From an uncultured Ruminococcus sp. (GTDB lineage: Bacteria; Bacillota; Clostridia; Lachnospirales; Lachnospiraceae): 46,282 nt of DNA. Position numbers and translations under genes: made by a program. The stretch spans positions 1 to 46,282 of the forward strand of contig CAJFGR010000013.1 in NCBI GenBank assembly GCA_904377845.1, given 5' to 3'. The notes beneath the pieces were generated by a model. It did not search any database. It saw nothing but the letters and a program-made list of their open reading frames with translations, and was not told the origin of the DNA. Positions 1 through 46,282 of the stretch are shown here, piece by piece. How positions within the stretch are numbered: the stretch's first letter is position 1; each line of letters begins with the position of its first letter.

Positions 1-205
1 GCGAAGTTGTCTGACGTAAGGAGTTCTTCGCGTGCCCGTTTTGCTCTTAGCTGCTTTTCTGATTTATTAGTTTGCGTTATTCTCTGTAACCGGAGACGGA
101 ATCAACCTTTCCTCTGTCCGCGGATACGTGAGTCGATCATTCCGTATTTAACCACTTTTCAGATGATTTTCTACTCCTGAGACGGTACGAAAAATCGGAA
201 TTTAA
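1..205. other. Region downstream of spoIIQ, nothing assigned
   Basis: No coding frame, clear terminator or RNA seen in these bases. Confidence 0.4.
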
Positions 206-1033
206 CTACTCCATAAAGTTCATCGGATCTACGGGTTCGCCGTCTTTGAGTACTTCAAAGTACAGGTTCGGTCCTTCCACACTGTAGTATTTCGTTGGCT
301 CATTTAATGTGCCGAGTGATTCTCCCGCACCGACATAATCTCCGACAGAAACCGGTACATCACTGAGCTGGCCGTATACCGCACTGTATCCGTTTCCCAT
401 ATCAAGGGTAACTGTAGTTCCGGTCTGTGCGGTTTCTTCGATATTTGTTACGATTCCGGCAGCGGAAGCCCCGATTGTCTCGCCCACTTCTCCGCTCACG
501 ATCATCGCCGGATTATACTGATACTGTTCCAGCGTCTGGAAAAATACGGTCTGATCCATACTGTATCCCATAATCACCGCGCCGCTGGCCGGCCAGGCAA
601 GAGTGCTGTCTTCACTGAACCATACGCCTGATGTATCCATAGATGCTGCGGCTCCTCCGTCTGTTCCTGCATTTTCATCTGCCATGCCGCTCTGCGAGTC
701 CGCAATATCCTCTTCGCTTTCTTCGGAAGGATTCTGCATTCCATCTTCATCGTCGGTCAGTCTGCTTTCATTCTCCGGAAGAAGAATATCGTCTGTATTT
801 GTTTCTTCGGCAGTATCCTCTATGGAATCTTCTCCATTTTCGTTGTTTTTTTCCATATCTTCTGTAAGTTTCTCTGCCTGTTCCTCGGCTTTTGCCATCT
901 GCTCGTTAATGTCTTTCTGATAGTTGCTGAATGTATATGCACCAACAAGTGCTATGACAGCCACAAAGCAGATCACAATGCCGACAGCAGCGCCCTTTCC
1001 TTTAAGAAAAGACGGTCTTTCATTCTTATTCAT
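206..1033 (-). CDS. spoIIQ: SpoIIQ-like engulfment protein with degenerate LytM/M23 domain
   Basis: Forespore membrane protein of the SpoIIQ-SpoIIIAH channel that joins forespore and mother cell during engulfment (family knowledge). About 275 aa: short cytoplasmic N-terminus, one membrane segment at roughly residues 15-37, a long acidic Glu/Asp/Ser-rich linker, then a C-terminal LytM (M23) fold. The fold is recognisable from GNGYSAVYGQL and the closing LYFEVLKDGEPVDP. The M23 zinc ligands are missing: the usual HxH reads LYF and the first His/Asp site has no His, so it should be non-enzymatic, as in Bacillus. I start at the ATG at 1033, which has AGAGGTG six bases upstream, rather than GTG 1042, which overlaps that site. 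It lies directly downstream of spoIID on the same strand, 46 bp away, as in many Clostridia. Confidence 0.88.
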   Translation of the reverse strand: MNKNERPSFLKGKGAAVGIVICFVAVIALVGAYTFSNYQKDINEQMAKAEEQAEKLTEDMEKNNENGEDSIEDTAEETNTDDILLPENESRLTDDEDGMQNPSEESEEDIADSQSGMADENAGTDGGAAASMDTSGVWFSEDSTLAWPASGAVIMGYSMDQTVFFQTLEQYQYNPAMIVSGEVGETIGASAAGIVTNIEETAQTGTTVTLDMGNGYSAVYGQLSDVPVSVGDYVGAGESLGTLNEPTKYYSVEGPNLYFEVLKDGEPVDPMNFME

Positions 1034-1079
1034 TGTCATCACCTCTGGCTATATTTTTGCCAGAAAATGACCGTATTAT

Positions 1080-2066
1080 TCAAAATATTTCCGTCTCCTG
1101 AATATCATTTCTAAGTTCTGTTCCCTCGAAAAAAAATGCCAGAATTTCTTCATATGTTTTCCCCTCTTTTGCCATCTGATCAGCGGTCCAGATACTCATT
1201 CCCATTCCGTGCCCCTTTCCTGTTGTTGTAATCTTTATACTGTCGTCTCCGCTCTCACTCAAAGAAAATGCACTTGACGGAAGAGAAAGCGCATCACGGA
1301 ACTGATCTCCTGTACACAGAGTATTTCCGATTCGGAGACTGCTTACGTAGCCGGCAGAATCACAGGACTGAATCTCAAAATCTTCAAATGAATACCCCCT
1401 GGCAGCCTTTTCCCCGTCTTCCTCCGCCACAAGGAAGTTTCTGCACAGATTCTGGACTTCGGCATAGGGAAATACAAAGCTCTGAACCTCGTCTTCAGCC
1501 TCTTTATCAAGGGGACAGTCTCTGACGGCAATATACGGATATTCTTCACTGCCGAGCACTTCAGCAGCACTTCGCGTCTTTCCGCAGCTCGACTGGTGAA
1601 ACGGCGTCCATGCATAACTGTCATTATACATAATTACCGTGTCATCAGTCGATTCCACTGCCCGGGTATATTTTTCATAATATTCTTCATATTTTTCTTC
1701 ACCCCACATACGCTCCATCTCTTCGCGAGACATATAGCTCTCTGTAAGGATCTTGTCTTCCAAATTCGCCAGTGTCCGGTATATCTGTGTTCTAATCAGC
1801 ACTGCCTGTGCCTTTAATGTCTCCTCCTCACAGTCTTCCGATAGCTCTTCCACAAGTATTCCCGCAAGATAATCCGTCCACTCAATCTCTGTTACCCCAT
1901 CGGCCTGTTCAGTGTCAGGAACTTTTACTTTTACATAAAACTCACTGCCTCCCTCTCTTACGTCCGTTCCGTTTACAAATACAGACACGATATAAGGCAG
2001 TAATATCAATATTATAAGAAAAGCGGCAATGGATTTGAATTTCTGTTCCACAGCATATCGATTCAT
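1080..2066 (-). CDS. spoIID: Stage II sporulation protein D (lytic transglycosylase)
   Basis: Peptidoglycan lytic transglycosylase of the mother-cell engulfment complex DMP (family knowledge). 328 aa from the ATG at 2066, which has GGAGGG 11 bases upstream. There is one N-terminal membrane anchor (about residues 12-31). The SpoIID core has the expected catalytic glutamate region (residues 66-90, Glu74 aligning with the essential Glu in VEEL, followed by TLKAQAV). Also present are the HQSSCGKT segment that corresponds to FHSTSGG, and the C-terminal GHGMGMSIWTADQMAKEG signature. It is followed by spoIIQ. The start codon abuts the U-tract of a terminator that ends the upstream gene, so its own sporulation promoter (SigE expected) should lie at or upstream of that hairpin; I could not identify it. 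Confidence 0.93.
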   Translation of the reverse strand: MNRYAVEQKFKSIAAFLIILILLPYIVSVFVNGTDVREGGSEFYVKVKVPDTEQADGVTEIEWTDYLAGILVEELSEDCEEETLKAQAVLIRTQIYRTLANLEDKILTESYMSREEMERMWGEEKYEEYYEKYTRAVESTDDTVIMYNDSYAWTPFHQSSCGKTRSAAEVLGSEEYPYIAVRDCPLDKEAEDEVQSFVFPYAEVQNLCRNFLVAEEDGEKAARGYSFEDFEIQSCDSAGYVSSLRIGNTLCTGDQFRDALSLPSSAFSLSESGDDSIKITTTGKGHGMGMSIWTADQMAKEGKTYEEILAFFFEGTELRNDIQETEIF

Positions 2067-2070
2067 AAAA

Positions 2071-2109
2071 AAACAGCCCTCCATACATTCAATATATGAA
2101 AAGCTGTTT
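2071..2109 (-). terminator. Terminator-like hairpin between membrane-protein gene and spoIID
   Basis: On the minus strand AAACAGC (2109-2103) pairs with GCTGTTT (2077-2071) and runs into seven Ts (2073-2067), just after the stop of the 2115-2954 gene. The spoIID ribosome binding site lies in the loop side of this hairpin, and the ATG follows the T run at once. Confidence 0.55.
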
Positions 2110-2114
2110 GTAGT

Positions 2115-2954
2115 TTATTCTATTTTATTATCCTGCTGTTCCGGATACGGAACTGTCGGAGCCGGATCGGCCGGATGCAGCGTATCCTCCGGAATCGGAC
2201 CGTTCGGATGCGGCATATTTTCCGGTGCCGGGCCGTTTGAAACCGGGCCGTTCGGATGCGGATTGCCCGGATATACCGGCGGTACCGGCGGAGGAGTGAT
2301 CTGCGGCTCCATTCCCGGATTAAACGGTTTATTTCTCATTACAAAGAAACAGATTGCCTCATAGAGAGGAATAATCCCCGAGAGAACCGAGTGCACTACC
2401 GCCATATTGCGGGTTGTAAATCTTTCATAAATCTGAATGTCGATCAGAATACGCAGTACAGAGTATGCCGCGGAATATACAACAGCCAGAACTATAAACA
2501 ATATATACAGTATGATCAATGTTGTAGAGAACGCCATAACGCCTCCGACTGCTCCGCCGTTTATCCCTGCGGCTGCACCGGTTCCTACTGCTGCAACAAT
2601 AAGAAATACAAACAGAACCCCTGCAACTGCACTGTATATTATAGGCATTACAAGTTTCCAGATTCCCGGGTTTTTAATGCTTTTGTTTTTCAGCGGGATC
2701 TCATCTGCAAGATCACCGTGGAAATAATCTCTTGCAAACGGGATAAATGCAAGCCATGCGTGCTCTCTTCCCATACGTTTTCCGATGGTGTACAGGCCGA
2801 TCGAATGAAAAATGTAACTTGCAAGCGCAACAGCGATAATCACTGCAAGTGCAATCAGATAAACAGTCAGAAGCACGGTGACCGCCGCATTTCCTCCCGT
2901 TCCATGAGTGATCGGGTAATCATATTCATATTGATAACTATATCCGTAATCCAT
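2115..2954 (-). CDS. Multi-pass membrane protein with proline-rich tail, function unknown
   Basis: 279 aa, not recognised as a named family. It has a Tyr-rich N-terminus (MDYGYSYQYEYDYP) and about four hydrophobic segments (near residues 25-50, 105-128, 140-165 and 190-205). A loop carries GREHAWLAFIPFARDYFHGDLA, of a type seen in small DUF-type Firmicutes membrane proteins. The C-terminal cytoplasmic tail of about 60 residues is Pro/Gly/Asn-rich with repeats of HPNGP. The start at 2954 has GGAGGTAA seven bases upstream. It lies 10 bp after glgP on the same strand and may be read from it. A terminator-like hairpin follows its stop. Confidence 0.8.
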   Translation of the reverse strand: MDYGYSYQYEYDYPITHGTGGNAAVTVLLTVYLIALAVIIAVALASYIFHSIGLYTIGKRMGREHAWLAFIPFARDYFHGDLADEIPLKNKSIKNPGIWKLVMPIIYSAVAGVLFVFLIVAAVGTGAAAGINGGAVGGVMAFSTTLIILYILFIVLAVVYSAAYSVLRILIDIQIYERFTTRNMAVVHSVLSGIIPLYEAICFFVMRNKPFNPGMEPQITPPPVPPVYPGNPHPNGPVSNGPAPENMPHPNGPIPEDTLHPADPAPTVPYPEQQDNKIE

Positions 2955-2964
2955 AAGTTACCTC

Positions 2965-5439
2965 CTATTCGTCCTCTCCTGCCGGAACCTCTACTTTCTT
3001 AAGATGCCAGATATCTCTTACATATTCCTCAATGGTACGGTCGGATGAGAACTTGCCGCTGCAGGCTGTCTGCATCATAGCCATCCTGGACCATCTCTGC
3101 TGGTCTCTGTACGCCTCTTCCACTCTCTTCTGTGCATCCGCATAAGAACGGAAATCTTTGAGAATAAAGTACATATCGGCTCTGTCTGTGCACTGTGTAT
3201 TGAGCAGTGAGTTATACAGATTGATATACATATTATGGTCGCCGTGAGAATATGTGCCGTCCATCAGCTGGTCTACCACACGTTTCAGTTCCCAGTCGTT
3301 GAAATAGATATCCTGCGGATTGTAGCCGCCGTTGTTCTCATAATTGATAACTTCCTCTGAGCTTAAACCGAAGATAAATGCATTCTCCTCGCCGACTTCC
3401 TGCACGATCTCCACATTCGCACCGTCCATTGTTCCCAGTGTCGGAGCACCGTTCAGCATGAACTTCATGTTACCTGTACCTGACGCCTCCTTGGACGCTG
3501 TTGAAATCTGCTCACTGACATCTGCTGCCGCGAAGATGATCTCTCCGTTGGATACGCGGTAATCTTCGATAAATACGACTTTCAGCTTGCCGTTGATGCT
3601 GCGGTCATTGTTAACGACCTCTGCAACGGAGTTGATCAGCTTGATCGTCTCTTTCGCTCTTAAGTATCCTGCTGCCGCTTTGGCTCCGAAGATAAATGTT
3701 CTCGGGTAGAAGCTCATCTCCGGATGCTCCTTGATCTGGTTATACAGATACATAATATGCAGGATATTAAGAAGCTGACGCTTATACTCGTGAAGACGTT
3801 TTACCTGTACGTCAAAGATGGAACGGGGATCTACGTCGATTCCGTTGTGCTCTTTGATATATTTCGCAAGGCGGACTTTGTTCTTATACTTGATCTCCAT
3901 AAATTCACGTCTTGCCGTATCGTCCTCGACATACGATTTCAGTTTTGCGATCTGAGACAGATCCGTGATCCAGCCGTCGCCGATCTTGTCTGTGATCCAG
4001 TCTGCAAGCAGCGGGTTGCCGTGGGCAAGGAATCGTCTCTGTGTGATACCGTTTGTCTTGTTATTGAACTTCTCCGGCATCATTTCATAGAAATCTTTCA
4101 GCTCCTGATGTTTCAGGATCTCTGTATGGAGTTTTGCAACACCGTTTACAGAGAAACCAGCGATAATCGCCATATTTGCCATACGCACCTGACCGTCCAT
4201 GAGGATCGCCATTTTCTTTACTTTCTCCTCATTGCCCGGATACATCTCGCGGACTTTGATGAGGAAGCGGCGGTCGATCTCCTGTACGATCTGGTAAATA
4301 CGCGGAAGCAGCTTGGAGAACAGGTCGATGGGCCATTTCTCAAGAGCCTCTGCCATGATCGTATGGTTTGTATATGCGCAGGTCTTCGTCGTTACATCCC
4401 ATGCCTCTTCCCATGTCAGACCTTCTTCATCAATGAGCAGACGCATCAGCTCCGGTACCGCAACTGTCGGATGCGTATCATTCATCTGGATAACAACTTT
4501 CTCATAAAGTTTACGGACGTCGCTGTGTTTCTTCTTGTATTTTGCGATCAGCGCCTGAAGGCTTGCAGAAATGAAGAAATACTGCTGTTTCAGACGAAGC
4601 TCTTTTCCTGAATAATGGTTGTCGTTCGGATAGAGAACATCAACGATCAGCTTTGCAAGGTTCTCCTGCTCTACTGCCTTGTGATAATTACCTCTGTCGA
4701 ACTCATCCAGCTTAAAGTCTGTGATTGCCTTCGCATCCCACACACGCAGTGTATTTACCACATGATTGCCGTATCCTACGATCGGCATATCATACGGAAT
4801 CGCGAGTACGGACTCATAATTTTCCTGGATAAAGATGTCCTTTCCTGTTGCAGGATCTTTCTCAAAACGGATATTTCCGCCGAAGCGGACTTCCTTCGCA
4901 TACTCTTCTCTGCGCAGCTCAAACGGATTGCCCTCTCTTAACCAGTCGTCCGGAACCTCTTTCTGGTATCCGTTCTCGATCTTCTGTTTGAACATACCGT
5001 AACGGTAACGGATGCCGCATCCATATGCCGGATAGTTCAGAGTAGCCAGTGAGTCAAGGAAGCAGGCTGCAAGTCTTCCCAGACCGCCGTTTCCGAGCGC
5101 TGCATCCGGCTCCTGATCCTCGATCACGTTCAGATCAAGTCCCAGTTCATCGAGAGCTTCCTTTACTTCCTTGTATACCGTCATGTTAATGAGATTATTG
5201 CCGAGCGCACGTCCCATCAGGAACTCCATGGACATATAGTAAACTGTCTTTGCATCCGCCTCATCGTATGCTTTCTGAGTTGCAAACCAGTCGTCAAAGA
5301 TGACGTCTTTTACTGCATAAGAAACCGCCTGAAATACCTGCTGCGGAGTCGCTTCCTCGATTGTTTTTCTGTAAAGGTTTCTGATGTTGTCCTTTACCGT
5401 CTGCTTAAATGTTTCTTTCTCAAATCTTTTGCTGAACAT
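2965..5439 (-). CDS. glgP: Glycogen/starch alpha-glucan phosphorylase
   Basis: GT35 enzyme: releases glucose-1-phosphate from alpha-1,4-glucans using phosphate and pyridoxal phosphate; cytoplasmic. 824 aa from the ATG at 5439, close to the usual 800-830. Conserved segments run throughout: YYMSMEFLMGRALGNNL near the N-terminus, EPDAALGNGGLGRLAACF, QMNDTHPTVAVPELMR, KRLHEYKRQLLN, and the PLP site EASGTGNMKFMLNGA with the Schiff-base lysine at about residue 659. An in-frame upstream ATG at 5484 would run into ileS; GGAAGG precedes 5439, so I chose the latter. It starts 4 bp after the ileS stop, so co-transcription with ileS is likely. Confidence 0.96.
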   Translation of the reverse strand: MFSKRFEKETFKQTVKDNIRNLYRKTIEEATPQQVFQAVSYAVKDVIFDDWFATQKAYDEADAKTVYYMSMEFLMGRALGNNLINMTVYKEVKEALDELGLDLNVIEDQEPDAALGNGGLGRLAACFLDSLATLNYPAYGCGIRYRYGMFKQKIENGYQKEVPDDWLREGNPFELRREEYAKEVRFGGNIRFEKDPATGKDIFIQENYESVLAIPYDMPIVGYGNHVVNTLRVWDAKAITDFKLDEFDRGNYHKAVEQENLAKLIVDVLYPNDNHYSGKELRLKQQYFFISASLQALIAKYKKKHSDVRKLYEKVVIQMNDTHPTVAVPELMRLLIDEEGLTWEEAWDVTTKTCAYTNHTIMAEALEKWPIDLFSKLLPRIYQIVQEIDRRFLIKVREMYPGNEEKVKKMAILMDGQVRMANMAIIAGFSVNGVAKLHTEILKHQELKDFYEMMPEKFNNKTNGITQRRFLAHGNPLLADWITDKIGDGWITDLSQIAKLKSYVEDDTARREFMEIKYKNKVRLAKYIKEHNGIDVDPRSIFDVQVKRLHEYKRQLLNILHIMYLYNQIKEHPEMSFYPRTFIFGAKAAAGYLRAKETIKLINSVAEVVNNDRSINGKLKVVFIEDYRVSNGEIIFAAADVSEQISTASKEASGTGNMKFMLNGAPTLGTMDGANVEIVQEVGEENAFIFGLSSEEVINYENNGGYNPQDIYFNDWELKRVVDQLMDGTYSHGDHNMYINLYNSLLNTQCTDRADMYFILKDFRSYADAQKRVEEAYRDQQRWSRMAMMQTACSGKFSSDRTIEEYVRDIWHLKKVEVPAGEDE

Positions 5440-5443
5440 TGTT

Positions 5444-8400
5444 TTATTTTCCTTCCTTTTCCACACCCATTGTAACTGTTTCACCGTTGATCTTCCACTC
5501 CTTTACATAGCCTGCCGGCTCTGCCTTCGCCACTTCGTTGGCGAGCACTTCCCCGGCAATCTCATCGGCATATTTTGCGAAGATCGTCTCTGCCTTTTCG
5601 CTGCCGTCATAAGTTACGCGGATACGGTCCATCACTTCAAAGTCTGCCTCTTTTCTCATGGTCTGTACCTTGCTGATGATCTCACGGACAAATCCTTCTT
5701 CGAGAAGCTCAGGTGTCAGGTTTGTGTCAAGGACAACAGTAATGCCGTTGTCGTTTTCTGACACGTATCCTTCGATCTGGGCCGTCTCGATCAGCAGGTC
5801 CTCGCGGAACAATGTGATCTCCTGTCCGTTTACATCAAGCTTAAGAGCACCTGTTTCATTGACCTCGTCCATTGCAGCGTTACCGTCTACAGAATCAAGG
5901 GCAGCCTTAATGCCACCTAACATTTTACCATATTTCGGGCCCACTGTCTTTAACTGAGGTTTAAAATTGTATGAAGTAAAGTCTCTTACATCTTCCGTAA
6001 ATTTAACATTCTTAACATTCAGCTCGTCTGCAACAATGTCCTGATAGAACTCCGGCAGAGTAAACGCGGCTTTCACGAACATCTGCCCGATCGGCTGGCG
6101 GTTCTTGATGTTGGATGTATTCCTGCAGGCGCGTCCCATAACGACAAGCTTCAGGACATTGTCCATGTTCTGCTCCAATTCTGCGTCGATCTGATCCTCA
6201 TTTACTTCCGGGAACAGGCACAGGTGAATACTCTCCGGTGCATCCTTGTCAATGGTGCGGACAAGGTTCTGGTAAATCTCTTCTGTCATGAACGGGATCA
6301 TCGGGGCAGCCGCCTTGGCTACAGTCACAAGCGCTGTATACAGTGTCATGTATGCATTGATCTTATCCTGCTCCATTCCCTTCGCCCAGAAACGCTCGCG
6401 GCTTCTTCTGACATACCAGTTGCTCATGTCGTCCACAAACTCCTGAAGCGCACGTGCAGCCTCCGGAATACGATAATTCTCAAGATTGTTGTCAACTGCC
6501 TTCACCATCGTGTTCATCTTGGACAGGAGCCATTTATCCATAACGGAAAGTTTATCATATTCCAGTGTATATTTTGTTGCATCAAAGTTATCGATATTCG
6601 CATAGAGAACAAAGAAAGCATAAGTATTCCACAGAGTTCCCATGAATTTTCTCTGTCCCTCTGTCACTGCTTTCCCGTGGAAACGGTTCGGCAGCCACGG
6701 CGCGCTGTTGATATAGAAATACCAGCGGATCGCATCAGCGCCGTATGTCTCAAGAGCTTCGAACGGATCCACCGCATTTCCCTTGGACTTGCTCATCTTC
6801 TGTCCGTTCTCATCCTGAACGTGTCCCAGGACAATAACGTTCTTATACGGAGCCTTGTTGAAAATCAGGGTGGAGATCGCCAGCAGGGAGTAGAACCATC
6901 CTCTTGTCTGGTCCACTGCCTCGGAAATAAAGTCTGCCGGGAACTGCTGCTTGAACAGCTCCTGATTTTCAAACGGATAGTGATGCTGTGCAAACGGCAT
7001 GGAACCGCTGTCAAACCAGCAGTCGATTACTTCCGGCACGCGGTGCATCTCTCTGCCGCACTTCGGACACTTGATGGTCACTGCATCGATGTATGGGCGG
7101 TGCAGTTCGATGTCGTCCGGACAGTTGTCGGACATTTCTTTCAGTTCTGCTATGCTTCCGATAGAGTGCATATGTCCGCACTCACACTCCCAGATATTGA
7201 GAGGAGTACCCCAGTAACGGTTACGGCTGATACCCCAGTCCTGAACATTCTCAATCCAGTCGCCGAAACGGCCTTTACCGATGCTCTCCGGGATCCAGTT
7301 GATCGTGTTGTTGTTTGCGATCAGATCATCTCTTACCGCTGTCATCTTGATGAACCAGGACTCGCGCGCATAGTAGATGAGTGGAGTGTCACATCTCCAG
7401 CAGTGCGGATAACTATGATCGAACTTCGGTGCGTCAAAGAGCAGCCCTCTGCCGTCCAGATCCTTTAACACCTCCGGATCCGCTTTCTTTACAAACAGTC
7501 CTGCGAACGGAGTGGACTCTGCCATGTTTCCTTTTTCATCTACAAGCTGTACGAACGGAAGACCGTATTTTCTTCCCACATTCGCATCATCCTCACCGAA
7601 TGCCGGCGCGATGTGTACCACTCCGGTACCGTCTGTCAGTGTAACATAAGTATCGCAGGTCACATAGAACGCTTTCTTATTCTGCTTTGCGGCAGCGTCT
7701 GCGGCACACTGATAGAGCGGCTCATACTCTTTTCCCTCGAGATCTGTTCCTTTGTATGTCTCAAGGATCTCATATGCCGGCTTTCCGTCCTCTGCCAGTT
7801 TTCCCAGCACTGTGTCCAGAAGCGCGCAGGCCATATAATAAGTGTATCCGTCTGCTGCCTTTACTTTCGCGTAATCCTCGTTCGGGTTTACACAGAGGGC
7901 GAGGTTGGACGGAAGTGTCCACGGTGTGGTCGTCCATGCAAGGATATATGCATCCTCGTCCTTTACTTTAAATCTTACAACTGCAGAACGTTCTTTCACG
8001 TCCTTGTAGCCCTGAGCCACTTCCTGCGCGGACAGAGGCGTACCGCAGCGCGGGCAGTAAGGAACGATCTTGAAGCCTTTGTAGAGCAGGCCTTTATCCC
8101 AGATCTGTTTCAGCGCCCACCACTCAGACTCGATAAACGTATTGTGGTATGTCACATAAGGATGCTCCATGTCAGCCCAGAAACCGACCGTAGCGGAGAA
8201 GTCCTCCCACATCCCTTTGTATTTCCAGACGCTTTCCTTACATTTCTTAATGAACGGCTCCAGACCGTATTCCTCGATCTGATCCTTGCCGTCAAGGCCG
8301 AGGGATTTCTCCACTTCCAGCTCTACCGGAAGTCCGTGAGTATCCCATCCTGCTTTTCTCGGCACCATGTAGCCTTTCATTGTGCGGTATCTCGGGATCA

Positions 8401-8599
8401 TATCCTTGATGACACGAGTGAGCACATGGCCGATGTGCGGTTTTCCGTTTGCAGTCGGCGGTCCGTCGTAAAAGATATATTCCGGACATCCCTCACGCTC
8501 TTCGATGCTCTTCTCGAAGATGTGGTTCTCGTCCCAGAACTTCTCGACTTCTTTTTCCCTGCCGACAAAATTCATATCTGTGGGCACTTTCTTATACAT
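5444..8599 (-). CDS. ileS: Isoleucyl-tRNA synthetase, type 2 (eukaryote-like)
   Basis: Charges tRNA-Ile in the cytoplasm. 1051 aa. Class I signatures: HIGH at residues 55-58 and KMSKS at 601-605. The editing domain lies between them (ILAWTTTPWTLPSNLAL, about 220-235, and GTGVVHIAPAFGEDD). Cys pairs at 182/185, 400/403 and 511/514 look like zinc knuckles. The length, the CPRCGTPLSAQEVAQGY segment, and the lack of the C-terminal Cys4 finger typical of the roughly 920-aa bacterial enzyme place it in the IleS2 class. That class is generally less sensitive to mupirocin (family knowledge). The start at 8599 has AAAGGA upstream. A T-box with Ile specifier sits upstream (9127-9463), so expression should rise when tRNA-Ile is uncharged. 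Confidence 0.97.
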   Translation of the reverse strand: MYKKVPTDMNFVGREKEVEKFWDENHIFEKSIEEREGCPEYIFYDGPPTANGKPHIGHVLTRVIKDMIPRYRTMKGYMVPRKAGWDTHGLPVELEVEKSLGLDGKDQIEEYGLEPFIKKCKESVWKYKGMWEDFSATVGFWADMEHPYVTYHNTFIESEWWALKQIWDKGLLYKGFKIVPYCPRCGTPLSAQEVAQGYKDVKERSAVVRFKVKDEDAYILAWTTTPWTLPSNLALCVNPNEDYAKVKAADGYTYYMACALLDTVLGKLAEDGKPAYEILETYKGTDLEGKEYEPLYQCAADAAAKQNKKAFYVTCDTYVTLTDGTGVVHIAPAFGEDDANVGRKYGLPFVQLVDEKGNMAESTPFAGLFVKKADPEVLKDLDGRGLLFDAPKFDHSYPHCWRCDTPLIYYARESWFIKMTAVRDDLIANNNTINWIPESIGKGRFGDWIENVQDWGISRNRYWGTPLNIWECECGHMHSIGSIAELKEMSDNCPDDIELHRPYIDAVTIKCPKCGREMHRVPEVIDCWFDSGSMPFAQHHYPFENQELFKQQFPADFISEAVDQTRGWFYSLLAISTLIFNKAPYKNVIVLGHVQDENGQKMSKSKGNAVDPFEALETYGADAIRWYFYINSAPWLPNRFHGKAVTEGQRKFMGTLWNTYAFFVLYANIDNFDATKYTLEYDKLSVMDKWLLSKMNTMVKAVDNNLENYRIPEAARALQEFVDDMSNWYVRRSRERFWAKGMEQDKINAYMTLYTALVTVAKAAAPMIPFMTEEIYQNLVRTIDKDAPESIHLCLFPEVNEDQIDAELEQNMDNVLKLVVMGRACRNTSNIKNRQPIGQMFVKAAFTLPEFYQDIVADELNVKNVKFTEDVRDFTSYNFKPQLKTVGPKYGKMLGGIKAALDSVDGNAAMDEVNETGALKLDVNGQEITLFREDLLIETAQIEGYVSENDNGITVVLDTNLTPELLEEGFVREIISKVQTMRKEADFEVMDRIRVTYDGSEKAETIFAKYADEIAGEVLANEVAKAEPAGYVKEWKINGETVTMGVEKEGK

Positions 8600-8629
8600 A
8601 CTGATTTTCCTTTCTGTCTCTGGTCCGCC

Positions 8630-8753
8630 GCAGCCATATGTCGATTGCGGACACGCTCTCGCTCGGGACGGAACGCAGCGGACACATAAGATCGCAAAAA
8701 ACGCGATCTAAGTGCCGGCGTTCCTTTACGGTCCTTAATCGACACATAGCTGC
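8630..8753. repeat. Long-hairpin repeat element, copy A
   Basis: A 124-nt imperfect palindrome. The outer arms at 8630-8646 and 8737-8753 are complementary over 17 nt with two mismatches. The inner stem includes AAGATCGC against GCGATCT around an A-rich loop near 8699. The central roughly 100 nt is closely similar to copy B (8957-9098) in inverted orientation. It lies inside the ileS leader, between the T-box terminator and the start codon. Confidence 0.8.
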
Positions 8754-8956
8754 GTCAGACCTGCCCAGAACGGAACTTGAATCAAAACCGGGAGAGATGA
8801 GGGCTTTCTGCCTTTTATCGGTGCTTTATCCCTTTTTGAAAGCATATTTCTAAAACCATCTATGTTTTCTCAGCGGAGCTGAAGCACCTGCCGGTCTGAA
8901 CCGACTTCCCGGGAGTCCTTTTTATCTGCCGGATCAGGGAACGCTCCGGTTTGCGT
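8754..8956. other. Spacer between the two hairpin elements, no gene seen
   Basis: About 200 nt of ileS leader between the inverted elements. I see no convincing coding frame, ribosome binding site or second T-box signature in it. Confidence 0.5.
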
Positions 8957-9098
8957 GAGCCTGAATGAACAATGTATCCGTTAAGGACCGTAGAGTAACG
9001 CAGGCACTTAGATCGCGTCTTCTGCGATCTTATGTGTCCGCTGCGTTACGGCCCGAGCGAAAGCGCGTCCGCAACGGATGCATTGTTCATTCAGGCTC
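8957..9098. repeat. Long-hairpin repeat element, copy B (inverted relative to copy A)
   Basis: A 142-nt imperfect palindrome. Outer arms of about 24 nt (8957-8980 and 9075-9098; the left arm begins GAGCCTGAATGAACAATG) are complementary with one mismatch. The core matches the reverse complement of copy A, for example CGGACACATAAGATCGC. The outer arms differ in sequence from those of copy A but keep complementarity. Confidence 0.8.
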
Positions 9099-9126
9099 TG
9101 TAAAACATTCGCATTTCTGATGCGGC

Positions 9127-9463
9127 AGAAAAAAAGGCTCCCGTCCTGCAAAAGGACGAAAGCCATCTCTCTCGTTTTAACCACCTGTTACAACATACTT
9201 GAACTTCTCTCACCCGTATACACACTGTCTGATTCTGTGGTAAAAGCAATTCAGTTCGCATATGGTATCCTCTAACGCGGGATCCGCGTCAGCCCTTACT
9301 CTCTCATGCTGTCTGTATCTTCCGTAGGCTTTGGGGGCTGCAGTTCGGGAGTGATATTCGGAAATATTCTACTGGTACCGGGCTCGCACCATTCCCGGCT
9401 CGCTGGGATGTTCGGATAAAACCTACTGTCTCCGTCATAACCTTTGCTGTTGAAATTCATACA
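9127..9463 (-). promoter_or_regulatory. T-box riboswitch, isoleucine specifier
   Basis: Leader RNA read on the minus strand. Stem I is closed by GTAGG pairing with CCTAC. It contains the AGCGAGCCGGG ... GCGAGCCCGG hairpin and the specifier loop GAATATCACTCC, with ATC (Ile) at 9355-9353. Near the 3' end AGGTGGTTAAAACGAG supplies the T-box bulge with UGGU, which matches the ACCA end of tRNA-Ile. A terminator hairpin with a T7 tail follows (9129-9164). The promoter lies just upstream at 9470-9498. The target is ileS, about 530 nt further on. Confidence 0.88.
9129..9164 (-). terminator. T-box attenuator terminator
   Basis: On the minus strand GGCTTTCGTCC, a loop TTTTGCA, then GGACGGGAGCC and seven Ts. 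This is the terminator that competes with the T-box antiterminator. Confidence 0.88.
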
Positions 9464-9469
9464 AAGGTA

Positions 9470-9498
9470 ATTATAAAAAGAAAACACCGGTTCGTCAA
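9470..9498 (-). promoter_or_regulatory. SigA promoter of the ileS T-box leader
   Basis: TTGACG (9498-9493), 17-nt spacer, TATAAT (9475-9470). A near-consensus promoter placed a few bases before the T-box leader. Confidence 0.85.
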
Positions 9499-9508
9499 GC
9501 CCTTTGTT

Positions 9509-9528
9509 ATTTCAAAGGCCTTTGAAAT
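9509..9528. promoter_or_regulatory. Perfect 20-bp palindrome between divergent ileS and helD promoters
   Basis: ATTTCAAAGGCCTTTGAAAT, a perfect palindrome. It overlaps the likely -35 (TTGAAA, 9522-9527) of helD and sits 11 bp upstream of the ileS -35. A candidate operator; the protein is unknown. Confidence 0.6.
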
Positions 9529-9549
9529 CTTGCGAAAAAATGTTATATT
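9522..9549 (+). promoter_or_regulatory. Probable promoter of helD
   Basis: TTGAAA (9522-9527), 16-nt spacer, TATATT (9544-9549), about 55 bp before the helD start. Confidence 0.5.
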
Positions 9550-9604
9550 ACGCAGTAGGCATATATATCGTCAATCGACCAACCGGAAAGAGAGGTGAAT
9601 CTCA

Positions 9605-12600
9605 GTGGACCGACAAAAGACAAAAGTATCCCGTCCCATTCCGGGGCTGGACAGAAAAGCCGAAGAGGAGCAGCTCTCCAGAATTATCGGTATCGCACAG
9701 GCTAATCTTGAGCAAGCGGAAAAGAGCGGTGTGCAGTTAGCGGATGAGCTGCATGATCTGATGGAAACGTACGGGACAAAGGATAAGGAAGCGCTCTCAC
9801 TCTTCCACAATACCCAGTCCCAGCTGAGGGAAAACCAGAGAGATCTCATCCGGTGCCGAAAAGCGCGTAAGAAGCCTTATTTCGGCCGGATTGATTTCAG
9901 GGATCCGAAACTTCCATTTGCAGAATCCTACTATGTGGGGCGCGTCGGTATTTCGGAAAACGGTTCTGACCCGGCAGTTATAGACTGGCGTGCTCCTGTG
10001 GCCTCTGTCTATTATGAAAATACAATGGGACGCTGCAGTTACACTGTAAAGAACGAGGGGCACTGTGAGATCGACCTGAAACGCAAACGCACCTACGAAA
10101 TTGCGGAGGACCGTCTCCTTGATTTCTATGATTCCGATGTGGTAGCGAATGATGAGCTCCTGACCAAATATCTTGCCAGAAATAAGAGCGCTGTACTGGG
10201 TGTGATTATCGCTACGATCCAGAAAGAACAGAACAAAGTGATCCGCAGATCTCCAAAGATGAACATGATCGTACAGGGTGTTGCCGGTTCGGGAAAGACT
10301 ACTGTGGCAATGCACCGCATTTCTTATATTTTATATAACTATGAGGAAGATTTCCGTCCGGAGGACTTCTATATTATCGGGAGTAATCGGATTCTTTTGA
10401 ACTATATTACCAGTGTGCTCCCGGATTTGGACGTGTACGGGGTATCCCAGATGACAATGGAACAGCTCTTCGTTCGCCTGCTCTACGAAGACTGGGATCC
10501 ACAAGCTTACAGCATCCGACAGATTGGAAAAGAGGAAAATGCGATCAAGATCAAAGGGAGCTATGACTGGTTCCGCGACCTTGAAAAATATTGTAAAAAG
10601 ATTGAGAGGGAGACCATTCCCGCAGAAGATATTATTCTTGAAAACGGCGTCCTGCTCATGAAGAAGAGAACTGTTACAAACTGCCTGAACAACAATCCTC
10701 TCATATCCATGCAGGGAAAGATCAACCTGCTCAATTCAATCCTTATATCAAAGCTTGAAAATGAGGTCACCGGCAAAGATATCGCGTATCCGCCGGACGT
10801 GCGGAAGGAACTTTTCCAGAAATACAGACGGCATTTCGGCGGGAATGTATGGAAAGGATCTATTTTCGAAGTATACAGAGATTTTCTCAGGGTTCAGGCA
10901 GAAAAGGGGAAGGCGGTTCCCGATCCCGGAGATGCATTTGACCTGTATGACCTCGCGGCGCTGGCATATCTGTATAAACGGATCAAAGAGACAGACGGCA
11001 TCCGCGAGGCGAGCCATGTGATCATCGATGAGGCGCAGGATTTCGGCATGACGGCATACGCCTCTCTCTGCTACTGTCTTCGCGGCTGTACCTACACGAT
11101 CATGGGGGATGTATCACAAAACATTCATTATGGATACGGGCTGAACGACTGGGAAGATCTGAAAGCGCTGATACTGAACAGAATTCCTGACGGGTTCAGC
11201 GTACTGAAAAAGAGTTACCGGAATACCGTAGAAATCTCAGATTTCGCTGCCGGAATATTAAGGCACGGAAGCTTTCCCGTCTACCCGGTGGATCCGATCC
11301 GGCGTCACGGGAACCCGGTAAGCATAACAAAGTGCAGCAGTACAGACGCTATGTCTGTAGAAGTCATAGAGACAATCCGACACTGGCAGTCGGACGGCAG
11401 AGAAACAATTGCAGTGATCTGCCGGGACGATACAGAGGCAGAAAATCTTAAAAAGCTGCTCGGTACAGAATTGACACTTGCCGATACAGATCCTGAGACG
11501 GCCGAATTTACCGAGGGAATCATGGTGCTCCCCGTAGAATATACGAAAGGTCTTGAGTTCGATGCAGTGCTCCTCTATAATCCGACTTCTGAAAACTATC
11601 CCGCGGAAGATGCATATGTCAAGCTTCTGTATGTGGCAGCTACCCGTGCCCTTCATGAACTTGCCATCATACACACCGGGGTTCTGACCGATCTGATCGC
11701 CAAGCCGGCACCGGAAAGGACGCAAAATCATCTGCCGGAATCAGAGAGCATAAGCGCCACTGCGGCAGAAAATCAGAAAGAGAAACCTGCCGAAGATCGG
11801 AGAACTGAAAATAGGAAGCCGCTTGATCCCCTGCATAAAGCGCCGGAAAAATCTGCTGCTTCACCTCAAAAGCTGGGATCTATATTAAAAACCGCACAGT
11901 CCGCCGATCTTCCTGTCAATCCTTCTCCGTTCCGGTTTGGATCGATTCCGGACGGGAATCTCCTGAAACTGGGGAAAGAAACCGCCGGACGCTCCTGTGA
12001 CTTATCGATCCGGAGTATCAAACGCACAAAATACTTTCTTGATCTGATCAGCGCTGACGGAACCTTACGCCTGACTCCTGTGCATGATTCCATCATCCGG
12101 GTACAGTTTTTTGGCAGGAATTTGAACACACCTGCTTCCGGCTACTGGAACTATGTCCCGAAAGAAGCTCACTCATGGACGGCCCGCGCAGGAAAATCTC
12201 TTGCAGAGCTTGCCACAGGAGAACTCAAAGTACAAATCGATAAAAGAAGCGGCGCCATCCGTTTTCTTGATAAAAAGGGGCGGAAACTTCTGACAGAATC
12301 CCGGCTGCTTCCGAGACTGATTGACACGGGCGATCAGGTCAGAACATGGAATTATTTTGACTGGCCCAGAGAAGAAAAGCTTTCCGTTAAAGGAATCCTT
12401 GCGGAAGACCGCGAGCGCATTAACAGCAAAGCAAGATACATCAGCTTCGGCGGAAAGATCATGCGGATGCCCCTTGTTGTATCCGAGTACGGATATGGAC
12501 TGGGGATTGCTGCAGACGAGACAGTCATGTGCTGCAATGTTCCTGTGTACGGAACATATCTGTATACCGAGGGAACAAAGCAGATTGATTATTACTTTAT

Positions 12601-12652
12601 ATATGGGGAAAATTACGAGGGGATACTGGAACTTTATCAAAAACTGAAATAA
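9605..12652 (+). CDS. helD: HelD-like helicase fused to GH31 N-terminal domain
   Basis: 1015 aa. Residues 1-700 are a UvrD/Rep-type (SF1) ATPase of the HelD family, which frees stalled RNA polymerase from nucleic acid (family knowledge). The N-terminal coiled coil (15-85) matches HelD's secondary-channel arm. Walker A GVAGSGKTT is at 225-233, the DEAQD box at about 475-479, and motif VI YVAATRALHEL at 676-686. Residues 700-795 form a Glu/Lys/Pro-rich linker. Residues 800-1015 resemble the beta-sandwich that precedes the catalytic barrel of GH31 alpha-glucosidases (SIIRVQFFGRN, RSGAIRFLDKKGRKLL, EYGYGLGIA, DYYFIYGENYEGILELYQKL). The protein stops where the GH31 barrel would begin, so no hydrolase activity is expected. 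GTG start at 9605 with AGAGGTG seven bases upstream; no in-frame ATG fits better. Monocistronic, with terminators following. Confidence 0.88.
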   Translation: MDRQKTKVSRPIPGLDRKAEEEQLSRIIGIAQANLEQAEKSGVQLADELHDLMETYGTKDKEALSLFHNTQSQLRENQRDLIRCRKARKKPYFGRIDFRDPKLPFAESYYVGRVGISENGSDPAVIDWRAPVASVYYENTMGRCSYTVKNEGHCEIDLKRKRTYEIAEDRLLDFYDSDVVANDELLTKYLARNKSAVLGVIIATIQKEQNKVIRRSPKMNMIVQGVAGSGKTTVAMHRISYILYNYEEDFRPEDFYIIGSNRILLNYITSVLPDLDVYGVSQMTMEQLFVRLLYEDWDPQAYSIRQIGKEENAIKIKGSYDWFRDLEKYCKKIERETIPAEDIILENGVLLMKKRTVTNCLNNNPLISMQGKINLLNSILISKLENEVTGKDIAYPPDVRKELFQKYRRHFGGNVWKGSIFEVYRDFLRVQAEKGKAVPDPGDAFDLYDLAALAYLYKRIKETDGIREASHVIIDEAQDFGMTAYASLCYCLRGCTYTIMGDVSQNIHYGYGLNDWEDLKALILNRIPDGFSVLKKSYRNTVEISDFAAGILRHGSFPVYPVDPIRRHGNPVSITKCSSTDAMSVEVIETIRHWQSDGRETIAVICRDDTEAENLKKLLGTELTLADTDPETAEFTEGIMVLPVEYTKGLEFDAVLLYNPTSENYPAEDAYVKLLYVAATRALHELAIIHTGVLTDLIAKPAPERTQNHLPESESISATAAENQKEKPAEDRRTENRKPLDPLHKAPEKSAASPQKLGSILKTAQSADLPVNPSPFRFGSIPDGNLLKLGKETAGRSCDLSIRSIKRTKYFLDLISADGTLRLTPVHDSIIRVQFFGRNLNTPASGYWNYVPKEAHSWTARAGKSLAELATGELKVQIDKRSGAIRFLDKKGRKLLTESRLLPRLIDTGDQVRTWNYFDWPREEKLSVKGILAEDRERINSKARYISFGGKIMRMPLVVSEYGYGLGIAADETVMCCNVPVYGTYLYTEGTKQIDYYFIYGENYEGILELYQKLK

Positions 12653-12672
12653 AAACTGTTGATTGGGGCTTG

Positions 12673-12691
12673 TCGGTTAATACCGATTTTT
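12673..12691 (+). terminator. Short terminator after helD
   Basis: TCGGT TAAT ACCGA followed by five Ts, 20 bp after the helD stop. The stem is short, so it is probably weak. Confidence 0.45.
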
Positions 12692-12713
12692 AACCCTTGA
12701 TATGAGAGAAAGA

Positions 12714-12745
12714 GGCTGTCGGGAAATAGATAGTTCCCGACAGCC
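12714..12745. terminator. Bidirectional terminator between helD and cadA
   Basis: GGCTGTCGGGAA and TTCCCGACAGCC form a perfect 12-bp stem with an 8-nt loop. CCTTTT follows on the plus strand and TCTTTC on the minus strand, between convergent genes. Confidence 0.8.
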
Positions 12746-12749
12746 CCTT

Positions 12750-14651
12750 TTATAACTTTTTCACAAAAAGTGCCCGGATCGCGTTGAGCACTGCGATGAT
12801 CATTACGCCTACATCCGCGAATATTGCAAGCCACATATTGGCAATTCCAATCGCCCCTAACACGAGGCAGATCAGCTTGATACCGATGGCAAACCAGATG
12901 TTTTCATACACGATGCGGAGACATTTTCTTGAGATCCGGATGGCCTTGGCTATCTTCAGCGGGTCATCGTCCATCAGAACAATATCTGCCGCCTCAATGG
13001 CTGCATCCGATCCCATGGCTCCCATGGCGATACCGATATCTGCGCGGGAGAGCACCGGTGCGTCATTGATGCCGTCTCCCACAAATGCCAGCTTTCCTTT
13101 CCCGGTATTCTTTTTCAGCAGTTCTTCCACTTCAGATACTTTATCAGCGGGAAGAAGTTCCGCGTGTACTTCGTCAATGCCCAGGTCTTCAGCCACGTGT
13201 TCGGCTACCTTTCTGGAATCGCCGGTGAGCATGACTGTCTTTTCCACGCCTGCTTTTTTCAGGGCCATGACTGCCTCTTTTGCATGGGGTTTCTCAATAT
13301 CAGAAATCACGATATGTCCGGCATAGCGTCCGTCTACCGCCATATGGATGATCGTCCCCGCCTGATGGCAGTCAATCCATTTGACCCCCAGTCTGCCCAT
13401 CAGCTTTGAATTTCCTGCCGCCACATCAACGCCGTCTACTTTCGCTGTCACACCGTTTCCGCTGATCTCCTGAATATCTGTTACACGGCTCCGGTCGATC
13501 TCTTTTCCGTAAGCTCTCTGCAGACTCTTGCTGATCGGATGGGAAGACGCGCTCTCAGCCAGCGCTGCGTATTCCAGCAGCTGCTCCCTGTCCATCTCGT
13601 TGTGGTGTACCTCGTTTACCTCGAATACACCCTGTGTCAGTGTACCTGTCTTGTCAAATACGACACATTTTGTCTGGGACAATGTCTCCAGATAATTGGA
13701 TCCTTTTACTAGTACTCCCGCATTGCTGGCTCCTCCGATTCCGGCGAAGAAGCTTAAGGGGATACTGATCACCAGCGCGCACGGACAGCTTATAACGAGA
13801 AATGTAAGCGCACGGTAGATCCATGTGCCCCACTCTGCCGGTATTCCCATTCCGAACATCCGCACAAGGGGAGGTAAAATTGCCAGTACGATGGCACTGT
13901 AAACCACTGCCGGAGTATATATCCGTGCAAATTTGGTAATAAAGTCCTCGGATTTTGATTTTCTGGAACTTGCATTTTCCACCAGATCCAGAATCTTGGA
14001 TACTGTAGATTCCCCGAACTCTTTGGTCGTCTTTATCTTCAGCACGCCCGTCATATTGATGCATCCGCTGATGATCTCGTCGCCCTCCTGTGCCTCCCTC
14101 GGCAGGCTCTCTCCTGTCAGTGCACTTGTGTTGAGGGTGGATGTTCCTTCTATGACCACACCGTCGATTGGAACTTTCTCCCCCGGCTGCACCACGATCA
14201 CAGAGCCGATCTCCACCTCATCCGGATCGATCTGTTCCAGTTTGCCGTCCTTTTCAATGTTGGCATAGTCAGGACGGATGTCCATCAGATCACTGATGTT
14301 CCTGCGGCTTTTCCCTACAGCATAGCTCTGGAACCACTCGCCGATCTGATAGAACAGCATAACCGCTATCGCCTCTACATAATCTCCGGCTTCATGATCA
14401 ACCACTTCACTGTATATCGCAATGGCAATCGCGCCGATCGTAGCGATCGCCATCAGCAGGCTCTCGTCAAAGGGCTGTCGGTTCTTGATTCCTTTAAACG
14501 CCTTGATCAGAATATCATATCCGATCACCAGATAAGGGATCAGATAGAGAACGAATCTCAGCGGCCCGCCAAATGGCAGAAAATTAAACCCGATCAGCAG
14601 GGCTGCCGAGATCAGGATCCTGATCAGCATTTTTTTCTGTTTTTTACTCAT
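12750..14651 (-). CDS. cadA: Heavy-metal (Cd/Zn/Pb) P1B-type exporting ATPase
   Basis: Cytoplasmic-membrane ATPase that exports divalent soft metals. 633 aa with about eight membrane segments. Motifs in order: TGES actuator (179-182), CPC metal site (289-291), phosphorylation DKTGT (Asp333), the HP motif in SSHPISKS (about 375), and the hinge GDGINDAP. The last helices keep Lys (about 592, GIKLICLVLG) and Asp (about 613, FADVG), the pair typical of P1B-2 Zn/Cd/Pb pumps rather than Cu pumps. It has no N-terminal metal-binding domain; a separate HMA protein is encoded just upstream. The start at 14651 follows GGAAGG. Divergent ArsR regulator and palindromic AT-rich sites upstream point to metal-responsive repression. 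Confidence 0.93.
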   Translation of the reverse strand: MSKKQKKMLIRILISAALLIGFNFLPFGGPLRFVLYLIPYLVIGYDILIKAFKGIKNRQPFDESLLMAIATIGAIAIAIYSEVVDHEAGDYVEAIAVMLFYQIGEWFQSYAVGKSRRNISDLMDIRPDYANIEKDGKLEQIDPDEVEIGSVIVVQPGEKVPIDGVVIEGTSTLNTSALTGESLPREAQEGDEIISGCINMTGVLKIKTTKEFGESTVSKILDLVENASSRKSKSEDFITKFARIYTPAVVYSAIVLAILPPLVRMFGMGIPAEWGTWIYRALTFLVISCPCALVISIPLSFFAGIGGASNAGVLVKGSNYLETLSQTKCVVFDKTGTLTQGVFEVNEVHHNEMDREQLLEYAALAESASSHPISKSLQRAYGKEIDRSRVTDIQEISGNGVTAKVDGVDVAAGNSKLMGRLGVKWIDCHQAGTIIHMAVDGRYAGHIVISDIEKPHAKEAVMALKKAGVEKTVMLTGDSRKVAEHVAEDLGIDEVHAELLPADKVSEVEELLKKNTGKGKLAFVGDGINDAPVLSRADIGIAMGAMGSDAAIEAADIVLMDDDPLKIAKAIRISRKCLRIVYENIWFAIGIKLICLVLGAIGIANMWLAIFADVGVMIIAVLNAIRALFVKKL

Positions 14652-14675
14652 AAGTCATTCCTTCCTTCAGCACTG

Positions 14676-14694
14676 ATATATTAATTAAATATAT
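14676..14694. promoter_or_regulatory. AT-rich near-palindrome upstream of cadA, possible ArsR site
   Basis: ATATATTAATTAAATATAT, centred on TTAATTAA, with a TTAATTGTT half-site alongside (14697-14705). It resembles the operator in front of the HMA gene at 15054-15071. Confidence 0.4.
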
Positions 14695-14726
14695 GCTTAA
14701 TTGTTTATCCGTTTCTCATATTTAAT

Positions 14727-14750
14727 CCCGGGATGCGACGCGCTCCCGGG
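14727..14750. other. GC-rich hairpin between HMA gene and cadA
   Basis: CCCGGGA and TCCCGGG form a perfect 7-bp stem with a 10-nt loop, with no T-run on either side. It is more likely an mRNA stability or processing element in the hma-cadA transcript than a terminator. Confidence 0.4.
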
Positions 14751-14812
14751 AAAACCGTCTATTCTTTTCGTAATAATTACGGAAGTATTTATACTATACC
14801 AGAAAATCTATC

Positions 14813-15031
14813 CTACAGGAAGATCTCGCAGTCATCTTCTACTTTCTTACAGTTTTTCAGGACTTCCTGCATAACTGACTTTGCATCATGTCCCTCTTCA
14901 AACTCTACATTCATCTTAAGTGTCATGAAGTTAACAACCGCATCCTTTACACCTGCTGTATTTTTCGCAGCCTGCTCCATTTTATTTGCACAGTTTGCAC
15001 AGTCAACATCAATTTTATAGCTCTTTTTCAT
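14813..15031 (-). CDS. Small heavy-metal-associated (HMA) domain protein
   Basis: 72 aa, a single HMA ferredoxin-like domain. The metal motif reads DCANCANKME, so the usual MxCxxC is present as DCANC. The rest follows the fold (GVKDAVVNFMTLKMNVEFEEG ... VLKNCKKVEDDCEIFL). It probably acts as a soluble metal chaperone or detached N-terminal domain for the ATPase encoded 161 bp downstream, which lacks its own. AAAGGAGAT precedes the ATG. Divergent from the ArsR gene, with the shared regulatory region at 15032-15166. Confidence 0.88.
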   Translation of the reverse strand: MKKSYKIDVDCANCANKMEQAAKNTAGVKDAVVNFMTLKMNVEFEEGHDAKSVMQEVLKNCKKVEDDCEIFL

Positions 15032-15053
15032 TTTCGTTATCTCCTTTTAATTA

Positions 15054-15071
15054 AACAATTATTTAATTGTT
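15054..15071. promoter_or_regulatory. Operator palindrome between HMA and arsR genes
   Basis: AACAATTA-TT-TAATTGTT: perfect 8-bp arms with a 2-nt spacer. It lies 22 bp before the HMA start and overlaps the -35 of the arsR promoter, so one bound repressor could shut off both directions. Confidence 0.65.
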
Positions 15072-15099
15072 GACTATAATGTACTTCTGATTTTATAAT
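15070..15099 (+). promoter_or_regulatory. Promoter of the arsR-araC unit
   Basis: TTGACT (15070-15075), 18-nt spacer, TATAAT (15094-15099). Its -35 overlaps the operator at 15054-15071. Confidence 0.7.
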
Positions 15100-15166
15100 A
15101 AGTCAAGAGCTTTGCGGATGTTATTTCCGTTTGGGCGAAATATATTTCTGATTGGAGCAATGACTT

Positions 15167-15538
15167 ATGAAAGAACAGAACCTGCCCCATGACCACGGGC
15201 ATAATAATGAAGAAAAAATAAGGAAACATCTGCCGGGAGAGGCCGAGATCGCCGGGGTATCTGAAGCCATGAAACAGCTGGGCGATCCCAGCAGGCTGCG
15301 TATCTTCTGGCTTCTGTGCCACTGTGAGGAATGTGTGCTTAATATTGCCGCCATCGTAAATATGACAAGCCCTGCAGTCTCACATCATCTGAGGATCTTA
15401 AAGAGCAGCGGCCTTATTGTCAGCCGCCGTGAGGGAAAGGAAATGTATTACAGGACAGCAGATACAGAGCTTGCACAGATGCTTCATCATATGATAGAAA
15501 AACTGGGAAAGATCACCTGCCCGGAGGAAGATGCGTAA
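15167..15538 (+). CDS. ArsR/SmtB-family metal-responsive repressor (CadC/CzrA type)
   Basis: 123 aa winged-helix repressor that leaves DNA on binding metal. It has a His-rich N-terminus (PHDHGHN). The core is LGDPSRLRIFWLLCHCEECVLNIAAIVNMTSPAVSHHLRIL. CHCEEC sits where SmtB/CadC proteins carry the alpha-3 metal ligands (ELCVCD). The recognition helix SPAVSHHLRILKSSGLI and the wing SRREGKEMYYR follow. A C-terminal helix with HH (LHHMIEKL) may provide the alpha-5 site. Divergent from the HMA/cadA genes, which it should control through the palindrome at 15054-15071. It overlaps or abuts the AraC gene downstream. Confidence 0.92.
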   Translation: MKEQNLPHDHGHNNEEKIRKHLPGEAEIAGVSEAMKQLGDPSRLRIFWLLCHCEECVLNIAAIVNMTSPAVSHHLRILKSSGLIVSRREGKEMYYRTADTELAQMLHHMIEKLGKITCPEEDA

Positions 15539-16532
15539 TATGGAGAAAGAACTTTGCACAATTACCGGTAAACTCAAAGATGTGCCGGAGGGCAGCTGTG
15601 TTAATATCCGCCATCCTCTGGGAGCATCTGACATTGTCAGAACAGTATCTTCCGAAGGTGTGCCGGACGGCGCCAGACTGAAATCGGAGACCTTCGAGCT
15701 GTATCCCGGCATCGAACTCTCTTTTCACTGCTATCTTGCAGACCATTTCCACATTCACCACTGCCACGGTATCTCCGTCCTGTCCATCGACCACTGCCGC
15801 GCGGGAAGAATCGGGTGGGAAATGAAAGGCGGCTTAAGCCTGTATTTCGGAAACGGCGACCTGTCATTCCACTATACAGATAAATGTTCTGACTCCGAGA
15901 TCACCCTTCCTCTCGGATACTATGAAGGGCTTTCCGTTGCCCTCGACCTTCCGGTACTCCAGGAAAGCCTGCCCGAGCTTCTCAGCGACGCAGGTGTGGA
16001 CGTCAGAGATCTCTGTCTGAAATTCTGCGGGGAGAGAGAAACTGCAGCGCTTCCTGCAAGCAGCCGGATCGAGCATATCTTTTCTGAAGTATATGACCTG
16101 CCGGAACAGATGAAGCTGCCTTACCTGAAGCTGAAATGCCAGGAACTTCTCATGTTCCTGAATATGGCGGAACCTGCCAGGGAAAATGTACTCGATCCCC
16201 ACTACTCCGAACAGGTCAGCGTCATCCGGAAAATTCACGACCGTATGACAGAGCATCCGGAAAAGAGATATACGATCGACGAGCTGGCAAAAGAATATCT
16301 CATCAACACCGCCGCACTGAAAAGCATTTTCAAATCCGTCTATGGAATGCCGGTTGCCGCATATATGAAACACTACCGCATCACGAAAGCGGCCGGACTG
16401 CTCCGGAGCAGTGACGAGAGCATAGCATCTGTTGCCCGCTCGGTGGGATACGAAAGTCAGAGCAAGTTTTCGGCAGCATTTAAGGAGATCATGAAAATAC
16501 TGCCCACGGATTACCGCAGACAGTATATGTAA
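15531..16532 (+). CDS. AraC-family transcriptional regulator
   Basis: 333 aa. The N-terminal ligand domain of about 225 residues is unlike any I can name. The C-terminal double helix-turn-helix of AraC type runs from about residue 235 (KRYTIDELAKEYLINTAALK and SIASVARSVGYESQSKFSAAFKE). The layout resembles PchR-like regulators that respond to metal chelates (weak inference). The first ATG (15531) overlaps the arsR stop; a second at 15540 fits the GGAGGA site about as well, so the start is uncertain by three codons. Being translationally coupled to arsR ties it to the metal locus. It converges with the carboxypeptidase gene, whose stop is only 7 bp away. Confidence 0.88.
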   Translation: MRNMEKELCTITGKLKDVPEGSCVNIRHPLGASDIVRTVSSEGVPDGARLKSETFELYPGIELSFHCYLADHFHIHHCHGISVLSIDHCRAGRIGWEMKGGLSLYFGNGDLSFHYTDKCSDSEITLPLGYYEGLSVALDLPVLQESLPELLSDAGVDVRDLCLKFCGERETAALPASSRIEHIFSEVYDLPEQMKLPYLKLKCQELLMFLNMAEPARENVLDPHYSEQVSVIRKIHDRMTEHPEKRYTIDELAKEYLINTAALKSIFKSVYGMPVAAYMKHYRITKAAGLLRSSDESIASVARSVGYESQSKFSAAFKEIMKILPTDYRRQYM

Positions 16533-16539
16533 ATTCACC

Positions 16540-17976
16540 TTATCCTTTGTGTTTGTATTTTCTTCGATCCTTTATTCTTCTGTGCTTCCTGCGTGCAGCT
16601 GCACAACGGCCTGCGATCCCGTAAACGATAAGACCTGCGGCCACAAGAATCAGCGCACCCGCGGCCGCCGCCTGAGGGACTGGTACTGAAATCTTTTCAT
16701 CCTCTCCCTCTGCTGCCGGCCTGCTGCTTCCGTCTTCCCCGCCGGTTATTCTAAGCTTTGTACTATATCCGGTAGTCTCCTCTATGTATTCAGGCGTAAG
16801 CGTGACATCCGCCGATCCCACATTCTGCCCCTGATAATAAAAAGTAACTCTCCCGGATGCCTCTTTTTCATCCTGTACCGTAATCTCCTCTTCGAGAGAA
16901 TCATAAGTCACGCCCTGGGGCAGAAGGACATATGCGTCATTTTCCACATAAGATCTGATTCCTTCCGGCTTCTCCTCCCCGTCAAGCATAACTTTACTGA
17001 AATTTGCAAACGCATAGTCAAACATTGCTCTTGTATCGGCATATACATCTCCGTCGTCCTGAAGCACAACCGCGACAAGTCCCAGCGTTCCGTTATCTGC
17101 TGTTGTCACCAGCGTCGTTCTGGACGCATCCGTGTATCCTGTTTTTCCCCCGGTACAATATTCGTAATAGTTCTGATTATCGGGCCAGAGCATCTTGTGG
17201 TGCTGCTGAAACACTCTCTGCTCATTTACCATATTAGTAGGCCCGATGGTATAGCTCAGCGACTCCTCAATCTCACGGAATTCTTCATGCCTGTACAATT
17301 CTGAAGTAATCAGCGCCATATCATGAGCCGTTGTATAGTGCGCTTCATCGTGAATCCCGTTAGCATTCGTCCAGTGAGACCCTGTACATCCGAGTTCCGC
17401 GCTCCGGTCATTCATCGCCTGAATAAACGTACTGTAATCGCCGCCCATCTGCTTCCCGACATTTTCACCGACCGCATATGCAACTTCATTGGCTGAAGCA
17501 AATAATGTGGCGTATAACGCGTCTTTCATACTGATAATCTCGCCCGGCCGCATCCCGATACTTGCGTAGTCAGACCTGAGAATATCGATACTCTCCTGAG
17601 ACATCACAACTTCGTCGTCCAGACCTGAATTCTCCAGAGCCAGAAGAACTGTAAGCAGCTTGGTGATGCTGGCCGGATAATGCTGTTCGTCAATCTTCTT
17701 TCCGTACAGGATAGCTCCGCTGTCCATATCCATCACAATGGCTGAATTGCCGTATACTTTCGGGCCTTCAGGCCAGCCATCGATACTGTTCGTCTCCGGA
17801 ACCGTGTCATAGGATGCTTTCCTCTGCTTCTCAAAATCAGAAAGCTCCGTCTCTCCTGCACTTGCCGTATTTCCTGTTCCCTGCTGCGGCTCTGCATTCA
17901 CGGATACCGCAGGCAGCAGCAATGTCATTATAAGCGTAAGTGCCGCCGCAATTAAACGCTTTATGAATTTCCCCAT
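16540..17976 (-). CDS. D-alanyl-D-alanine carboxypeptidase (DacF/PBP5-like)
   Basis: Low-molecular-weight penicillin-binding protein (S11) that trims the terminal D-Ala of peptidoglycan stem peptides outside the membrane. 478 aa from the ATG at 17976, which has GGAGG six bases upstream; upstream in-frame codons have no site and give no signal. Signal peptide at residues 1-28 (cleavage near SVNA). Active-site motifs: SITK (Ser103, Lys106), SAN (161-163) and KTG (278-280). A C-terminal hydrophobic segment (about 435-458) with a very basic tail anchors it. It stands alone, convergent with the AraC gene. DacF- or DacB-like sporulation roles are possible but not decided by the sequence. Confidence 0.94.
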   Translation of the reverse strand: MGKFIKRLIAAALTLIMTLLLPAVSVNAEPQQGTGNTASAGETELSDFEKQRKASYDTVPETNSIDGWPEGPKVYGNSAIVMDMDSGAILYGKKIDEQHYPASITKLLTVLLALENSGLDDEVVMSQESIDILRSDYASIGMRPGEIISMKDALYATLFASANEVAYAVGENVGKQMGGDYSTFIQAMNDRSAELGCTGSHWTNANGIHDEAHYTTAHDMALITSELYRHEEFREIEESLSYTIGPTNMVNEQRVFQQHHKMLWPDNQNYYEYCTGGKTGYTDASRTTLVTTADNGTLGLVAVVLQDDGDVYADTRAMFDYAFANFSKVMLDGEEKPEGIRSYVENDAYVLLPQGVTYDSLEEEITVQDEKEASGRVTFYYQGQNVGSADVTLTPEYIEETTGYSTKLRITGGEDGSSRPAAEGEDEKISVPVPQAAAAGALILVAAGLIVYGIAGRCAAARRKHRRIKDRRKYKHKG

Positions 17977-18060
17977 CTCATTCCTCCGACATATTACATA
18001 AACTCCTTTACAATTATAGACAATTTGCATTATACATACAAGATTAAGGCAGGGAAATAA

Positions 18061-18099
18061 AACGGGAAAATGGTTGATTCTGCTCTCCATTTTCCCGTT
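18061..18099 (-). terminator. Terminator of the sucrose operon
   Basis: AACGGGAAAATGG and CCATTTTCCCGTT form a perfect 13-bp stem with a 13-nt loop. TTTTATTT follows on the minus strand, 34 bp after the scrB stop. Confidence 0.8.
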
Positions 18100-18132
18100 C
18101 TGCTGCTTTATTATGAACTGCCGGTATCTTAT

Positions 18133-19539
18133 TTATTCCGAAATCTCGTATAACCTGATCTCCGCACCCTCCGCTTCAATACAAATTCCCGGCTCTTCCG
18201 GATAATATCTCGTGCTGAATACATATTCTCCGTCATTGACAAATATCTCCACAGACGACTCATCTGACAGTATCCTGACTTCTGTCACATGATCCATCCC
18301 GGCGAATCTGTATTTGCGTCCGCATGAAACTTTATCATTTTTAAATTCAATTTTAAATCTGTTATTTTCATACTCAGCTGTCAGACCTTCCGCCAATACT
18401 GCATGGAATTGATCATCTGAAATATTGCTTACAACGGCTTCATACACGGTACATTTTTTTGTCTTGAGTATGTTTTTTGTTTCTTCTAATAATATTTTTC
18501 TTTCTTCCAATTCCCTGATCGGTCTCTGTCTGACGATCCCGTCCTTTACAAACACTTCCCGCGGGAATGTAAAACAGTGCTGCCATCCGTCTTCTACCGT
18601 CCGGTTCGTGTACTCCTTACAGTCCGGCATTCCCATCCAGCCGATCTGGATACGTCTGCCGTCCTCTGTGTCAAAACTCTGAGGTGCATAGTAGTCAAAT
18701 CCATAGTCCCAGAGGCGGTAATCCGACAGGCTGTATTCTCCGAGAATATCGCCTTCCACCGTGAAGTATCCTGACTGATAGACATTGCGGTCTTTCCACT
18801 CGTCTCCTTCAAGTCCCTGCACGGATGCAGATAAAATCTTCACCCCGTCCACTTCAAAGTAATCCGGACACTCCCACATATAACCGAATTTTTTCTTTGT
18901 CTCCACACGGCTGTAAAGTGTCCAGTGTATCCGATCCTCCGACCGGAAAATCACTGCCTGCCCCACATCCTCTTTTGTGCGGGCGCCCTGAAGCATATAG
19001 TATGTTCCGTCTTCTTTCCAGACCTTCGGGTCACGCACGTGCAGCGTAAGGTCAGCCGGATAGTCACTGTTTTTCATAAGCAGTCTCTTTCGTCCGAAGT
19101 GCGCCCCGTCCGTACTTGTCACCAGTACCGTGTTTGACTCCCGGCCGCTGTTAATATAGTCATAGTTATCACTGTCCTCGAGCTTCGCATTTCCTGTATA
19201 GTACAGATACATCTTTCCGTTCTCGATGAAAGCACAGCCCGAGTACACTCCGCTGCAGTCAAAGGGCTGATCCGGATAGAGCATCACGCCCTGATATTTC
19301 CATTGGATCATGTCATGACTTGTATAATGCCCCCACATCTTAACTCCGCCCTCCGCATTAAAAGGAGAATACTGGAAGAAAGCGTGATAAATTCCTTTAA
19401 ACTGACAGAGACCATTGGGGTCGTTAAGCCATCCCGCCGGGGGCATCAAATGCAGTTTCTGACGGAACCTGCCGTCTCTGTCCGCGTTCCTTTCCGCGTC
19501 GGCTGTGAGTTTTATCAAATCATTTGTCAGTGCAGTCAT
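18133..19539 (-). CDS. scrB: Sucrose-6-phosphate hydrolase (GH32)
   Basis: Splits sucrose-6-phosphate, delivered by the PTS, into glucose-6-phosphate and fructose in the cytoplasm. 468 aa from the ATG at 19539, preceded by GAGGGAG; the alternative start at 19560 lacks a site. GH32 signatures: WLNDPNG (37-43, nucleophile Asp40), the RDP stabiliser (169-171) and the EC acid/base (Glu223-Cys224). A five-blade propeller and C-terminal beta-sandwich are expected at this length. No signal peptide, in keeping with an intracellular phosphorylated substrate. It lies 29 bp after the EIIBCA gene, with a strong terminator downstream. Confidence 0.95.
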   Translation of the reverse strand: MTALTNDLIKLTADAERNADRDGRFRQKLHLMPPAGWLNDPNGLCQFKGIYHAFFQYSPFNAEGGVKMWGHYTSHDMIQWKYQGVMLYPDQPFDCSGVYSGCAFIENGKMYLYYTGNAKLEDSDNYDYINSGRESNTVLVTSTDGAHFGRKRLLMKNSDYPADLTLHVRDPKVWKEDGTYYMLQGARTKEDVGQAVIFRSEDRIHWTLYSRVETKKKFGYMWECPDYFEVDGVKILSASVQGLEGDEWKDRNVYQSGYFTVEGDILGEYSLSDYRLWDYGFDYYAPQSFDTEDGRRIQIGWMGMPDCKEYTNRTVEDGWQHCFTFPREVFVKDGIVRQRPIRELEERKILLEETKNILKTKKCTVYEAVVSNISDDQFHAVLAEGLTAEYENNRFKIEFKNDKVSCGRKYRFAGMDHVTEVRILSDESSVEIFVNDGEYVFSTRYYPEEPGICIEAEGAEIRLYEISE

Positions 19540-19568
19540 ACGATTATCTCCCTCTCCCAAGTCAGGAA

Positions 19569-21497
19569 CTATTTCCTGAGTTTCATGATAGTCTGATCTG
19601 TATTAACCTTTTCCGGTTCGGCTTTCGACACTTCCGAATACTGATCCGCATTGGTCAGGATGACCATGGTCGTCGCCGGATATCCGGCTTTGCGTATGGT
19701 ATCCAGATCCGCTTCGATCAATGCATCTCCGGCGTGTACCTTTGCTCCGTCGGAAACTTTCTTTGTAAATCCTTTTCCTTCCAGTTTTACCGTATCCACT
19801 CCCACATGAATCAGAAGCTCACCGCCCGACTTTGTGGTCAGGCATACCGCGTGTCCTGTGTCGAATACATTGAGCACTTCCGCGTCACACGGCGCCACGA
19901 TCTTCCCGTCTTCCGGTTCTACAGCAACGGTTGTTCCGAGCATCTCGGATGCAAATGTCTCATCCTTCACTTCCGTAAGCGGGATTACTTTTCCGTTTAC
20001 AGGGCTTTTCAGATCTTCTTCTGTCAGTGCTGTTTCATCCGCTGTATCTTCTTTTGCAGAAATATCATTCCGGACACCTGCATCTTCCGCTGTCTCTGCT
20101 GATGCAGCCGCCTCCGGCTTTGCGTCATGGTAGATGAGGAATGAAATAACAAATGCAACGCCTACTGCGATCACCATCTCTATTAAATACTGTACCGGCT
20201 GATCAAGGCAGAGCAGGATACCGAAGATACCAGTTACGCCTGTACCCTTTGCTCCGAGATGAACAACAGACGCATACAGAGCGCCGCATCCGCCGCCGAT
20301 ACATCCTGCAATAAATGGCTTTAAGAATCTTAAGTTCACACCGAAGATAGCCGGCTCCGTGATTCCCATAAATGCACTTAAGGAAGACGGAAGCGCCAGT
20401 GATTTTACTTTCTTGTCCTTTGATTTCAATGCTACTGCAAGGGCAGCCGCTCCCTGAGCTACATTTGCGGCACTTGCGAGAGGCAGCCAGTATGTAACGC
20501 CGTACTGTGCGATCTGTCCGATATCAATAGCTGTATACATCTGATGGATGCCTGTCACGACCGTCGGCGCATACAGGGCTCCCATGATGAGACTTCCGAT
20601 ACCCAGAGGCAGTGTGAGCATCCACTGAATGGCACCGAGGATTGCATTCTCAGCCCACACAAAGACAGGCCCGATAATCGCCAGTGTAAGATAGCCCGTC
20701 ACAAACACGCTGACGAGAGGCGTCACAAACAGATCCAGAACCTCAGGCACAATCTTGTGCAGTTTCTTCTCAATAACAGAGAGGAGCCATACTGCGATGA
20801 CAACCGGGATGACATGGCCCTGATATCCCACCATATCAATGTCGTACAGTCCGAAGAAAACGGACTGGGTCTGCTGCACACCATTGGTAGCTACATCGTA
20901 TGCATTCTGAAGCGCCGGGTTGATCATGATCATACCGATAACCGCACCCAGATACGGGTTGGCACCGAAGGCTTTCGCCGCCGAGAACGCGATCAGAATC
21001 TGCAGAAATGTGTACGCCGTGTTGCTGAACAGATTTGCAAACACATAGATAGAACTGCTCGTATCCATGCTGATAAATCCGTTGTTGATCATGAAGTCCA
21101 GTGAGTTCATGATACCCATTAGGAAACCGCTGGCGACAATGGCCGGAATAATCGGAACGAAAATGTCGCCCAGCAGCTTGATTGCCCTCAGAAATATATT
21201 CTGCTGCTTGGCTGCCGCCTCTTTCGCCTCCGCCTTCGTGCTGGCCGTGATGCCCGCGATAGAGATGAACTCGTCGAATACTTTATTTACTGTTCCCGTT
21301 CCGAGGATGATCTGAAGCTGGCCGGACGCCTCAAACACGCCCTTTACTCCCTCCACATTCTCTATGGCCGTCTTGTCTGCCTTGCTGTTATCGGCAATAA
21401 CGAGACGAAGTCTTGTTGCACAGTGTGCGGCGGATACAATATTCTTGCTGCCGCCCACTTTATCAAGGATTTCCTGTGCGGTCTTTCTGTAATCCAT
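19569..21497 (-). CDS. scrA: PTS sucrose transporter subunit EIIBCA
   Basis: Takes up and phosphorylates sucrose using PEP via HPr. 642 aa. The EIIB domain (1-85) has the phospho-Cys26 in SAAHCATRLR. The EIIC domain (about 110-455) has roughly ten membrane segments (GVTYWLPLASAANVAQGAAALAVAL, FMGITEPAIFGVNLRFLKPF). An acidic linker follows, and then a glucose-type EIIA (about 500-642) with the phospho-His564 in LLIHVGVDTVKLEGKGF. Sucrose rather than beta-glucoside is inferred from scrB next door and from the LacI-type (not antiterminator) regulator. The start has GGAAGGAGA upstream. The promoter and two putative ScrR sites lie in 21498-21660. Confidence 0.93.
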   Translation of the reverse strand: MDYRKTAQEILDKVGGSKNIVSAAHCATRLRLVIADNSKADKTAIENVEGVKGVFEASGQLQIILGTGTVNKVFDEFISIAGITASTKAEAKEAAAKQQNIFLRAIKLLGDIFVPIIPAIVASGFLMGIMNSLDFMINNGFISMDTSSSIYVFANLFSNTAYTFLQILIAFSAAKAFGANPYLGAVIGMIMINPALQNAYDVATNGVQQTQSVFFGLYDIDMVGYQGHVIPVVIAVWLLSVIEKKLHKIVPEVLDLFVTPLVSVFVTGYLTLAIIGPVFVWAENAILGAIQWMLTLPLGIGSLIMGALYAPTVVTGIHQMYTAIDIGQIAQYGVTYWLPLASAANVAQGAAALAVALKSKDKKVKSLALPSSLSAFMGITEPAIFGVNLRFLKPFIAGCIGGGCGALYASVVHLGAKGTGVTGIFGILLCLDQPVQYLIEMVIAVGVAFVISFLIYHDAKPEAAASAETAEDAGVRNDISAKEDTADETALTEEDLKSPVNGKVIPLTEVKDETFASEMLGTTVAVEPEDGKIVAPCDAEVLNVFDTGHAVCLTTKSGGELLIHVGVDTVKLEGKGFTKKVSDGAKVHAGDALIEADLDTIRKAGYPATTMVILTNADQYSEVSKAEPEKVNTDQTIMKLRK

Positions 21498-21516
21498 GAT
21501 AGCTCTCCTTCCTTAT

Positions 21517-21534
21517 ATGTAATCGATTTCATAT
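21517..21534. promoter_or_regulatory. Putative ScrR operator O1
   Basis: ATGTAATCGATTTCATAT, a near-palindrome around ATCGAT typical of LacI-family sites. It sits 11 bp downstream of the scrA -10. Confidence 0.65.
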
Positions 21535-21545
21535 CTTTCATATAA

Positions 21546-21574
21546 ATAATATCGGCAAAAATGCTGTTTGTAAA
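21546..21574 (-). promoter_or_regulatory. Promoter of scrA-scrB
   Basis: TTTACA (21574-21569), 17-nt spacer, TATTAT (21551-21546). It lies inside an inverted repeat with 17-nt arms (21548-21564 and 21579-21595; 16 of 17 match). Confidence 0.7.
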
Positions 21575-21637
21575 GAGGGCATTTTTACCGATATTTGATA
21601 TTGTTTTTTGTGCATATTGCACTCATATATAATTCTA

Positions 21638-21656
21638 ATATGAAATCGATATCTTA
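21638..21656. promoter_or_regulatory. Putative ScrR operator O2
   Basis: ATATGAAATCGATATCTTA shares TGAAATCGAT with O1, about 120 bp upstream of it. Two sites around the promoter would suit repression by looping. Confidence 0.55.
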
Positions 21657-21705
21657 TTTTATCATTCACCTGTACAGACAGAGCCTGCTGACGCGGACCT
21701 TACTT

Positions 21706-22749
21706 TCATTTTTCTGTTTTCGGCTCTTCCAGCCGGAATCCCAGTTTCATCTCAATTGGAATCTTCTCGCCTCTCTCAATCACATCCAGAAGAAGCTCCG
21801 CTCCGCGGATTCCACTTGTCTTATAGCCGAAGTGAACGGTAGGGATTCCCCCTGTCACTGCTTTTAAGAACTGATTATCTCCAAATCCGGTCACCCGTAT
21901 CCCCGAATTATTCAGAATATACTGCATCCGTGTACCTGAATCAGCTACAGAGCGCGGTATATTCTGTGTGCTGTATGCCAGTATTGCTTCAATGGCTCCC
22001 GCGGCGATCGTATCTGTGGCGCACGATATGATCCGGATATCCTTCTTCTGTTTCAGCAGTTCAAACGCGGCATGGTATCCGGAGTCCATAGTGAACTCCG
22101 CAGTCTTTACATAGTCCGGCTCCAGCAGAATTCCTTCTGACTTCATGCCTGAGCGGAACCCGTCCTCACGTGCCACGCCGACTGCTTTATCCTCTTTTGT
22201 CACGCCGATATAGGCAGCTTTTCCGCCTAGCTTTTCCAATTCCGCCGCCACCAGCCTTCCCATGGCTTTGCCCGCGCCGTAATCATCGTGGTAAATGCAG
22301 TTTGCATACTTTGTGTACTGCCCGATCACCACAACAGGAACTTTTGAATTCTTCAGGAACTTCCGGTGTTCCGCCGTTATGACAGTTCCGATCAGAATGA
22401 TGCCGTCCACCGGATAATTCTCGAACAGCTTCAGGTATGTGATCTCCTTTTCCGGAGCGTTGTCTGTGCTGGCCAGCAGCATCTGATATCCTCTCCTTGA
22501 GAGCACCTGTTCAATCCCGGCCGTGACGCGGCTGATGGACTCCGAATTGATCTTCGGCACTACAACGCCCACGAGGCACGCCTTTTTCGTGCGCAGGATC
22601 CGCGCCTGAGCCGAAGGCCGATATCCGGTTTCCTCAATAACCTTTCTGATCTGCTCCTTTTTTTCTGCACTGACATATCCGCCGTTTAAATATCTCGAAA
22701 CTGCGGCGCTCGATACTCCGGCAAGCTGTGCGATCTCCTTGATCGTCAT
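21706..22749 (-). CDS. scrR: LacI-family repressor of the sucrose operon
   Basis: 347 aa from the ATG at 22749, with GGGAGGAA eight bases upstream. The N-terminal LacI helix-turn-helix (MTIKEIAQLAGVSSAAVSRYLN, residues 1-22) and hinge are followed by a periplasmic-binding-protein-like sugar domain (VGVVVPKINSESISRVTAGIEQ ... VDGIILIGTVI ... ISCATDTIAAGAIEAIL ... VTGFGDNQFLKAV). Encoded just upstream of scrA on the same strand, with LacI-type sites between the two genes, so it should repress scrA-scrB and respond to a sucrose-derived sugar. A palindrome about 60 bp upstream of its start (22810-22827, ATTTTCCCGCGGTAAAAT with one mismatched pair) could bind this or another regulator. Confidence 0.92.
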   Translation of the reverse strand: MTIKEIAQLAGVSSAAVSRYLNGGYVSAEKKEQIRKVIEETGYRPSAQARILRTKKACLVGVVVPKINSESISRVTAGIEQVLSRRGYQMLLASTDNAPEKEITYLKLFENYPVDGIILIGTVITAEHRKFLKNSKVPVVVIGQYTKYANCIYHDDYGAGKAMGRLVAAELEKLGGKAAYIGVTKEDKAVGVAREDGFRSGMKSEGILLEPDYVKTAEFTMDSGYHAAFELLKQKKDIRIISCATDTIAAGAIEAILAYSTQNIPRSVADSGTRMQYILNNSGIRVTGFGDNQFLKAVTGGIPTVHFGYKTSGIRGAELLLDVIERGEKIPIEMKLGFRLEEPKTEK

Positions 22750-22837
22750 GACAAATTCCTCCCGTAAACTGATGCCTGATTTTCTTAAAGTATAACACAG
22801 CTGCGTATAATTTTCCCGCGGTAAAATCACATCGTCC

Positions 22838-23788
22838 CTAAATCTTTTCCTTAAGCTCCTTGAAATATCTGTCCGCCAGATTGTGCCACTCTTCCCATCC
22901 TTTCTCGTTCCTGCGGTCGGGCAGATTATAATTCTCTGTCAGATATTTTGCCATATAATCCGTTACCTTTCTGGCACCGTGTATGTTCAGATGATCTCCC
23001 TTATCATAGCTGTCCTTTTTCCAGTCTATACCGATGTCCGTATACTTCATATTCAGGTCAATATACGGAAGATTTTTTTCCTCAGCATATTCTTTCAGCG
23101 CATTGTGCTTCTTGCAGTCATAATTTACGGGTGACGGAGCGCTGAACAGAAGAAGCTCTGCTCCGTTTTTCCTGCACAGATTTCTGATTTTATCCATATA
23201 GACGTACACGACTTTGGGAATCTCACTCTTATCTTTTGTCTCTTTCATATAATTCTCATCGCCTTCATAAGATACGGTCTTGTCACGGATCTCAAATCCC
23301 ATGTATCCGTTTTTCAGTCCGCCCGGCCCGTCAAACAATGCTTTCCATGCATTGTGATATCGGAAAATCGGGAAATGATAGCTCAGAGGTTCCGTCAGTG
23401 ACAACTGTATATTTTTAAGGAATCCGGGATCACGGAACATTGCATTTGTCTCAAGAAGAACCAGTTTCGGCGACTGTTTCTTAAACGCCGTCTTAAGTAT
23501 ATAGTAAGTTTCCTGAATCCGCTGCGCGGGCTGTCCGCAGTCATAGGCGGCAATCCCTGTCTTATCCCACAGATCCATCGGGGATATGGATGTATAGCTC
23601 TCACTGTCCCCCGCCACCAGTATATCGATCGTCCTCTCAGGTTCTGAGCTCACGGATGCAAATACACGGCTTCTTCCGCCTATGGCGTCCTTTACATTTC
23701 CCACCAGTATCTTTATACCGGCGGAGCATAACCCGAGCAGTATGATAAATATTAATCCAAACAGAATTATCCTCTTCTTTTTCTTCAA
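22838..23788 (-). CDS. Membrane-anchored SGNH/DltD-like protein
   Basis: 316 aa. An N-terminal signal anchor (about residues 6-27) places the rest outside the membrane. SGNH-type core: VAGDSES with putative nucleophile Ser62, an Asn in LETNAMF, and the Asp265/His266-His270 cluster in GDHLNIHGARKV. DltD and AlgJ/AlgX proteins have this layout and act with an MBOAT partner in acyl transfer on the outer face (family knowledge). Last gene of the five-gene run, 62 bp after the MBOAT gene. It may finish the transfer of the activated group to its surface acceptor, or proofread it. Confidence 0.82.
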   Translation of the reverse strand: MKKKKRIILFGLIFIILLGLCSAGIKILVGNVKDAIGGRSRVFASVSSEPERTIDILVAGDSESYTSISPMDLWDKTGIAAYDCGQPAQRIQETYYILKTAFKKQSPKLVLLETNAMFRDPGFLKNIQLSLTEPLSYHFPIFRYHNAWKALFDGPGGLKNGYMGFEIRDKTVSYEGDENYMKETKDKSEIPKVVYVYMDKIRNLCRKNGAELLLFSAPSPVNYDCKKHNALKEYAEEKNLPYIDLNMKYTDIGIDWKKDSYDKGDHLNIHGARKVTDYMAKYLTENYNLPDRRNEKGWEEWHNLADRYFKELKEKI

Positions 23789-23850
23789 ATCTTCCTCCTT
23801 CTCTGTTAATCGCCATAAATCTTCTCTGTTCTTATATCCTGGTTACAGTC

Positions 23851-25437
23851 TCAGAATCCTGCGTAGATCATATCTACTGCCTGATATCCGTCTCCGTATG
23901 CAGAGATTATGATCACTGCAAGCATCAATGCGTAGCAGATCCCCCATCGGATAACTACCGGTTTCTGCAGAATGCTCTGCCTTATGTCTGTTCCTCTCTC
24001 TTTGATGGAACCGACCACTGCCACAACGATGCATCCTGCCATTACGGCGATAATGTCCGCCCTGCTCATTCCCAGATTCAGCAGGCTTCCGTCCGTAAAT
24101 ATACTCAGATCAAAATGATCGAACATACTGCGGAACATATGCACTCCCGCCCGCAGTCCGTCGGCCCGGAAGAACAGTTCTCCGACAAATATAATCACCC
24201 ACGTTTTCGCAATCCGCATCAGCCGCAGACCGGCGGACTTTTCTCCGATATGCAGGAATTCCAGTATTCTGTCTCTCACCGGCTCCACTGCAATTCCAAG
24301 GAGAATCAGAGTAAAATAGTACATCCCGTAGAAGATATAACTCCATCTCGCCCCGTGCCACAGTCCGTTGCACATCCATACCGGAAAAAGTGCGATTGCG
24401 GAAGTGCAAAGCATCGCGGCATATTTACCCAGACGCTTTCTGCTGTACTGGTTCCATTTCTTAACCGGAGATGACATGGACACCGGATAGAAAATATAAG
24501 TCTTAAACCATGTCCCCAGTGTAATATGCCATCTGCGCCAAAATTCCGCCGCACTCCGGGCACAGAAGGGCTGGCGGAAGTTCTCAGGCAGCCGGACTCC
24601 GAACAGTTCTCCGCTTCCGATAATAATATCCATACATCCGGAAAATTCCATATAAAGCTGCACGGTATATGCCACAGCACCGACCGCAATATAAGCTCCG
24701 CTGTATGATGTATAATTATCAAATATCATTCCCACGGCAATGGCAAGTCTGTCCGCAATGATCCTCTTCTTAAACAGTCCCCAGAATATCCTGATATAGC
24801 CCTTTGTCAGATTGTCCGTATCAAGCGGCCTGCCCTCGCACAGCGCGTCTGCTGTATCCTGATACCTGCATATCGGCCCCTCCATGATCTGCGGGAAGAA
24901 AGCCAGAAACAGAGCGGTTTTCTCAAGATTCTCCTCTGCACGTATCTTGCCCCAGTATATGTCTGCCATATATCCGATCGCCTGCAGTGTGTAGAAAGAG
25001 ATTCCGATCGGCATAAGAATCTTCTTTTCCGCCAGAGTAAACGGCAGCACGCTTCCGAAAATCCCGTTTACATTGCTCACAAAAAAATTATAATATTTAA
25101 GATAGGCCAGTATCCCGAGAAGCGCCAGCACTCCAAACGCAAGAACATACCTTGACTTTTTCTGATATATGGCTTTTATTTTCTTCTTTTCACCTTTCCC
25201 GGCAGTTCCAAGCTCCGCCTTCTGCTCTGACTTCAGCCATTCCAGCCAGATTCCGATACAGTGCACGAACACTGTAGTCCCGAGCAGGTATACGATCAGT
25301 CCTCTGCTGAGCAGCCAGAAGAATATCCAACTGAATATGAGAAGTACTCTCTTTCTCCACCTCTGCGGCGCAATCTGGTAGGCCGCGAGACAAAGGGGCA
25401 GAAATACAAAGCCGTATATCATTGATTGATAAGCCAT
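23851..25437 (-). CDS. MBOAT O-acyltransferase (DltB/AlgI-like)
   Basis: 528 aa, about eleven membrane segments. Hallmark residues: His304 in FWRRWHITLGTWF and the catalytic-type His361 in CNGLWHGARW, together with ILMPIGISFYTLQAIGYMADIYWG and QIMEGPICRY near the middle. DltB-like MBOATs pass an acyl group from a cytoplasmic carrier protein to an acceptor across the membrane. The gene starts 3 bp after the stop of the carrier-protein gene, the arrangement expected if the two meet at the membrane. The acceptor cannot be read from sequence; teichoic acid or another envelope glycan is likely. Confidence 0.93.
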   Translation of the reverse strand: MAYQSMIYGFVFLPLCLAAYQIAPQRWRKRVLLIFSWIFFWLLSRGLIVYLLGTTVFVHCIGIWLEWLKSEQKAELGTAGKGEKKKIKAIYQKKSRYVLAFGVLALLGILAYLKYYNFFVSNVNGIFGSVLPFTLAEKKILMPIGISFYTLQAIGYMADIYWGKIRAEENLEKTALFLAFFPQIMEGPICRYQDTADALCEGRPLDTDNLTKGYIRIFWGLFKKRIIADRLAIAVGMIFDNYTSYSGAYIAVGAVAYTVQLYMEFSGCMDIIIGSGELFGVRLPENFRQPFCARSAAEFWRRWHITLGTWFKTYIFYPVSMSSPVKKWNQYSRKRLGKYAAMLCTSAIALFPVWMCNGLWHGARWSYIFYGMYYFTLILLGIAVEPVRDRILEFLHIGEKSAGLRLMRIAKTWVIIFVGELFFRADGLRAGVHMFRSMFDHFDLSIFTDGSLLNLGMSRADIIAVMAGCIVVAVVGSIKERGTDIRQSILQKPVVIRWGICYALMLAVIIISAYGDGYQAVDMIYAGF

Positions 25438-25440
25438 ATG

Positions 25441-25668
25441 TCAGTTCTCCTGTAGTCTCTGTACCATCTTATAGATCGCCTCTGCCGAATTGAAATTCTC
25501 CGGCGTCATCTCCGAGGCCTCAATCTCAATGTCATAAGTGTCTTCCAGTTCCGCCACAAGTGTGATCACTCCGAAAGAATCCAGAAGCCTCCCGTCAATC
25601 AGCGCCTTCTCATTTGCGTAATCAATGCTGTCGTCGATCTCTGCCAGTATATTCATAAGTTTTTCCAT
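25441..25668 (-). CDS. Acyl/peptidyl carrier protein (DltC-like)
   Basis: 75 aa, a four-helix carrier protein. The phosphopantetheine serine is Ser31 in RLLDSFGVITLVAELEDTYDIEI. I start at the ATG at 25668, with GGAGGAGG about nine bases upstream; upstream in-frame extension runs through a hairpin and is not protein-like. It lies between the PLP decarboxylase and the MBOAT genes. Expected to carry the amino acid activated by the adenylation enzyme at 27005-28567. Confidence 0.92.
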   Translation of the reverse strand: MEKLMNILAEIDDSIDYANEKALIDGRLLDSFGVITLVAELEDTYDIEIEASEMTPENFNSAEAIYKMVQRLQEN

Positions 25669-25710
25669 TGTAATATTCCTCCTCCTTAAAATTGAATCTG
25701 ATCTTTTTCG

Positions 25711-25763
25711 TAGCGTCAGTGTACAAGGGGACAATGCGCTCCAAGCCTTGTACACTGACGCTA
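25711..25763. other. Perfect 18-bp stem-loop between decarboxylase and carrier genes
   Basis: TAGCGTCAGTGTACAAGG (25711-25728) and its exact complement (25746-25763), with a 17-nt loop. It overlaps the decarboxylase stop codon (25761-25763). No T-run follows on the minus strand (CGAAAAAG) or the plus strand, so it is not an ordinary terminator. Confidence 0.75.
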
Positions 25764-26963
25764 ATCTGCTTTATTAAGTGAATCGTCCGGCATATTCCAC
25801 ATATAGGTCGGCATATGCTCTCTGAGAAGCCGCCATCCGCTCTCTCTTCCATAGGACACAACAGCCGGCAGAGAATGACTCAGGAAAAGCGACATTCCCT
25901 CCATTGCCGAATAAGCCCCCGTCCGCTCGAAGACGAGTACTCTTCCGGTCCGCACATCCGGCAGCTCTACATTGCTGCAGAGGACATCGTTCATCGTACA
26001 GAGCGCGCCGCATACTGTCCACCGTTTCTTCCTTACCCCGGAATCTCCCGGAATAATCTGGATACGGGGTTCATACATCCCCCGGATCTGTCCGTCGTAA
26101 TTCATATGGTGATTGCCTCCGTCCACAATGCAGTACTGTATGTCTCCGTTTTTCTTTACATCCTTAATCTCCGTGAGATAATATCCGCATTCTGCGGCAA
26201 TGGCGCGCCCCAGTTCGATCGTGATATGTCCCTTCCACGCCATGCTCCGGACAGCTTCTCCGAGACTTTCAAGACCTTCATCTGTGTAGGTCTGCGCCTC
26301 TTTTCCCCGAAAGTACGGCACAGCAGTTCCCGGGCCGTACTCCAGTTGAGCGACTTCCACCTTCCACTCGTTTCTCATTTTCAGAAGAAAGCGGTCCAGC
26401 ATCTCAAGCTCCTGCCTGAACTGTCTGACATGGCGTTTCTGTGTGCCCGAGAAAAAGTGAATGCCCTCTATTTTCAGATACGGACTCATATTCACGATCC
26501 CGAACATACTGCGCACTGTGTCCTCATCCATCCCGAACTGACTTCCGTTTGTCAGTCTCGGATAAAGCCTGATTTCTTTCATGTGCGCATCGCTCCACTC
26601 AAGGAAGTAATGCATCTGCTTGACTGATTCCACCGTATATCTGCAGCGCTCTCCGTATGTGTCAAGAATCCGGAAGATATCCTCCTTCTTCTTCATTACT
26701 CCGGAAATAAAGAGCTTCTCCGGGGGGATCTCCAGCTTCCTGCATATTTCAAATTCTCCCATAGAGCACACTTCAATCCTGTCCGCTCTGTCTGCCATCT
26801 CTCTTGTAAGAAATGGATTTGCTTTCATCGCATAACAAAGTCCCGTCTCTTCTCCGAGGATTTTTCTCAGTCTGTCGATCTGACTGTTCAGAATGTCCAT
26901 ATCAAATATATAGAGCGGTGTTCCATATCTGGCAGCCGCATATTCCAACTGTTCTCTTCGCAT
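25761..26963 (-). CDS. Fold-III PLP decarboxylase (LysA/BtrK-like)
   Basis: 400 aa from the ATG at 26963, with GGAGG just upstream. An alanine-racemase-type barrel with the PLP lysine at Lys47 in YAMKANP; the phosphate-binding glycine turn follows as ELGRAIAAECG. The C-terminal beta domain has CGALCTMNDVL (catalytic Cys region) and RTGAYSAMEGMSLFLS (the GAY signature). It resembles diaminopimelate and ornithine decarboxylases, but lysine genes are absent and it sits between an adenylation enzyme and a carrier protein. BtrK of butirosin synthesis is a relative that decarboxylates glutamyl-carrier protein (established), so a carrier-bound substrate is plausible here. That is inference; a free amino acid substrate is the alternative. 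Confidence 0.85.
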   Translation of the reverse strand: MRREQLEYAAARYGTPLYIFDMDILNSQIDRLRKILGEETGLCYAMKANPFLTREMADRADRIEVCSMGEFEICRKLEIPPEKLFISGVMKKKEDIFRILDTYGERCRYTVESVKQMHYFLEWSDAHMKEIRLYPRLTNGSQFGMDEDTVRSMFGIVNMSPYLKIEGIHFFSGTQKRHVRQFRQELEMLDRFLLKMRNEWKVEVAQLEYGPGTAVPYFRGKEAQTYTDEGLESLGEAVRSMAWKGHITIELGRAIAAECGYYLTEIKDVKKNGDIQYCIVDGGNHHMNYDGQIRGMYEPRIQIIPGDSGVRKKRWTVCGALCTMNDVLCSNVELPDVRTGRVLVFERTGAYSAMEGMSLFLSHSLPAVVSYGRESGWRLLREHMPTYMWNMPDDSLNKAD

Positions 26964-27004
26964 AAACGCCTCCTTTTCCAATATTTATAATTCTTATTCT
27001 AAAT

Positions 27005-28567
27005 TTATCTGTCTGTTCCCATTCTCTTCAGATAGCCCCTGTCAGTCTTTCCATTCTTATTGAGGGGCATAACCTGCATTCGGATCAGCTTAGGCGGAAC
27101 CATATACACAGGAACTTTCTCCTTCAGCTTCCTGCGCACCTCAGCTGGCTCTGCCTCTCCCATATAGAAGCCGACGATCCGGTTCTTCTCCTCCTGAAAT
27201 ATACAGCAGCTGCGCTGTACATTTTCAACAGCATCCATAGCTCTTTCAATCTCTTCCAGCTCGATCCGGTGTCCCATATGCTTGATCTGAAAATCTTTTC
27301 TCCCGGCAAATATAATCCTTCCTTTATCATCGTAATATCCCATATCTCCGGTTCTGTATATTCTCTGCTCTTCGCCGCCTCCGACCGGATACATCACAAA
27401 CTGTTTCTTTGTCTGTTCCTCGTTCCGGTAATATCCCTGTGCAAGAGATTCTCCCGCCACGCAGATCTCGCCCTGTTTTCCCGGCACTGCAATCTCGACC
27501 TCATCATCATCAAGAAGGAACACTGTCCTTCCCGGAAATGCATTCCCGGCCGGAATCTTCTCTCCGTCCTCATACATCCGCGTCACCGGATAATATGTAC
27601 AATTGCACGTAATCTCCGTGGGACCGTACAAATTGACAAACCGTGCGTGCGGCAGAGCTTCCTGCCATGCCCTTAACTGCTTCGGCGGCATCGCTTCTCC
27701 GCTGAACATTACCTTGTTTACACTCTCCGGAATCCGGTATTTCAGCCCTTTCAGAGAAGAGACAAGTGCCAGTGCGGACACCGCCCACGTCAGTGTCGTA
27801 ACATTCTTCTCGCACAGATAGTCCAGAAGCCTTGGCGGTGTTGAGAAGTATTCTTTTGGAATCAGTGCCAGTTCCGCTCCGGTCATCAGCGAAGAATAAA
27901 TATCTTTTACCGATACGTCGAAGTCAAACGGCGCCTGATTTCCGATCACATCTTTGTCCGTAATCTCAAAAATCTCTGTAAAGTGTTCGATAAACCGGAT
28001 CACCGCCCCATGGCTTACCACGACTGCTTTCGGAGTCCCGGTAGAGCCGGAAGTAAACAGACCGTACAGAATATCCGTCTCCTTCGATTCATTTCGAATC
28101 GCCGCAAGCCTTTCCGGTGCCACATCCTCCTTCACAAGATCCTCCGCAGAAAATATACTGCACACATCTTTCTTATCAATTTCACTGCAGATTCCTTCTG
28201 TAATAAAAAATTCCTGTATCTTACGATCTGCTATCAGAATTCCCGGCTCCAGTGTCTGAAAGATCTTCTTTAGTCTCTCCGGCGGATTGTCCGGATTAAC
28301 CGGTACATAGAAGCATCCGGCATAGACGGCGCCGAGCATGGCTGCAAGCATAAGTGGGCTCTTCTCCATCATAACGGGAACCGGGCTTCCCGGCGATACT
28401 CTCCGGCTGATGCCGCTGCCGATTCTCCTTGCCATCACCGTAAGCTCATACCATGTGAGCTGTTCGCTGATCCCTGTTACGGCTGTACTGTATCTGTAAC
28501 ACTCTGCTGTCTGTTCCAGATAGTCGAGAATGTTTGTTTTCTGTGTCCTCTGATCTTTTTTTATCAT
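27005..28567 (-). CDS. Amino-acid adenylating enzyme (DltA-like A domain)
   Basis: 520 aa stand-alone adenylation enzyme that makes aminoacyl-AMP and loads a carrier protein. Core motifs in order: A3 TSGSTGTPK (172-180), A4 FDFDVSVKD (214-222, Asp217 in the place that holds the alpha-amino group), A5 NLYGPTE, A7 YRTGDMG, A8 GRKDFQIKHMGHRIELEEIE, and A10 NKNGKTDR with the catalytic lysine. The length fits DltA (about 500). First gene of the five-gene unit. AAGGAG precedes the ATG, and 41 bp separate it from the decarboxylase start. Substrate side chain not deducible by eye: D-alanine is only one possibility. Confidence 0.92.
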   Translation of the reverse strand: MIKKDQRTQKTNILDYLEQTAECYRYSTAVTGISEQLTWYELTVMARRIGSGISRRVSPGSPVPVMMEKSPLMLAAMLGAVYAGCFYVPVNPDNPPERLKKIFQTLEPGILIADRKIQEFFITEGICSEIDKKDVCSIFSAEDLVKEDVAPERLAAIRNESKETDILYGLFTSGSTGTPKAVVVSHGAVIRFIEHFTEIFEITDKDVIGNQAPFDFDVSVKDIYSSLMTGAELALIPKEYFSTPPRLLDYLCEKNVTTLTWAVSALALVSSLKGLKYRIPESVNKVMFSGEAMPPKQLRAWQEALPHARFVNLYGPTEITCNCTYYPVTRMYEDGEKIPAGNAFPGRTVFLLDDDEVEIAVPGKQGEICVAGESLAQGYYRNEEQTKKQFVMYPVGGGEEQRIYRTGDMGYYDDKGRIIFAGRKDFQIKHMGHRIELEEIERAMDAVENVQRSCCIFQEEKNRIVGFYMGEAEPAEVRRKLKEKVPVYMVPPKLIRMQVMPLNKNGKTDRGYLKRMGTDR

Positions 28568-28671
28568 TTTGTCACTCCTTGTTTAAAAGATGGGTACATT
28601 ATGATTGATCTTTTTTAATATGTCTTGTAAAGATTCTTAAGGTATTGTTAATTAACAGTGTATACAAATTA

Positions 28672-28697
28672 AAAAAGAGACTCCGAAGAGTCTCCTT
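28672..28697 (-). terminator. Intrinsic terminator
   Basis: On the minus strand GGAGACTC-TTCG-GAGTCTC followed by six Ts. A strong tetraloop terminator that ends the remnant gene region at 28.7-29.1 kb and insulates the adenylation-enzyme operon. Confidence 0.85.
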
Positions 28698-28719
28698 AAT
28701 TCAATCAATACACAAAAAT

Positions 28720-28830
28720 TTATTTCTCTTTCCGCAATGGTTTCAAAAATAGAAACCATCCGAAAATCACAAGGTTCAGAATCAGTGCCGGTATCAGATC
28801 GCCCCAGTGAATCGCCTGTCCCTGAAGCAT
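28720..28830 (-). pseudogene. Short hydrophobic open frame, probably a gene remnant
   Basis: 36 codons, MLQGQAIHWGDL... ending in KPLRKEK, with one hydrophobic segment (ALILNLVIFGWFLFL) and a basic end. GGAGG lies 3 bp before the ATG. A terminator follows 23 bp later. It could be a real small membrane protein, but its position after a stop-ended fragment (28855-29082) suggests the tail of a broken gene. Confidence 0.4.
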
Positions 28831-28854
28831 ATTCCTCCGCGTCCTGCCTGTTGT

Positions 28855-29082
28855 TCACGATATTGTACGAGAGATTGTGGCAGAAAATAATGTATCGGCT
28901 GTTCCTTTTTCTTTTTTACCTGTATTATTCTGAATCACAAGCACCAGACGTGCGCCTCCCTGCTCCGGGCCCTTGAACGGATTGAGATTCGCTATAAAAT
29001 ATAGTTTTCCACTATATCTCGTCATTGTGGGGCTGGAAATGATATGTCCGTTCCATGGATTTTTGCTCTGATTAGCAAATTG
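28855..29082 (-). pseudogene. Gene fragment without start, next to the direct repeat
   Basis: A 75-codon open frame between two stops with no suitable start. It reads like real protein (MTRYSGKLYFIANLNPFKGP, then RLVLVIQNNTGKKEKG). Its 5' end falls inside the direct-repeat copy at 29070-29115. Likely the C-terminal part of a gene cut by an insertion or deletion. Family not recognised. Confidence 0.45.
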
Positions 29083-29115
29083 TTAGCTGCTAATCGCTGT
29101 TAGGTTCTGTGTTCG
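29070..29115. repeat. Direct repeat, left copy
   Basis: 46 bp that match 46231-46276 at 43 positions. Begins GATTAGCAAATTG and ends GGTTCTGTGTTCG. Contains GATTAGCA and TGCTAATC as an inverted pair. Confidence 0.85.
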
Positions 29116-29133
29116 ATTTTTTTCAGAAAATGA

Positions 29134-29172
29134 AAGAAGCCGAAGTCCCCGTCAGGGATTTTCGGCTTCTCG
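29134..29172 (-). terminator. Terminator of the 15-kb operon
   Basis: On the minus strand AGAAGCCGAA ... TTCGGCTTCT, with an inner ATCCCTGACGGGGA, followed by TTCATTTT. It sits about 60 bp after the stop of the lectin-like gene. Confidence 0.7.
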
Positions 29173-29231
29173 ATTACATTCTTGGGCGAATTCGGACCAC
29201 TCGCTTTCCGATTAGTTGTTCACTTGTTTTG

Positions 29232-30314
29232 TCATTCCTCAAACTCGATTATATACCCGACTTTTCCGCTTAGCAATTCCGGATAATCCTGTGCCAGATT
29301 TCCTGAAGAATCATTCAAATACCATGTTCCCGATACATAGAATAGGTTCATTACATCCTCTGTAATCATTCCTGTCGCTTCTGAACCTGTATCATTATAG
29401 CTTGGTTCTCCACTGTACCAGTATGGCATACAGAATGAATCGCTGCTGTTGAGGCATTCGCCCATAAACTCATTTTCTTTGTTTACCCAATAATAATCTG
29501 ATCCTGTATCATCTCGTCTTCCGCCCAGATAGAAATGTATATTTGTATAATCATTGAGCATATTTGTTATATACTGATATTCTTCAGCTGAACTGATTCT
29601 TGCCAAATAACCGCCCTGTTCCTGACTCCGGTATAACGCTTCTTCCCACGAGCAGTCATCAACAACAATCTGATATCTGTGGATTCCGGGATCATCTATC
29701 TCAGGTTCCGCGCTGATAATGGTTGTAACACGATAGTATGCCGTACCGGATTCAAACCAGAGATCTCCTCCAACCATAACATTCCTTCCGGCATATTCTT
29801 CCATGGAATACAAGCTTGTATCGTCAATATATACTTTATCTACATTTTCAACAAGAACATCTTCTCCCTGAATTTCGTCCCATGCATAGATATTCAGAAT
29901 CTCCTCCATCTGCAGACACTCACCATACTCATCCACTGTTCCTGCAAGCTCTACATAACTGTCAAGTGAAGCGTTGATATCTACCATTGACATATCAATT
30001 TCTTCCTCTGGTTCTTCTTCCTCTTCATCCTCCGGTTCAGCTGTTCCGATTGCGGGACCGGTCGGATCCCCCGGATCAGGATCGCTGTAACCGCCTGTAC
30101 CGTAGGTACTGTATGAAGGCTCAGAAGAATACATACTAAAATTAGATACAATTACGGCGAATATTACGATACACACTGCCACTGTCACAATCGCCGTAAT
30201 AATCTCTTTCTTTTCATTTTCCCTTGGTGCCTGATATAGTGGATTATCTTTAAGTGCTACTGTCCTTCCCCCCATTCCAACATTTTGGTTTTTCTCTTTT
30301 TTGCGAAATGCCAT
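29232..30314 (-). CDS. Membrane-anchored C-type-lectin-like domain protein
   Basis: 360 aa. A basic cytoplasmic N-terminus (about 35 residues), one membrane segment (38-60), then a long Gly/Pro/Asp and Glu-rich stalk (80-107). A middle region of about 115 residues (VELAGTVDEYGECLQME...) may be a small beta domain. The C-terminal C-type-lectin-like fold (about 225-360) reads HRYQIVVDDCSWEEALYRSQ, GGYLARISSAEEYQYITNML, FYLGGRRDD, YYWVNKENEFMG and GYIIEFEE. Type II topology would put the lectin domain outside. The start has GGAGGCG upstream. Last gene of the operon, 12 bp after the M48 gene, with a terminator downstream. Confidence 0.85.
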   Translation of the reverse strand: MAFRKKEKNQNVGMGGRTVALKDNPLYQAPRENEKKEIITAIVTVAVCIVIFAVIVSNFSMYSSEPSYSTYGTGGYSDPDPGDPTGPAIGTAEPEDEEEEEPEEEIDMSMVDINASLDSYVELAGTVDEYGECLQMEEILNIYAWDEIQGEDVLVENVDKVYIDDTSLYSMEEYAGRNVMVGGDLWFESGTAYYRVTTIISAEPEIDDPGIHRYQIVVDDCSWEEALYRSQEQGGYLARISSAEEYQYITNMLNDYTNIHFYLGGRRDDTGSDYYWVNKENEFMGECLNSSDSFCMPYWYSGEPSYNDTGSEATGMITEDVMNLFYVSGTWYLNDSSGNLAQDYPELLSGKVGYIIEFEE

Positions 30315-30326
30315 AATATTCGCCTC

Positions 30327-31514
30327 CTACTCTGCTGAAATAGTGTTCGCCTGCATGGATGCCTGTATGCGAGCTACGCGGTCCTCACTCGCCGGATGGC
30401 TGCTTGCCAGATTGGCAAACAGGCCCTTGGGCTTAGCGGACGGAAGAGTAGACAGCAGCTGGCAAAGCGCATCTCCATATCCAAGTCTGCAGGAAAATTC
30501 GTCTGCCTGATACTCGTTTCCCCTGCTGGTTTTCATACAGAGAAGTACGCCTATCTGTGTCCAGATTCTGTTAAACGCACGAATCACTATAACTGTCAGG
30601 AACCGTGAAAGTGCACTGACCATACGAACCCAAAATCCACTGTCATTTCTCATAAATAGCGATGAAATAGCAATAATAACATCCATCACAATCGCTGCTA
30701 TCTGGAACATATAACAAATTCCTGCAATCACTGTATTACCAATCGCTACTACCAGAATCCGATCAGTGTCTTTGTGGGCCAGATGACCGAACTCATGCCC
30801 CAATGCCGCTTTAATCTCTGCATCGCTCCAGGTCAGAAGTCCTCTGGTTACACATACTGTTCTTCGTCCTGTCGCAAATGCATTCGGACACTCATCCTCA
30901 TTAATAAATAACCTTACATCACTTGAAATCGACGGATTCTGTTTCTTTGCCTTGTAATACACTTCTCTGAACAGAGGTTCCAGACGTTCAATCACCGCGG
31001 CTTCCTCTATTTTTTTACAGCCATTCTGTCGACGAAGTATATATTCTCCGATCGGTGATACTGCAATAGATATTGATGCTATGTAAAGCAGGAGCGCTGC
31101 AGCCATTCCCCATCCAACAGGGAGTGCGCATACCGCAGTAACAAATGCGCCGATCAGAAGAACATTAAGCACGAGATAAATGCACAGAGGTATATTTTCT
31201 TTATTCCCCAACCGGATCAGGAAGTCCATAAAATAAAAGCTCTTAATACCTGACGGCTTTTCCGTAGGCAGTTTCGTATAATCATAGTTTATATCATCTA
31301 CTGCTTCTTTCGTTCTGTTAATATTCTGCTGCGTATTCCGCGGCTGCTCGATATTCTGCTGTGTGTTCCACGGCTGCTCAATATTCTGCTGTATATTCTG
31401 TGTCTGTTTCGGAACATAGGCAGCGGTTTCGGACTTCCGCACTATTTTTGTTCCGCAGTTTCCGCAGAACAGATCATCATCGTCAATTTTTTGTCCACAA
31501 TTCTTACAATACAT
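30327..31514 (-). CDS. M48 (HtpX-like) membrane metalloprotease with N-terminal zinc ribbon
   Basis: 395 aa. A double-Cys zinc ribbon at residues 3-20 (CKNCGQKI ... CGNCGTKI). Then a Gln/Asn-rich linker holding about three 10-residue repeats (NTQQNIEQP), two membrane segments (about 110-155), and an M48 protease domain with HEFGH (His240, Glu241, His244) and a third ligand in NEYQADEFSCRLG. A C-terminal HPASEDRVARI motif is typical of HtpX/Ste24 relatives. M48 proteases of this type deal with misfolded membrane proteins (family knowledge). Preceded by AGAGGG. It belongs to the long operon and shares its zinc-ribbon tag with two other members. Confidence 0.9.
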   Translation of the reverse strand: MYCKNCGQKIDDDDLFCGNCGTKIVRKSETAAYVPKQTQNIQQNIEQPWNTQQNIEQPRNTQQNINRTKEAVDDINYDYTKLPTEKPSGIKSFYFMDFLIRLGNKENIPLCIYLVLNVLLIGAFVTAVCALPVGWGMAAALLLYIASISIAVSPIGEYILRRQNGCKKIEEAAVIERLEPLFREVYYKAKKQNPSISSDVRLFINEDECPNAFATGRRTVCVTRGLLTWSDAEIKAALGHEFGHLAHKDTDRILVVAIGNTVIAGICYMFQIAAIVMDVIIAISSLFMRNDSGFWVRMVSALSRFLTVIVIRAFNRIWTQIGVLLCMKTSRGNEYQADEFSCRLGYGDALCQLLSTLPSAKPKGLFANLASSHPASEDRVARIQASMQANTISAE

Positions 31515-31577
31515 CTCATTCCCTCTTCTTTCCTATACCTTTTTCCCGTCCTGCGGGTCCCCAGCTGATGGTAATCC

Positions 31578-33275
31578 CTACAGACTTTGAAGAGCCTCCT
31601 CAATCTGTTCCTGATATGCGTCAAATTCATAATAGATCTGCTTCATTTGAGCATATTCTCCAAACAACTTCCGCAGTAATTCTGTCTTGCCGCTGATACT
31701 GAGTTCACAGTCTCTGGCAATCTGCTTTTTCTTTCTTTCATTCGATACAAATACATACAGGGAATACAGAGCACCCAGAGCAGCTCCTGCCGCAAACAGC
31801 GGATTTAGCGCAACCGCAGCGATAACGGCGGCAATCACAATACCGATCCCCACAAAAGCTCCGGTGTATTTTATCTGCGATATTTTTTCCTGTTTCTGTG
31901 CCTCATAGAATGAGGCTATTTTCCCTTCTTCACCAGTCTGATCCTGAAAATCTGCTGTCGTACGGTACTCGCCCAGCGTAATTGGATGAAGGCTGGTATC
32001 CATACTGCGATAGTCATCAGCATACTTTTTCACACCTTTTTTCTGGAGCGCTCCGGTAAGCATAAACATATTTTTGCGGGCCTGTACGTTCACATCCTCA
32101 GAGGTTCTGCCATACACCCATCCGATCATTTCACGAATCAGGTCGAGCGCCTTTTCGCGGCGTTCCTTCTCCTGCTGGAATATCGCATCTGCACGCTCTA
32201 CATCTCCCTCACAGCGGATAATAATTTCATTCCGTTCTATCTCATCATAAACTGCTGATTCCTGATCATTCGGTCTTTCAATTTCTTTATCGATAAATTT
32301 GCTGAGATATTCATTTTTTTCGATTTCACTGACGTTCGATACATCCAAAATAAACTGCAGAATCTGGATATTATTCTGTGCCATCATAACCATATCTGAT
32401 ATCTTCTGAAAATCATCGCAGCACTTCTGAAGAAGATTAAGCTGTAACGTATATCCCGGACTCAAAGCCAACAGATTACGCTCGATCAGATCAATAATGT
32501 CCGCTTCACTGAACCCTTCCGCCTGTGCGCTCACTGCGATAACCTTGTTGATAAAACTGTATATCTCATATTTAGTGTGATCATCAACCTGTTCGTCAAT
32601 CGTTTTACTTAACAATGAAAACAACATAAGAAATGTCTCTTCATCGCTCCCTTTCAGATCACATTCCTGGTATACTGAAAACCATTTCAGCGCTGCGTTT
32701 TCTCTTCTCATCCGGATATTGAACAACATATAAAATATCGAACTGTTTTTCTTATCCAGTCGGATGGCGCGGTCCATAGCTCTGTCCGCAAGTTCCCTGT
32801 CATCATTTTTCCACGCCATGATGCTAAGAAGCACACAAGTCAGCCAGTAGTCCGGCGTTTTTAAATGCTGCTTTTCAACAGATTTATAGATAACCTCATC
32901 AGATACCATCTGCACATTCAAATTATCCATAATCCCCTGGACAATCTTTCTTACTGTCCGATAGTTTCCAAACTCATAGTATTTTTTGTTATTGCACTCA
33001 CGGATTTTCTTATTTGCCAGTTCCATCTGCTTGAATCTGACATACAACTGATCTATCTGTCCCTGAACCTCATACGCGTCCAAAATCTTCGCGTGAGCAT
33101 TGTCGATCGCACGTTTTCCCTCGTCCATCGTTGCAGTCATATAATTTCTGAAATTTACTAATGACTGTGTAGCGTTATCGACACCGTTCTGGATCTCCCA
33201 GAGTTCAGCATTCAACTCCTGGTTTATCCGCTCCAGACGGCTTAATTCCGCGCGAAGTTCATTTATATTACTCAT
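31578..33275 (-). CDS. Coiled-coil / helical / two-TM protein, paralogue 3
   Basis: 565 aa from the ATG at 33275, with GGAGGAG eight bases before it. An N-terminal coiled coil (1-75) is followed by an all-helical region whose core is shared with the genes at 35496 and 37111: YRTVRKIVQG, TPDYWLTCVLLSIMAW, a run of Ala/Asp-rich helices and a KWFSVYQ box. Two hydrophobic segments lie near residues 470-520, then a charged tail. The start overlaps the AAA+ ATPase stop by 8 bp, so the two are translationally coupled and probably work together. No named family recognised. Confidence 0.85.
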   Translation of the reverse strand: MSNINELRAELSRLERINQELNAELWEIQNGVDNATQSLVNFRNYMTATMDEGKRAIDNAHAKILDAYEVQGQIDQLYVRFKQMELANKKIRECNNKKYYEFGNYRTVRKIVQGIMDNLNVQMVSDEVIYKSVEKQHLKTPDYWLTCVLLSIMAWKNDDRELADRAMDRAIRLDKKNSSIFYMLFNIRMRRENAALKWFSVYQECDLKGSDEETFLMLFSLLSKTIDEQVDDHTKYEIYSFINKVIAVSAQAEGFSEADIIDLIERNLLALSPGYTLQLNLLQKCCDDFQKISDMVMMAQNNIQILQFILDVSNVSEIEKNEYLSKFIDKEIERPNDQESAVYDEIERNEIIIRCEGDVERADAIFQQEKERREKALDLIREMIGWVYGRTSEDVNVQARKNMFMLTGALQKKGVKKYADDYRSMDTSLHPITLGEYRTTADFQDQTGEEGKIASFYEAQKQEKISQIKYTGAFVGIGIVIAAVIAAVALNPLFAAGAALGALYSLYVFVSNERKKKQIARDCELSISGKTELLRKLFGEYAQMKQIYYEFDAYQEQIEEALQSL

Positions 33276-34791
33276 AATGATCTCCTCCCTCGTTCTCCTC
33301 ATAGTAGGAAGCAGCTATGGCGCGTCTGCGTCCCCATTCCCTCAGCTTCAGTACAGCATCAGGATTTGTCCGCGCAAACGGGATGACGCGCCTGAATACC
33401 GATTTCATATAAGTCGGTGTCACAGCTTCATCTCCTTCTCTCAGCGCTGTCTCTGCAATCTCTTTTATCACATATTCTATATCCGAATAGGAAAAACCTT
33501 CCGACAGATCCACAAGTTCTGCAAGCAGTTCCGTTTCCAGGCAGCAGTGCAGGCACTGTCGTACATACTGGGCTATTACCTCCTGCCGCTCTTCTCTCAC
33601 AGGAAGATCAACAAAAAACAGTTCCGAAAATCTTCCTTTTCGAAATAATTCCGGCGGCAGAGCAAGAATATCATTTGCCGTAGCTACAAGAAAGACCCTG
33701 CTGGATGATTCCTGCAGCCAAAAAAGGAAATGTCCGAGCACTCTTTTTCCCGTATCATTACCGGAATCAGAGACTGACAACGCTTTTTCTATCTCATCGA
33801 TCCACACGATACATGGGGCTACATTATCAATAAATGACAGCGCCTCCCTCATTTTCCTCTCGCTTTCTCCGACCCATTTATCATAGACGCTTCCGATGTC
33901 AAACCGGAATAGAGGAAGTTCCCACTCCTGAGCAATCATTTTTGCTGAGAAGGATTTTCCGCATCCCGGAATTCCTGAGAGAAGAATTCCCTTCGGCGGA
34001 GCCATAGAACGATCTCTGAGCAGTTTTTCCTCCATAAAGAATATTTTCTTTTTTTCTTTCAGCCATTTCTTCAGATTTTCCAGCCCTGATACCCTCATGT
34101 CCGGATCGATCTTTACCTCTTCGACACAGGGCACGGATGCGTACATCCGGCTTTTCTGCTTTGTCAACCCATAGATGTGCTGCTTTTTCAGACCGCCGTT
34201 TGCCACCAGAGTGGAGGAAAGAATATTCTCTATCTGTATTTCAGTAAATCCTCTCAAAAGCGCCGAGGCCCGTGTAATATCACTTTCCTCCCACTCGATC
34301 GGAAATCTTCCTCCATACGTTGTGACAAACCTTTCAATCTGGCATCTGCGTTCTTCATCATCCGGATAGTCCAATACCGTCAGCATTCCGAATTGCGCAA
34401 TCCTTGACCACACAATATCCGGAGTTATGATAATAAGAGTAGACGCGTTCTCCAAAGCAAGATAGAGGATATTAAGTAACTCTTTACTGTACATATTCTC
34501 TTCCCCGATTTTTCGTGTATCGCCCAACGCAAATGTCACTCTTCTGTTACGGCGGAATTTTTCTGCCACATATGGCAGGGGATCATTTTCCACATCCTTA
34601 ACCGCTTTACTTCCGAACTGTGTAACTTGTCTCGCATCCGTGTAATACCCAATCTCTATCCGCTTATCTCTGCTTACTTCACGGAGCATTTTCTCCGCCC
34701 GTTCCCTCTCGCAAGTATTAATAATAATCAGGGGTACTCTGGCTTCTATATAATTTTCCAGTTCATTTTTTACTGTAACATAATTTCCCAT
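33268..34791 (-). CDS. AAA+ ATPase, Ycf46-like
   Basis: 507 aa. An N-terminal domain of about 240 residues (RVPLIIINTCERERAEKML, TLIIITPD) of the type found in Ycf46-like proteins. Then a classical AAA module: Walker A GIPGCGKS (273-280), Walker B IVWIDEIEK (328-336), sensor 1 VFLVATAND and the RKGRFSELFFVDLP box. The C-terminal helical lid follows (SEGFSYSDIEYVIKEIAE). Such ATPases act as hexameric remodellers; Ycf46 itself is linked to inorganic carbon use in cyanobacteria, which need not apply here. It starts 1 bp after the preceding stop and overlaps the next gene, so it is the tightly coupled engine of this operon. Confidence 0.92.
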   Translation of the reverse strand: MGNYVTVKNELENYIEARVPLIIINTCERERAEKMLREVSRDKRIEIGYYTDARQVTQFGSKAVKDVENDPLPYVAEKFRRNRRVTFALGDTRKIGEENMYSKELLNILYLALENASTLIIITPDIVWSRIAQFGMLTVLDYPDDEERRCQIERFVTTYGGRFPIEWEESDITRASALLRGFTEIQIENILSSTLVANGGLKKQHIYGLTKQKSRMYASVPCVEEVKIDPDMRVSGLENLKKWLKEKKKIFFMEEKLLRDRSMAPPKGILLSGIPGCGKSFSAKMIAQEWELPLFRFDIGSVYDKWVGESERKMREALSFIDNVAPCIVWIDEIEKALSVSDSGNDTGKRVLGHFLFWLQESSSRVFLVATANDILALPPELFRKGRFSELFFVDLPVREERQEVIAQYVRQCLHCCLETELLAELVDLSEGFSYSDIEYVIKEIAETALREGDEAVTPTYMKSVFRRVIPFARTNPDAVLKLREWGRRRAIAASYYEENEGGDHYE

Positions 34792-34792
34792 A

Positions 34793-35278
34793 TTATCTTC
34801 CGTACTTTTTCTTAAGTCGCATCACCGAAAATATAACTTCCTCCGCATCTGCCGCCGCTGTCTGCATCGTGATTCTGCCCATCTCACTGATTATATGCTT
34901 CCAGAATGCAAGAATCTGAGCCTTCAGGGCACTGTCAAGGTTTTCTACGAATTCCGAATCTAAAAATCTAATCCGCCTGTAAAAAAAACAGTACTCCATA
35001 TCTTTTTGCATACGTATGCATAGTGTCTGCACAGTATCAAATTCATTTCTTTCCAGTGCTTCATTCAGCGTTCTGTTAAAATTTCTGATATATCTCTTAA
35101 GCATCGTATTCACTGTAGCCACGACTCTTTTTTGAAAATTTTCCAATATGAGTCCTCTCTGAGGGATATTTCCCTCTCCTATCCTCTCGATATCTTCTTC
35201 GTGAATATAATGACTTTCCATCCATTTCAGTGATTCGAGCCATTCCTGATATGTAGACGGCGCTTTTAACTCCCCCAT
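34793..35278 (-). CDS. Small helical protein, function unknown
   Basis: 161 aa from the ATG at 35278, whose first base is the last base of the previous gene's TAA (TAATG). This is classic translational coupling, and no Shine-Dalgarno is present or needed. An upstream in-frame ATG at 35314 would overlap the small gene by 37 bp and is less likely. All-helical, with many aromatic and charged residues (YQEWLESLKWMESHYIHEEDIERI). No family recognised. Its place next to the ATPase suggests an adaptor or substrate. Confidence 0.75.
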   Translation of the reverse strand: MGELKAPSTYQEWLESLKWMESHYIHEEDIERIGEGNIPQRGLILENFQKRVVATVNTMLKRYIRNFNRTLNEALERNEFDTVQTLCIRMQKDMEYCFFYRRIRFLDSEFVENLDSALKAQILAFWKHIISEMGRITMQTAAADAEEVIFSVMRLKKKYGR

Positions 35279-35466
35279 TATTTCAAGAAGCTGTACGGCG
35301 GTTCCAGACTCCATGACGGCAGCTTCTTGTTCATTTCTTTGAGTCTTTCATTGGATACATCAACTTTTTGCCCAGGCGCGGTGAAATTTGACTGTATACG
35401 CTGCTCCATCATTGCCTCAAAGTCCATTGTTTCCTGCGAGTTCTTATTTGTGTTTTCGTTTGTCAT
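35278..35466 (-). CDS. Small acidic/polar protein, function unknown
   Basis: 62 aa. Polar and probably disordered N-terminus (MTNENTNKNSQET), then a short helix-forming part (NERLKEMNKKLPSWSLEPPY). GGAGGAAAA lies eight bases before the ATG, so it is a real gene despite its size. Its stop overlaps the next gene's start (TAATG). Not recognised. Confidence 0.75.
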   Translation of the reverse strand: MTNENTNKNSQETMDFEAMMEQRIQSNFTAPGQKVDVSNERLKEMNKKLPSWSLEPPYSFLK

Positions 35467-35495
35467 TTTCTTTTCCTCCTCTGTATCTCATACTC

Positions 35496-37097
35496 TTAAA
35501 TAAACTCAGCTGCTGAAAGTACTTCGTCTTTTTTCTCTACATTTTCCTCAAAGTACTGCCTGAAATCAGCTATTTCCGCCATAGTCTGACTTAAAGCCGC
35601 CAATGCGCTGTTCACTCTCTTCGGGTAATCTTTCACCGCCTTAACACAGCGGAAAATCAGAATTGCCGCTGCTGCCACAGTAACCACCAGCGCATAGAGA
35701 GTTACAAAAGCAAGACCGGCGGATAAAACCAGCGCAATCAGAGCAGCAATATTGATCGTATTGACAAACATATTCTGGAATTTGTTTGTCTCATAATATT
35801 TCTTCATATTCTCTGTCAGTTCTTCCTGGTCATTCCCATTGCTGACCCCGCTCCAGGTATCGATATTCAGCGAATACTCAATCGGAAATTCCTGCTGCAC
35901 TTTCATCGTCCATTTTTCTAAGGCACTCTGGAACCATGTCTTTGTATTCTGAAAACCGAATTTTCTGACCGTAACATCTGTAGTGTCGCTGTCGTCATAG
36001 ATAGCCCATTTTATCATCTGCTTTCCGATATTAAAATGTTCATTCTGAAGAGCCATCTCAGCTTCATACTGTGCCTCCGCTTTTTCTACTTCCCCTTCAT
36101 TACGAACGATTAAATTAAAATACTCCTGCTGATTTCTTAAGTCCTTTTCCTCCGCATCGTAATTTGAAATCAGATCAATCAATACCGCATCCACTCTTTC
36201 CGCGTAATTGTCATCATTCTGTTCTCCCGCTTCCACTTCAAGACCGCCCAGGACTTGGAGAAGCACCTGATATTTCGACACATCATTATAGGATTTCATA
36301 AGTTCCTGTGAATTGCTGCAGAATTGTTTGATCCCCTCATAATTAAATGTTACCTGCGGATTTATATTAGCAATATACTGTTCATACGCATTGACAAGTT
36401 CCTCGCAAATCTCAGCATCCTCATTGATAATGGAGATCCATTGATCTATCACATCAATAACTTCATATTCAAGCTCTTTGTCCTTCCCGAAAATACCGTT
36501 TAAAAATGCCTGAAGCATAACCGCGGTTTCCTGCTGCAGCATTGTAGGATCCAACGTCTTAAAATACTCATAGAACCATTTTTTGGCAGCTTCCATCCTG
36601 TTAAACCGGAGATTTAACAGGCAGAAGAATAATGTGGTTTTAATAGCGTCTTTTCTTCCGCTCTCCGCTAAAGCATTCTTAGCGACGTCCGGATAATCAT
36701 TTACCCATGCTGTTATAGCAATCAGCGCATAGGACAGCCAGTATCTGGAACTTGTCAGCCACAGTTCTTCTGAAAGTTCCTGGATTGTACTGTTTCTCAC
36801 AAGGTTAATGTCAAAATCACGTACAACGCCCATTACAGTTCGGCGTATTGTCTCATAATTACTGAACTGTTCTTTTATAATCTGATCAATACGAATAATA
36901 TTTTCATGAGCAAGCTGTTTCTGTTCGCCATGCTCCATTTCCTCACGGAATTCCAGTATCTTGTCATAAATCCTGCTTGCGGCCTGGTCCACGCTGACAC
37001 TGGACTGGTGGATTTCTTTTACGTGCACATCTACATTTGACTCAAAATTATTAATCGTATTATTTAAATTATTAATAGCTCCTGTTACATTAGACAT
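35496..37097 (-). CDS. Coiled-coil / helical / two-TM protein, paralogue 2
   Basis: 533 aa. An N-terminal coiled coil (1-70) leads to the core shared with its two neighbours: YETIRRTVMG, SSRYWLSYALIAITAW, TTLFFCLLNLRFNRMEAAKKWFYEYF. Two hydrophobic stretches lie near residues 450-490 (IAALIALVLSAGLAFVTLY), then a helical tail. GGGGGTAG precedes the ATG. It lies 13 bp after paralogue 1. The helical core has a TPR-like rhythm, but I cannot assign a domain by eye. Confidence 0.87.
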   Translation of the reverse strand: MSNVTGAINNLNNTINNFESNVDVHVKEIHQSSVSVDQAASRIYDKILEFREEMEHGEQKQLAHENIIRIDQIIKEQFSNYETIRRTVMGVVRDFDINLVRNSTIQELSEELWLTSSRYWLSYALIAITAWVNDYPDVAKNALAESGRKDAIKTTLFFCLLNLRFNRMEAAKKWFYEYFKTLDPTMLQQETAVMLQAFLNGIFGKDKELEYEVIDVIDQWISIINEDAEICEELVNAYEQYIANINPQVTFNYEGIKQFCSNSQELMKSYNDVSKYQVLLQVLGGLEVEAGEQNDDNYAERVDAVLIDLISNYDAEEKDLRNQQEYFNLIVRNEGEVEKAEAQYEAEMALQNEHFNIGKQMIKWAIYDDSDTTDVTVRKFGFQNTKTWFQSALEKWTMKVQQEFPIEYSLNIDTWSGVSNGNDQEELTENMKKYYETNKFQNMFVNTINIAALIALVLSAGLAFVTLYALVVTVAAAAILIFRCVKAVKDYPKRVNSALAALSQTMAEIADFRQYFEENVEKKDEVLSAAEFI

Positions 37098-37110
37098 CTC
37101 ATTCTACCCC

Positions 37111-38850
37111 CTATTCCATCTCATTTCCAAACCGGGAAAGCGCATCTTCCAGATCGCTGAATCTGTTATCCTCCTGATGCAGCACATTTCTCCACTCTCT
37201 CAGTTCTTCCAGACAATGTTCTATCTTCTGTACTGCAAGTCTCTTTTTCTCCTTCAGCAGGCCGCCGAGATCAACGATTCGCCGCCACAGAAGGAACGCT
37301 CCTACAATAACCAGAAGAATCCCAATCGTCAGGGCAATCTTTGAAAAATGTACCGCCATGATTCCCAGTGTCAAAATGCCGCATGCACAGAGCAGTATAT
37401 AAAGAAGTATAAACTTGTCCGAAAGCATATTTTTCCATCTGTTTTTTTCAAAATATGTTTCTATGCTCTTCTTTGCCTTGCTGAATTCATCTTCGGTACA
37501 GGTAACTTTGCATCCGTCCACCTCAAAGTCATAAGACTCTTTCTCTTTTTCCCTGTAATCTTTTGCAAATTTTTCGTATCCTTTTAAGATCCAGTCTTTC
37601 ATAAATGAAATAGAGAACTTCTGTATGATCCCGGGCGTAAGATTGGTATCTTCAGAAAAAGCCCACTCAGCAAGAAGATCGCCGAAAGTCATTTTCTTAT
37701 CACTGCCGAATTCCTGCTCATATTTCTCCTGAGCTTTCGTAACATCTCCCTGAGCACTCAGAACCGCATCATTGTATCTGATCTTTTTAACAACTTCCAA
37801 TTCAGCATCGTCATAACTGTTGACCAGCGCGTATAATACATTCTCTATTCTCTGCGCAATATCCTCGCTGGTTTCATCTCCCGTATCAAGCAGTTTTCCA
37901 TAACGTTCTGCAATTACTGAGTTTTTCTCAGCATCTGTCAGCATATTTTCCATTTCCTGATAAGAAGTACAGTATCTTTTGAGATAGGAAAATCCCTGCT
38001 TTGTCTGATGTAAATATGTGCGCGCAAACTCATACGCTTTGTCACTGAATTTCTTGCCGAAATCAACTGTTGTTGCTTCTGTCTTTGCCAGCATACCTTT
38101 TAAATTTGCCGCGATTACAGCCTGAAATTCCTCGCTCTGCCCGAATGCCCCGGAAAGATATGAAAGAAGAAGATACTTCCACTCCTCTCCCAAATCCGAA
38201 GGATTAACTCTCTCCATATAGTATGTAAACCACTTTTGAGCCGGCTCAATCCTTCCGAAACGAAGGTTGATCAGCATGAAAAACAACGCCGCTTTCGTCG
38301 GACTCATAAACAAAGCTTTTCCGACAGCTCTCTTCGCCGCTTCCTCTTCATTACTTGCCCACAGCATAACTGCCGCGGAAGCATAAGCCAGCCAGTAATC
38401 CGTATTCTGCAGATATTCTTTTTCTACTACTTTCCGCATATTGTCAGCAGTTACAAACTGAGTATCAAGACCGATCACATAGCCTAAAGTAATTCTCCGA
38501 AGCTGATGGAAATTCGAAAAACGCGTATAATATTCATCCGTATACTGTGACAGATTCTTTGATGCGGTTGACAATGTCTTAAAAGTGAAATACTGTCTTG
38601 TAAGCTCTTCAATTGCCTCGCTGATCTTCTGTGTGTCTGTTGCATTTGCAGATATCTCCGAAGCCGTATTTTTCACTCTGTTCTCTACATTTCCATGCAG
38701 CGTCCGCACATTTTTCTCCAAAATATATACGTCGCTTACGGCAGATTCTATTTCTGCGATCAGGCGGTTGTTTTCCGCGATCAGCGCATTAATCTGATTT
38801 ATAAGCCGTTCTATTTCCCGTTGTTCCTGTTCGTATTCTTCCTGTGTCAT
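37111..38850 (-). CDS. Coiled-coil / helical / two-TM protein, paralogue 1
   Basis: 579 aa. A long N-terminal coiled coil (1-85, EIERLINQINALIAENNRLIAEIE). Shared core: FHQLRRITLGYV, NTDYWLAYASAAVMLWAS, AALFFMLINLRFGRIEPAQKWFTYYM. Two hydrophobic segments near residues 490-535 (FILLYILLCACGILTLGIMAV) and a charged helical C-terminus. GGAGGGG lies upstream of the ATG. It is the first of three paralogues in the operon and is followed directly by paralogue 2. It may build a membrane-tethered scaffold. Confidence 0.87.
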   Translation of the reverse strand: MTQEEYEQEQREIERLINQINALIAENNRLIAEIESAVSDVYILEKNVRTLHGNVENRVKNTASEISANATDTQKISEAIEELTRQYFTFKTLSTASKNLSQYTDEYYTRFSNFHQLRRITLGYVIGLDTQFVTADNMRKVVEKEYLQNTDYWLAYASAAVMLWASNEEEAAKRAVGKALFMSPTKAALFFMLINLRFGRIEPAQKWFTYYMERVNPSDLGEEWKYLLLSYLSGAFGQSEEFQAVIAANLKGMLAKTEATTVDFGKKFSDKAYEFARTYLHQTKQGFSYLKRYCTSYQEMENMLTDAEKNSVIAERYGKLLDTGDETSEDIAQRIENVLYALVNSYDDAELEVVKKIRYNDAVLSAQGDVTKAQEKYEQEFGSDKKMTFGDLLAEWAFSEDTNLTPGIIQKFSISFMKDWILKGYEKFAKDYREKEKESYDFEVDGCKVTCTEDEFSKAKKSIETYFEKNRWKNMLSDKFILLYILLCACGILTLGIMAVHFSKIALTIGILLVIVGAFLLWRRIVDLGGLLKEKKRLAVQKIEHCLEELREWRNVLHQEDNRFSDLEDALSRFGNEME

Positions 38851-38883
38851 TTTACTTCACCCCTCCTCTTTCTTTGTTTTTAT

Positions 38884-40884
38884 CTAAAATAAAAACGAGA
38901 ATACTTTATTATCTTCACACAGTTTTCTTGACAGCATTCCCAATGCATCTTTGTTATCGACAGCATACTTTTTAAATTTCATATCTGTCTGGTCTGCCCG
39001 GATTACCGGATTCAGCCTTGCTCCCGCATCTTTCATCATATTGACAATATCAATTGCCGTAGGTTCCGAATCCCCTGTTGCAAGAACATAGCCCTGAATC
39101 AGACTGCAGGTTATTGTATGCCCCAAATGATTAATCTGACATCCTGAAGTTCCCAGCGGTACGCTGCACTGTGATGAAAAGGCTCGTAAATTCTGTACTT
39201 TCGTTCCATCATCCTTTCCAAACAGCACATAATTCGTAATTGCTGCCGGGCTGATTCGCCCGGCCGGGCTGTAAAGCGCTTTTATTATCTGGGAATGATA
39301 ACAATGATCTCTTGCTTTCTCCAGATAAGTGCTGAGCGCGTCATTTCTGAATCTTCCGCCATTATTTGTCATTCTCTGGATATATTCTATCGTCTCCTGC
39401 AGATTTTCTTCTGAAGTATTACATGCCATCTCTATGACCGTTTCCGGATCTCCCTGAAGTCCCAAGTCCGTCAGGAATGTAATAATCTCTTCCCTGACAG
39501 ATGGGTCATCCGGAGATTTTTTCATATAGTCCGACAAAAGTTCCCTGTAAAAACTCAGGTTCAGATCAAGCCCGAATAACATTCTTATAATCTCCGGTTT
39601 TCTTTCCCCATCTGCCGAACATTTTAATACATAATCTGTCACAGTATTAGTTGAAAGAGTCTTTACTGATGACAACAATTCCTGTATTACTTGAATACGG
39701 ACGTCAACGGCATCGCTATTTTCGGTCAGGTACCTGCCAATCACGTTATCATAGGTCTTGTCATTGACATTCCACTTCTTAATCATTTGAAGAAAGCTTA
39801 CTTTTTCATCCCCTTTAAGATCTTTACGCGTTAACATCGTATCAATATCTGCAGGAGAAAATACAATAAACATCCCTTTCTCTGCCATTGTCCCCAATTC
39901 CTCAGATGCACTCCTGAAGGTGTGTCCTGCCATAATATGATGGATCAGAAGATATAATTCTGTATCGTTTGGTTTCGAATCACAAAATCTCCCGATTACT
40001 TTCTTCAGCAGCTCTGTGTTCTCGTCAAGATATGCCAGAAGATACTGGATCACATATTCTATAGATGCTGACGCACCCTTTTTCCCAGCCTCATCATATG
40101 TGCATACTTTTGTCTGGATACTGTCTCCAGATGTCTGCAGATATTGCTCTATTTCATATCTGTCGTCAGGAACCAGTCCCGCATTTCCTATAATCCTGCA
40201 AATATGTTCCCGTTTTTTTTCACCATCTTCATATTTGTTGATTACAAGGAAAAATGCTTTCTTACAGTCAATATTATCGATATTTGCGAGGACGGTGTCC
40301 GCCATCTCTATTTTGCCGCTATTCATTGCGTAATTCAGCAGGCTTTCATTTAATGTCTGTGAATAAACTGCTGATGCATCCAGCAGATTTTCGGCAAAAT
40401 CTCTGTGTACGGTGTCTCCCAGCGAATCAAACACAAGCACCAGGACTGCAAAAGCATCTCCATTTTCTTCAAAAGCCTCGTACAAAGCCTCCTCTTCTGT
40501 GGAAATAGCTTCATCACGTTCCTTTAGTTCATCATATCCCCGCTTCAGTTGTCCGATCAGACTTTTTGAAGCTCCAGGAGCACACGCTCCTGGAGTTGTC
40601 AGGGTAAACATTTTAAAACAAAGCCGGGCAATAAGCGTACCTATATAAGATGAATCGATCTTTTCACATTCCGAGAGATTCTTTTCCGCGCTGTCAAGTC
40701 TCCCATACGCAATATCCACAAGTGTCTGTTTCACAACGTTTTTTATTGTATAGAGACCGTCATATTCTTCTTCCCGACGCATCTCATTACCACAATACTG
40801 ACAGATCCATACTTTTTTTTCTTTATTATATTCCAGCGAACCTGCGCAGCAATTACATTTCAGACTCTTATAATTTGACGCCAT
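38884..40884 (-). CDS. Zinc-finger protein with helical repeats, function unknown
   Basis: 666 aa. N-terminal zinc finger with CNCC (10-13) and CQYC (28-31), followed by a long all-helical, Leu/Asp/Glu-rich region that looks like TPR/HEAT-type repeats. An ankyrin-like end is possible (TAIDIVNMMKDAGARLNPVI, about residues 615-640). No membrane segment. The ribosome binding site is weak (GGGGAAG), unlike its neighbours. A 10-bp stem-loop lies in the coding strand at 40572-40595 (encoding TPGACAPGASK). Probably a scaffold or recognition protein of the operon. Confidence 0.83.
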   Translation of the reverse strand: MASNYKSLKCNCCAGSLEYNKEKKVWICQYCGNEMRREEEYDGLYTIKNVVKQTLVDIAYGRLDSAEKNLSECEKIDSSYIGTLIARLCFKMFTLTTPGACAPGASKSLIGQLKRGYDELKERDEAISTEEEALYEAFEENGDAFAVLVLVFDSLGDTVHRDFAENLLDASAVYSQTLNESLLNYAMNSGKIEMADTVLANIDNIDCKKAFFLVINKYEDGEKKREHICRIIGNAGLVPDDRYEIEQYLQTSGDSIQTKVCTYDEAGKKGASASIEYVIQYLLAYLDENTELLKKVIGRFCDSKPNDTELYLLIHHIMAGHTFRSASEELGTMAEKGMFIVFSPADIDTMLTRKDLKGDEKVSFLQMIKKWNVNDKTYDNVIGRYLTENSDAVDVRIQVIQELLSSVKTLSTNTVTDYVLKCSADGERKPEIIRMLFGLDLNLSFYRELLSDYMKKSPDDPSVREEIITFLTDLGLQGDPETVIEMACNTSEENLQETIEYIQRMTNNGGRFRNDALSTYLEKARDHCYHSQIIKALYSPAGRISPAAITNYVLFGKDDGTKVQNLRAFSSQCSVPLGTSGCQINHLGHTITCSLIQGYVLATGDSEPTAIDIVNMMKDAGARLNPVIRADQTDMKFKKYAVDNKDALGMLSRKLCEDNKVFSFLF

Positions 40885-40916
40885 TCCTGTTTCTTCCCCA
40901 CTCTTTCATTCCTTAC

Positions 40917-41615
40917 TTACTTTGTAGCTTTTAATAGATTGTTCCTCTGAAGGAATAAAACTTCTATTTCTCCGCATTTTTTAGCAGCATCCGCGTTCTG
41001 TCCGTTTTCACAACAGATTCTCAACTCATTCAGAGCCTGCATAATACGTCCCTCTATATCTGTTACAGCATCATTTGACATGGGATCCGAATACCGGATT
41101 GTCTCGCTGAGCTTGCGCAGTTTCTCTTTTAATGCCGGATCCTGAGCCTGAGCTTTTAATGTTTCCACATCGGCCTGCATTGATCTGATTGCGACTACGC
41201 TCACTTTAATATTGTCATTTACATCCTGAACTGTATCTCTTGCCATAAGAGCAATAACCGCAATAACCAGATATACCGCAAGAACAATGACCTGAAGTGC
41301 TATTGCCAGCTTGACCGGTGCATTCTGAAATATCATAAATACCGCTGATATAAATACTGCGGCAAAAAAGTAGAATAATGAGATCGATACCAATGGTATT
41401 CCAAAAAATACCGCTTCTACCTCAAGCGCTTTTACAGCAAGAAACATACTCACAATCTGTATAACAAATGCCGCGCACATAAAGCCATAGCTGATCCAGA
41501 ATACATTGTTTTTCTCATTAAACACAAAAAATACAAGCATATTCATTACCGCAAATACTACAACATATATAATAGAAAATAATATCAGCGTTTTCTTATC
41601 TGTCATTCTCCTCAT
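40917..41615 (-). CDS. Four-TM membrane protein with cytoplasmic coiled coil
   Basis: 232 aa. Four hydrophobic segments (about 10-30, 40-62, 68-92, 100-122) and then a soluble helical C-terminal part of about 105 residues with coiled-coil character (VSVVAIRSMQADVETLKAQ). GGAGGAA is eight bases before the ATG at 41615. It sits between the SPFH gene and the zinc-finger gene, as small membrane partners often do in ydjFGHI-like loci. No family assigned. Confidence 0.83.
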   Translation of the reverse strand: MRRMTDKKTLILFSIIYVVVFAVMNMLVFFVFNEKNNVFWISYGFMCAAFVIQIVSMFLAVKALEVEAVFFGIPLVSISLFYFFAAVFISAVFMIFQNAPVKLAIALQVIVLAVYLVIAVIALMARDTVQDVNDNIKVSVVAIRSMQADVETLKAQAQDPALKEKLRKLSETIRYSDPMSNDAVTDIEGRIMQALNELRICCENGQNADAAKKCGEIEVLFLQRNNLLKATK

Positions 41616-41664
41616 TTTTCATTCCTCCTGTTGTCAGTTGTATTTTACCGATCTTGATATAACC

Positions 41665-42942
41665 TCAACTCAGCTTTGTTCCACATTCCGGACAGAACTT
41701 CATTCCCGGTTTAATCTCATTTCCACAGTTCGGACATATATTACTTGAAAGCTTGTTTCCACATTCTGAACAGAATTTAGCACCCGGTGCTACCTCTGCG
41801 CCACATTCCGGACAATATTTCTTCTTTGCTTCTGCTTGTTCTGAAGCATTCTCTTCCTGGCTCTCTTTTACCTTCGCTGTCTCTGCATCCTGTCCGGCTG
41901 TACTGTCTGCCTGCTGCGGATTATGTAAAAACTCAGTAACATCAAGTCCTTTACCTGCCGTTTTTCCCTCTGCGTTGCTTCCCATCGGAGGCTTTACTTC
42001 GGCTGAATTCTTCGGAGGCTTTGTCAGGCCTGCAAACATCTCTGGATTGAGGGCATTTCTTGCCACTTCGGAAATTGTATTTCCCATGACAATTCCTCCC
42101 ATAGCGCCTCCCATTACACCGCCTACAGCACCCATACTGCCCTCATTCGCGGCAAATTTCTCAGCAATCATCATCTGACGTTCTTCCTGCCAGGTATATC
42201 CCTGGATCAAGCGGCTGGTACGAAGTTTTTTGGCCTGCGAAATTTCCGCGTAATCCTGATCCGGAACTTCAATTGCTTCTATATTGAAGAACTCAATTTT
42301 AACACCGTACTCTGCAAAAATTTCATCCAATCTTTCTTTAACAACATCACTGATTTCAAGAAGATGAGAACTGATCATAAAATAGCTGAGCTGCCCGTCA
42401 ATCATAATCTTTGAAATACAGTCTTTCACGTGTGATGAAATAATTCCTCTGAATTTTCCTACCAGAGAATTTGTTGCTGCCTGTCCTCTTCCTCCAGTCT
42501 GGCTCTCAGCATAGAACGATTTCTGGAATCCAACCATTTTCAGCATAAATTTTCTTGAATCATCTACTGACACAGACATACTTCCGTGCAGCATAACATG
42601 CATAAAAATATCATAAAGCGGGTCTTCCAGCGGTATTGCGCTCTGCGTTCCCCACTTCATATCCATCTGATGAACTTTATTTATAAAGAAAACTTTACAT
42701 GGGAAGGCGCTTACTCCGCCTGTAGGAATCTCTATAATACTTCTTAAAATCGGAATATTAGAGGTACTCAAGGTTCTTCTGCCCGGGCCGAACAGATCAG
42801 CGGCATTACCGTTGATCACAAGCAGTGCCTCATGTGTCTCGTCAACGATCAGCTGTGATGTGGTATTAAAATCCTCCGCAGGATGTTTCCATACAAGCTG
42901 ATTTGGATCTCCCTCAAATTTAATTACTTCAGAAATAGCCAT
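41665..42942 (-). CDS. SPFH-domain (YdjI/virion-core-like) protein with C-terminal zinc ribbons
   Basis: 425 aa. N-terminal SPFH-like domain (about 10-245: FEGDPNQLVWKHPAEDF, SQLIVDETHEALLVING, GPGRRTLSTSNIPIL, IEFFNIEAIEVPDQDYAEISQ), then a Gly/Met-rich stretch (GAVGGVMGGAMGGIVMG), a linker, and two CxxC-CxxC zinc ribbons at 372-425 (CPECGAEV ... CSECG, CPNCGNEI ... CPECG). In Bacillus, YdjI of this family brings the PspA-type protein YdjF to the membrane with YdjG/YdjH (established). Here PspA is absent and AAA+, coiled-coil and zinc-finger proteins take its place. Second gene of the operon. Confidence 0.92.
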   Translation of the reverse strand: MAISEVIKFEGDPNQLVWKHPAEDFNTTSQLIVDETHEALLVINGNAADLFGPGRRTLSTSNIPILRSIIEIPTGGVSAFPCKVFFINKVHQMDMKWGTQSAIPLEDPLYDIFMHVMLHGSMSVSVDDSRKFMLKMVGFQKSFYAESQTGGRGQAATNSLVGKFRGIISSHVKDCISKIMIDGQLSYFMISSHLLEISDVVKERLDEIFAEYGVKIEFFNIEAIEVPDQDYAEISQAKKLRTSRLIQGYTWQEERQMMIAEKFAANEGSMGAVGGVMGGAMGGIVMGNTISEVARNALNPEMFAGLTKPPKNSAEVKPPMGSNAEGKTAGKGLDVTEFLHNPQQADSTAGQDAETAKVKESQEENASEQAEAKKKYCPECGAEVAPGAKFCSECGNKLSSNICPNCGNEIKPGMKFCPECGTKLS

Positions 42943-43000
42943 ATTCTCTCATTCCTTTCTTTTTTATCTTCATCAGATGATGCCGGGAAGCATCATCATA

Positions 43001-44363
43001 TTATTTTCTCAGCTTAGAGGGCTTCGCTCTTGCAAGTTTCTCTACTCTCTCAGTTCTGAATCCACGAGTAAACTGTTGGGGTACTATATGATCCTCCTTT
43101 GGGACATACGTCTGTCCTGTCTCAGAGACTTCAATTAAATTGTCCTCAACGTTCTGAATAATGCTTTGCTCGTCCGGTATTATTTCTTCATGAATTGATT
43201 CCATTTGAGCAAGCTTCTTATCTATTTCTTCGCGATAAACTCTATCTTCTTCCTGACGCCGTCTTTCTTCCTCTTCTCTTCTTCTCGCGGCCTCCTCTTC
43301 TTCCTGACGCCGTCTCTCTTCCTCTTCTCTTCTTCTCGCGGCCTCCTCTTCTTCCTGACGCCGTTGACGCCGTCTCTCTTCCTCTTCTCTTCTTCTCGTG
43401 GCTTCCTCTTCTTCTCGTCGCTGTCTTTCTTCCTCTTCTCTTCTTGCGGCTTCCTCTTCTTCTCGCCGCCTCTCTTCCTCTTCTCTTCTTCTCGCGGCTT
43501 CCTCTTCTTCCTGACGCCGTCTTTCTTCCTCTTCTCTTCTTGCGGCTTCCTCTTCTTCCTGACGCCGCCTCTCTTCCTCTTCTCTTCTTGCGGCCTCCTC
43601 TTCTTCCTGACGCCGTCTCTCTTCCTCTTCTCTTCTTGCGGCTTCCTCTTCTTCCTGACGCCGTCTCTCTTCCTCTTCTCTTCTTCTTGCGGCCTCCTCT
43701 TCTTCCTGACGCCGTCTTTCTTCCTCTTCTTCCTGACGCCGTCTTTCTTCCTCTTCTCTTCTTGCGGCTTCCTCTTCTTCTCGCCGTTGCCTTTCTTCCT
43801 CTTCTCTTCTTGCGGCTTTCTCTTCTTCCTGACGCCGCCTCTTCTTCCTCTTCTCTTCTTGCGGCTTTCTCTTCTTCCTGACGCCGCCTCTCTTCCTCTT
43901 CTCTTCTTCTCGCAGCTTCCTCTTCTCTCTTTTTTACAATTTCTAATTCTTTATAATCAACTTCTCTGCTTATACTCTTTCTTTTCTTTTGCAAAGGATT
44001 TAACTTTGGATGTAATATTGATTCGCACGGATTTTTTCCGTTTAGAAGAAATGGATTAACTATATCGTTTTCCACATTCGACATCTTAATGGAAATATCC
44101 GAAGTTTTTTTTCTATCAGACTGACCATGATTTTCTTCTTCTGGAATAGATTCTTCGGATGAAAGATCTGACAGTATCACTCTGGAACCGCATTTTGAAC
44201 AGAATTTGGCTCCTGGCTTCAATGATTTTCCACAAACACTGCATCTTTGTTCGTCATCTTTTCTAAATGAAGCATTTTGTTCTTCTATTTCCACTTTTGT
44301 TCCACATTTTACACAAAATTTTGCTCCATTCTTCAGTTCTTGTCCACAAACTTTACATTTCAT
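43001..44363 (-). CDS. Double zinc-ribbon protein with charged tandem repeats, frameshifted
   Basis: First gene of the operon. The ATG at 44363 follows GGAG. Two zinc ribbons open the protein (CKVCGQEL ... CVKCG, CSVCGKSL ... CSKCG), then a polar linker, then a long Glu/Arg repeat region (units like EEEAARREEEERRRQE). One extra base near 43841-43845 moves the reading into an Arg/Gly/Lys-rich frame that ends at 43242. The intended frame continues after the repeats as EEDRVYREEIDKKLAQMES... and stops at 43001. With the base removed the protein is 453 aa. Either the gene is broken, the count varies between cells, or the base call in this repeat is wrong. Confidence 0.75.
43240..43930 (-). repeat. 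Tandem 45/48-bp repeats coding for Glu/Arg-rich coiled coil
   Basis: About fourteen degenerate units (plus strand GACGCCGTCTCTTCCTCTTC with variants) code for 15-16-residue EEE/RRR blocks, probably one long charged helix. One unit near 43735 is a short duplicate and one near 43370 has an extra GACGCCGTT. The low complexity also keeps the other frames open, which makes false genes on the plus strand. Confidence 0.85.
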
Positions 44364-44406
44364 TTGTGCATTCTCCAATCTTAATATTTTACTCCAGATA
44401 TTTACA

Positions 44407-44434
44407 ATTATACAATATTTAGTATATTTTTCAA
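44407..44434 (-). promoter_or_regulatory. Promoter of the 15-kb operon
   Basis: TTGAAA (44434-44429), 16-nt spacer, TATAAT (44412-44407), in very AT-rich DNA about 45 bp before the first gene. It is the only clear promoter I see upstream of the 12 co-directional genes. Confidence 0.7.
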
Positions 44435-44469
44435 ATAAAAATACAATTTTACCATCATATTTTTGATTT

Positions 44470-44715
44470 TCATATTATATCATTGCTAATTAAATATTTT
44501 TTTTCATATGCAATGCAGTAAAATCTTTCAATGAATGCTTTTATTTTGGATGATAGTGTCCAGAACAGCAATGGTGAAGCGAATACAATCAAATTCGATT
44601 TTTTTATTTTGGGTACAAGATCATTAAAATCGTCTTTCTGTACACAAGCTTTGCCATAGCGACAGGCATTACATCCTATGCAGCCATTTACCTCCATCTT
44701 GTTAAGCGATATCAC
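44470..44715 (-). pseudogene. Truncated flavodoxin-fold NAD(P)H:FMN reductase / iron-sulfur flavoprotein
   Basis: 81 codons that match the middle of this family: NGCIGCNACRYGKACVQKDD (the Cys motif) and SNLIVFASPLLFWTLSSKIKAFIERF. The N-terminal FMN-binding part (a VLNGSPR-type motif, roughly 40 residues) and the C-terminal third are missing. No ribosome binding site is evident. A relic lying between the operon and the Fic gene. Confidence 0.8.
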
Positions 44716-44731
44716 TGATATAACATATGAT

Positions 44732-45799
44732 TTAAAAAATGTTGTCTGCTTTCCTCATATACATAGTTTTCCGCCCTGCCCCGGTTCGTATAATGGTGCC
44801 CTCTTCAACCAGCCTTTTCAGTGCCGATTCTACGGAAGAACTTCCAAGACTTGGACAGGCAATTAGGGCATCCTGTTTTGAGAATTTACCAAGGGTATTC
44901 TCTGTATATGTCTTTACAATATCATACGCAGTACTTTTTCTTCCTGTTTTTGCTGCGATTGTTATTCTTGATTCAAATTCTCTGTAGCATGACAGGATGA
45001 TGCCTAACATATATCTGATAAACGGTTTCGGATCATTTTCTCCCTCGTACCAGTTTTGATCGGCCTGCTGCAAAACTTCATAATATGTTTCTTTTGTATC
45101 TGCAATAGCTTTTTCAATACTAATATACTGTCCAACCTTATATCCGCATCGATATAAAAGCAGTAAGGTCAGCAATCTGCTCATTCGGCCATTTCCATCA
45201 TTAAATGGATGAATACACAAAAAATCTAAAATAAAGGTTGGTATGATAATAAGCGGATCCACAATCCCTTCAAGAATAGCGTTATTGTATTCAGCACAAA
45301 GACATTCTACTGCATCCGGCGTCTCATATGGCTCTAATGGTTTAAACAAAACAACCTTCTCACCGTTCTCAAGCACCATGTCAATTTCATTCGGTGTGGT
45401 CTTATATTTACCTGCATGAGAAAATGCCGTATGTTTTAACATTTCGCCATGGAGCTGCAAAATATAATTACTTTGAACCGGAATCGCTTCATAGTTTTCA
45501 TGCACGATATTGAGCGCATTGCGATAACCCAAAATTTCTTCTTCGTTTCTGTTTCTGGGTGTTGTTTTATTCTCCACCAGCTGCCTTAATCTTGCATCTG
45601 TGGTAACGATTCCTTCAATCCGATTCGAACTCTCCGTACTCTGGATTTTTGCAATTTCAATCAGACGATTCAGTTCTACCGGCCTTTGTCTCAAATACAG
45701 TTCTTGCTTTCCTTTATACTCGTGAATTTGTGCAACATATGCTAAAATCTCATTATCCCAGGTTCGTTCCCTGAACTTTGAATAATCAAATCTTTTCAT
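44732..45799 (-). CDS. Fic-family protein (AMP transferase-like), class II
   Basis: 355 aa. The Fic core HPFNDGNGRMSR (His197) predicts transfer of AMP or a related group to a protein hydroxyl. An N-terminal inhibitory helix motif SSNRIEG (58-63, with Glu62) marks class II self-inhibition. The C-terminal winged-helix part (FSKQDALIACPSLGSSSVESALKRLVEEGTIIR) is common in DUF4172/Fic-HTH proteins and suggests DNA binding or autoregulation. AAAGGA precedes the ATG. A promoter lies at 45839-45867. No antitoxin gene adjoins it. AT-rich, like its surroundings. Confidence 0.93.
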   Translation of the reverse strand: MKRFDYSKFRERTWDNEILAYVAQIHEYKGKQELYLRQRPVELNRLIEIAKIQSTESSNRIEGIVTTDARLRQLVENKTTPRNRNEEEILGYRNALNIVHENYEAIPVQSNYILQLHGEMLKHTAFSHAGKYKTTPNEIDMVLENGEKVVLFKPLEPYETPDAVECLCAEYNNAILEGIVDPLIIIPTFILDFLCIHPFNDGNGRMSRLLTLLLLYRCGYKVGQYISIEKAIADTKETYYEVLQQADQNWYEGENDPKPFIRYMLGIILSCYREFESRITIAAKTGRKSTAYDIVKTYTENTLGKFSKQDALIACPSLGSSSVESALKRLVEEGTIIRTGAGRKTMYMRKADNIF

Positions 45800-45838
45800 T
45801 TAATATTCCTTTCTCCCAGTTTCCATTACTTTCTCCCA

Positions 45839-45867
45839 ATATTACTATCTTTTTGTGAGAAAAGCAA
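45839..45867 (-). promoter_or_regulatory. Promoter of the Fic gene
   Basis: TTGCTT (45867-45862), 17-nt spacer, TAATAT (45844-45839), 40 bp before the start codon. Confidence 0.6.
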
Positions 45868-45930
45868 GCGATACGGGGCATTAACCGATGCCTGACCGAA
45901 TACACTTTCATACACAATTTTCGCTCTCCA

Positions 45931-45961
45931 AACTTGAAATCACAGGTTGTGATTTCAAGTT
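45931..45961. other. Perfect 14-bp stem-loop upstream of the Fic gene
   Basis: AACTTGAAATCACA-GGT-TGTGATTTCAAGTT, with TTTTC following on the plus strand. It could be a terminator for a plus-strand transcript or an operator. Confidence 0.5.
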
Positions 45962-46109
45962 TTCATATTCCTCCCTCGTCAGTTAGAAGCGGAATTGCTC
46001 TGGAAATCTTGTTATATGAAAGCAACCTGTCAGGTTTTCCACTCGATGAGTAGAAAAAACTGTATTTATTTCGATTTATTTTGATTGAACTCGTAACGTC
46101 CACTTTTTT

Positions 46110-46256
46110 GATTAGCAGGATTTTTTGCGGAAATTTTGCTCCGATTAGCAGGAAGCCGTTTTTCATTAGCAAAAATCCTCTCGTTTCTGCTAATTATTAG
46201 CAGCTAATGGAATTGTACAGTTCAGAGTCCGATTAGCAAATTGTGAACTGCTAATC
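46110..46256. repeat. Cluster of ATTAGCA motifs in both orientations
   Basis: Seven copies of ATTAGCA or TGCTAAT (46111, 46144, 46165, 46188, 46196, 46232, 46249) in about 147 bp without a credible gene. The last two belong to the direct-repeat copy. A small open frame across 45963-46172 lacks a ribosome binding site and is not supported. Confidence 0.65.
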
Positions 46257-46276
46257 GCCGTTAGGTTCTGTGTTCG
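46231..46276. repeat. Direct repeat, right copy
   Basis: Matches 29070-29115 at 43 of 46 positions, same orientation, 17.16 kb apart, then continues in T-rich sequence to the window edge. Confidence 0.85.
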
Positions 46277-46282
46277 GATTTT

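What the first reader, a model, noticed from the sequence alone, without database searches (positions are those of the whole stretch)
29232..44363. Twelve-gene single-strand operon of SPFH, AAA+, zinc-ribbon, coiled-coil, protease and lectin proteins
Seen: twelve co-directional genes with short gaps or overlaps, one promoter at 44407-44434 and one terminator at 29134-29172. Known: SPFH YdjI-type proteins recruit PspA-type partners to membranes; M48 proteases act on membrane proteins; AAA+ proteins remodel complexes. Inferred: a membrane-associated assembly in which the ATPase works on the three coiled-coil/TM paralogues, with an outward-facing lectin domain. I know of no described system with this set; stress response, envelope repair or phage defence are all open.
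Basis: partly seen in the sequence, partly recalled or inferred. Interest (0 to 1): 0.85.

Follow-up and report, generated by a model that had tools for sequence, protein, structure and literature searches.

The report
Mobile membrane-anchored AAA+ defence-like module
This stretch of a bacterial genome carries an enlarged copy of a compact gene module (membrane coiled-coil proteins, a tiny protein with a conserved tail motif, a helper protein and an AAA+ ATPase) that recurs in distant bacteria, on plasmids and on a phage satellite, sometimes beside caspase-type genes, and that likely defends its host against phages.

Summary
The run of twelve co-directional genes is real once a 62-codon gene at 35,278-35,466 is counted. 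Its heart is a module found in several phyla: a TM/coiled-coil protein P, a small protein carrying [LF]PxWxxxP near its end, a ~150-185 aa helper (g7) and a Ycf46-like AAA+ ATPase; a fifth family, "mp", joins in 19 of 26 loci but not here. In 26 strong-P loci the motif gene is present in 25 (26 with a one-residue variant), g7 and ATPase in 24. Copies lie on plasmids, a streptococcal satellite phage and a recombinase-bearing contig; 36 of 36 sampled congeners lack P. Neighbours change: caspase-type gene in 7 of 7 Streptomyces-type loci, papain-fold toxin domain or HExxH proteins in Clostridia, an M48 protease here. The window's P, motif and g7 proteins, and mp, match no Pfam family over its cut-off. 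Best reading: a mobile membrane-anchored conflict (probably anti-phage) system with exchangeable effectors; the unit is well supported, the function inferred. SPFH accompanies P in 4 of 26 loci and no PspA reaches the Pfam cut-off in this genome, so Psp-type envelope repair is less likely.

The parts
43001..44363 (-). g1: two zinc ribbons, long EEARR-type charged repeat, C-terminal tail; frame changes inside the repeat near 43.84 kb
   Evidence: zinc ribbons by eye
44407..44434 (-). sigma-70-like promoter TTGAAA-16-TATAAT
   Evidence: 11 of 12 positions; consensus match only
41665..42942 (-). g2: SPFH (Band_7_1) protein with C-terminal double zinc ribbon, no hydrophobic segment found
   Evidence: (PF13421 5.3e-30; DZR 2.2e-13)
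40917..41615 (-). g3: four hydrophobic segments plus C-terminal part; relatives beside SPFH in L019, L063, L064
38884..40884 (-). g4: 666 aa, N-terminal CxxC pairs (by eye), no Pfam family over cut-off; relative found in L019 only
37111..38850 (-). g5 = P1: coiled-coil / TPR-like / TM paralogue
35496..37097 (-). g6 = P2: the best-scoring paralogue for 8 of 9 single-P loci compared (L010 is the exception, P1 112 and P2 107 bits); model pLDDT 83, nearly all alpha, 93-residue N-terminal helix, hydrophobic segments 440-489
35278..35466 (-). motif gene: 62 aa, C-terminus LPSWSLEPPYSFLK; stop overlaps the proposed start of g7
34793..35278 (-). g7: 161 aa helper with TYxEW motif (proposed start; the longest ORF starts at 35314)
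33268..34791 (-). g8: AAA+ ATPase, full-length match to phrog_8638; Walker A and B residues kept
31578..33302 (-). g9 = P3: third paralogue
30327..31514 (-). g10: zinc ribbon + M48 metalloprotease with hydrophobic segments, HEFGH present; proposed effector
29232..30314 (-). g11: one hydrophobic segment + C-type lectin-like domain (outward facing is inferred)
29134..29171 (-). intrinsic terminator hairpin
29067..29120 (.). 55-nt direct repeat, copy 1 (91% to copy 2)
46228..46282 (.). 55-nt direct repeat, copy 2, at the contig end; 98% to a site in L188

Best explanation
The operon is an enlarged copy of a conserved, mobile P / motif-protein / g7 / AAA+ ATPase module that likely acts as a membrane-anchored anti-phage (conflict) system in which the ATPase is predicted to control exchangeable effectors. 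Shown: the genes, their co-occurrence over several phyla, their presence on mobile elements, their patchy distribution and the change of neighbouring protease or toxin-type genes. Inferred: P proteins form a membrane-bound scaffold (long coiled coil, TPR-like groove, C-terminal TM hairpin); the [LF]PxWxxxP tail docks on P, because P is its only partner present in every strong-P locus examined and the motif is fused to the end of P in two relatives; g7 links this complex to the AAA+ ring; on infection or membrane damage the ring remodels the complex and frees or activates an effector. In this genome the effector would be the M48 protease and/or the three-paralogue assembly itself, with SPFH, g3, g4 and the lectin-like protein as membrane platform and outside sensor.
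For: Core synteny: 26 strong-P loci, motif gene 25 (26 with a variant seen), g7 24, ATPase 24, mp 19. Control: a terminal-motif pattern hits 33 of 12,202 open frames, 24 of them motif genes, 1 a P with the motif at its end, 8 others; no motif gene downstream of P in 11 of 11 weak-P loci. Fusion: P of L068 and L069 ends in the motif. Mobility: Comamonas and Komagataeibacter plasmids, Streptococcus satellite phage Javan368, L093 near genes that look like serine recombinases. All 4 plasmid-collection records with P are the top 4 of 46 ATPase records. Patchiness: 0 of 36 other same-genus genomes, some of them incomplete, 2 of 398 in the phylum, own included, 13 of 200 in the Streptomyces family, 7 of them weak. 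Effector-type neighbours: caspase-type gene in 7 of 7 Streptomyces-type loci and a large ORF beyond it, CHAT in the one tested; papain-fold toxin domain PF15644 4e-15 in L021; HExxH proteins in L019 and L036; L021 and L036 share a 68-residue stretch and differ in the C-terminal part. Site: the flank beside the dlt-like genes holds type I R-M genes in one congener. M48 with HEFGH here.
Against: No functional test exists. No PADLOC model beyond AAA/IetA/TRIP13-type, one weak ZorA match on P1 and one weak LmuB match on g10 was hit by the ten window proteins scanned; the Sir2-like gene near L019 had no PADLOC match. M48 and lectin genes were found with P only in this window (one unfollowed partial 1e-4 match to g10 lies at the end of L021), so calling them effectors rests on position. 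The minimal forms in Comamonas, Komagataeibacter and the satellite phage have no obvious effector gene. SPFH, TM and lectin parts also fit envelope stress. HerA-type ATPases in 4 of 26 loci and toxin-type genes with a small following gene would also fit toxin export. 13 genomes hold weaker P relatives; none of the 12 such loci fetched has the ATPase. mp is missing from the window. A P scan of viral contigs confirmed none. The dlt-like flank differs in all five congeners with sequence, but only one of the five shows a clear defence set.
Confidence: 0.45

Rival explanations
1. An envelope-stress and membrane-repair machine of the Psp kind: SPFH scaffolds a membrane patch, P proteins take the place of PspA, the AAA+ ATPase recycles them, M48 removes damaged membrane proteins.
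For: SPFH with zinc ribbon and no hydrophobic segment plus a multi-TM protein resembles YdjI with YdjG/YdjH (PMC8581546 passages). SPFH + g3-like + P + motif gene without ATPase in L063 and L064. The M48 protein matches HtpX models, below their cut-offs.
Against: No PspA over the Pfam cut-off in this genome, one sub-threshold match on another contig. SPFH in only 4 of 26 strong-P loci. Presence on a satellite phage and plasmids, absence of P from 36 of 36 congeners and caspase-type neighbours are not expected of housekeeping repair.
Confidence: 0.25
2. A toxin export or delivery system: the HerA/FtsK-type ATPase and membrane P proteins export polymorphic toxins, each followed by an immunity gene.
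For: HerA-type ATPase beside P in L019, L021, L036, L092 (the first three built the profile; Pfam DUF87/HerA_C in L019, L021, L092); PF15644 domain with a following 87-aa gene, and HExxH proteins with following small genes; shared stretch with different C-terminal parts.
Against: No HerA-type or toxin-type gene was found in the window or annotated in the five-gene Comamonas and Komagataeibacter copies and the satellite phage; Streptomyces copies carry caspase-type genes, which I do not know as exported toxins; the small following genes matched no immunity family.
Confidence: 0.15
3. An ordinary cluster of unrelated genes that happens to face one way.
For: Several promoter-like sites lie inside it; g4, M48 and lectin are not shared widely.
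Against: The order P / motif gene / g7 / ATPase recurs from Clostridia to Streptomyces, Pseudomonadota, Fusobacteria and Verrucomicrobia.
Confidence: 0.05

Closest known systems
NTP-dependent conflict systems of Kaur et al. 2020 (MoxR-vWA ternary, DO-GTPase, EACC1-caspase; PMC7159879: abstract, passages, sections 30 and 33 seen)
   Same: NTPase core plus variable effectors including caspase-type peptidases, membrane association, patchy spread
   Different: No MoxR, vWA or GTPase family among the Pfam matches of the ten window proteins scanned; core ATPase is classical AAA; the one passage of that paper with the words 'classical AAA' speaks of FtsH. EACC1, VMAP and GAP1 were not searched for by model
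pspA-ydjGHI operon of Bacillus subtilis (PMC8581546, passages seen)
   Same: SPFH protein with C-terminal zinc finger, without own TM, next to TM proteins and a partner that it brings to the membrane
   Different: No PspA over cut-off in this genome; P is a larger TPR-like TM protein; AAA+ ATPase, motif protein and protease added
IetAS anti-phage system (name from the PADLOC and NCBIfam models)
   Same: AAA+ domain of g8 matches IetA models over the ATPase domain (PADLOC 9.6e-27)
   Different: Far below the NCBIfam cut-off (71 of 510 bits), match only residues ~253-463, other partners
phrog_8638 / Ycf46-like ATPases (the name Ycf46 is recalled, no call gives it)
   Same: Match over residues 7-497 of 507, E 1.3e-88
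   Different: Function unknown in PHROGs; among 80 ATPase loci kept (of 127) on viral contigs only the top 2 carry P in the stretch fetched
Archaeal ESCRT-type clusters with Vps4/CdvC and SPFH (PMC10936438, passages seen)
   Same: Classical AAA ATPase with zinc-ribbon and SPFH proteins; CdvC model matches the AAA domain (1e-22)
   Different: No ESCRT-III or MIT family among the Pfam matches of the window proteins scanned

Membership tests
Psp / YdjI envelope-stress system | PspA/IM30 protein in the locus or genome | tested here: not met
   PF04012 search of the own genome (98.9% complete): one match, 24.8 bits against cut-off 33.9, on contig C36; 9 of 14 control genomes ring; none among the window proteins scanned
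Psp / YdjI envelope-stress system | SPFH protein with C-terminal zinc finger and no TM | tested here: met
   (hydropathy scan)
IetAS | IetA over the curated NCBIfam cut-off | tested here: not met
   NF042959 71 bits, cut-off 510
IetAS | IetS partner beside it | tested here: not met
   no IetS model among the matches of the ten proteins scanned; g1 and the motif protein were not in that scan
MoxR-vWA ternary conflict systems | MoxR ATPase plus vWA protein | tested here: not met
   no MoxR or vWA family among the Pfam matches of the ten proteins scanned
ATPase-controlled conflict system with variable effectors (general kind) | constant core with changing effector-type neighbours | tested here: met
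   in the minimal plasmid and satellite-phage copies no effector-type neighbour is evident
ATPase-controlled conflict system with variable effectors (general kind) | protection against phage or other invader | not testable with these tools
   needs phage challenge
phrog_8638 / Ycf46-like AAA+ | match over N-terminal part and AAA domain | tested here: met
   residues 7-497
ESCRT / Vps4 | ESCRT-III substrate and MIT-bearing AAA+ | tested here: inconclusive
   no such Pfam match; the P fold search covers mainly residues 74-209
TPR proteins (for P) | TPR-like helical repeats | tested here: inconclusive

The most novel reading that the evidence does not exclude
A previously undescribed class of prokaryotic immunity: a membrane-anchored AAA+ machine built around four protein families without a Pfam name, in which a tail motif on a micro-protein couples a membrane coiled-coil scaffold to a Ycf46-like unfoldase that unleashes interchangeable proteases and toxins, spread by plasmids and phage satellites and grown into a twelve-gene, three-paralogue, SPFH-based form in Clostridia.
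Probability: 0.33. Interest if true: 0.88.

Novelty: new variant of a known kind. Interest (0 to 1): 0.72.

Why it matters
If right, it adds an immune-type machine with its own core (P, motif protein, g7 and mp have no Pfam match over a cut-off and no PHROG match where scanned) and a concrete role for a Ycf46-like AAA+ ATPase, whose PHROG is labelled 'unknown function'. The tail motif and the five-gene minimal form on plasmids make the question testable at once in laboratory strains. The Clostridial form would also tie SPFH membrane scaffolds to conflict biology, and the Streptomyces form would tie bacterial caspase-type proteins to a new activator.
Full report
OBSERVATION. The window is contig C13 of a 2.76-Mb, 74-contig genome. 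Between 44,363 and 29,232 the genes described lie on the - strand with short gaps. In order: g1 (zinc ribbons, charged repeat), g2 SPFH + double zinc ribbon, g3 (four hydrophobic segments), g4 (666 aa), P1, P2, a 62-aa gene, g7, AAA+ ATPase, P3, zinc-ribbon M48 protease, C-type lectin-like protein. Pfam assigns SPFH, AAA, M48, lectin and zinc ribbons; the P proteins, g3, g4 and g7 match nothing over a cut-off. The ten larger proteins were also run against NCBIfam, PADLOC and PHROGs: the ATPase matches phrog_8638 over nearly its whole length (1.3e-88) and IetA models over the ATPase domain only; the remaining matches name no system for the set.

THE TWELFTH GENE. The gap between P2 and g7 looked empty in the ORF lists, yet a like gap exists in relatives. 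Translating it in eight loci showed in each a small frame with [LF]PxWxxxPP, in most followed by a basic RR. Over the 25 motif genes the second P is present in 21 (not in L042, L043, L090, L092), so the pattern is [LF]PxWxxxP; in L009 the chain goes on for some 30 residues after it. In the window it runs 35,466-35,278 behind a GGAGG-type stretch, and its stop overlaps a start of g7. In L036 the same protein carries zinc ribbons by Pfam; L021, L038 and L039 show CxxC pairs by eye.

THE CORE MODULE. ATPase-first finds: six strong loci of eight in the genome collection (Streptomyces uncialis, S. buecherae, two Verrucomicrobia, Eremiobacterota, candidate division KSB3), two besides the own one in 200 genomes of the family, four besides the own one in 392 genomes of the order (E below 1e-200), the top four of 46 plasmid-collection records, one full-length phage record of 13, the top two of 80 viral contigs kept. 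P lies in the locus in 17 of these 19; in the two misses (L011, L040) the ATPase stands at a contig end, and both genomes hold P on another contig. Weaker ATPase relatives looked at (L008, L041, 78 viral loci) have no P in the stretch fetched. P-first finds: in the order P exceeds E 1e-100 in 7 of 392 genomes, 5 of them with the strong ATPase; the other two (L063, L064) have SPFH, a g3-like gene, a zinc protein, P and the motif gene, and no ATPase in 20 kb. One further phylum genome (G743) and 6 of 6 strong-P genomes in the Streptomyces family have it.

TALLY. Over 26 loci with P at E below 1e-100 (window included), by profile and pattern: motif gene 25, with the 26th (L091) a one-residue longer variant; g7 24; ATPase 24 (in L091 only its first part, at the contig end); mp 19; caspase-type 7, all Streptomyces-type (two of them built the profile); HerA-type 4 (three of them built the profile); SPFH 4. 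Rows left out of the 26: L040 and L011 (no P in the locus), L067 (P in fragments, but with motif gene and SPFH remnant), and 11 loci of a weaker P subfamily; one weak hit (G416) and one of the two places in G226 were not fetched. In the 11 weak loci no motif gene follows P, but in L068 and L069 the motif stands at the C-terminus of P itself. A terminal-motif pattern hit 33 of 12,202 open frames of all these loci: 24 motif genes, 1 such P, 8 others. The loci are not independent samples, since P or the ATPase brought each of them in.

MOBILITY AND PATCHINESS. The module stands as mp-P-motif-g7-ATPase on a Comamonas antarctica megaplasmid and a Komagataeibacter nataicola plasmid, in the latter with a transposase gene annotated upstream and an integrase further down; as P-motif-g7-ATPase-mp in Fusobacterium vincentii and at one end of Streptococcus satellite phage Javan368, where the motif gene is not annotated. 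L093, a viral-collection contig, has it near genes that look by eye like serine recombinases. P was found in 2 of 398 genomes across the phylum, own included, in 1 of 194 in the phylum of L009, namely its own genome, in 13 of 200 in the Streptomyces family, 7 of them weak, and in 0 of 36 other genomes of the window's own genus, whose completeness runs from 75 to 100%.

SITE. Left of the operon lie genes for a dlt-like set (AMP-binding, PLP decarboxylase-like, MBOAT). In five congeners with enough sequence the region next to the AMP-binding gene differs each time; one (L187) has type I restriction-modification genes there, another (L188) a Fic gene 48% identical to the one right of the operon. 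A 55-nt repeat occurs at 29,067-29,120 and at 46,228-46,282, 91% alike, and at 98% in L188. This fits a variable insertion site; it does not prove an element.

EFFECTOR-TYPE NEIGHBOURS. L021 has after the ATPase a protein with PF15644 (papain-fold toxin 1, 4.3e-15), L036 in the same place a 779-aa protein with HEHNH; the two share a 68-residue stretch (38%, 2e-9) and differ in the C-terminal part. L019 has a 247-aa HELWH protein between the HerA-type gene and P1, with a sub-threshold DUF6782 match. L092 has ThiF/JAB and E2-type genes nearby. The window has M48 with HEFGH. Naming these effectors is inference.

MECHANISM. P is present in every locus where the motif gene was counted, also where ATPase, g7 and mp are missing, and motif and P are fused in two relatives; TPR grooves commonly bind C-terminal peptides (recalled). 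So the tail most likely docks on P. g7 and the ATPase occur in the same 24 loci, so g7 is probably the adaptor. The ATPase has an aromatic loop (KWVGESE) at the place of the AAA+ pore loop (recalled), which fits threading of a partner. The trigger is unknown. The step from here to effector release, and to phage defence, is inference; confidence 0.45 for that whole reading, about 0.9 that the core is one functional unit.

KNOWN SYSTEMS. See Closest known systems and Membership tests. The seven literature searches did not show this set; Kaur et al. 2020 (PMC7159879) describe the general kind, NTPase-regulated systems with exchangeable effectors, and the Psp operon of Bacillus (PMC8581546) resembles the SPFH part.

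Noticed in passing
window 43240-43930: The charged repeat of g1 (48-nt units) contains a change of frame; either an assembly error in low-complexity sequence or a phase-variable switch.
   Followed up: partly
L008 11392-17670 (own genome, contig C43): Two more AAA+ ATPases of the same wider family (32-33% identity), each preceded by a 222-291 aa partner, near what looks by eye like a relaxase gene; no P there, so a second kind of system.
   Followed up: partly
L083, L085-L087: A second P subfamily in Streptomyces-type genomes: P with a divergent gene that looks like a P-loop NTPase and, in the one tested (L083), a Ser/Thr kinase (PF00069) downstream; no motif gene.
   Followed up: partly
L042-L044, L092, L010, L013: The ATPase, and in some loci (L042, L043, L009, L014, L090) also g7, ends in a similar R[RK]x[LIV][LIV] tail, perhaps a shared docking tail; the window copies lack it.
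   Followed up: no
window 29067-29120 and 46228-46282: 55-nt direct repeats on both sides of the operon and the Fic gene; the contig ends in the second copy.
   Followed up: partly
L045 about 11409-11585: Satellite phage Javan368 carries an unannotated copy of the small motif gene between P and g7.
   Followed up: yes
L190 10028-12061: A run of ~100-120 aa ORFs that look by eye like WXG100-type proteins at the same flank site in a congener.
   Followed up: no
L044 (NZ_CP084075.1): A 2.1-Mb Fusobacterium record listed in a plasmid collection, more likely a chromosome.
   Followed up: no
window 44732-45799: Fic/DOC family gene (PF02661 5e-14) right of the operon.
   Followed up: partly
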